Shown piece after piece: positions 1-34,488 of a DNA stretch of 34,488 nt. Origin of the DNA: a virus; IMG/VR virus record IMGVR_UViG_3300005525_000062, positions 1 to 34,488 of that record. One strand, written 5' to 3'. The translations under genes were made by a program, and so were the position numbers. The notes under the pieces are model-generated. The model was not told the origin of the DNA. It saw only the letters and a list, made by a program, of their open reading frames with translations, and ran no database searches. Numbering within the stretch: the stretch's first letter is position 1; every line of letters starts with the position of its first letter.

Positions 1-166
1 AGTTTTTGAGACCAACAAAGGTAAACCGAAGTTTACCAACTCGAAACCGTTCTACGTGCGCGGACTCAGCCCGAGCGCGATCTACCAAGTCCGTGATAAG
101 CATGGCGCATTTGTCTCTATCAATGCTGGAACATTGTCTTGGTACTACCCTGCGGAAGCACAATGA
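1..166 (+). CDS. 3' end of an unknown phage protein (partial)
   Basis: The reading frame starting at base 2 is open from the window edge to a TGA at 164-166 and gives about 54 C-terminal residues, ending in SWYYPAEAQ. The start lies outside the window. The stop overlaps the next ATG as ATGA, the translational coupling used by several neighbours, which supports this being a real gene. The visible part is rich in aromatic and polar residues, with no membrane segment and no motif I recognise. Function unknown. Confidence 0.6.
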   Translation, partial: VFETNKGKPKFTNSKPFYVRGLSPSAIYQVRDKHGAFVSINAGTLSWYYPAEAQ

Positions 167-486
167 CGAGTCGAATTAAAGATCTTGAAATGAAAAACAA
201 GTATCCCCATAAAATTTATATCTCGGAAAACAACGGTCGAGATACCGTAACAATTGAATGGGGTCAGTATCTCTACGCAACAAATCAATTCTACGGCTGG
301 TTCGTAGAAGTTACTGACGATCACTGCGAATACCGCGAAGGCGGTCTTTGGTTCGAACAAAAAGATCCTAACGATGCGAAGCGACTAACTCTAGTTGCTA
401 CTGACAGCGCGTTTACCCTACCAAGTAAAATAGCCCGTCTTCTTGAGCTCCATAACATTGAAGTACCTGAAAGGTTTACTAAATGA
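163..486 (+). CDS. Small hypothetical phage protein, 107 aa
   Basis: The ATG at 163 overlaps the upstream stop (ATGA), and a purine-rich GGAAG lies just before it, so I prefer it to the TTG 24 bases upstream. The product is a soluble, mixed-charge protein of 107 residues with several Trp and Tyr (ETVTIEWGQYLY-like beta strands in the first half) and no signal peptide or membrane segment. It ends in another ATGA overlap with the next gene. I do not recognise the family. Its position at the head of the replication cluster suggests an accessory role early in infection, which is inference only. Confidence 0.65.
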   Translation: MTSRIKDLEMKNKYPHKIYISENNGRDTVTIEWGQYLYATNQFYGWFVEVTDDHCEYREGGLWFEQKDPNDAKRLTLVATDSAFTLPSKIARLLELHNIEVPERFTK

Positions 487-821
487 CTGCAGTTAACCCT
501 GCTATTTCTCAGGCAGAAGCTTGGAAGCGTGTCTTCGATCTTTGTACTAAACTGGATCCAGATCTGCTTAAAGTACCCGGCCACGAGGATCGTTCTGCCG
601 TTGAAATTGTAATGGATTTTATTCGTCGCAACCATTCCAGTAGTCGAACTCCACGGACTAAAGAAATTGTCTTGGACAAAAATGCTAGCTGGAAACTTAC
701 CGGAGCACATCTGGAAGTTGTAATCTCATATCTGAATAGCTTCCCGAAAGACGCTTACATCACTGTCGAAGGGACTGATGCCAATACGCTGCAAATTAAG
801 CGTGCCATCCTAGACAACTAA
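483..821 (+). CDS. Small hypothetical phage protein, 112 aa
   Basis: The start codon overlaps the previous stop (ATGA at 483-486), so translation is probably coupled. The protein has 112 residues, begins MTAVNPAISQAEAW, is mostly helical by composition in its first 60 residues, and has a short basic stretch (RRNHSSSRTPRTK) in the middle. No catalytic motif, membrane segment or cysteine pattern stands out. The basic patch could contact nucleic acid, but that is a guess. The next gene follows after 8 bases with its own AGGAAA ribosome site. Confidence 0.65.
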   Translation: MTAVNPAISQAEAWKRVFDLCTKLDPDLLKVPGHEDRSAVEIVMDFIRRNHSSSRTPRTKEIVLDKNASWKLTGAHLEVVISYLNSFPKDAYITVEGTDANTLQIKRAILDN

Positions 822-829
822 AGGAAATC

Positions 830-1441
830 ATGCAGTACGTTAAAACACTCAAGAAGTTCGTAGCAGGTTCCGATAAATTCTTCGATGTGTTTACCTGTAC
901 GGTCGATGAGGTTGATGAAGTACTCGACAGCAAGGGTCGTCGACAAATTGAAATCAAGGTAGGTGATCAGACGTTTAAAGGGATGTACAATAAAAAAGTT
1001 CTGGACTTTCTCTTAGCGCATGAAGGTGAGTCTTCTTTCATCGTCCTATGGAAGAGCAACAAAAGCAACTACCTCATTAGCTACGCTTGGGAATTGTGGG
1101 ATGCATATGATCGCAGTCTGACTGACTACGATAGCTGTATCACACAGAACAAGAAAAAAGAAACGGGTAAAAGCCGCGAAGCCTTTATCTACATGTGGAT
1201 CAACTTAGAGGATGATCGAAAATATATCGGCACTCATAAAGGCGATTCTGAAGACGGTTACATTTGCTCGAATGAACGACTGCTTGCCGAGTATAACGCA
1301 GCGCCATACATGTTCCGCCGCACTATCCTTGCGTACGGTACACAGAGTGAAATGCTTGAGCTTGAAACCATCTTGCTAATCCAACTTAGTTGCGCTACCG
1401 GCGATGATTGGTACAACTTGTCTAACAATCTGAGGAAGTAA
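830..1441 (+). CDS. GIY-YIG-like nuclease-domain protein, 203 aa
   Basis: AGGAAATC precedes the ATG. Residues 1-110 are a novel domain I cannot name. Residues about 117-200 look like a GIY-YIG endonuclease domain. FIYMW at 119-123 stands where GIY should be, KYIGTHKG at 131-138 is the YIG motif with a following His, a basic FRR lies near 162-164, an acidic LELETILL segment near 177-184 could supply the metal-binding Glu, and an Asn in YNLSNN near the end matches the usual C-terminal Asn. In the family these residues cut one DNA strand using a single divalent metal. The GIY triplet is degenerate, so activity is uncertain. It could be a free-standing homing-type nuclease or a phage DNA-processing enzyme. 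Confidence 0.6.
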   Translation: MQYVKTLKKFVAGSDKFFDVFTCTVDEVDEVLDSKGRRQIEIKVGDQTFKGMYNKKVLDFLLAHEGESSFIVLWKSNKSNYLISYAWELWDAYDRSLTDYDSCITQNKKKETGKSREAFIYMWINLEDDRKYIGTHKGDSEDGYICSNERLLAEYNAAPYMFRRTILAYGTQSEMLELETILLIQLSCATGDDWYNLSNNLRK

Positions 1442-1475
1442 ATAACTACTGTCGCCGCTTTCACAGGAAGCATTC

Positions 1476-1643
1476 ATGACCATCAAAACGCAAGCAGATA
1501 CCATTGACCTACAACGCATTGGCAACATCGTATCCGTCGTTCTAGACAAAATGCTTACCTCTTATGACTATTGCGAACGCAATCGATTGTCTCAATCAAA
1601 TAGGTTGGATCAAAAAGGTTTTTACAAAGATGGAAGCGATTAA
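1476..1643 (+). CDS. Very small hypothetical protein, 55 aa
   Basis: A clear ribosome site (CACAGGAAG, 5 bases of spacing) precedes ATG at 1476. The frame runs to TAA at 1641-1643, giving 55 residues that begin MTIKTQADTIDLQR and end YKDGSD. The strong Shine-Dalgarno is the main evidence. The frame is short and I recognise no family. It overlaps the start of the next membrane-protein gene, which suggests coupled translation. Confidence 0.5.
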   Translation: MTIKTQADTIDLQRIGNIVSVVLDKMLTSYDYCERNRLSQSNRLDQKGFYKDGSD

Positions 1644-1824
1644 GGAAATTCTTTTGTTCGGAGCTAACCCAGTAATTCCAATTAGTATCGGTATAGTACT
1701 CTATATTTGGATTGCTATTGGGTACAGCATGTCCGGTAAACCATGGTTCGGTGGTATGTGGCTTTGTTATTCTGCTGCAAACCTTTTCGTTCTAATTCAT
1801 ACACTTGTCGAGCAGACAAAATAG
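1630..1824 (+). CDS. Small membrane protein, 64 aa, two transmembrane segments
   Basis: The frame is open from ATG at 1564, but that start has no ribosome site and sits inside the preceding small gene. ATG at 1630, preceded by AAAGG, gives a compact 64-residue protein with two hydrophobic segments: residues about 7-29 (ILLFGANPVIPISIGIVLYI) and about 37-58 (GGMWLCYSAANLFVLIHTLV). Such small membrane proteins are common accessory genes in phages. The longer 86-residue form remains possible. Function unknown. The conserved 16-base element at 1823 begins inside its stop codon. Confidence 0.5.
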   Translation: MEAIKEILLFGANPVIPISIGIVLYIWIAIGYSMSGKPWFGGMWLCYSAANLFVLIHTLVEQTK

Positions 1825-1838
1825 CTGGAGCCTAAAGC
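1823..1838 (+). promoter_or_regulatory. Repeated intergenic element, copy 1
   Basis: The 16 bases AGCTGGAGCCTAAAGC start at the stop codon of the preceding small gene. Near-identical copies occur at 10717-10732 and 13893-13908, also directly after stop codons. It lies about 75 bases before the dCMP deaminase gene and so heads the block leading into the DNA polymerase. A phage RNA polymerase promoter or an RNA processing site are the simplest explanations. This is inference from repetition and position. Confidence 0.45.
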
Positions 1839-1912
1839 AAAATGAAAATGGATCATCTTCGATTCGTCTGAGTAGTCTTCGCATCCCGTATCCATAGGCT
1901 AAATGACCACGA

Positions 1913-2455
1913 ATGATTATTAAAAACCGCCCAGAACACTGGGATTCTTTCTACATGGGCCTCGCCGACTACGTCTCACTTCGATCTAAAGATCACGAGA
2001 GAAAAGTCGGCGCAGTCATTGTTAAAGATGGTAACATCCTCTCGTTCTCTTACAATGGAACTGTACCCGGGGATAGCAACATTATGCGCGATGCTGACGG
2101 GAAAGCTTTGCCTACCGTTCTTCATGCTGAAAGTAATGCTATCGCTAAAGTAGCCCAATCCATGAGCTCCACCCTTGGAAGTACACTTTATACAACCCTA
2201 AGCCCTTGCTTTGAATGCGCAAAGCTGATTTACCAAGTAGGTATCGCCCGAGTTGTTTGGCGAGATCTCTACCGAAGTGGTCATGCTGATGCGTACGCGC
2301 CTACCGAATGGCTCGCGCAACAAGGGGTCATCGTAGAAAGGCATCTGTATGGATCCGTTAACACTCCTAGTTGTCCTAGCCTGCGTCCTTGGTTTGGCAA
2401 TTCACTTTCTGATCAACCAACTGCAGGAAGCGAAAGAGGCTGTAGTCTCTGCTAA
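1913..2455 (+). CDS. Deoxycytidylate (dCMP) deaminase, 180 aa
   Basis: This zinc-dependent cytidine-deaminase-fold enzyme converts dCMP to dUMP for thymidylate supply. The signature is complete: HAE at residues 71-73 (zinc His and catalytic Glu) and SPCFEC at 97-102 (two zinc Cys). The N-terminal GAVIVKDG and SYNGT segments are typical of the dCMP deaminase/ComEB group. The core ends near residue 145. The last 35 residues, with several Cys and Pro, overlap another gene out of frame and look unlike the family, so they may be a relaxed tail. No strong ribosome site precedes ATG at 1913, and the start is the best available. With the ribonucleotide reductase downstream it forms a dNTP supply set. 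Confidence 0.88.
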   Translation: MIIKNRPEHWDSFYMGLADYVSLRSKDHERKVGAVIVKDGNILSFSYNGTVPGDSNIMRDADGKALPTVLHAESNAIAKVAQSMSSTLGSTLYTTLSPCFECAKLIYQVGIARVVWRDLYRSGHADAYAPTEWLAQQGVIVERHLYGSVNTPSCPSLRPWFGNSLSDQPTAGSERGCSLC

Positions 2456-2537
2456 TGAGATCATTCAAGACCTGATCGAAGAATTAGCTAAGTACGACCA
2501 ATCAAAGGTGATGGTATTCAAAAATGGGCAAAGTTAA
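2349..2537 (+). CDS. Small membrane-anchored coiled-coil protein, 62 aa
   Basis: GAAAGG followed by 7 bases and ATG gives a credible start inside the 3' end of the dCMP deaminase gene, in another frame, with about 107 bases of overlap. Residues 4-23 form one strong hydrophobic helix (LTLLVVLACVLGLAIHFLI). Residues 24-52 are a charged, probably coiled-coil helix (QLQEAKEAVVSANEIIQDL). The layout is that of a bitopic membrane protein with a short outside end. It overlaps the next start by 14 bases. Phages use such proteins as inhibitors or antiholins, but nothing here identifies the role. Confidence 0.55.
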   Translation: MDPLTLLVVLACVLGLAIHFLINQLQEAKEAVVSANEIIQDLIEELAKYDQSKVMVFKNGQS

Positions 2538-3123
2538 TATCACAAACATCGATGTCAGGGATCCTTCTTTCCGGAGGATCCTTGATGCAGCATCTAAGCT
2601 GCCACCAAACATCACCGTAAGTACCGCATTTCTTGGTAATAGAGATAAACAGGTAAAGCGACTCTTCCGTTATATCCTCGCTGATTACCGTCACCGGTTC
2701 AATGTAGACTACGCTGATAAGAAGTTCCACGTAGCTATCTGCGGCATTACACCTGTCCAAGAGAAAGACTACAGCGCAGTCACCGACATGGATCATACTG
2801 GCGATGACAATCCGGAACCTAGCCGTATCCTTGTTCAAGTAGATGATCCCTTCATCTCTGTGCAGACTAAGGATATTGCGAAGATGCATGAGTACGTTCA
2901 CTATGTATTTCATGTGAATCTCTGCCATGAATTTGTTCACGTAGCGCAGAATCTAGCAGCAACTAAAAAGACATGGAAGGTCTACCCACATAATAAGAAA
3001 GATCCGATCGAACGTTACTTCTTTGACAAGCATGAAATCGAAGCTCGAGTCCTCGAACAGTTCTACTACCACAAGTATGCTTTCCCAATCTTCGAGTACT
3101 TCCTTGAAACCGGTGAGGAATAA
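2524..3123 (+). CDS. Putative metallopeptidase-like protein with two HExxH motifs, 199 aa
   Basis: The ATG at 2524 is preceded by AAAGGTGATGG. The C-terminal half has HEYVH at residues 122-126 and HEFVH at 135-139, followed about 35 residues later by DKHEIEAR (169-175). HExxH plus a downstream Glu or His-Glu is the zinc site of zincin proteases and SprT-like proteins, and HEFVH-AQ with EIEAR fits that pattern best. I cannot name the exact family and no substrate is visible. There is no signal peptide, so it should act in the host cytoplasm. The stop overlaps the DNA polymerase start (TAATG), so the two are probably translated together. Confidence 0.55.
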   Translation: MGKVNITNIDVRDPSFRRILDAASKLPPNITVSTAFLGNRDKQVKRLFRYILADYRHRFNVDYADKKFHVAICGITPVQEKDYSAVTDMDHTGDDNPEPSRILVQVDDPFISVQTKDIAKMHEYVHYVFHVNLCHEFVHVAQNLAATKKTWKVYPHNKKDPIERYFFDKHEIEARVLEQFYYHKYAFPIFEYFLETGEE

Positions 3124-4991
3124 TGGCAACCGTATTCGACATTGAGGGCAACGACTTCTACCCTGCAGTCAAGCATGTTTGGTGTCTATGCACCGAAGAT
3201 ACTGACACAGGTGAGAAGCGCTCGTTCTCAAACTACGATAAAGATCTTCCCTCGCTCGAAGAAGGTCTTGAATTCCTGAGCAAACAAAAGATTCTTGTTG
3301 GTCACAACATCACCGGTTATGACCTGGTAGTCCTTGACAAGCTCTGCAATTGGCGACCTGATCCCGACGTTATCATCTACGATACGTGGATTCTGTCGCA
3401 GACTACTCGGTACAAACGCAATCACAAGCACGGACTCGAAGGGTGGGGTGGCTCTCTAGGCTACCCTAAAATCAACTTCGATAAGTTCGATCAGTACTCA
3501 AAAGAAATGCTGACGTACTGTGAGCGTGACGTATCGTTGAACGTTAAAGTATACAAAAAACTGGTTGAAGAAATCAAGTCAACCATAAAGATCAACAAGC
3601 TCTTCAAAGTAGGTATGACGGTAGAGAACGAATTCTCCGTCATCGAAGCAGATATCCGTACTTACGGTTGGAACTTCAATGAGTCCCGTGCTAATGAGCT
3701 TGTAGAAGAAATGCGCTTTCGTCTTGAGCAAATCGAGAATGAAATCGAACCGCAAATCGGTCTTGTCTGCTGTAAGAAAGATCCTGCAGACGAGTACAAA
3801 GTACCACTCATTAAGAAGAACGGTGAATATGCTGCAAGTACCTGTAAGTACTTTGGAATTGATCCTGTTAACGCATTGGAAGAACGTCTCGTCGATGGCC
3901 CTTACTGCCGGGTTGAATTTGTTCCAGGCAAACTTAGCTCTGATCGAGTCCTTAAGCAATGGCTCTACTCTTTGGGATGGGAACCCGACGAATGGAACAC
4001 AGAGCGAATCAACGGGAAGTTCGTCAACAAGTCCCCGAAGCTGACTGAATCGTCGCTTGAGCCTCTGGGTGCAATCGGTAAAGCCATCAGTGAGTACAAC
4101 TCGCTAGCTAACCGGCATGGCATCCTGAAAGGTTGGCTTAAAGAAATCGAGTACGATGGTCGTCTTCACGGCCGTATGTGGACTATCGGAACGCCTACCT
4201 TCCGTTGCCGACACGAAGTCATTGCTAACCTACCATCTGTTGAAGTTGCTTACGGCAAAGAAATGCGTGGCCTTCTGTTGCCCCGCGAAGGATGGGTACT
4301 TGTCGGAGCCGACAGCGCAGGCAATCAGATGCGCGGCCTGTGTCACTTCATTGGTAATGACGAGTTTACAAAGGAAGTTATCCACGGTGATGTTCACACC
4401 AAAAACGCAGAGATTCTAGACGAGTTCTTTCTGCGAAATGAAAACGCAAAAAGCAAACGAGGTCGCGCTAAACGATTCCTGTACGCTTATCTGTTCGGTG
4501 CTGGTGCGGGTAAAGTTGCTCTAATATTGGTCGATCGTCGCGACGCCGAACTCGGCAAGCAAGCTATTGCTAAGTTCGTTAATGCAATCCCCGGATTGAA
4601 GGAGCTCAAAGAAGATCTTGAGCGCCAATTTAATATGACTAAAGATCGCTTCGGAGAAGATTACGCATTTATCCGTGGCATCGATGGCCGTATCATCTTC
4701 ACTAAGAGCAAGCATCAAGTACTGAACTACCTGCTGCAAACTACTGAAGGTATCACCTGTAAAGCGGCTGCAGTATACTTCAAGCGTAAGATGCGCGAAG
4801 AGCTCAGCCATATCCCGTACAAATTCCTGCTCCACTACCACGATGAAATGTGTGTAGAGTGTCCGCCAGAGCATGCCGAGCAAGTTGCTGCTGTGATGAA
4901 GGAATCCTTCCGCGAAGCACCTAAATGGTTCGGAGTGGAATGTATGGATGGTGATGCTAAGATCGGCTACAACTACGCAGAGGTTCACTAA
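3123..4991 (+). CDS. Family A DNA polymerase, T7 gp5-like, 622 aa
   Basis: This is the replicative polymerase with proofreading. The exonuclease domain (about 1-150) has DIEG (D6, E8), HNITGYD (D67) and YCERD (Y132, D136). The polymerase domain has motif A GADSAGNQMRGL with D397, motif B RGRAKRFLYAYLFGAG with R446, K450 and Y454 on the O helix, and motif C HYHDEMCVEC with D574. All metal-binding and nucleotide-selecting residues are present; Y454 matches T7 Y526. It is shorter than T7 gp5 (704), so the thioredoxin-binding insertion may be reduced or absent. The start overlaps the previous stop (TAATG). The exonuclease gene follows at once. Confidence 0.95.
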   Translation: MATVFDIEGNDFYPAVKHVWCLCTEDTDTGEKRSFSNYDKDLPSLEEGLEFLSKQKILVGHNITGYDLVVLDKLCNWRPDPDVIIYDTWILSQTTRYKRNHKHGLEGWGGSLGYPKINFDKFDQYSKEMLTYCERDVSLNVKVYKKLVEEIKSTIKINKLFKVGMTVENEFSVIEADIRTYGWNFNESRANELVEEMRFRLEQIENEIEPQIGLVCCKKDPADEYKVPLIKKNGEYAASTCKYFGIDPVNALEERLVDGPYCRVEFVPGKLSSDRVLKQWLYSLGWEPDEWNTERINGKFVNKSPKLTESSLEPLGAIGKAISEYNSLANRHGILKGWLKEIEYDGRLHGRMWTIGTPTFRCRHEVIANLPSVEVAYGKEMRGLLLPREGWVLVGADSAGNQMRGLCHFIGNDEFTKEVIHGDVHTKNAEILDEFFLRNENAKSKRGRAKRFLYAYLFGAGAGKVALILVDRRDAELGKQAIAKFVNAIPGLKELKEDLERQFNMTKDRFGEDYAFIRGIDGRIIFTKSKHQVLNYLLQTTEGITCKAAAVYFKRKMREELSHIPYKFLLHYHDEMCVECPPEHAEQVAAVMKESFREAPKWFGVECMDGDAKIGYNYAEVH

Positions 4992-4992
4992 G

Positions 4993-6126
4993 ATGATTAA
5001 AAAAGAAGATAACCCCAACTGCGAATTCGATGTTGCCATAGTCGATGTTGATAGCCTGATTTACTCAATCACCTGGGTACATGCTAATCGTAGAGCAGCA
5101 GAGAAAGCGCTTATCACGAAAGTAGAAGAAGTAATCAGTAACTTAGGTCATCCTCCGGATACTTACGTCTTCGTAAAAGGAAACAATAATTTCAGATACC
5201 AAGTCGATTCACAGTACAAAGCAAACCGGATGAACAAGATTGATCCGGAAATGCAAGATAGGATCAACGATCTCTACACATTCGCTCAGAATGAATTCAT
5301 CAAATCGGATGGTGGCGAGGCGGATGACTACTGCTCTATCTATGCGTATCAGTTCATTGAAGACGGTAAAGTACCTGTCGTATGCCACATCGATAAAGAT
5401 CTAAACATGATCCCCGGTTGGCATTGGAATTACAAAAAGAATAACCTGTACTTTACCAGCCCGCAAGATAGCTTTGTTACTATGATGCGCCAGCTAATTA
5501 CTGGTGATGCCAGCGATAATGTGCCCGGTCTGTATGGTGTTGGTGATGTAGGTGCCAGTAAAGATCTCAACAACAAATTCTTGCATGAAATGCGCGATCG
5601 CGTTCTCGAGCGGTGGCGTGATCACTCGTTGAGTAACCCAAAAGGTCACGGTAAAGAGTGGGAAGAACGCTTCCTCATGTCGGCTAACTGTCTAATTATC
5701 CGAGAAAGTCTCGATGAGCTACGCCCCCTGACTAAAGATGAGATCTGGAAAAAGATGGAGTGGAATCTCACTGAAGAGCGATACATGCTTGGTATCACTG
5801 AGAATCTTCCTATGCTGGCTAATCAAGAAAAGAACAATGCGTATTCTACTAAACGAGAAGCGAGGCTTACGAAAACATTATGCGTAGCTACGGACACTGG
5901 AAATGGAACGGAGAACGATTCCACCCGGAAGACAACCACGGATTCATCTATCTCATCCACTCAATCATCACCGACCAATTCTACGTCGGAAAGAAAAGCT
6001 TCCACCGCTTCAAAAAGAGCCGCCGTATCGGACCCAGCGACTGGAAAGAGTACACGTCCTCCAGCGAGGAAGTCAATCGTCGAATCGAAAAATTCGGGAA
6101 AGAAGCGTTCGACTTCGCTATCTTGA
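4993..6126 (+). CDS. 5'-3' exonuclease, T7 gp6 / flap-nuclease family, 377 aa
   Basis: In T7 this enzyme removes RNA primers and degrades DNA during replication and recombination. Visible family signs are the N-terminal VDVDSLIYS acidic motif, SDGGEADDYCS (metal-binding acids near residues 105-115), CHIDKDLNMIPG, and the helix-hairpin-helix-like GDASDNVPGLYGVGDVGA. I use ATG at 4993, directly after the polymerase stop and behind GAGG, rather than the in-frame ATG inside the polymerase. The core ends near residue 285. The last 85 residues are Ser/Thr/Lys-rich and overlap the next gene out of frame, so that tail may be a relic of an inserted downstream gene. Confidence 0.85.
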   Translation: MIKKEDNPNCEFDVAIVDVDSLIYSITWVHANRRAAEKALITKVEEVISNLGHPPDTYVFVKGNNNFRYQVDSQYKANRMNKIDPEMQDRINDLYTFAQNEFIKSDGGEADDYCSIYAYQFIEDGKVPVVCHIDKDLNMIPGWHWNYKKNNLYFTSPQDSFVTMMRQLITGDASDNVPGLYGVGDVGASKDLNNKFLHEMRDRVLERWRDHSLSNPKGHGKEWEERFLMSANCLIIRESLDELRPLTKDEIWKKMEWNLTEERYMLGITENLPMLANQEKNNAYSTKREARLTKTLCVATDTGNGTENDSTRKTTTDSSISSTQSSPTNSTSERKASTASKRAAVSDPATGKSTRPPARKSIVESKNSGKKRSTSLS

Positions 6127-6356
6127 TGGTGTGTCAGACAAAAGGACAGTGGTCTCATGCTGAAAACAACGTCATGCAGAAGCTTGATGTGCTGACCCGA
6201 ATTAATCAGTACGAAGAGCCGCTGTTCCTTAACAAGCAGATTGGTGCTACACGGTGGATTCCTAAGGGATACAACGGAGAGCATGCCAATAACATTGTAG
6301 AGAGTTTCAACAATAATCTCGTTCAACTAATTCTGAATCCTGAATTCTATGAATAA
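5880..6356 (+). CDS. GIY-YIG endonuclease, homing-type, 158 aa
   Basis: The GIY-YIG domain is clear. GFIYLIHS (residues 21-28) is followed by QFYVGKKS (33-40), then DWKEYTSSSEEVNRRIEKFG (54-73), a pattern common in phage-encoded homing-type nucleases. A probable metal-binding Glu is in SHAENNVM (E95) and the C-terminal Asn in LFLNKQIG (N118). Family members cleave DNA with one divalent metal. The gene overlaps the exonuclease by about 247 bases in the -1 frame, as expected for a mobile insertion at a gene end. It might instead stand in for T7 endonuclease I, which I do not see here. No strong ribosome site precedes ATG 5880; the frame is open only from 5853. Confidence 0.8.
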   Translation: MRSYGHWKWNGERFHPEDNHGFIYLIHSIITDQFYVGKKSFHRFKKSRRIGPSDWKEYTSSSEEVNRRIEKFGKEAFDFAILMVCQTKGQWSHAENNVMQKLDVLTRINQYEEPLFLNKQIGATRWIPKGYNGEHANNIVESFNNNLVQLILNPEFYE

Positions 6357-6531
6357 CCGTTACTTCCTTCCGCACTACGATACCGACTTTGACCCTGATA
6401 ATCCAGACGCTGATACCATTTATCGGCCATCTGCTTCGCCAGAAGTTAGAGAGGATATTCGCAATGCTAAAGAGCGTCTGACAAGGAAAGCGAATAAACA
6501 ATTCAAGCGAGAGAGAGCCAATGAAAACTAA
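6349..6531 (+). CDS. Small acidic-then-basic hypothetical protein, 60 aa
   Basis: The ATG overlaps the last codons of the nuclease gene. The first 35 residues are acidic (YDTDFDPDNPDADT) and the last 25 strongly basic (KERLTRKANKQFKRERANEN), so the protein is bipolar and probably partly disordered. No domain is recognised. It overlaps the next start by 11 bases in a continuous overlapping chain between the exonuclease and the primase-helicase. Function unknown. Confidence 0.55.
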   Translation: MNNRYFLPHYDTDFDPDNPDADTIYRPSASPEVREDIRNAKERLTRKANKQFKRERANEN

Positions 6532-6850
6532 AAAAGATAGTACATATCTTTGTCACCACAAAGAGTTCCGCATCGCACCTTATACTTATCTGAAGGATGC
6601 AATTGATGAGCTCAATCGTATTCATTTAGTCGATAAAATGGCTGCCATCGAGACTGATCGTTTCGAAGATGGCGATATCCGAATTAGGTACCGGCAAGAA
6701 TATAGTCGCGAAGAGTATGCGCAAGACGCTAAAGAGCAATCTCAAATTGCACAGGCAAAGAAAGAAAGAGCAAAGCAGGATCGGCAAAAGCGTCAAGCCG
6801 AAGAGAAAGAACTCTTCTTTAAACTGCAAAAGAAATACGGGAACAAATAA
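6521..6850 (+). CDS. Hypothetical protein with charged C-terminal coiled coil, 109 aa
   Basis: GAGAGAGCC precedes ATG at 6521, inside the end of the previous gene. Residues 1-65 look like a small folded domain. Residues 66-106 are an almost uninterrupted Lys/Glu/Gln/Arg helix (AKKERAKQDRQKRQAEEKE), predicted coiled coil or a single charged helix. No enzymatic motif is seen. It sits directly before the primase-helicase, so a replication accessory role is possible but unproven. Confidence 0.6.
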   Translation: MKTKKDSTYLCHHKEFRIAPYTYLKDAIDELNRIHLVDKMAAIETDRFEDGDIRIRYRQEYSREEYAQDAKEQSQIAQAKKERAKQDRQKRQAEEKELFFKLQKKYGNK

Positions 6851-6853
6851 CAT

Positions 6854-8500
6854 ATGAGTCAATGGACATATACTTCTTGTCCAAGCGACGATTGTGGCTC
6901 CAGCGATGCCTTCGCTTACAAAGAAGGTGACGAGTGGGGCCATTGTTTTTCCTGTGGCAAGAACTTCAAACGCCTAGATAACAATCCTAAGGTCAAACGG
7001 AAAATGGCAACGAAGAAAGAAGCTAATACTACGCGTTACAGCGTGGAAGAGATTCAAGAGTTCGAAGTTCGTGGGTTCGAAGAGCGTCAAATCAGGAGAA
7101 ATATCTCAGAATACTTTGGTGTTCGTGTGCAGTACAACGAAGACAAGACAATTAAGTCTCACTTCTATCCGTACACTAAGAAAGGTGCCATTGTCGGTTA
7201 CAAAGAGCGACAGCTCCCTAAATCGTTCTTCATTCATGGCGACGCTAAGGGTAAAGACCTTGAGATGTTCGGTCAAAATGTCGCCTCGGGTAGTAAGCAG
7301 CTGATCATTACTGAGGGCGAACTTGATGCAATGGCAATTGCCCAAGCTCAATACAAGAAGTACCAAAAGTTCTTCCCCGTCGTATCTATTCCATCAGCAT
7401 CTACTACGAATATTCTACTCGAACAGCGTGAGTTCCTGCGTCGCTTCGAAAAAATCGTCCTGTGCTTTGACCAAGATGAGCCCGGTCAAAACGCCGTAAA
7501 AGAAGCTGCAAAGATCATTGGATTCGACAAAGTACTAGTTGCAAAGCTCCCAGAAAAGGATGCCTCCGATGTCCTCGTCCGCCGTGGTGCGGATGAGCTG
7601 ATGAACTGCATCTTCAATGCCTCAGCGTATGTTCCCGGTGGTATCGTGCATGGCGAGCAGGTCTGGACAGAGTTCCAGAAGCGTCGTTCTATTGCATCGG
7701 TATCTTACCCTGACTGTCTCCAAGGTATCAACGAGAAGACTAAAGGTATGCGCACCGGAGAAATTGCCCTGTTCACTTCGGGTACTGGCAGCGGTAAATC
7801 CACTGTCATTAAAGAAATCATCCTGGACTTGTTGGAGAAGACAACGACAAACATTGGTCTTGTCTCGCTCGAAGAATCTGTGGGTGACACCGCTGAAAAG
7901 TTCATTGGAATGAAGCTTAAGCGGAACCTTTCTGAGGGTGACGTGTCCGAAGAAGACGCCTACAAGGCTTGGAAAGAAGTCTTCGGCGATGGTAGGCTTA
8001 TGATGCTGGACCACCAAGGGTCTGTGTCGGATGAAAGTCTTACCGATAAGATCGAGCATCTAGCTCTTCTCGGTTGCAAGTACATTGTCCTTGATCACAT
8101 CACTATTGCTGTATCAGAAGGTGCTGACGGCAAGACAGGTAACGAAGCAATCGATTCGGTCATGTCTGCTCTTCTGAAGATCGTGAAGAAACATGATGTG
8201 TGGCTTGGTGTCATCAGCCACCTCCGCAAAACGGCCAATAATCAGAAGCCGTTTGAAGAAGGTCATCTTCCCTCTATGGATGACATCAAAGGATCTGGCT
8301 CGATTAAGCAGATCAGCTTCGACATCATCGGATTCGCGCGCAATATGATTGCTGAAGATGTTACCGAGCGTAATACAATCAAGTTCCGTGTGTTGAAGTG
8401 TCGATTCACTGGTAATACGGGTAATGCAGGTAGCTCTGTGTATAATCCAAAGACTCAACGACTGAAATTCAATGGTGTTGTTGAGTTCGAAAACGCCTAA
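6854..8500 (+). CDS. Bifunctional DNA primase-helicase, T7 gp4-like, 548 aa
   Basis: It makes RNA primers and unwinds the fork ahead of the polymerase. Domains in order: zinc-binding domain with C9, C14, C31 and C34; TOPRIM primase core with TEGELD (153-158) and FDQDEPG (205-211); linker; RecA-like hexameric helicase with Walker A SGTGSGKST (309-317), Walker B IVLDH (411-415) and the DIKGSGSIKQ DNA-binding loop near 477-486. Length is close to T7 gp4 (566). ATG at 6854 has only a weak ribosome site. An in-frame ATG at codon 51 (position 7004), just after the zinc finger and with AAGG upstream, could give a zinc-less short form like T7 gp4B. Confidence 0.95.
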   Translation: MSQWTYTSCPSDDCGSSDAFAYKEGDEWGHCFSCGKNFKRLDNNPKVKRKMATKKEANTTRYSVEEIQEFEVRGFEERQIRRNISEYFGVRVQYNEDKTIKSHFYPYTKKGAIVGYKERQLPKSFFIHGDAKGKDLEMFGQNVASGSKQLIITEGELDAMAIAQAQYKKYQKFFPVVSIPSASTTNILLEQREFLRRFEKIVLCFDQDEPGQNAVKEAAKIIGFDKVLVAKLPEKDASDVLVRRGADELMNCIFNASAYVPGGIVHGEQVWTEFQKRRSIASVSYPDCLQGINEKTKGMRTGEIALFTSGTGSGKSTVIKEIILDLLEKTTTNIGLVSLEESVGDTAEKFIGMKLKRNLSEGDVSEEDAYKAWKEVFGDGRLMMLDHQGSVSDESLTDKIEHLALLGCKYIVLDHITIAVSEGADGKTGNEAIDSVMSALLKIVKKHDVWLGVISHLRKTANNQKPFEEGHLPSMDDIKGSGSIKQISFDIIGFARNMIAEDVTERNTIKFRVLKCRFTGNTGNAGSSVYNPKTQRLKFNGVVEFENA

Positions 8501-8514
8501 CTACAGGGGATGTA

Positions 8515-10716
8515 ATGGGACTCGTCGAGTATCTGACCGCCAAGGTTAGTAAGGTAGTTCCTGATTCAGATAAAGTATTCAACGAGGGAGCAAGGCTTAT
8601 TGCCTCGTTCCCGGATTGGGAGGATCACCTAGATCGCTTTGTAGGAGAAGCATGGAATACCCTTCTCAAATATTGTGTCCGTAATAAACAGTCCAGCTAT
8701 AGCGCATCTGTCAAGCTGACTTTTGCTAGTGACCTCATTGGTAAGCGTCTTGCCCGCGATATTGGTGCTGATGAAACTAACATCAAGAGCACTCTCGCTC
8801 TGGGCGACCTCATGATGGAAACGTTCCTTCAAGCGGATCTGATTGATATCTACCGTGAATATGAAGGGCGTCGTGCGCCATATATGGTTCGTATCATAGG
8901 AGACGTTGATGCTATTCGTCCTGTGTTGCTTGGTACTAGTTTTGTTCCTCTGGAACCGATTCGGGGTCTACGGTCATCTCTCACAAAAGAGCCCTTCATC
9001 AAGGGTTGGACCGATGCCAAACTATTCCACAAGCACCTATCCGCACCATTCGTGCGGGCTCTCAACAAGCTTCGAGCTCAAGGGTGGAAACTCAATATCC
9101 CCGTATTTGAAGCTCTACGGGCCAATCCGCCTGAAAGCAAGCTCCGACTTGCCGATAACGACGGAGTTGTACGAGAGTATGATCTCCTTTCAGGCAAGCA
9201 AGAGTTCGCCCAAGGATTAAAGCACTTTGACGGTACTCCTTTCTTGGGACATAAAGATGCGAAGCTCCAAAGAATGATGAGCAAGCTGTTCGAGTACCAA
9301 CAGATCGTCGAAAAAGCTTCAATGGTAAAAGAAGCTGGTGGAGTGTTCTACCAAGAGATCTCATGCGACTATCGCGGTCGGGTATACTACCAAGAGCCCT
9401 TCTTGGAGTATCAAGGTAGCGATATGGCGCGATCGTTGTTCCTCTTTGATGAAGAAAAGCTTGTCACGGAAGACGGTTATCGTTGGCTCCTGATCCATGC
9501 TGCCAACAGCTACAACAAAAGTTTCACGCTAAAAGAACTGAAGAAAACACAATGGACAACTGATTACACGGCTCATCTCAAGAAAGAAGGTCTCGATACA
9601 ATTTCTCTAGACAAGATGTCAATTGACGATCGTGTGCTATGGGCTGAACGTAATATCCTCTTCCTCCGAGAAGTTGCTGCTCAGAATCTTGTCGTCGAAG
9701 ATGCTGAAAAGCCATACGCTCTTCTTGCCGTATGCCATGAACTCCGCAATCATTTCCTTGCGCAAGGCTCGTACTGCAGCAGTCTTCCTGTCCCCATTGA
9801 TGGAAGCAATAACGGTTGGCAACATCTGGCTGCAATGTCGAAAGACAAACAAGCGGGTGCCTTGGTCAGTCTAACTCCTTCGGAGCTTCAGCAAGACTTC
9901 TACGTTGCTGTCGCAAAAGATCTGGTCAAGCTGATGCCGGACTGGTTCAAAGAACGTAGTATCCCAATGAAGAATATCCGAAAAGGTATCGCTAAACGAG
10001 GCTCCATGACGCGAGCTTACAGTGCTGGCAAGACAAGGATCGCTAAGAACATGTACGATGACTGCCATGTTGAAGGCTTCACTGTCAAGTACAACATCAG
10101 CGAGAAAGATTGTGACTACCTTGCCGGGAACCTGATTAAAGCGATCAATCAGGTCTGCGCTGGGCCGTTGAAGACAACTAAGTTCCTACAAAAGATTGCC
10201 GAACACGAGCTTAACAAAGGTCGTAAATACCTCACATGGACTACGCCGAGTGGTTTCCCAGTCGTTTACAAAGCGTACCTACAACATGAGCGCAAACAGA
10301 GAGGTACTATTAAGGGAATCAAAGGAAACAAAGACGGTCGCGTCATGCACGTTGTCCGCGTCGATGTCCTGACTAAAGATAAGAAAGATAAAGTCCCTTG
10401 TCGTCGTTCGTTTGCTTCAGGCATCTCTCCGAACTTCGTCCACAGTATGGACGCCGCTCATATGGCGAACACGATTAATACCTTCGAGGGTACCTTCGCT
10501 GCAGTGCATGATAGCTTCGCGTCACATGCTTCCAACGTAAGCCTTCTTCAAGAAGCTACTAAGTCAACATTCGTTGCGCAGTACGATGTTGAGAACTTCT
10601 TCGACTACATTCAAGGTGTTGTCATGCTCTTCTCAGAAACGTTTGAGACTCTTCAACCAGAGCTTGGCGATTTAAATATCAAGGATGTGTACCAGAGCGA
10701 ATACTTCTTCTGCTGA
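8515..10716 (+). CDS. Single-subunit DNA-dependent RNA polymerase, T7 gp1-like, 733 aa
   Basis: This transcribes phage genes from phage-specific promoters. Visible motifs are SCDYRGRVYYQ (283-293), motif A VPIDGSNNGWQHL (D429), motif B IAKRGSMTRAYSAG (K494, Y502), FVHSMDAAHM (641-650) and motif C VHDSF (D666). The C-terminus SEYFFC resembles the essential aromatic end of T7 RNA polymerase (SDFAFA). At 733 residues it is shorter than T7 (883), mostly in the N-terminal promoter-binding part. AGGGGATGTA precedes the ATG. The gene lies after the primase-helicase instead of before the replication genes as in T7, so it may not be the first gene expressed. The repeated 16-base element follows its stop codon. 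Confidence 0.95.
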   Translation: MGLVEYLTAKVSKVVPDSDKVFNEGARLIASFPDWEDHLDRFVGEAWNTLLKYCVRNKQSSYSASVKLTFASDLIGKRLARDIGADETNIKSTLALGDLMMETFLQADLIDIYREYEGRRAPYMVRIIGDVDAIRPVLLGTSFVPLEPIRGLRSSLTKEPFIKGWTDAKLFHKHLSAPFVRALNKLRAQGWKLNIPVFEALRANPPESKLRLADNDGVVREYDLLSGKQEFAQGLKHFDGTPFLGHKDAKLQRMMSKLFEYQQIVEKASMVKEAGGVFYQEISCDYRGRVYYQEPFLEYQGSDMARSLFLFDEEKLVTEDGYRWLLIHAANSYNKSFTLKELKKTQWTTDYTAHLKKEGLDTISLDKMSIDDRVLWAERNILFLREVAAQNLVVEDAEKPYALLAVCHELRNHFLAQGSYCSSLPVPIDGSNNGWQHLAAMSKDKQAGALVSLTPSELQQDFYVAVAKDLVKLMPDWFKERSIPMKNIRKGIAKRGSMTRAYSAGKTRIAKNMYDDCHVEGFTVKYNISEKDCDYLAGNLIKAINQVCAGPLKTTKFLQKIAEHELNKGRKYLTWTTPSGFPVVYKAYLQHERKQRGTIKGIKGNKDGRVMHVVRVDVLTKDKKDKVPCRRSFASGISPNFVHSMDAAHMANTINTFEGTFAAVHDSFASHASNVSLLQEATKSTFVAQYDVENFFDYIQGVVMLFSETFETLQPELGDLNIKDVYQSEYFFC

Positions 10717-10732
10717 AGCCGGTGCCTAAAGC
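10717..10732 (+). promoter_or_regulatory. Repeated intergenic element, copy 2
   Basis: AGCCGGTGCCTAAAGC lies directly after the RNA polymerase stop codon and about 40 bases before the ribonucleotide reductase start. It differs from copy 1 (1823) at two positions and from copy 3 (13893) at three. A GTG inside it opens the reductase frame but has no ribosome site. Candidate promoter for the reductase-ligase block or RNA processing signal. Confidence 0.45.
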
Positions 10733-10769
10733 CTATCCCGTAATCTGCAACACAAGGAAGAAAAATAGC

Positions 10770-12644
10770 ATGAATAGTTACCAAGAATTTATCGCCAAGA
10801 GTCGTTACAGCCGTTACCTCCCTAATGAGTTTCGGCGAGAGCATTGGCCAGAAACTGTCGATCGTTGGATCGAATTCTTTAAGAAAGAAAATCCTGAAAT
10901 CATTTCCACTAGTCAGCTTTGGGATGAGCTCTCGGAAGCAATGAAAGCGCTTGCTGTCCTCGGGTCGATGCGGACGGTGATGACTGCCGGAGAAGCTCTG
11001 GACCGGACCCATGTCGCAGCCTACAACTGCAGCTATCTTCCCATCGATGACTGGCGTTGTTTCGACGAAGCAATGTATATCCTGCTGTGCGGTACCGGTG
11101 TTGGCTTCTCTGTTGAAAGTAAATACACAAATAAACTTGCTGCAATTCCCGCAACAATTAAAGATCTTCCCGAAATTGTTATCAAAGTTGAAGATAGCAA
11201 AGAAGGATGGTGTCATGCCTATAGAGAACTTATCGCAGGTCTTTTCACTGGAATGTGCTTCTCTTGGGACGTGTCAGCCGTACGTCCAGCAGGTGCTCCA
11301 CTCAAAACCTTTGGAGGGCGCGCTTCTGGACCCGATCCCCTCGTTCGACTCTTCAAGTACACCGTCGACAAATTCAAAGGAGCAGCAGGTCGTAAACTCA
11401 CTCCGCTCGAAGCACATGACATCATGTGTAAGATCGGTGAAGTCGTTGTCGTTGGCGGCGTCCGCAGATCGGCAATGATCAGCCTTGGTGATCTGCACGA
11501 TTATGAGCATGCTAACGCTAAAACGGGTCAGTGGTGGACGAACCATTCGGAACGAGCTCTTGCTAATAATTCTGCTGTGTATAATCACCGCCCGTCTATC
11601 GGAGAGTTCATGCAAGAATGGCTGAATATCTATAACAGCCACAGTGGTGAACGCGGTATCTTCAATCGAGAAGCTTCTCAAAAGCAAGCATCCAAATGGA
11701 GCCGGCGAGATCCTAGTGCAGAGTATGGCACAAACCCGTGCTCCGAGATCATTCTTAAACCGTATCAGTTCTGCAATCTTTCTACTATCGTTGTTCGTCC
11801 TGACGACAACATCTTTGATCTTGAAGAAAAGATTCGGCTGGCAACTATTATTGGTACCATGCAATCGCGGCTGACTAAGTTTCCGTACCTTCGAGATGTC
11901 TGGCGTCACACAACCGAAGAAGAGCGTCTGCTTGGTGTGTCTATGACTGGTGTGTTCAGCAATACGCTGTTCACTGGTGATCGTGAAACCCGAAAACGTA
12001 CTCTGCGTCATCTGCGCGAAGTAGCGCGCAAGACGAATAAAATTTGGGCTGAGCGTCTGGGTATTCCGGAAAGCACGGCCATCACCTGCATTAAACCCGA
12101 AGGCACTGTCTCGCAGTTGACACTTACCGAGAGCGGCATTCATCCTGCCCATAATGACTTCTACATCCGTCGTGTTCGCCAGGATATGAAAGATCCTCTG
12201 ACTCAGTTCCTCATTGCAGAAGGTATCCCGCACGAGCCTGACGTTAATGCGCCGCAATCGACTATGATCTTTTCGTTCCCGATGAAGATGAGTGGCATTA
12301 CTCGCCATGATATCTCGGCCATTGAGCATCTGGAAATCTGGCTTGACTTCCAGCGCGAGTACTGCGAGCATAAACCCTCGATCACTGTCTACATCAAAGA
12401 AGACGAGTGGCCTGAAGTTGGTGCATGGGTTTGGAAACACTTCGATGAATGCACTGGCATTGCGTTCCTTCCGCATGACGGTGGTACGTACGTGCAAGCG
12501 CCCTACGAGGATATCACTGAAGAGCAGTACAATGAGCTCGCCAGCAAGATGCCTAACATTTCTTGGGATCGCTTCATTGAAATCCAAGACAATGTTGAAG
12601 GGGCGCAAATGCTGGCCTGTACGGCTGGCGGATGCTCAATCTAA
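10770..12644 (+). CDS. Adenosylcobalamin-dependent (class II) ribonucleotide reductase, 624 aa
   Basis: It reduces ribonucleotides to deoxyribonucleotides without oxygen or a second subunit, using vitamin B12 cofactor. From ATG 10770 (AAGGAAG upstream) the key residues are NPCSE with C324 and E326 (thiyl radical Cys and base), and C87 with C335 as the active-site dithiol; the 11-residue C324-C335 spacing equals that of the Lactobacillus leichmannii enzyme. The C-terminal CTAGGC pair (C617, C622) is the shuttle dithiol that re-reduces the active site. The short single chain with no NrdB-like partner points to the monomeric NrdJ type. The host or its medium must supply cobalamin. An in-frame GTG at 10722 is a less likely start. 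Confidence 0.9.
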   Translation: MNSYQEFIAKSRYSRYLPNEFRREHWPETVDRWIEFFKKENPEIISTSQLWDELSEAMKALAVLGSMRTVMTAGEALDRTHVAAYNCSYLPIDDWRCFDEAMYILLCGTGVGFSVESKYTNKLAAIPATIKDLPEIVIKVEDSKEGWCHAYRELIAGLFTGMCFSWDVSAVRPAGAPLKTFGGRASGPDPLVRLFKYTVDKFKGAAGRKLTPLEAHDIMCKIGEVVVVGGVRRSAMISLGDLHDYEHANAKTGQWWTNHSERALANNSAVYNHRPSIGEFMQEWLNIYNSHSGERGIFNREASQKQASKWSRRDPSAEYGTNPCSEIILKPYQFCNLSTIVVRPDDNIFDLEEKIRLATIIGTMQSRLTKFPYLRDVWRHTTEEERLLGVSMTGVFSNTLFTGDRETRKRTLRHLREVARKTNKIWAERLGIPESTAITCIKPEGTVSQLTLTESGIHPAHNDFYIRRVRQDMKDPLTQFLIAEGIPHEPDVNAPQSTMIFSFPMKMSGITRHDISAIEHLEIWLDFQREYCEHKPSITVYIKEDEWPEVGAWVWKHFDECTGIAFLPHDGGTYVQAPYEDITEEQYNELASKMPNISWDRFIEIQDNVEGAQMLACTAGGCSI

Positions 12645-12645
12645 T

Positions 12646-12840
12646 ATGGCAACAATGAAAGAAATAGTAGCCGAAGATGTAGTAAATTCCGCAGAGGATC
12701 TACTCCGATTCCTTGCTCACAATACAACAGGAAAAGACCCTAACATTGAGATCAAAGCAGTATATACGCATAGAAGCTCGTTAGTTAGCTTGCTACAGGA
12801 TCTTGCCCGTAAAACCGAAGCTTATCGAATGTTGATTTGA
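12646..12840 (+). CDS. Small hypothetical protein, 64 aa
   Basis: ATG at 12646 follows the reductase stop by one base, and the frame runs to TGA at 12838-12840. The 64-residue product (MATMKEIVAEDVVNSAEDLL...) is helical by composition, slightly acidic, with no Cys and no membrane segment. The frame fills the gap between two clear genes, and the next gene starts 20 bases later with AAAGG, so a real gene is likely. A second ATG at 12655 is an alternative start. Function unknown. Confidence 0.55.
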   Translation: MATMKEIVAEDVVNSAEDLLRFLAHNTTGKDPNIEIKAVYTHRSSLVSLLQDLARKTEAYRMLI

Positions 12841-12860
12841 CCTAGAGAAAGGTACTTAAC

Positions 12861-13889
12861 ATGACCGAACGTAAACTTGCTACTATCCGTACTGTTTCCG
12901 AATTGAAACCAATTGAAGGCGCTGACCGTATTGAACTGGCCGTTGTTGACGGCTGGCAGGTGATCGTCCAGAAGGGCGAATACAATCCAGGTGATCGCGC
13001 TGTATACGTCGAAATTGATTCGTGGGTACCGCATGCTATCGCTCCGTTCCTTACTAAAGGGAAAACACCGAAGGAGTATAAAGGTATCCCAGGGAACCGG
13101 CTTAAGACTGTCAGGATGAAGGGTGTTCTAAGCCAGGGTTTGCTGCTGCCGATAACTACCCTAATCGCACCTGCTGAAGAGGGCGTAGACGTGTCTTCTG
13201 AACTTGGAGTCTTTAAATGGGAAAAGGAAATTCCAACTGCTCTTGCCGGAATCTGCAAAGGTAGTTTCCCTTCTTTCCTTGTTAAGACCGACCAAGAAAG
13301 GATCCAGAACTGCTGGAAATACTTCGATGAGGGAGATAAGCGGGATAGTTGGGTAATCACAGAAAAGCTTGACGGTAGCTCTATGACTGTCTATCTAAAA
13401 GATGGTGAGTTCGGCGTTTGCTCTAGGAATATTGATTTGAAAGAAGATGAAACAAACTCTTTCTGGAAGACGGCCCGTAAGCTCGATCTTGAGAATAAGC
13501 TGAGGAAATTTGTTGCGGAAGTCGGTGAAGATATCGCCATCCAAGGCGAACTCATTGGCCCTGGTATCCAAGGGAATCCTTACAATCTGACTGAGCACAT
13601 GTTCTATGTCTTCGCTGTGTACAACATCACAAACCAAATGTACGAGCCTGTCGGTACCGCTATCTGGTTTGCTGAAAAAAGTCTCCAAATCCCGTTCGCC
13701 CCTATTATTGCTACGATTGACTCCCTGCCGGAGCATCTAAGCACCCTGCTGCGGACGGCGGAAGGTAATAGCCTGCTCTGCAATGCTACTGAACGTGAAG
13801 GCTTTGTTTTTCACCGACAGAACCTCCGTTCAAATCATTACAACTCGTTCAAAGTAATCTCCAACAGTTGGCTACTTGCAAACGAGTAG
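12861..13889 (+). CDS. RNA ligase of the Deinococcus DraRnl (DRB0094) type, 342 aa
   Basis: These ATP-dependent ligases seal 3'-OH/5'-phosphate breaks in RNA. The N-terminal OB-like domain (about 1-105) has the family pattern LATIRTVSELKPIEGADRIE and GDRAVYVEIDSWVP. The nucleotidyltransferase domain has motif I EKLDGSS with adenylated K169, SRNID near 188-192, QGELIGPGIQGN (228-239), motif III-like YVFAVYN (249-255), motif IV EGFVFH (313-318) and motif V SFKVIS with K331, so all catalytic motifs are present. AAAGG precedes the ATG. The tRNA genes lie just downstream, which fits a role in repairing tRNAs cut by host defence; that link is inference. Confidence 0.88.
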   Translation: MTERKLATIRTVSELKPIEGADRIELAVVDGWQVIVQKGEYNPGDRAVYVEIDSWVPHAIAPFLTKGKTPKEYKGIPGNRLKTVRMKGVLSQGLLLPITTLIAPAEEGVDVSSELGVFKWEKEIPTALAGICKGSFPSFLVKTDQERIQNCWKYFDEGDKRDSWVITEKLDGSSMTVYLKDGEFGVCSRNIDLKEDETNSFWKTARKLDLENKLRKFVAEVGEDIAIQGELIGPGIQGNPYNLTEHMFYVFAVYNITNQMYEPVGTAIWFAEKSLQIPFAPIIATIDSLPEHLSTLLRTAEGNSLLCNATEREGFVFHRQNLRSNHYNSFKVISNSWLLANE

Positions 13890-13892
13890 TCG

Positions 13893-13908
13893 AGCTGGTT
13901 CCTAAAGA
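13893..13908 (+). promoter_or_regulatory. Repeated intergenic element, copy 3
   Basis: AGCTGGTTCCTAAAGA lies 3 bases after the RNA ligase stop and heads the non-coding stretch before the tRNA genes. It is the third copy of the element at 1823 and 10717. Its last bases run into a pair of overlapping hairpins at 13905-13925. Candidate promoter for the tRNA block or RNA processing site. Confidence 0.45.
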
Positions 13909-13925
13909 TAAGGTATCTTACCTTA
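13905..13925 (+). promoter_or_regulatory. Two mutually exclusive small hairpins with three-base loops
   Basis: AAGATA-AGG-TATCTT (13905-13919) and TAAGGTA-TCT-TACCTTA (13909-13925) are both perfect inverted repeats with three-base loops, and they share bases so only one can form. A third weak inverted repeat, ATCGT...ACGAT, follows. Stem-loops with three-base purine-centred loops are the promoters of N4 virion RNA polymerase, and switching hairpins are also typical of attenuators. Which applies here is open. Confidence 0.4.
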
Positions 13926-13952
13926 GGATCGTTCTCGGTTACGATAAACCGC

Positions 13953-13980
13953 TGACCCGGACGCCATTCCGGGTCTTTTA
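13953..13980 (+). terminator. Rho-independent terminator before the tRNA genes
   Basis: An 8-base-pair perfect GC-rich stem, GACCCGGA / TCCGGGTC, with a six-base loop is followed by TTTTATT. It stops transcripts coming from the RNA ligase direction, or acts as an attenuator with the hairpins just upstream, before the tRNA genes. Confidence 0.75.
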
Positions 13981-14001
13981 TTCCTAAGGCGCAAATCACA
14001 C

Positions 14002-14077
14002 GCTACAATAGCTCAGTTGGTAGAGCACCTTCCTTGTAAGTAGGTGGTCGTGGGTTCGATTCCTACTTGTAGCACCA
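14002..14077 (+). tRNA. tRNA-Thr (anticodon TGT)
   Basis: The full cloverleaf can be folded. The acceptor GCTACAA pairs with TTGTAGC, the D arm is GCTCAGTTGGTAGAGC, the anticodon loop CTTGTAA reads TGT (codon ACA), the T arm is GTGGG-TTCGATT-CCTAC, and the 3' ACCA is encoded. The anticodon stem has one T-T mismatch. It is 76 bases including CCA. Confidence 0.92.
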
Positions 14078-14078
14078 T

Positions 14079-14163
14079 GCCAGCGTAGACTCGTAAGGAG
14101 CGAGGGCAGACTGTAAATCTGTTGTCAAAAGCCCACTAGGATCGATACCTAGAGCTGGCACCA
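14079..14163 (+). tRNA. tRNA-Tyr (anticodon GTA), long variable arm
   Basis: It starts one base after the tRNA-Thr. The acceptor GCCAGC pairs with GCTGGC (last pair mismatched), the anticodon stem-loop GCAGA-CTGTAAA-TCTGT reads GTA (codons TAT/TAC), the long variable arm is typical of bacterial Tyr tRNA, and the T arm is CTAGG-ATCGATA-CCTAG. The T loop starts ATC instead of TTC and the D arm is unusual, so structure should be confirmed. CCA is encoded. Confidence 0.85.
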
Positions 14164-14182
14164 AATACCCAATAAGTCATTT

Positions 14183-14204
14183 AACGAGTATTATTTTACC
14201 CGTT
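14183..14204 (+). promoter_or_regulatory. Imperfect hairpin upstream of a ribosome site
   Basis: AACGAGTA and TACCCGTT form an 8-base stem with one mismatch around the loop TTATTT, immediately before the AGGAG ribosome site of the next gene. It could protect or process the mRNA 5' end after tRNA removal. Weak evidence. Confidence 0.3.
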
Positions 14205-14216
14205 AGGAGTTTACTC

Positions 14217-14588
14217 ATGTACAATGTCAGCCCAAGAGAAGCGTGGCTTGAAGTACAATATGCGAATTTGAAGTCAAAAGTTGAATACCTAGAGCGAATG
14301 CAAGGCACTACTTACTCTTTCAATAGCGATCCAAAAGAACAAACTGTTAGTTACTTGAGAGAAATACTAGAGATTGCTACGCTAGCTACTGCTGAACGCG
14401 ACAACCAAGGTCTGCATGTGTATATCCGTGAGATTTCACCGCGATTAACCAATCCGTTGAATATCGCCTACTACCTCAGTAATGCTGCTCTTGAAAAAAT
14501 CTCTCCTGCTGAGCGCGCGTCGATGGCCGCTAAAATGCACGGAGATCTTGTTACCTCTATTGGAAATCACTTTTGGAGTAAAGCATAA
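14217..14588 (+). CDS. Hypothetical protein, 123 aa
   Basis: A strong TTAGGAG with suitable spacing precedes ATG at 14217. The 123-residue product is mostly helical (AWLEVQYANLKSKVEYLERM at the N-terminus reads as a coiled coil), soluble and neutral, without recognisable catalytic motifs. It is the first of three overlapping small genes between the tRNAs and the convergent terminator. The stop overlaps the next start (TAATG). In podoviruses this spot next to the structural block often holds assembly or packaging helpers, but nothing in the sequence proves that here. Confidence 0.65.
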   Translation: MYNVSPREAWLEVQYANLKSKVEYLERMQGTTYSFNSDPKEQTVSYLREILEIATLATAERDNQGLHVYIREISPRLTNPLNIAYYLSNAALEKISPAERASMAAKMHGDLVTSIGNHFWSKA

Positions 14589-14743
14589 TGAGCAAAGGAA
14601 GCACACCCCGCCCGATCCCCAATCGAAATCAATACGAGTTTAATTACGAAGCAATCTTCGGTAAGAAGACTTTCCACGGTAAACAGAAAGACGACAAGGA
14701 AACTAAAGATGAGCAAGACACCCCTTCCTCTGCGGAACTATAA
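14588..14743 (+). CDS. Small conserved-looking phage protein (MSKGSTPRP type), 51 aa
   Basis: ATG at 14588 overlaps the previous stop (TAATG) and the frame ends at TAA 14741-14743. The 51-residue product begins MSKGSTPRPIPNRNQYEFNY and contains EAIFGKK. This short SxPRP...Y..IFGK pattern recurs, as I recall, in many phage genomes as an uncharacterised tiny protein. The C-terminus is highly charged. It overlaps the next gene by 35 bases. Function unknown. Confidence 0.65.
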   Translation: MSKGSTPRPIPNRNQYEFNYEAIFGKKTFHGKQKDDKETKDEQDTPSSAEL

Positions 14744-15002
14744 CATCTTCGCTCTTCGCGGTGATCCTGAAACGACTGACATGGATGTGGTTGAGACCCT
14801 CGGACTTGATCCCAAGGTAGCCCATACTCCGGAAATTAACGATGCAGCTATCAACAAGATGTATCATGAGAACGTCAACTCATACTTGAAGAATGGTATG
14901 CAGCGTCCCGAAGCAGAAGACCTTGCTGAGTTTCATCGCCAAGCAGCAATTGCCTCGGTGAAAGCAGCTATTCGCGATCAGCGTAAAGATTTGACAGTAT
15001 AA
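14709..15002 (+). CDS. Hypothetical protein, 97 aa
   Basis: AAGGAAACTAAAG precedes ATG at 14709 inside the end of the previous gene. The product is a soluble helical protein of 97 residues beginning MSKTPLPLRNYNIFALRGD, with a C-terminal helix rich in Ala and charged residues (EFHRQAAIASVKAAIRDQRK). It is the last plus-strand gene; the shared terminator begins 8 bases after its stop. No family recognised. Confidence 0.65.
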   Translation: MSKTPLPLRNYNIFALRGDPETTDMDVVETLGLDPKVAHTPEINDAAINKMYHENVNSYLKNGMQRPEAEDLAEFHRQAAIASVKAAIRDQRKDLTV

Positions 15003-15009
15003 AAAGAAA

Positions 15010-15045
15010 AAACCCCTATTACTCGTTGCTGAGTAGTAGGGGTTT
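15010..15045. terminator. Bidirectional terminator between the convergent gene blocks
   Basis: A 15-pair stem (AAACCCCTA with TAGGGGTTT outside, TACTC with GAGTA inside, one T-G pair between) closes a GTTGCT loop. On the minus strand it is followed by TTTTTTCTTTTT, an excellent terminator tail for the late block. On the plus strand the T tail is short (TTT then AAAATTT), so it is weaker there. It lies 8 bases after the last plus gene and 10 before the end of the last minus gene. Confidence 0.85.
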
Positions 15046-15055
15046 AAAATTTCAA

Positions 15056-18000
15056 TTACATCGGAGTATCTCCGTTAGGATCCCAACCGCGCCAGTTCAC
15101 ACCAGCTTTGAACGGGACAGGATTTGATGCGGGCAAATTATCAGACGGGAAAGGATTATCCCAACTGTCTTCCACATCGTCTTTTGTCGTCTTCGAAGGG
15201 ACCAATTTATCATCTTCTTTAACTGGGGCCGCCTTAGCTGCAGGAATTACTTTGCCAATCTTCTCCGGAGTTGCAGGACGCTTACCGCCACCCGCCGACA
15301 TCTGAAGGATACCACCCTTACGAGTAGCTTGATAAAGAACACGTTCTGCATTTGTAACTCGTTGCTCAAAATTAGCCAACCATCCGTCAAGCTTACTGTC
15401 AACACCTTTAACACGAAGCAGACGCTCAGCCAATTCCATCAATTTAGGAAAGTTCTCCGGCTTAACGGCCAGATACTTCCGTTCACTGAACGGGAGACTA
15501 TCAGGCTCAACCCAACCAAGCTTTTCAGCTTCATCGAGGATAGCGTTGATATTGGCTTTGAACTTCTCCCATTGCATTTCAGGAGCGACTTCTTGCTTAG
15601 TTGATTCATCGATGGCATTCTTGAACATAGAGCTCGTAGTTTTGCCCTTGAATGTAATCTCTGTGGACGGTCGGCTCGTCTTCCCCTTACCGCTACGCGC
15701 ATTCGCCATCCGCATGAAGACTCGATCTTTGTAAGTGTCATCAGCGACTTTGAAATAGAACTCATCAAGTACAGCACCGAGGACAGGGAACTCACCCTCC
15801 GCACCAATACCGACAGGCTCTCCGCGCTCTTTCACAGTGTTGATTGCACGATTACGGGCATCATCCATAGACTTCTTGATCTTGGTACCCATCTTCTTCA
15901 TCTCTTTAATTGCAGCCGGAATCGCCACGTTATTGTAGAGATTACGATATACCATCGCCTGACCCGGAGTAGAGACGATCGAATCGTGGACCCAAGTAAC
16001 AGGCCTCGGAAGCGAGCGCTCACGGTTAGCAGCAATAGTTGTCATCTTGACAAGATCTCCGTCAAGCGACTGGATGGTCAGAACAACTGCCTGACGAGCC
16101 ATCGACATACCAAGAGGATTGTGGAAGTCGTCGTGCTTCTGTTCCTTCCTATTGAAGAAACGCTGAATACCAACCCCTTGCTTCATCTGCCCTTTAGCGT
16201 GCTGAGGCATGAATTGAAGCTCGTACGAAGGCACTTGCGTCTCTTGCCCAGTCTCCGGGTTAATAAACGTATGAAGGTGGACATTCGGAATCTTCTGAAT
16301 GACTTCTTTCCCATTCACTTCTTTTGTGAACGAACTCGTGTTAGGCGTATTCGTCCCGACAATAGACACACCAGTAGGTGTAATAACGTACGTATCGCCT
16401 GTGACACCCTCGATAAGCATTGGCGAGTTATACAAGGCAAATGCTCGACCAATACGCTTCATTGTAGAAGCTGATTCCGTACCGACAAGTTGTCGAAGAG
16501 TCATCTCAACACCTGACGCCAGATCAACAGAAGCTTCTGACGGATTCTTGTAAACATTTGACAGGTGTTTTACATACAAAGACGAGTAAAGAGTGTCTCC
16601 ATCAAGCAGAGAAGCCATAACGTCACCGAACATACTGGCATCTTTACCATAGCTGTTCTGCATCAGCGGCGCTTTACCGAAGTCTTTTGCCACTCCATTT
16701 TCTTTGTCTGGATGCAGTGTAGCCGCTTCCTTCCAGAAAGATTTCCAAGCTTCGGCTTTCTCAGGGGAGTCAGAAGCTTCTTCAAGATACTTGTTTAGGT
16801 TGTCGGTGACAGTATCCATGAAGTAACGGCGCATGTCATTGATATCTGGGTTGGCCATCGATAGACGAGTAAGAGCATCGCTCGAGCTGGACGGGCCTTC
16901 CAGACCAAAGAACAAAGCCTGAAGGAAAATACCGTTCTGATTACCGTCATCGAACACATGATGAGTCAGCGGCATAGAACTACGCTTAATTTCAGGCGTA
17001 TCAAAAGCAGCCTTCATCTTAGCGAAGTCATCCAGCAAATTCAAAGTACCAAGAGCTTCACCTTTTTCTGTGCTGACCCACAGCCCCATCATCTCCATAT
17101 CAGGTTGTTGCTGCGGATTCTCTAGGAAATTATTGTACTTGACGCCCAAGTCAGCCAAACGGGAACCGATGGCAGGGGTGTACAACTGGATCGCATCGTT
17201 GATCGGCAGCTTGACCACATTCTTAATAGAGCTATCCAAGGCAGTGTAATAGAACAGAACTGCACTGTGCATAGCACCAAGAGCCGACAATTCGAGCGGA
17301 CTCATCTTTGTCAGTTTTTCGTTAACACCTTGTCCGGTACCGCCAAAAGTCAGGCGAGAACGCTCTTTGAGTCGAGCAATCTGGTCAGGATCAAACAGAG
17401 AATCAACGCGGATAGGATCTTGCGCGGCCATGCCGAGAACATCGCGGATGACGTTCTTCGAGCCCATATAGTCAAGGTCGTAGCTGTTGACAAAGAAGCG
17501 CTGATTAGCCAGCGAGTGCATGAACTCACCGTATCGAAGACCAGTCTTATCCTGAAGAGACTTCATAGCAAATTCAACCTTTGCTTTCTCTTCCATCATG
17601 ACTTGCTTCGCTTTATAGCTCTTGATCGCTTCAAAGGCTTTTACGTGGCGGGGATCATCTTTGTTATAACCCTCGGGAACGTCTACCTCAGCTTTCGCTT
17701 TCATGTAGGCACCCCTATGCAGGCCATTACGTTGGGCCAACGGATGATTGCTGTACAAGAACTCGCCAGTCTCAGGATCGCTTTCGACAAATTCCTTACT
17801 AAAAACAAGATCGAGTTCCATCTGTTTTCGCTTGAGATCTTTTGCGCGGAACACATACGCAATACCACCAAGGATATTCTTAGTGACGTCAGCGGCGCGA
17901 GTAACAACCTGCGGAGTAGACACTGATTTAGACGTCATCCGAGGCTTACGAGCAGAGAAGTTGGCACCAGTGGCTGTCGGAGCAATAGACGAGGCACTCC

Positions 18001-19102
18001 GTTTAGTCTCCCCAGCGATAGCATCCGAAACGAGTTCGAGATTCATAGCGGTACGCTTCATTTCAGGCGAAGCAACAAGGATCTTATTACCGCTGTCAGG
18101 ATCAACAGCAACTTGAAGATCACCCCGCTGCCATGCATCAGTAATCAAAGCCTTGGCCATGTACTGCGCGTCAGCCCCGTCGAGCGGAAGACCCGACGAG
18201 CGAATACCATTCTTTATGAAGTGAGCCACACTGTTGATGGCATCCGACATGAACTCAGAACCATCAGGAGCTTCATTAGTTACGTTCGATTCGCCAGTTG
18301 TTTTATCTTTCTTTTTGACGCCCATCTGAGCAACTGTCTGATTAAGAGCAAGCCCACCAACCGTAGCCACAATATTAGCAGTCTCTCGATCGACACGACC
18401 GAGCTTTTCAAGGATGCTAACCCCTGGCGCAACTACGCGACCCATATCATCAACAGCAGAAGCTGCTTTAGTTTCGTTTGTCATCAGTGCAGTATAAGCA
18501 TTGTTGACGACAATGCCGAGAGGCGAGCCGACTTGATCGACAAAGCGTTTAAATCCCGAAGCAGAGGCAGCCCATTTTTCTTTAGTGCGGGCATCACCGA
18601 GGAATCCAACTTTAGAAGCACGATCTTCAAGCAACTGAGAAACAGCCGATTGGGCGCCGTAAGGATTCTGAGCGACCTCGTAGATGGCTTTGCTGGTATC
18701 ATTAAATCCGTAGCGCTCTAAAGCAAGCTGCTGATTGTAGGCATCCATCGGAATTTCTTCCGTCAGCAACTGCTCTGGATTGTTCGGATCGACAACGGGA
18801 TTACCTTGCTCGTCTAGCACCGGGCGAACTCGTGTTTGAGGCGCAAAAGGAACATTCGAGTAAGCAGCAACATCTTCCGGAGTTTCCATCAGCGGAAGAT
18901 CAGCGGTCATGAATTCCTGGACACGCGCAGGAACTTCACGCATCGGAGGAACTTCAGGAACTGCCTGGATAGCTTCTTGAATAGCTTGTTGGGGGTTAGG
19001 CACCCCCAGAGCCGTATTAGCGTTACTCAGCAGATCAGTAATCGAAGCTCGAGCTTGAGTCTGTTCTACTGTAGGCCGCACTGTGCCTGTATACTTAGCC
19101 AT
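15056..19102 (-). CDS. Giant virion protein with T7-family RNA polymerase core; candidate virion RNA polymerase, 1348 aa
   Basis: Last gene of the ejection-protein block; AAAGGAC precedes the ATG. Residues about 530-1070 match the T7 RNA polymerase family in order. YDLDYMG (541-547) sits where T7 has DWRGRVY. Motif A is HVFDDGNQNGIF, with D719 matching D537. Motif B is KDFGKAPLMQNSYG, with K810 and Y818 at exact T7 spacing to K631 and Y639. TIQSLDGDLVKMTTI (1009-1023) matches T7 FVQSQDGSHLRKTVV. Motif C is VTWVHDSIVSTP, with D1040 matching D812. Both metal-binding Asp, the Lys and the Tyr are present. About 430 N-terminal and 280 C-terminal residues are extra, without known domains. N4 carries such an enzyme in its virion. 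Location in the particle is inferred. Confidence 0.85.
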   Translation of the reverse strand: MAKYTGTVRPTVEQTQARASITDLLSNANTALGVPNPQQAIQEAIQAVPEVPPMREVPARVQEFMTADLPLMETPEDVAAYSNVPFAPQTRVRPVLDEQGNPVVDPNNPEQLLTEEIPMDAYNQQLALERYGFNDTSKAIYEVAQNPYGAQSAVSQLLEDRASKVGFLGDARTKEKWAASASGFKRFVDQVGSPLGIVVNNAYTALMTNETKAASAVDDMGRVVAPGVSILEKLGRVDRETANIVATVGGLALNQTVAQMGVKKKDKTTGESNVTNEAPDGSEFMSDAINSVAHFIKNGIRSSGLPLDGADAQYMAKALITDAWQRGDLQVAVDPDSGNKILVASPEMKRTAMNLELVSDAIAGETKRSASSIAPTATGANFSARKPRMTSKSVSTPQVVTRAADVTKNILGGIAYVFRAKDLKRKQMELDLVFSKEFVESDPETGEFLYSNHPLAQRNGLHRGAYMKAKAEVDVPEGYNKDDPRHVKAFEAIKSYKAKQVMMEEKAKVEFAMKSLQDKTGLRYGEFMHSLANQRFFVNSYDLDYMGSKNVIRDVLGMAAQDPIRVDSLFDPDQIARLKERSRLTFGGTGQGVNEKLTKMSPLELSALGAMHSAVLFYYTALDSSIKNVVKLPINDAIQLYTPAIGSRLADLGVKYNNFLENPQQQPDMEMMGLWVSTEKGEALGTLNLLDDFAKMKAAFDTPEIKRSSMPLTHHVFDDGNQNGIFLQALFFGLEGPSSSSDALTRLSMANPDINDMRRYFMDTVTDNLNKYLEEASDSPEKAEAWKSFWKEAATLHPDKENGVAKDFGKAPLMQNSYGKDASMFGDVMASLLDGDTLYSSLYVKHLSNVYKNPSEASVDLASGVEMTLRQLVGTESASTMKRIGRAFALYNSPMLIEGVTGDTYVITPTGVSIVGTNTPNTSSFTKEVNGKEVIQKIPNVHLHTFINPETGQETQVPSYELQFMPQHAKGQMKQGVGIQRFFNRKEQKHDDFHNPLGMSMARQAVVLTIQSLDGDLVKMTTIAANRERSLPRPVTWVHDSIVSTPGQAMVYRNLYNNVAIPAAIKEMKKMGTKIKKSMDDARNRAINTVKERGEPVGIGAEGEFPVLGAVLDEFYFKVADDTYKDRVFMRMANARSGKGKTSRPSTEITFKGKTTSSMFKNAIDESTKQEVAPEMQWEKFKANINAILDEAEKLGWVEPDSLPFSERKYLAVKPENFPKLMELAERLLRVKGVDSKLDGWLANFEQRVTNAERVLYQATRKGGILQMSAGGGKRPATPEKIGKVIPAAKAAPVKEDDKLVPSKTTKDDVEDSWDNPFPSDNLPASNPVPFKAGVNWRGWDPNGDTPM

Positions 19103-19107
19103 ATTGC

Positions 19108-22100
19108 TTAGTCCTTTCCAGCAATTTGTTTTGAAACTGTCTCGGCTACAATTGGGAACGAGCCCGCCACAGGGAGGGATCGAACCACTTGTTTAGTACC
19201 TAGTTCGGTTTCACCGATTCCTAGATTGTACATGCCTCTAACAGTCCTATCTGCCCAATTGATAGGTGGGGCGTTACCTTTGAGTGTACTCCATGCCCAA
19301 GCAACAGGTTGCTCAGTCGGATCAATCACTCGTTGTTTGTAAATTGGCGAAATACCTTGCAGCACCTGATCGAATCGACCAAGAAGACCAGAGCCTTCGA
19401 TAGCTCTCTGCATCTCTTTTGCTTTTCCTTTGACGTACGGATTCTCGTCGTCCCCATACGACAGGATGTCCTTCAGGTTATTGGCGATATAAGCCATTGC
19501 AAGAGCACTCGCCATAACAGCAAACGCTTGGTAACGCATTCCTGCATTACCATCCTTGACATAATCAAAGTACAATCGCGGCAGGATATTGGCCGTCAAG
19601 CCAGCAATGAATCGGGTCATCGCTGTAAAGATCCGCAGATGAGGGTCATAATAGTACTTCGGCAGATTACCTGATTGCGGATTGACAATCTTCGAATCGA
19701 CCATATTGCGTAGAGTAGTCAGCATGGTCTCGCGAAGCCATTGCGCATCAGGTTTAATGCCACTTTCATCTGTCCGCAGGAACTCAGTTTCCCTGGTGCC
19801 GATAGCGTCAATTACTGCGTTGACACGCTCGTTGTCGGGAATAAGCATTTGATCCATGATCTCAAGAGTTCTGGTTACATCCATACCGTACTTCTCAAGC
19901 TCATATAGAGCATAGTACTGATCTTTGCTTAGATTCTCGCCTGTCTCGAATCGAAGAGCACGTTCTGCAGGCGGAACAGCTTGGAGGACACCAATACGTT
20001 GGCGGATAATGTCAGCAGCAACTGAGAGAGCAGCGATACGGTTCGCATCAGTAACAGCCCGAAGACCGATCAACGACGCAAAGAAGTGCATTGTCTTCTT
20101 CATGTTCGCAGAAGCAATCTCAAACTTCGCTTGAGTATTGTACCCTGTATCATTGAAACCTAGTTTATCAAAAAGATTACGACCAATCAATTTACGATGC
20201 ATCTTTGTAATTTCTCTTTTGACGTCATCGATTTCTTTTTGACTAGGATTCTGCTTACTCTGAACATCATCAAGCTTCTTCTGAAGACGCACTACTTCTT
20301 GACGAACTTTCACGCTGGGATGTTCTCTAGCATAGTTCAACCCGAGACGGGCTACGGCAATAGATGTTCCCTTATTAAAGTCGCTCTTCCATTCTTTAAA
20401 GAAGTTAGTGATAGAGTCGCTCAATTGTGTTGTTACTTTTTCTCCGGGGGTACCTAATACCGCAATAGCAGATTCAGGGAGCGAGCTAACAGCCGCTTTA
20501 CCTAGCGAGGCCAGCATTGTTGCTGTAACACCCCAGCCAAGAACTTTTTCAATGAACGGATACGCTTCGAGTGAGTTGTACTGACCAGTAACAATCTTGT
20601 AGAAGTCTTGAGTGTTCTGGATCACATCTAACTTTTCTTGCTCAGATGCGAACTCACCATTCTTATCAGCCCAGTAAATCAATCGAGCCAAATTAGATCC
20701 ATCACGACCCATGTACAGTTCGTGGGAAGCATGCGAAGCAATCCGCTGCTTAAAGTTCTCGAACGAGTTAAACACGTTAGGTATAAACAGGGAAGCTAGC
20801 TTAGGATCACTGAACACACCATACGACTTCATGAACTCTTTAGCAGGACCGGCTAGAGCAGGATCGCCGCCAATCAGGTTGTTAACTGCCTGAGCTGCCT
20901 GCTGTTTGTCAGCACCGGCCTGAATCATCACAGAAGTAATTGCCGAGGCATTCCTAGCAATGATATACGGATCAACCATAGAGTCTTCAAAGACCGAAGA
21001 CAGACGTTCATACTGTTCTGTATTGATCCCTAGATCTTTCAGCATCCCAATGGCAGAACCCGACACACGACTAACCTCATCCATCCACGCTTGTAGACGC
21101 ACATTGGTAGGATTAGTTGAAGGAAGCCTCTCACCCTTACTCCACACATTTGTCCATGCGGATTGAACCATCTGTTCGACTCGAGTCGGAGAAGTCTTAA
21201 ACTCTGCAGCCAGCTCGTCGGCTCCTGTTGTACTCCATTCGCCAATAATTCTCTGACGGAAACCTTCCATATGATCGCCGGTCAGAGTCCCTTGTTTCAT
21301 AATCGATTTCAGAATAGGGAGGAAGGTCTTAAAGGTACCATCTGTTTTTCGCAGATCACGGACAGTCGTTTCAGCAAGACCTCGAACAAGACGAAGAGGA
21401 TCTTTCACAACAGACAAGAAGCCATTCCATTTTCCTGGACGACCCTGCATTTCCAGCAGATTCGGGATAGGATCGTTCGCGGGAAGCGCAATGGCTTTCT
21501 GAACACCGTCTAGAGCAGATACTGCGCCAAACTCACCCCGAGCAGCCTTTTGCCGCTGATCTGCTCGATAAGCCATCGAGTCAGCAATGTTTTTCTCATA
21601 CGCTCTTTTTGCATCTGCGGCTGAGTGCCAGGATGCCATGTCGAGAGCGACACCACCAACATCGAACGCACCACCCATAATCCCACCACCAATAGCAGCA
21701 TCAACAATAGCTTCATAGAAGCCTTTTTCATATCGTTGATCAATATCCCATTGGCCTGAAGATGCCATCATCTCAAGGAAGGTCTGAGCAGCTTCAGTAC
21801 CAGACTCAGAGACAGTGCCAAGACCGACCGACTTAAGAGCAGCCATCTTAGCTTCTTTGCTGGCAAAATGACGTTCGGCAAACTGAGCGCCAAAGCCGGC
21901 CAAATCAAGAATCTCTTTCTTAGTAGCGTTCTCAAGAACTTCCATTGCTGCTTCTCGATTAGCGTATTTGCCCGAGGCCAGCATAGCTGTCAGAACTTCT
22001 TCGCGCCCAACTTTACTAAATAGATTCGGGCCAGCAATCATCCCTTGAAGACCAATCCGATCGAGGACACCAGCACCAATACCGGCAGAAATGGCCAGTA

Positions 22101-23313
22101 CAGGATTTTTCTTGTCTTCATCTTGGTTCGAGTAGAACTGACCGACATACAGGGCACTTCCCGGAACAGCACTGAGAGCCATACCGCCCCAGCCACCAAT
22201 AGGCGCTGTAGCGATTGTAGCTCCAACTAGAACAGCCATGTGCGGGAGAGTCTGAGCGAGAAGATTACCTACATAGGTAGCTGAGTTCTCGATTGTACTC
22301 CAAGTGTCTTTGCCGGGAACATCACGAATCGAATTGATGATGTCGGGTGTAAGACCCTCTTCCATCTTCAAGCGTGCAACTTCGTTTTTGCTTTTTTCGG
22401 ACAGCCAAGCCCACTTAGCAGAGTCACCAACAATCTCGCCGATACCGTAGAAACCTTGCTTAAGGTTGATCCACCCCTTCTCTAAGGCTGTGCCTATTTG
22501 TTCGTGGGCATTGTTCATAATATCACGATCAGCCTTGCGGAATTCAACCGATCCGACGAAGTCAGGCGTAACTGCAGCAGTCCAAAGCTTGTCCCGTTCG
22601 GCTTCGAGCTTAGCTTGGAGCTTCACGCGCGTGTCTTCCCGCAGACTTGGATCTTCAAGTATCTTGGTCAGCCGGTTGATCTCGTCAACGGCTTCCTTGG
22701 CGGCAGCAACACCCACTATTTCTTTTGCTGCTTTGTACTGGATTTCATTTTGAGCGGCAAGTTTAGGGATGTACAACGGAGAGCCACCAGATTCTTCAAT
22801 CCGTTGCTTGTGCTCATCCATTGCAATTTTCATGACCGGGTCAGCAGAGGCCAACTCCGGAGCACCACGCATAAGAGCGCGTGCAATGCGGTGCTGACGG
22901 ATAGTATCTACGTCAGTATACATTGTGGGATCAGTGATGCCGAGGGTCTCAAGTGTTTTACCGAGACTATCACCACCAGCATTTTGCTGATCCATTAGTT
23001 CGCGGGAGTATCCGCCTGTTTTACCAGTGGAAACTAGCCTGTTAAACCCACCAGCCTTTTCTACCTTATCAACAACTTGCTGCGTACGATCCCCTGCCAC
23101 TTGTCCAGGAATAAAAATGCCCCCTTGAAACTTTGCGGTTTCGGGAGCATTAAATCCTGCAAGACGAACAGACTTACCATCGACTTTAACAGTGTCAGGG
23201 TCAATCTTAGTGACAGGAGAACTTAATGCCTTACCGTCTACAGATTCAATTGTCGATGGTGCCGCTTCGAAACGACTTGGATCCATCGAATTGATTGCTT
23301 CTTCGATATTCAT
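19108..23313 (-). CDS. Giant ejection/internal virion protein with N-terminal nuclease-like domain, 1401 aa
   Basis: GGAG precedes the ATG. Residues about 36-150 resemble staphylococcal nuclease: KIDPDTVKV (D40 as Asp21), VRLAGFNAPET (R50 and E58 as Arg35 and Glu43), and GGYSREL (R104 as Arg87). Asp40 of the enzyme is Asn here and the DGDT Gly is Pro. The rest is long, helical and Ala/Gly-rich. A hydrophobic glycine-rich stretch at about 349-395 and another near the C-terminus (YQAFAVMASALAMAYIANNL) could insert into membrane. These are features of large phage ejection proteins that build the channel across the cell envelope, as T7 gp15/gp16 do. The nuclease assignment is by motif only. Confidence 0.75.
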   Translation of the reverse strand: MNIEEAINSMDPSRFEAAPSTIESVDGKALSSPVTKIDPDTVKVDGKSVRLAGFNAPETAKFQGGIFIPGQVAGDRTQQVVDKVEKAGGFNRLVSTGKTGGYSRELMDQQNAGGDSLGKTLETLGITDPTMYTDVDTIRQHRIARALMRGAPELASADPVMKIAMDEHKQRIEESGGSPLYIPKLAAQNEIQYKAAKEIVGVAAAKEAVDEINRLTKILEDPSLREDTRVKLQAKLEAERDKLWTAAVTPDFVGSVEFRKADRDIMNNAHEQIGTALEKGWINLKQGFYGIGEIVGDSAKWAWLSEKSKNEVARLKMEEGLTPDIINSIRDVPGKDTWSTIENSATYVGNLLAQTLPHMAVLVGATIATAPIGGWGGMALSAVPGSALYVGQFYSNQDEDKKNPVLAISAGIGAGVLDRIGLQGMIAGPNLFSKVGREEVLTAMLASGKYANREAAMEVLENATKKEILDLAGFGAQFAERHFASKEAKMAALKSVGLGTVSESGTEAAQTFLEMMASSGQWDIDQRYEKGFYEAIVDAAIGGGIMGGAFDVGGVALDMASWHSAADAKRAYEKNIADSMAYRADQRQKAARGEFGAVSALDGVQKAIALPANDPIPNLLEMQGRPGKWNGFLSVVKDPLRLVRGLAETTVRDLRKTDGTFKTFLPILKSIMKQGTLTGDHMEGFRQRIIGEWSTTGADELAAEFKTSPTRVEQMVQSAWTNVWSKGERLPSTNPTNVRLQAWMDEVSRVSGSAIGMLKDLGINTEQYERLSSVFEDSMVDPYIIARNASAITSVMIQAGADKQQAAQAVNNLIGGDPALAGPAKEFMKSYGVFSDPKLASLFIPNVFNSFENFKQRIASHASHELYMGRDGSNLARLIYWADKNGEFASEQEKLDVIQNTQDFYKIVTGQYNSLEAYPFIEKVLGWGVTATMLASLGKAAVSSLPESAIAVLGTPGEKVTTQLSDSITNFFKEWKSDFNKGTSIAVARLGLNYAREHPSVKVRQEVVRLQKKLDDVQSKQNPSQKEIDDVKREITKMHRKLIGRNLFDKLGFNDTGYNTQAKFEIASANMKKTMHFFASLIGLRAVTDANRIAALSVAADIIRQRIGVLQAVPPAERALRFETGENLSKDQYYALYELEKYGMDVTRTLEIMDQMLIPDNERVNAVIDAIGTRETEFLRTDESGIKPDAQWLRETMLTTLRNMVDSKIVNPQSGNLPKYYYDPHLRIFTAMTRFIAGLTANILPRLYFDYVKDGNAGMRYQAFAVMASALAMAYIANNLKDILSYGDDENPYVKGKAKEMQRAIEGSGLLGRFDQVLQGISPIYKQRVIDPTEQPVAWAWSTLKGNAPPINWADRTVRGMYNLGIGETELGTKQVVRSLPVAGSFPIVAETVSKQIAGKD

Positions 23314-23324
23314 TAGTTCTCCTA

Positions 23325-23342
23325 TCTCGCATGCAAGCGAGA
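23325..23342 (-). promoter_or_regulatory. Short hairpin between two late virion genes
   Basis: TCTCGC and GCGAGA pair around TTGCAT in the 35-base gap between the transglycosylase protein and the 1401-residue protein, just before the GGAG ribosome site. There is no T tract, so it is not a terminator. An mRNA processing or translation-tuning hairpin is possible. Confidence 0.35.
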
Positions 23343-23348
23343 ATTATG

Positions 23349-25391
23349 TTATTCAACCTTCCCCGTAATCCACAACAGAAACGGAGAGTATCCAGGGCGC
23401 GCCTCAGCCATTACCTTAGCACGTTCCCTCAGTTTTTCATTCTTCGGTGACAACCATTCTTGTTCTAGAACAGGAAGAACAGTTGCATATGTAGTAGGCT
23501 TGCTTGTTGATCTGGCAATCTGAGCTACATGCTTATCAAGACTCGTAGTGAAGTCGGATATAGCTTCCATCGAAGGCCGTTTATCGCCTACTTTGTAGAG
23601 CTGTCCACCAGTAGCTTTCCGTGTTGAAATGACAGCATTACCGTAGACGTACTTACGGAAAGCATCAGGGCTAGTTGCGTCAAGAATAGCACCCTTCCCC
23701 TTAGTCATCTTCATTTCTTCAAGAATATTTTGCATACCTGTTTCAACGACAGCCGCAAAATCTTCGTCCGACATATTAGGGAAATCTTGCTTTAGTTGGA
23801 GAGCTTCTTCAGATAATCCCGAGGCAATCGATCTGGCTTCGGAAGTATTAAGCCCCTCGCCCTTACGTCCTTGAGTGGCCCTAATAAGCAGACCTTCAAG
23901 CTTGTTCGTAATAGCGGTCGTTCTTTGGGTACGTTCAGCACGAGCCTCAGCACCGGTGATTAGTACCTTTTTAGGGTCTACTGCTTTGTACGAAGACGTT
24001 CCGGGATCTCGGACATAAAACTCCTTGCCTTGCCAATAGCCTTGAAGAGCAACGCTTGGATTTTCTCGATCGTACATCACCTCAATCTTTGGTCCTTTTT
24101 CATCAGCAGAACGATTCGACTGATTGATAAGGATGGCTTCTTTAAATAGCTTCTCTCGCTCTTGCGGAGTTGGAGCTACAAGAGCTTTGTTGTACACTTC
24201 CATTGCCTTGTCACGTGCCTCAACGGATGCCTGCCCAAAGGTAGTAAGGAAGGTAGACTCTAGTTGTTGATTCCGATCGTGCTGATCTTTAGAGTACTGA
24301 GCCGCTTGAGTACGGGCAAACTGTCTAGCCTGCGCTTCTTGAGTACGGGCAAACTGTTTATCTTGCGCCTCTGCTTGCTTTTCTCCTTGGTAGCGCTCTT
24401 CGGCGCTTTTAATAGCAGCAAGACCTGCGTATCGGATAGAACCACCAATAGAACCGCCAGTTAGCAAACCACCAGCAGCCAGAATACCGAACTTTAGAAG
24501 TTCTCGCTCATTGAAGATACCTTTATCACCAAAGATTCTGGAGAATTGCGCACCAAGCCAAGCTTGAGGATCCGCTCCTTGCGGCGGCTTTTGATTGGTA
24601 AGCGCGGCAATCTGCTCTTGAGTTCGAGTAGATTGAAGGGTTTGATCGAGAGCACTAATACGCTCTTCAGGTTTCTTTTCTTCTTCCTGAGTGATATATT
24701 CCTGAGTGACATCTACTGCCTTAACCGGGTCTCTCGGTGTGGGCTCAATTGTGGGGAGTGGTGGGAGAGATCTCGGAAGAGATCGCGGCGTTTCAATACT
24801 ACGGCTAACAGCGTAAGGGGCACGAGGATCTTCGCCGGTAATATCTTGGACTCCGAACTCAAGGTCAAGTAGCCCGGGGCGTGGGACGATAGTGTCGCCG
24901 GGGTCGCCGACTTCTAGTGACCTCCGAGGAACCTCAGGGATGACTGCACGCCTCTCGCTCTTCACCGTGTACGGATTAGGATCTGATAAGAACTCGCCAA
25001 CAGTTTTATTCTGCAGGTTAGGATTAATAGCAATAGCTTCCGGAGAAAGCACAGCAGCCAAAGGAAGGTTAGGGTCTGAGTTACGAATTCTAGCGTAACC
25101 AGTGTCACCAACGACCCAAGCACGATTAATGTCATTCTCGTCAGGATCAATACCGTGTTGTGTAATAAGACGATTACGGAGGATCGATTTGTAACCTTCG
25201 CGATACTGCTCTTGAACTTTTGGATTGCTGAAATCCATATTGGCCAGAGCGGGAAACTCTCTCGCCACATCTTGCCGAGCGGCATTAGTCAACTGGTAAA
25301 GACCCAAGGCAGAGCTCCTCGGGTTCCTTGCAGCCGGATTGCCGCCCGACTCATATCTCATAACTTCTTGATCAGTTAGTGCTTCACGCAT
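23349..25391 (-). CDS. Internal virion protein with lytic transglycosylase domain, 680 aa
   Basis: Residues 1-130 are a lytic-transglycosylase-like (SLT) domain: RYESGGNPAARNPRSSALGL with catalytic E14 and the GLYQLT substrate segment (30-35), as in the N-terminus of T7 gp16. It would open peptidoglycan during DNA entry. A Pro/Arg/Thr-rich linker (about 150-250) follows, then a glycine-rich hydrophobic patch (FGILAAGGLLTGGSIGGSI, about 301-319), then a Gln/Ala/Arg coiled coil built on 11-residue repeats, then a helical C-terminus. AGGT precedes the ATG. It overlaps the previous gene by 16 bases. In T7 the transglycosylase is fused to the largest protein; here it has its own gene. Confidence 0.82.
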   Translation of the reverse strand: MREALTDQEVMRYESGGNPAARNPRSSALGLYQLTNAARQDVAREFPALANMDFSNPKVQEQYREGYKSILRNRLITQHGIDPDENDINRAWVVGDTGYARIRNSDPNLPLAAVLSPEAIAINPNLQNKTVGEFLSDPNPYTVKSERRAVIPEVPRRSLEVGDPGDTIVPRPGLLDLEFGVQDITGEDPRAPYAVSRSIETPRSLPRSLPPLPTIEPTPRDPVKAVDVTQEYITQEEEKKPEERISALDQTLQSTRTQEQIAALTNQKPPQGADPQAWLGAQFSRIFGDKGIFNERELLKFGILAAGGLLTGGSIGGSIRYAGLAAIKSAEERYQGEKQAEAQDKQFARTQEAQARQFARTQAAQYSKDQHDRNQQLESTFLTTFGQASVEARDKAMEVYNKALVAPTPQEREKLFKEAILINQSNRSADEKGPKIEVMYDRENPSVALQGYWQGKEFYVRDPGTSSYKAVDPKKVLITGAEARAERTQRTTAITNKLEGLLIRATQGRKGEGLNTSEARSIASGLSEEALQLKQDFPNMSDEDFAAVVETGMQNILEEMKMTKGKGAILDATSPDAFRKYVYGNAVISTRKATGGQLYKVGDKRPSMEAISDFTTSLDKHVAQIARSTSKPTTYATVLPVLEQEWLSPKNEKLRERAKVMAEARPGYSPFLLWITGKVE
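24305..24357 (-). repeat. 33-base tandem repeat inside the transglycosylase gene
   Basis: Two identical 20-base stretches (CTTGAGTACGGGCAAACTGT on the plus strand, at 24305-24324 and 24338-24357) lie exactly 33 bases apart. They encode QFARTQEAQAR followed by QFARTQAAQYS. The 11-residue period is a hendecad, the repeat of right-handed coiled coils, so the duplication lengthened a helix without breaking its register. Confidence 0.75.
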
Positions 25392-26092
25392 TTAGTACCT
25401 CGCTGGTACCCCGAAGCTTTATCGACGGCGTCATCAATCTGTTTCTTACGACCGGAAATTTGCTTTCGGGCTTTATCTGCCATACCATCTCCGACAGGGG
25501 CCGCAGCTGGCCCTTTCATTCTGAGAAGGTCAGCGACTTTTTCCAGCAGAGTTGTAGGCTTAGGTTCAGGGGGTTGTTTCTCTTTAGGTACCGACGCAGG
25601 TACCGATGTAGTACCGTTTTGGAATCCCGCAGCGGCATCGATAACTTCCCGACGAGCACGCGGATTGATTGCATCACGAGCTTGGCCAAGCATACCGCTA
25701 CCAAGAGGCGCACGCATAGGGGATACCATAGGTGCTGCTTCTTGGCGGCGACGCCCTTCATCAACCATATGGCTAATGGCGGGCTTGTAACGAGGATCTT
25801 GAGCAACAGTATTTGGAATCACTGCCTCACCCGGCGCCAGTTTAGCAGGAATCGTATCTTGCGGGCCAGATTCAGGGTTCGTAGGTTGGGCACCCAGCGG
25901 GGCACCTGCTGTAGCAACTGCTTTAAGAGCATCTTCGATAGGAAGACCTTCTTTCCTTGCTTTGGCTAATTCTTTAGCGATCTTAATCTTGTGCTCGCGC
26001 GATTTGCGACTTTCGTCATTCAGCATCTTCAAGGTTTCACGACGCTGCTTAAGGATCATTTCAATATCAGCGTTTGTAGATAGTGGTCCCAT
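25376..26092 (-). CDS. Proline-rich probable virion protein with internal duplication, 238 aa
   Basis: TAGGAAAT precedes the ATG. Residues 1-60 are a charged helix. Residues 79-93 read DTIPAKLAPGEAVIP, a motif common in phage tail and tape-measure-like proteins. Two copies of a roughly 35-residue unit follow: APLGSGMLGQARDAI...GFQNGTTSV (about 129-164) and APVGDGMADKARKQI...GYQRGTKCV (about 199-235). The neighbouring 311-residue protein ends a helix with the same type of GFEKGTTAV tag. Position between small virion proteins and the transglycosylase suggests an ejection or assembly partner. Exact role unknown. Confidence 0.65.
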   Translation of the reverse strand: MGPLSTNADIEMILKQRRETLKMLNDESRKSREHKIKIAKELAKARKEGLPIEDALKAVATAGAPLGAQPTNPESGPQDTIPAKLAPGEAVIPNTVAQDPRYKPAISHMVDEGRRRQEAAPMVSPMRAPLGSGMLGQARDAINPRARREVIDAAAGFQNGTTSVPASVPKEKQPPEPKPTTLLEKVADLLRMKGPAAAPVGDGMADKARKQISGRKKQIDDAVDKASGYQRGTKCVKH

Positions 26093-26103
26093 TTTATTTC
26101 CTA

Positions 26104-27039
26104 TTAGTAATCACCGTTAATGAGAGCAAAGTCACCACCACCACCACCATTACCACCACTACCGACAGGCGGAGTCGGGTTAGGTGCAGGATTAAAACCC
26201 CCCGGGGGACTTGTGCCGCCTTTACCGCCTGTTGGTTGCCCAGAAGGATTACGCCCGATTTTAGCAAAGCCGGTTGCCGCAGGATTGTATGTAGGATTAG
26301 CGCGCTGCTCACCGTAGTAATTAAAAGACCCTGTGTTACCCCAAGGGTTTGACGGAGCACTCGTGATCGGATTACCATTTTTACCTGAAGGTGGCGGAAT
26401 AGAGATTCCTGGCCGACTTAATTGAGCGGAGAGTCCATTATGAGCGATTCCGTGATGACCTGCTTGACCAAAGTCAATACCTACGGCTGTAGTTCCTTTT
26501 TCGAATCCAAACATAGATCCGACAGCGTTACCCGCCATACCTCCGAGTTTAGATCCTGCAAATGTGCCGAGAGGACCGAACATAGAACCAATCATAGCAC
26601 CTGCAGCAGCGCCGGCAGCTTCGTCATACTCACCTTTCATAACACCACCAAGTGCGGCACCAAGAGGCGCAAACGAGCTCACAGTACTACCCGCCGCCCC
26701 TGCCGTAGCCGAAAGACCTTCTGCACCGAACGCACCAGTCTGTTCCGCCAGCATAGCAGCTTGCGAACCTGCACCCGAGGAAGCCCCTTCGCCTAGAATA
26801 CCAGCGTATGCAGCCGGCTTACTGGCCCAACCTGTAGCACCATCTATGGCGGAATCGACCGCTTCCATAGCAACCGCAGCCCCGGCTTGATTTAGAATCT
26901 GCTCTGCAGGGTCAGGAGTAGCAACAGCATGAATGGGACCGGGAACCTGCTCTTGCTGAAGTTGCGGAAGAGTGTTCATAATCTCTTTCTTCCGCTTATC
27001 GTCTACACCCCATCCCCATTTTTGATTGTAGTCAAACAT
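26104..27039 (-). CDS. Glycine/alanine-rich internal virion protein, 311 aa
   Basis: GGAGGGGG precedes the ATG. Residues about 50-180 are Ala/Gly/Ser-rich with a glycine-zipper-like stretch (AAGAAAGAMIGSMFGPLGTF, about 141-160) able to insert into membranes. The GFEKGTTAV tag sits at about 178-186. The C-terminal 110 residues are Pro/Asn/Gly-rich and disordered, ending in GGNGGGGGDFALINGDY. In T7 the corresponding slot is the gp14/gp15 region, whose small proteins form the outer-membrane part of the ejection channel. I assign a similar role by composition and position only. Confidence 0.6.
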   Translation of the reverse strand: MFDYNQKWGWGVDDKRKKEIMNTLPQLQQEQVPGPIHAVATPDPAEQILNQAGAAVAMEAVDSAIDGATGWASKPAAYAGILGEGASSGAGSQAAMLAEQTGAFGAEGLSATAGAAGSTVSSFAPLGAALGGVMKGEYDEAAGAAAGAMIGSMFGPLGTFAGSKLGGMAGNAVGSMFGFEKGTTAVGIDFGQAGHHGIAHNGLSAQLSRPGISIPPPSGKNGNPITSAPSNPWGNTGSFNYYGEQRANPTYNPAATGFAKIGRNPSGQPTGGKGGTSPPGGFNPAPNPTPPVGSGGNGGGGGDFALINGDY

Positions 27040-27041
27040 GA

Positions 27042-27743
27042 TTACTTACCCCCTCCGCCACCGGTGGCGACGGTTTGCTGACGTGCAGGATTACCATAGA
27101 TGGTCGAAGCGTACCGCTGAAGAGCTTGCCAGTTGGCATCGCCTGTTTGCTGCTCAATATCGCGAGCTTGCGAACCAAGAGACGAGTAAGCCTTCGCAGC
27201 ACCTTCTGCCACACCACCAGCAGCGCCGACATTACCACCAAGAAGTTGCTCTGCAGAAATTCGATTTTGGAAGTTCTGTTGGGCAGCGTCTTGATCAATC
27301 TTGGCGAACACGGCTGCTGTAGCAGCATCTTGAGCGCCTTGTTGTACCGCTTGACGCGCCGATCCAAGCGTACCACGTTGTCCGTAGTCTTTACCAAGTT
27401 GGGCCGTTTTGATACCTGCCTCAGTAATTGCTGCTTCTTTAAGAGCCGTCGTATCGTAGCCACCTGAGGTAGCCATACTAGTCAATCGGTCGCCTTGACC
27501 CGAAAGAACACTGAGATTTCGGTTAGCGGTATCACCAATAGCTTGTGCGCCGCTGCCAAAAGCAGTTTGCAGGAGAGGATTTGAACCGGCTACTTGGCTA
27601 AGATTACCACTTCCATACTGGCTTTCTGCTTCATTACCTACACGTTGAAGGTAAGGAACAGCCCACTCCGGGATAGTCGAGGTAGTAGAAGTGTTGCCAC
27701 CACCACCGCCACCTTTGTACCTAGTTGTCTTTTGTTTCTTCAT
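27042..27743 (-). CDS. Small internal virion protein, probably gp14-like ejection protein, 233 aa
   Basis: TAAGGAATTAACTA precedes ATG at 27743. The protein starts with a basic tail and a run of six glycines (KGGGGGGNTSTTSTI) and ends in ATGGGGGK. The middle, about residues 25-215, is a Gln/Ala/Gly-rich helix (IPEWAVPYLQRVGNEAESQY, LGKDYGQRGTLGSARQAV). GT.GSARQ-containing helices of this kind are seen in podovirus DNA-injection proteins. The gene follows the gp13-like gene, as gp14 follows gp13 in T7. Glycine runs at both ends probably act as flexible tethers. Confidence 0.6.
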   Translation of the reverse strand: MKKQKTTRYKGGGGGGNTSTTSTIPEWAVPYLQRVGNEAESQYGSGNLSQVAGSNPLLQTAFGSGAQAIGDTANRNLSVLSGQGDRLTSMATSGGYDTTALKEAAITEAGIKTAQLGKDYGQRGTLGSARQAVQQGAQDAATAAVFAKIDQDAAQQNFQNRISAEQLLGGNVGAAGGVAEGAAKAYSSLGSQARDIEQQTGDANWQALQRYASTIYGNPARQQTVATGGGGGK

Positions 27744-28164
27744 TAGTTAATTCCTTACGCATGACGTAATAGGCTGTTTTGAAGCCGGGGATTTTATTTG
27801 GGAGGATTCGCGTCCACCCGCGCCGCCCCCATTGTTCGATAGCAGTACAACCGTTTTCTTTTGCGAACTGTTCCAGTACGTAAAATTGATCGAACCAGCG
27901 ATGCCATTGGTCTCCACCGACAAGAACAAAGTGAAGAGTCTTGTGTGTATCGTACTCTAGAAACTGAGTCACAGCTACGCCAAGGATCTTGTCCTCGTTT
28001 TCAATAGCAGCCCAGATCTGAGCTTGTCTAAGAAGAGCCCTAGCTAGCCATGACTCGAGTTTCGTTTCGCCTACGCCATGCGCAAGAGCCTTTTTAATAG
28101 GCTCTTTCACAAGATGCCAGTACTCAGATACTTGCGCAGGTGTCATCAGAATCGACTTGATCAT
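27721..28164 (-). CDS. GNAT-fold / T7 gp13-like protein, 147 aa
   Basis: I use ATG at 28164 rather than 28230, because the latter lies in the gap near the fibre stop and yields an N-terminus unlike the family. The 147-residue protein has the look of a degenerate GNAT acetyltransferase: an N-terminal helix (AQVSEYWHLVKEPIKKAL), a central strand pair (AAIENEDKILGVAVTQF, LHFVLVGG), and a late GWTRILPN...FKTAYYVMRKEL segment. The acetyl-CoA loop is not clear. T7 gp13, in the same slot between tail and internal virion genes, is likewise needed for particle assembly. It overlaps the next gene by 23 bases. Confidence 0.65.
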   Translation of the reverse strand: MIKSILMTPAQVSEYWHLVKEPIKKALAHGVGETKLESWLARALLRQAQIWAAIENEDKILGVAVTQFLEYDTHKTLHFVLVGGDQWHRWFDQFYVLEQFAKENGCTAIEQWGRRGWTRILPNKIPGFKTAYYVMRKELTNEETKDN

Positions 28165-28171
28165 AATAATA

Positions 28172-28203
28172 GGTTTCCTATAGAATTGTGTCCTATAGGA
28201 ACC
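28172..28203 (-). promoter_or_regulatory. Inverted repeat with two CTATAGGA units before the gp13-like gene
   Basis: On the minus strand CTATAGGA occurs twice, 16 bases apart, in the gap between the fibre stop and the gp13-like start. The two arms also form a 12-pair hairpin with one bulge and an eight-base loop. CTATAGG recalls the initiation end of T7-type promoters, and a hairpin here could also be an mRNA processing site. It is the largest non-coding gap in the late block. Confidence 0.4.
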
Positions 28204-28216
28204 GATTAAGAACATG

Positions 28217-30724
28217 TTATCGTGCCCCAATGATTGTTACAATCAGGCCTCTCGCTGTCCCATTTCCAACTTGATCAACGTCGATTGTAATCTCGTCGTC
28301 GTCAGCAATAGTAACACCAGACAGTACAGCGGGTGTACCTGATGTAAGACTTGTCTTTTCTGTATTGTCGATTATGAGCTTTGTAGTACTGAAAATCGAG
28401 AAACCGTTTCTGTTCACATCAACAGTGACGAACGCGCCCGAAGTCTGCGCTGTGGACAGCGACGCACGAACCTCTGAGATGGTAAATCCATGCGGAGCGC
28501 GGAAGTAGGCCTTTGTCGTCCCTGCCGTAATAATTGAAGTCAAATCCGATGCAGCAATTTGAAAAAAGACTGGAGCAAAGGCAGGGCGCGAGTACGGGTT
28601 ATTTCGATTCGAATAGTGACGAGCGATACTGGTACCCGGTAGGTCATACGGATAGATAGCAGGTTCAGCAATCCTTCCTGTAAAGTGTGAGGTATTAACT
28701 CCGCCACCAGTTTCGCTACTGGCAGATCCAACAAACCACGTTTGACTTCCTGTGCCGACTGTAGCCGCAGCATTCACTGACGTATCCAAAACACCGTTGA
28801 CATAAATCATGACAGGGCCGCCAGTAGGACGAACAACAACAGCCACATGATACCATACCTCTCGGTCGAAAACGAAGTTCGAAGTGATTGTCTGGTCAGT
28901 GGAAAGGTTGTTACCACTGTCAATATCGACAACAATTTTTCGACTTGCATCGTTCCAAGAAATTACAAAAGGAAACTCTGTAGCATCTGTAGCAATATAC
29001 GAGGACTTCGAAATGATCTGGCCGTACTTCCCGGTTGACGCGCTTGGCGTACGCATGAAAAACTCTGCTGTAAAGCGAGTCAATTGGCGTGTATCATTCA
29101 AGGAAATACCGGGAGCACCTGCTGCGTTAATAGAATTCTCGATGTATCCACCGCCAAAAGCAGGACTACCCACCACTGAACGAGTCAAACCGGTGCCAGC
29201 ACGCGGCACGCCATCGATACGACTCCACCCAAGATTGGATTCGTTACCTGCGCCTTGAGTCAATCGAGTGTAGAAAAGAGGACCGTCTTCGATGACCGAT
29301 TCGGCATAGGACGTAGCGCCGCCAATGTTACCACTAACAGCAATAACTTCACGCGGGACAAAACCAGTAGCCGATAAATATTGTCCGCTGGACACCCTGC
29401 GAAGACGCAACCTATTTGTCCTAACAGGGAACGGGAATGCAAGCCGATTATTGATCAGTGCTCCCACGTCGTTTACAAAGTTCGAAGGTATTTGACCAAT
29501 TATTTGCCAAGCAGAACCATCCCACCATTCAATATTACGCGAATTAAGATAGGCAGATGTGCCACCCCAACCTGAAATACTACCCCCGCCAAGGAGAACA
29601 GAGTCAATCCACTTTTCGCCAATCCATTCAAATTGTATCCACTCGTCAGAACCATTATTGGTACCAGTGCCTGTAGCGTTGTTGCCATCAATCATGTTAG
29701 CGACGGTGGCCGCAGTAACTTCAGGGTACACCGACGATTGGCTAACGGCAGACAGGACGACATCCTCGAAAGTGATACTTCCGGGTGGACCGCCGCCCCC
29801 ACCACCACCTCCACCACCGCTGGCCAATTCAGCCAGAGCACCTTCAACATCAGTTGCCGTAAAGTTGTTAGCGGTATCGACAATCGAAATGGCCGACGCA
29901 TCGTGTGCATCAGTTGTATCCGACAAATGACCTGACAAAGCAGTATTAAGCGTGTTAAGATCGGAACCAACTTCCTGGAGAGCCACCTCAACATTAGTAC
30001 CCGTGAAGTAGTTGCCTGCATCAGCGATACTGACATCGTCCGCATCACCGCCACCAGCCGGCTGCCATGTCCCATCATCTCGAAGGAATCTACCACTTTG
30101 AGTTGTTGGTCCGGGAACAAGACCTTTTTTATTCGCGGCGAACACAGGAAGAAGCTCTGTAACCTGCGCCGGAGTTAGATCCTGCGGCGATCCTGTCCCT
30201 GACTCTACTCGACCTTTGATCGTACCTGTTGGCATATCAGCCAACTTGTCGTTATTAATCGAGTTATCAGAAATTATTGTCTCTAGATCAATAGCTGACG
30301 TTGGCGCTGCTGACCACGAAGCGTCAGGAGGGTTTTCTGCTATTTGCAGACTAATCTGTCTACCACCGACAAGACGATAGTACAGCTCCTTATCGGCACC
30401 GAAGCCTACTGTCGGATTAGAAGGATCTACAGGGTACCATTTGTAGTCGTACCATAGAAGTGATTCTGACGAAGAATCAGAGTTGTATAAGCCATAGAAG
30501 AATCGATTCGTAGGCGAATCACCAAAATCGGCGCCACTTCTACTGTTGGCATACTTGACATGCAAAAACCTCTTTTGGTAAAATGGCACGCTCGAAACGG
30601 GATTAGGGGCTGTGCCACTGTCGTTAGAGACGCTCCCCGTTTTTTGTTCAGCAACATGCTGGGACAAACGGTTAAGATACTCATCGAGTTCTTGATTACC
30701 AGTAAACGGAGGAATGAAAATCAT
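28217..30724 (-). CDS. Tail fibre / receptor-binding protein with discoidin-like and LamG-like domains, 835 aa
   Basis: TAGGAGAT precedes the ATG. Residues 1-145 probably attach to the tail. Two related stalk repeats follow, VSIADAGNYFTGTNVEVALQ (231-250) and ISIVDTANNFTATDVEGALA (279-298), both of a type common in phage fibres. A run of ten glycines lies at 303-312. Residues about 320-465 resemble a discoidin/F5-8C sugar-binding domain (VANMIDGNNATGTGTNNGSD, WIQFEW). Residues about 475-705 resemble a concanavalin/LamG fold (FTAEFFMRTP, WYHVAVVV, VNGVLDTS). Residues 715-835 are a beta domain. It should bind host surface polysaccharide. No hydrolase motif is evident. Confidence 0.82.
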   Translation of the reverse strand: MIFIPPFTGNQELDEYLNRLSQHVAEQKTGSVSNDSGTAPNPVSSVPFYQKRFLHVKYANSRSGADFGDSPTNRFFYGLYNSDSSSESLLWYDYKWYPVDPSNPTVGFGADKELYYRLVGGRQISLQIAENPPDASWSAAPTSAIDLETIISDNSINNDKLADMPTGTIKGRVESGTGSPQDLTPAQVTELLPVFAANKKGLVPGPTTQSGRFLRDDGTWQPAGGGDADDVSIADAGNYFTGTNVEVALQEVGSDLNTLNTALSGHLSDTTDAHDASAISIVDTANNFTATDVEGALAELASGGGGGGGGGGPPGSITFEDVVLSAVSQSSVYPEVTAATVANMIDGNNATGTGTNNGSDEWIQFEWIGEKWIDSVLLGGGSISGWGGTSAYLNSRNIEWWDGSAWQIIGQIPSNFVNDVGALINNRLAFPFPVRTNRLRLRRVSSGQYLSATGFVPREVIAVSGNIGGATSYAESVIEDGPLFYTRLTQGAGNESNLGWSRIDGVPRAGTGLTRSVVGSPAFGGGYIENSINAAGAPGISLNDTRQLTRFTAEFFMRTPSASTGKYGQIISKSSYIATDATEFPFVISWNDASRKIVVDIDSGNNLSTDQTITSNFVFDREVWYHVAVVVRPTGGPVMIYVNGVLDTSVNAAATVGTGSQTWFVGSASSETGGGVNTSHFTGRIAEPAIYPYDLPGTSIARHYSNRNNPYSRPAFAPVFFQIAASDLTSIITAGTTKAYFRAPHGFTISEVRASLSTAQTSGAFVTVDVNRNGFSIFSTTKLIIDNTEKTSLTSGTPAVLSGVTIADDDEITIDVDQVGNGTARGLIVTIIGAR

Positions 30725-30729
30725 TCTTA

Positions 30730-32286
30730 CTATCTCCTAGATGCAGACGGCTCAATATTGAGACCAAGATAAGACAATCGCCAGAAAATATTCGCCCCGA
30801 TCTTGTAATTCAAGAATCGTCCGATTTTCCTTGTGTCAACTTTATATCCATTTGTTTCATTCTTAGGCGTAATAACCTGGGTATCGCGCCCGCTTGTATT
30901 GCTAAAGTCGGCTACTTTATCGTATACGTTCTGCGAGGTTACTGTCACGTTGACGGTATCTGTTGCAAACGTCTGAAGAATAGGGGCAATACCTGAAATA
31001 TAGTTCGTACCGAATGGATCACCTGAGAATAGTTTTTCCCGAGTAACATACGACGGATACGACTCAAGAGTAAGCGTAGTCGGATTAAACATGAAGTATC
31101 CACTGTCCATGATCAAAACTTCAGCACGATCACCACAACCCAACAGGGTATCACCGTTGCTATACCGGAACAAACCGGACGAAATCAGGGGCGAAATAAA
31201 CATGGATGTCAAGTTAGGCAAAGTCCTAAAAGTCCAAGTATTATCCACGTAATTCCAGATTGCAGCCTTGTTGCATTTTCCCGACGAAGATGCACTAGGA
31301 TAGCAAAGCCAAATTTCTTTGAACTTGTTATTCTTGATAGCAAATACATTCGCGGCGTGAATCGGATTTAGATCTAGGAAAAAGAACTTTTTGATCTTTG
31401 CTTCAGCAACAGAAGTAAATTGGCCGGAGCCATTATGGACGTAGATATCATTCTGATCAACAACAAAGTGATTGTTATCGAATTCAACAACACAGTTCGG
31501 ACCGAGAGCTCCGCGTCCACTGGCCAGCGGGCGTACAGACGAAACACCACCTTGGAGAGACAGGGCATGGATGCTGTCGTTTGTATAAACCATCATGTTG
31601 CCCCTGAGTTCAAGCATTTCTTGAATGGGACTTGATGCATTGATTTCGAATTCATCAGCAGTGTCAGTTGTAAGACCGGGTTGCCACACAGAAGGAAACG
31701 CGCCAACAACCGCTTGCACTGAAATACGGATAGTAACCGGCGCTTCAGTGACATTCGGTCCAGTCGTGAAGGTCAAGTTTCCGGCAACAAGCGAGTAACC
31801 AAACGGACGGATTACTTTAGCTGTAATAGTTGTGCCCGGCTGATAGTTCCAACCTGGGAACTCCTGCAAAGAAAAGTTTGCTAAGGGATCCGAGTATAGA
31901 GCATATAATGGGGTTGATTTACCATTGTTGGCGAAGATGGCATATCCACCACCAAATCGATCTAGCTGCCACTTGCTGTTGGCGTACTTGGAATCTGAAG
32001 AAGTCAGCAGAGCCGTTTCGCTGCCAGCAGAGTTCTTAGCATAAGCGTACCCATCATTGATAATGACAGAATAGCTGTTATCGGGTCTTCGCCAGTGAAT
32101 GCCAAATTCAGGATTAACACCTATGCCGGTGATGATAGGGCTCTCACCGGGTATTGTTTCGATGGACCCATCAGTGAAGCGCACATTTAGGGCATCGGTC
32201 ATTACGTTCTCAGGAAGAAGGGCGGGTTGAGTATCTTTGACAACGCCACCCCTCCCAAGGTCTTTAACAGGAACCAGTTGCCCCAT
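30730..32286 (-). CDS. Tail nozzle / stabilisation-type protein, 518 aa
   Basis: GAGGAG precedes ATG at 32286. The start GQLVPVKDLGRGGVVKDTQP followed by ALNVRFTDGSIETIPGESPI is typical of podovirus tail proteins such as P22 gp10 and the nozzle (gp12) family, where a beta-propeller closes the tail tube. The rest is beta-rich with many aromatic residues (WNYVDNTWTFRTLPN, SGYFMFNP) and no membrane segment. At 518 residues it is shorter than T7 gp12 (794). It sits between the lysis genes and the fibre. The assignment is from pattern memory, so the exact class is less certain than that it is a tail component. Confidence 0.7.
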   Translation of the reverse strand: MGQLVPVKDLGRGGVVKDTQPALLPENVMTDALNVRFTDGSIETIPGESPIITGIGVNPEFGIHWRRPDNSYSVIINDGYAYAKNSAGSETALLTSSDSKYANSKWQLDRFGGGYAIFANNGKSTPLYALYSDPLANFSLQEFPGWNYQPGTTITAKVIRPFGYSLVAGNLTFTTGPNVTEAPVTIRISVQAVVGAFPSVWQPGLTTDTADEFEINASSPIQEMLELRGNMMVYTNDSIHALSLQGGVSSVRPLASGRGALGPNCVVEFDNNHFVVDQNDIYVHNGSGQFTSVAEAKIKKFFFLDLNPIHAANVFAIKNNKFKEIWLCYPSASSSGKCNKAAIWNYVDNTWTFRTLPNLTSMFISPLISSGLFRYSNGDTLLGCGDRAEVLIMDSGYFMFNPTTLTLESYPSYVTREKLFSGDPFGTNYISGIAPILQTFATDTVNVTVTSQNVYDKVADFSNTSGRDTQVITPKNETNGYKVDTRKIGRFLNYKIGANIFWRLSYLGLNIEPSASRR

Positions 32287-32298
32287 ATGTAACTCCTC

Positions 32299-32853
32299 TC
32301 ATTCTTTCTTTTCGTCTTGAAGTTTCTTTAGAGCGTCGTATCGAGCACGACATGCAATCAGCGCTTGTCGGAGGATGTCTCCTTTGGAAGCCTCCCCTGC
32401 AAGAAATTCTCCATCCTCTCTAAAAAGCTTCCCTCCAGTGCAGCTTGTTCCGCTGCTGTCAGCGGGGGTTGTGGCGGGATTACTGCCGGTACTGGGATGA
32501 GAATCGGCGGGTCTTTGGGGACGGTTCCGCACGCTGTCACGAAGAGCAGTGTAGCGACGATTACTGTCAGTGATCGCATCTTCTTTATCCTTTTCAATCT
32601 GTGCAACTTTCGTAGCTACGGATTCTTCATAAGATCGTTGTGCTTGGAATTGCTTATCTAGCAGTGTCTGAATTTGTTCTTTAAACTTCGCGAGCTCGAG
32701 CTGACCTTTGGTGCTGGCAGTACTGTAGCCGTTATCGTATCCAGACTTATATAGGTAGAATCCTACGCCGACTAGACTGAGAACTACTACAAGTACCGCA
32801 GCAACTTTAGCTCCAATACTCCACGCTTTTAATGCGGGGATCGACCAATACAT
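32299..32853 (-). CDS. Rz: Inner-membrane spanin, Rz-like, 184 aa
   Basis: GGAG with 8 bases of spacing precedes ATG at 32853, within the end of the endolysin gene. One N-terminal transmembrane helix at about residues 14-34 (GAKVAAVLVVVLSLVGVGFY) is followed by a long periplasmic coiled coil (KEQIQTLLDKQFQAQRSYEE to about 105), a Pro/Ser/Thr-rich linker and a C-terminal helix with Cys. This is the i-spanin layout that joins an outer-membrane lipoprotein and fuses the two membranes at the end of lysis. The lipoprotein gene lies inside it in another frame. Confidence 0.9.
   Translation of the reverse strand: MYWSIPALKAWSIGAKVAAVLVVVLSLVGVGFYLYKSGYDNGYSTASTKGQLELAKFKEQIQTLLDKQFQAQRSYEESVATKVAQIEKDKEDAITDSNRRYTALRDSVRNRPQRPADSHPSTGSNPATTPADSSGTSCTGGKLFREDGEFLAGEASKGDILRQALIACRARYDALKKLQDEKKE
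32358..32579 (-). CDS. Rz1: Outer-membrane spanin lipoprotein, Rz1-like, embedded in Rz, 73 aa
   Basis: Fully nested in the Rz gene in another frame. I choose ATG 32579, preceded by AAGGATAAAGAAG, over 32606 because it gives a standard lipoprotein signal: MRSLTVIVATLLFVTAC, with the lipobox ending at Cys17 and Gly following. The mature part is short and proline-rich (PKDPPILIPVPAVIPPQPPL), the hallmark of o-spanins, and ends in a charged helix. It pairs with Rz across the periplasm. Confidence 0.88.
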   Translation of the reverse strand: MRSLTVIVATLLFVTACGTVPKDPPILIPVPAVIPPQPPLTAAEQAALEGSFLERMENFLQGRLPKETSSDKR

Positions 32854-33296
32854 TGTTTATACTCCGCTTCTCTACGGATAGTTAGCCCACGTAGCGGCTG
32901 ACCCTTGAATTTATCCCATCGAAGAATTTCTTTGCAGGCAGCTTCATAGTTACCAGCGTTGAGATGCCTTGCAAGGGTCGATTTACAGAAGGCATTCTCG
33001 CCAATGTTATATGTCAGTGACACAAAAGCGTCAAACTCGTATTGGTACATTGGTACCGGTGCGCATCGTTTTACGGCTTGTTCAAACTTGTTAGCATCTT
33101 TGAGGAGTCTAACAAGGGCTCTTTCAGGAGTGATTTTATCTCCCATCTTAACACCTTCGGTTGTCCCGAAGCCGATAGTAGGTACATCACCCGGTACAGG
33201 GATATACGCCTGACCCCTGAACTGCTCATGTAAAGCAATACCAACTAGAGTAGAAGCAGAAATGGCTAATGCAGCGATATTAGTCCTCATGCCCAT
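32829..33296 (-). CDS. Signal-arrest-release (SAR) endolysin, GH24 lysozyme family, 155 aa
   Basis: ATG at 33296 has AGAGG six bases upstream. Upstream in-frame codons lie inside the holin gene. Residues 5-23 (NIAALAISASTLVGIALHE) form a weakly hydrophobic Ala/Ser/Gly-rich SAR segment that lets the enzyme be exported and held at the membrane. The T4-type catalytic triad follows: Glu in LHEQFRG, Asp in VPGDVPT and Thr in GFGTTEG. It cleaves peptidoglycan glycan strands after membrane depolarisation by the holin. Cys residues later in the chain may take part in activation. Confidence 0.9.
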   Translation of the reverse strand: MGMRTNIAALAISASTLVGIALHEQFRGQAYIPVPGDVPTIGFGTTEGVKMGDKITPERALVRLLKDANKFEQAVKRCAPVPMYQYEFDAFVSLTYNIGENAFCKSTLARHLNAGNYEAACKEILRWDKFKGQPLRGLTIRREAEYKQCIGRSPH

Positions 33297-33507
33297 TTGA
33301 AGCCTCTTTTTTATTTTGATTCGCTTTGACGTCCCTATGGATTTGGTAAACCTTATGCCCAATCATCAGAACAGTGTAAATTAGCGTTGCCCAAAGAACA
33401 AGATCATGGACATGAACACCGGCTAAGGTAGCTACGGCAACTCCCGCAGGCGGCCCTGCTTTTGCGGCCATAGTAGCGGCAGAATCGGCGGCTTGTTGTG
33501 TGTACAT
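33280..33507 (-). CDS. Holin, probably class II, 75 aa
   Basis: I choose ATG 33507, which has GGAG eight bases upstream and lies after the previous gene's stop. The frame also opens at 33552 and 33564. The protein has two helices: an Ala/Gly-rich weakly hydrophobic segment (AKAGPPAGVAVATLAGV) and a strong one (HDLVLWATLIYTVLMIGHKVY), then a charged tail. Weak first helix, strong second helix and pairing with a SAR endolysin fit a pinholin-like protein that collapses the membrane potential at a set time. It overlaps the endolysin start. Confidence 0.78.
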   Translation of the reverse strand: MYTQQAADSAATMAAKAGPPAGVAVATLAGVHVHDLVLWATLIYTVLMIGHKVYQIHRDVKANQNKKEASNGHED

Positions 33508-33526
33508 GTCGGTTACTCCAGAATAT

Positions 33527-34144
33527 TTATGGTGATGAAATAAATTGTCCATTTTCAATCTCAAATCTAATACGAAGATCGCGACACATTCCCGCGTGTT
33601 TTAGATGGCTACCTTCAGACAATGTAGCAATTTGCCTTTCGACGGTGTAACGGTCACGCTGCTGACGGTAATAAAGGCGATCATTTCGAAGGTAGAAAAT
33701 AAGAACGTCTGAATAGTTCGCCTGCTGCCCAATCCTGCGTTTATCGTCGTGAGTTACCACCAGATCAATAGAATCAGAAGGTAGCTGTGTAGTGTTGTAG
33801 TTTGCAATTGTTGAGTCGTACCAGTAAAAGAACGAGTCACCTTCTCCCGTAGAATACGCAATAACAGGTCGCATGTTACTATCAAAAGAGAACGACAATC
33901 TTATAACGTTAGCAACAGTAATTACTAATGTTTCAATTTCAGTTCGCATGTTCTTAAGATAGATTCCACCTGTAGAAGAATCGTAGCGGGATGACCAAGC
34001 ATCTTTTTGAAGACCTTGGGAGCCATCCCCAATGGACACCCCACCAAGCTCGTAACGAACTATTTCTGTGTATGCTAGATCATCAGGGAACAAGAAAGGT
34101 GAGGGTGTAATTTCTTCAACAATTTTGTTTGATGGGAGAGCCAT
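33527..34144 (-). CDS. Probable virion structural protein, 205 aa
   Basis: The 205-residue protein is beta-rich with repeated aromatic and Asp-Asn-Arg patterns (FFYWYDST, VLIFYLRNDRLYYRQQRD), suggesting a small propeller-like or fibre-adaptor fold. There is no signal or membrane segment and no catalytic motif. The ribosome site before ATG 34144 is weak (AAGAGCG). It begins 4 bases after the previous partial gene and ends 20 bases before the holin. I think it is a minor structural protein by position. Function unknown. Confidence 0.6.
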   Translation of the reverse strand: MALPSNKIVEEITPSPFLFPDDLAYTEIVRYELGGVSIGDGSQGLQKDAWSSRYDSSTGGIYLKNMRTEIETLVITVANVIRLSFSFDSNMRPVIAYSTGEGDSFFYWYDSTIANYNTTQLPSDSIDLVVTHDDKRRIGQQANYSDVLIFYLRNDRLYYRQQRDRYTVERQIATLSEGSHLKHAGMCRDLRIRFEIENGQFISSP

Positions 34145-34147
34145 ACA

Positions 34148-34488
34148 TTACGCTCTTGCCCAGGATGCCGTAAATGTCAGCGTCAGAACTTGAGTATTTA
34201 ATTTGGTTATACTATTGTCGAATGCTATATGCCACACTGGGCCTTCATTTGACATTCGTCCCTGAATTGTTTTGATTGCGCCATTACTCTGGTTCAGCCC
34301 GAAGGTAAACGTACTTGTTCGCGAATATGAGCCAAGAACGTACGCTGCATGCACCGGCGATGTGCCGTTGCCGAGCGTGCCGCCGCTAGGGGTTGAGTCA
34401 GTAATAGCGGGTAGCCCACCGGTATACGAGGTAATAGAACTTGAACCGCCGAGCCCGGCGAAGGAAATACCCGTAGATGCAGTAGCCT
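34148..34488 (-). CDS. 3' end of a structural protein (partial, continues beyond the window)
   Basis: The minus-strand frame is open from the window edge to TAA at 34148-34150, giving about 112 C-terminal residues. It is Ser/Thr/Gly-rich and beta-strand-like (GSYSRTSTFTFGLNQSNG, NTQVLTLTFTASWARA), as in tail or fibre proteins. An internal GTG at 34354 is not the start. Its role cannot be read from the fragment. Confidence 0.6.
   Translation of the reverse strand, partial: ATASTGISFAGLGGSSSITSYTGGLPAITDSTPSGGTLGNGTSPVHAAYVLGSYSRTSTFTFGLNQSNGAIKTIQGRMSNEGPVWHIAFDNSITKLNTQVLTLTFTASWARA

Follow-up and report, generated by a model that had tools for sequence, protein, structure and literature searches.

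We identified a divergent staphylococcal nuclease (SNase) domain at the N-terminus of a 1401-aa putative ejection protein of an uncultured, short-tailed phage, encoded in the IMG/VR virus record IMGVR_UViG_3300005525_000062 (hereafter the window, that is, the whole 34,488-nt stretch of DNA that was analysed). We propose, with moderate confidence, that this is a virion ejection protein in which a body of the LUZ24 gp50/N4 type enters or crosses the inner membrane and the SNase head is probably a working phosphodiesterase. Even distant relatives retain the key catalytic residues, so that infection by this phage may bring with it an enzyme that cuts DNA or RNA. The ATG of the open reading frame is preceded, four bases upstream, by an AGGAGA ribosome-binding motif (Table 1).

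The original prediction, made from the letters of the window, had placed an SNase-like domain at the head of an ejection protein. The stretch that it named, 22864-23208, corresponds exactly to residues 36-150 on the minus strand. The first part was borne out by a family-profile search of the PDB, hhalign comparisons and a fold search with an AlphaFold2 (AF2) model, and the second agrees with the resemblance of the body to the N-terminal region of the N4 virion RNA polymerase and, via a relative, to LUZ24 gp50.

Table 1. Features of the SNase-headed gene, its neighbours and other genes of the window.
Feature	Coordinates	Strand	Evidence or remark
SegE-type GIY-YIG endonuclease, overlapping the end of the 5'-3' exonuclease gene	5880-6356	+	
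Ribonucleotide reductase	10722-12644	+	phrog_367, E 5e-177
RNA ligase with PHA02142 OB-fold domain	12861-13889	+	Pfam, E 1e-26
1348-aa conserved neighbour, last gene of the structural operon	15056-19102	-	Equivalent place in CRP-7 (gp33) and in several viral contigs
Putative ejection protein with SNase-like head, 1401 aa	19108-23313	-	ORF list; AGGAGA motif; orthologues in CRP-7 and viral contigs
N4-type virion RNA polymerase N-terminal (membrane-inserting) similarity, residues 334-598	21520-22314	-	phrog_2206 matches of the window protein and of L007
SNase-like domain, residues ~35-150	22864-23211	-	PDB profile search; hhalign with shuffles; AF2 topology; fold search
R104 codon (SNase Arg87, catalytic)	23002-23004	-	Head alignment; invariant
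E58 codon (SNase Glu43, general base)	23140-23142	-	Head alignment; invariant
N55 codon (SNase Asp40 position)	23149-23151	-	Head alignment; Asn or Asp
R50 codon (SNase Arg35, catalytic)	23164-23166	-	Head alignment; invariant
D40 codon (SNase Asp21, metal ligand)	23194-23196	-	Head alignment; invariant
680-aa neighbour with transglycosylase-like (SLT) head	23349-25391	-	Pfam SLT, E 4.9e-4, below curated cut-off; phrog_4067 (transglycosylase), E 6.8e-7
Glycine-zipper protein, 311 aa, conserved upstream neighbour	26104-27039	-	Database matches; gene order
233-aa protein, weakly similar to a family of DNA ejection proteins	27042-27743	-	phrog_4287, E 1.4e-3
835-aa tail-region protein with LamG-like lectin domain	28217-30724	-	Pfam, E 8e-14

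Identity of the N-terminal domain

Taken by itself, the window sequence has no significant match in Pfam, NCBIfam or the PDB, and no significant SNase match in PHROGs. When a profile built from 12 relatives was compared with all PDB sequences, the best 60 matches were SNases (E 4e-4); the addition of three members improved the score, and with the resulting 15-relative profile all of the 60 matches listed from 177,635 PDB sequences were SNases (E 2.5e-5). Single-clade profiles recovered no SNase from the PDB, the signal appearing only when the divergent clades are combined. Furthermore, hhalign comparison of the family profile with eight standalone SNases from alphaproteobacterial plasmids and phages returned 98.3-98.4%, the profile of the window clade alone gave 97.1% and that of the CRP-7 clade only 42%; among 100 column-shuffled profiles the highest value was 4.3%, and the reversed profile scored 0.2%. 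The residue-by-residue register of the alignment between head and SNase holds through strand 5 and helix 2.

Individual relatives gave sub-threshold matches of the same kind. The heads of L036 and L045, searched alone, matched the Pfam SNase family with E 0.03 and 0.08, respectively, and a search of the phage collection with the L045 head yielded three records, which come from two genomes and are all PF00565 SNases (E 0.1-0.2). The PF00565 gathering cut-off of 21 bits was reached by no family member tested (window, no match; best relative, L036, 15.2 bits), and because of these scores the head is filed as a remote SNase-superfamily domain, not under PF00565 as curated. A match of the window query to P1 DarA (E 0.32) disappeared with a longer query.

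The AF2 model of the head, predicted with moderate confidence (13 input sequences, pLDDT 71.8), has the SNase topology of an OB-fold barrel plus three helices. Its elements follow in the SNase order, namely b1 (35-38), b2 (41-44), b3 (47-51), a1 (76-88), b4 (92-99), b5 (105-110), a2 (117-123) and a3 (135-150), and the model is weakest in the loop that carries E58 (57-63). The three best Foldseek matches in the PDB were SNases (probability up to 0.93, E 0.06-0.1), and the VIA-align matches listed were all SNases or the related SND1/Tudor-SN (Z 6.9, 115 residues, 4.1 A); this Z is middling on its own and was weighed jointly with the sequence evidence. In BFVD, matches past rank 3 were too weak to use; a 983-aa viral protein (A0A516LXN0_1) gave a borderline structural match (E 0.42, probability 0.41) and is possibly another SNase-headed protein. 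We conclude that residues ~35-150 are a divergent SNase domain.

Distribution and active site of the head

The only phage isolate with a match in tblastn searches is Roseobacter phage CRP-7, in which gp34 (1368 aa, annotated as a 'hypothetical protein') occupies the same gene position; the CRP-7 paper says nothing of a nuclease in its main text (PMC6918029). Scans of viral contigs for the same N-terminus further revealed the SNase-like head in 16 contigs of several divergent clades and in one contig identical to the window, and a scan of genome contigs yielded no bacterial or prophage copy. Another candidate, L026, was dropped, its match lying within an unrelated 1016-aa protein. The aligned heads share 28% to 59% identity with that of the window. 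Trees of the head and of the body recovered the same main clades, as would be expected if the two were inherited as one unit. No standalone SNase was found elsewhere in the window record.

All of the nuclease landmarks named in the original prediction are present, namely D38-P-D40-T, R50-L-A-G-F-N55-A56-P-E58 and Y102-S-R104. Across 15 aligned heads, nine of the 92 core columns are invariant (D38, D40, T41, R50, A56, E58, R104, N111 and G114), and they include the positions of Asp21, Arg35, Glu43 and Arg87 of SNase (hypergeometric probability of all four being invariant 4.5e-5, taking the alignment as given). The signature D-D-T-R-[N/D]-A-E-R is kept in all 16 full-length or near-full proteins, and Asp19, Asp21, Arg35, Glu43 and Arg87 are unchanged even in relatives with 28% identity to the window. 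The head thus resembles staphylococcal nuclease and PF00565 in the order of strands and helices, in D19/D21, R35, E43 and R87 and, in most members, in a YGR motif, but differs in falling below Pfam detection in the window and in carrying Asn at the Asp40 position. In addition, staphylococcal nuclease is a secreted protein, whereas the head in the window is fused to a virion-type body of ~1250 aa.

At the Asp40 position, the window and 10 relatives have Asn, and five other members have Asp; two clades keep the acidic residue. In terms of activity, staphylococcal nuclease tolerates changes of Asp40 far better than changes of Arg35, Glu43 or Arg87. Four standalone SNases from viral contigs (L046-L049) share with the window protein the GFNAPE motif (Asn40-Ala41-Pro-Glu43) and Arg87, but have signal-peptide-like N-termini and no fusion, and three of them (L046, L048 and L049) score above the Pfam SNase cut-off with the same Asn40/Ala41 pair. 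Thus, Asp40 does not seem to define the SNase superfamily, and its substitution need not mark a dead enzyme. The Asn/Ala replacements that had raised the suspicion of altered metal binding are real, and Asn in this metal position may lower the activity; the doubt is weakened, not removed, by these standalone SNases and by the family members with Asp40. The set L046-L049 lends itself naturally to testing the role of this position.

Body of the protein and gene neighbourhood

Beyond the head, residues 334-598 match positions 208-471 of phrog_2206, a virion RNA polymerase family (E 1.7e-6), as does the same region of the relative L007 (E 1.4e-8). This match covers the region of N4 gp50, the virion RNA polymerase of Schitoviridae, in which membrane helices are predicted (224-278) and whose N-terminal domain inserts into nanodiscs (PMC12633501); several relatives of the window protein have hydrophobic segments at ~350-425. 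Unlike N4 gp50, the window protein contains no RNA polymerase, and an SNase head has not been reported in N4.

The body of another relative, L018, matches LUZ24 gp50 (E 7e-9 in a search of the whole phage collection) and its family, phrog_6958 (E 1e-30). LUZ24 gp50, of the genus Bruynoghevirus, is annotated as a virion protein; its body is collinear with the family profile (from profile position 274 and gp50 residue 66 onward), and its gene occupies a similar site, late in the structural operon and ahead of a convergent terminator. It differs in having no SNase head; where the SNase-headed proteins have the head and a further ~120 residues, it has ~65. The head is therefore a lineage-specific addition or loss. 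The AF2 model of the body (residues 151-1350) had a pLDDT of 42 and was unusable for a fold search.

The SNase-headed gene lies towards the end of the structural operon, with putative ejection-protein genes around it. In outline, the gene order is common to the window, to CRP-7 and to several contigs, all three clades being represented, with genes for proteins of ~230 aa, ~310 aa and 680-1193 aa (the last SLT-headed in the window) followed by the SNase-headed gene, a gene for a protein of 1115-1348 aa and then a convergent operon. The 680-aa SLT-headed protein is likely a partner ejection protein, and its counterparts in relatives are longer (816-1193 aa). Residues 537-592 of this protein are also weakly similar to PF04463 (2-thiouracil desulfurase; E 8e-4, below cut-off). 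Elsewhere in the window, the RNA ligase gene adjoins a tRNA-Thr gene (14002-14077). The ribonucleotide reductase of CRP-7 is adenosylcobalamin-dependent and encoded at a different genome position.

Possible roles of the SNase head

During infection, the 1401-aa protein would be packaged in the virion and ejected into the host, where its helical body would enter or cross the inner membrane and the head would refold once past the tail. Because the head lies ahead of the predicted membrane region, an arrangement shared with the transglycosylase head of T7 gp16, it would most likely end up on the periplasmic side, with access to Ca2+, and could cut nucleic acid there. The phage would then have two enzymatic heads, the other being the transglycosylase head of the adjacent protein. 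The parallel with T7 gp16 is one of analogy: that protein also consists of an N-terminal enzyme head of ~150 aa followed by membrane and DNA-binding parts (PMC8954989), but its head is a lytic transglycosylase, a domain that in the window is found on the 680-aa neighbour, and we found no sequence match of the window protein to T7 gp16. A more specific form of this proposal remains tentative, namely that a class of short-tailed phages has a nuclease, delivered from the virion, that acts exclusively on the periplasmic side of the ejection channel, becomes active through refolding and Ca2+ once it has been ejected, and forms a second enzymatic head next to the transglycosylase. If so, such a nuclease could, for example, remove or cleave nucleic acid where the phage enters or keep out the DNA of rival phages.

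The chief objection to activity is that an active nuclease packed beside the phage genome would endanger it. This hazard within the capsid, the Asn that replaces the metal ligand Asp40 in the window and in 10 relatives, the divergence of the head below Pfam detection and the binding of DNA by T7 gp15 and gp16-C (reviewed in PMC8954989) would all fit a head that keeps the SNase fold but serves as a non-cutting nucleic-acid clamp, holding the leading end of the genome or lining a DNA channel. We regard such a clamp as possible but doubtful, primarily because binding alone leaves the invariance of Arg35, Glu43 and Arg87 unexplained while most positions of the domain vary; moreover, Asn40 also occurs in standalone SNases, and two clades retain Asp40. 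The invariance of the catalytic Arg/Glu/Arg set likewise disfavours the suggestion, part of the original prediction, that the head is a relic.

SNases require millimolar Ca2+, which is scarce in the cytoplasm; this requirement, together with the threat to the incoming phage genome, makes it unlikely that the head is an active nuclease with the host cytoplasm as its destination, where it would degrade the DNA or RNA of the host at an early stage of the takeover. Active-site conservation fits such a cytoplasmic enzyme equally well, and ejected phage proteins can work in the cytoplasm, as exemplified by the N4 virion RNA polymerase (PMC12633501). However, the position of the head ahead of the predicted membrane region is that of the periplasmic transglycosylase head of T7 gp16 (PMC12633501, PMC8954989). 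Finally, a chance likeness, in which a small OB-like domain carries coincidental motif matches, would agree with the lack of matches for the lone window sequence and with Foldseek E values no better than ~0.06-0.1 to PDB SNases, but is highly improbable in view of the family-profile search, in which E fell from 4e-4 to 2.5e-5 as members were added, and of the hhalign results with their shuffled and reversed controls and the register through strand 5 and helix 2.

In a non-exhaustive literature search, we found no report of an SNase domain on an ejection protein. The nearest virion-borne case is the BtI1 homologue of gp147, the baseplate hub of phage 0305phi8-36, which has an SNase-related N-terminal domain where 0305phi8-36 has a transglycosylase, and the use of which was described by the authors as 'obscure' (PMC2147016). 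BtI1 is similar in that the SNase-related domain is N-terminal on a virion protein, but there the protein is the hub of a long-tailed phage-like element of Bacillus and has another body, whereas here it is a podovirus ejection protein. Relative to this precedent, the remote SNase-superfamily domain described here is on a new body and in a new phage group.

To our knowledge, transglycosylases and RNA polymerase are the only enzymatic parts known from podovirus ejection proteins. Under the preferred reading, that of an ejected protein with a probably working SNase head, a nuclease head whose active site is conserved would be a new addition to the activities that arrive with the genome. CRP-7 gp34 belongs to a cultured marine phage, so this is testable, and the finding raises the question of how a phage carries a nuclease beside its own DNA without cutting it.
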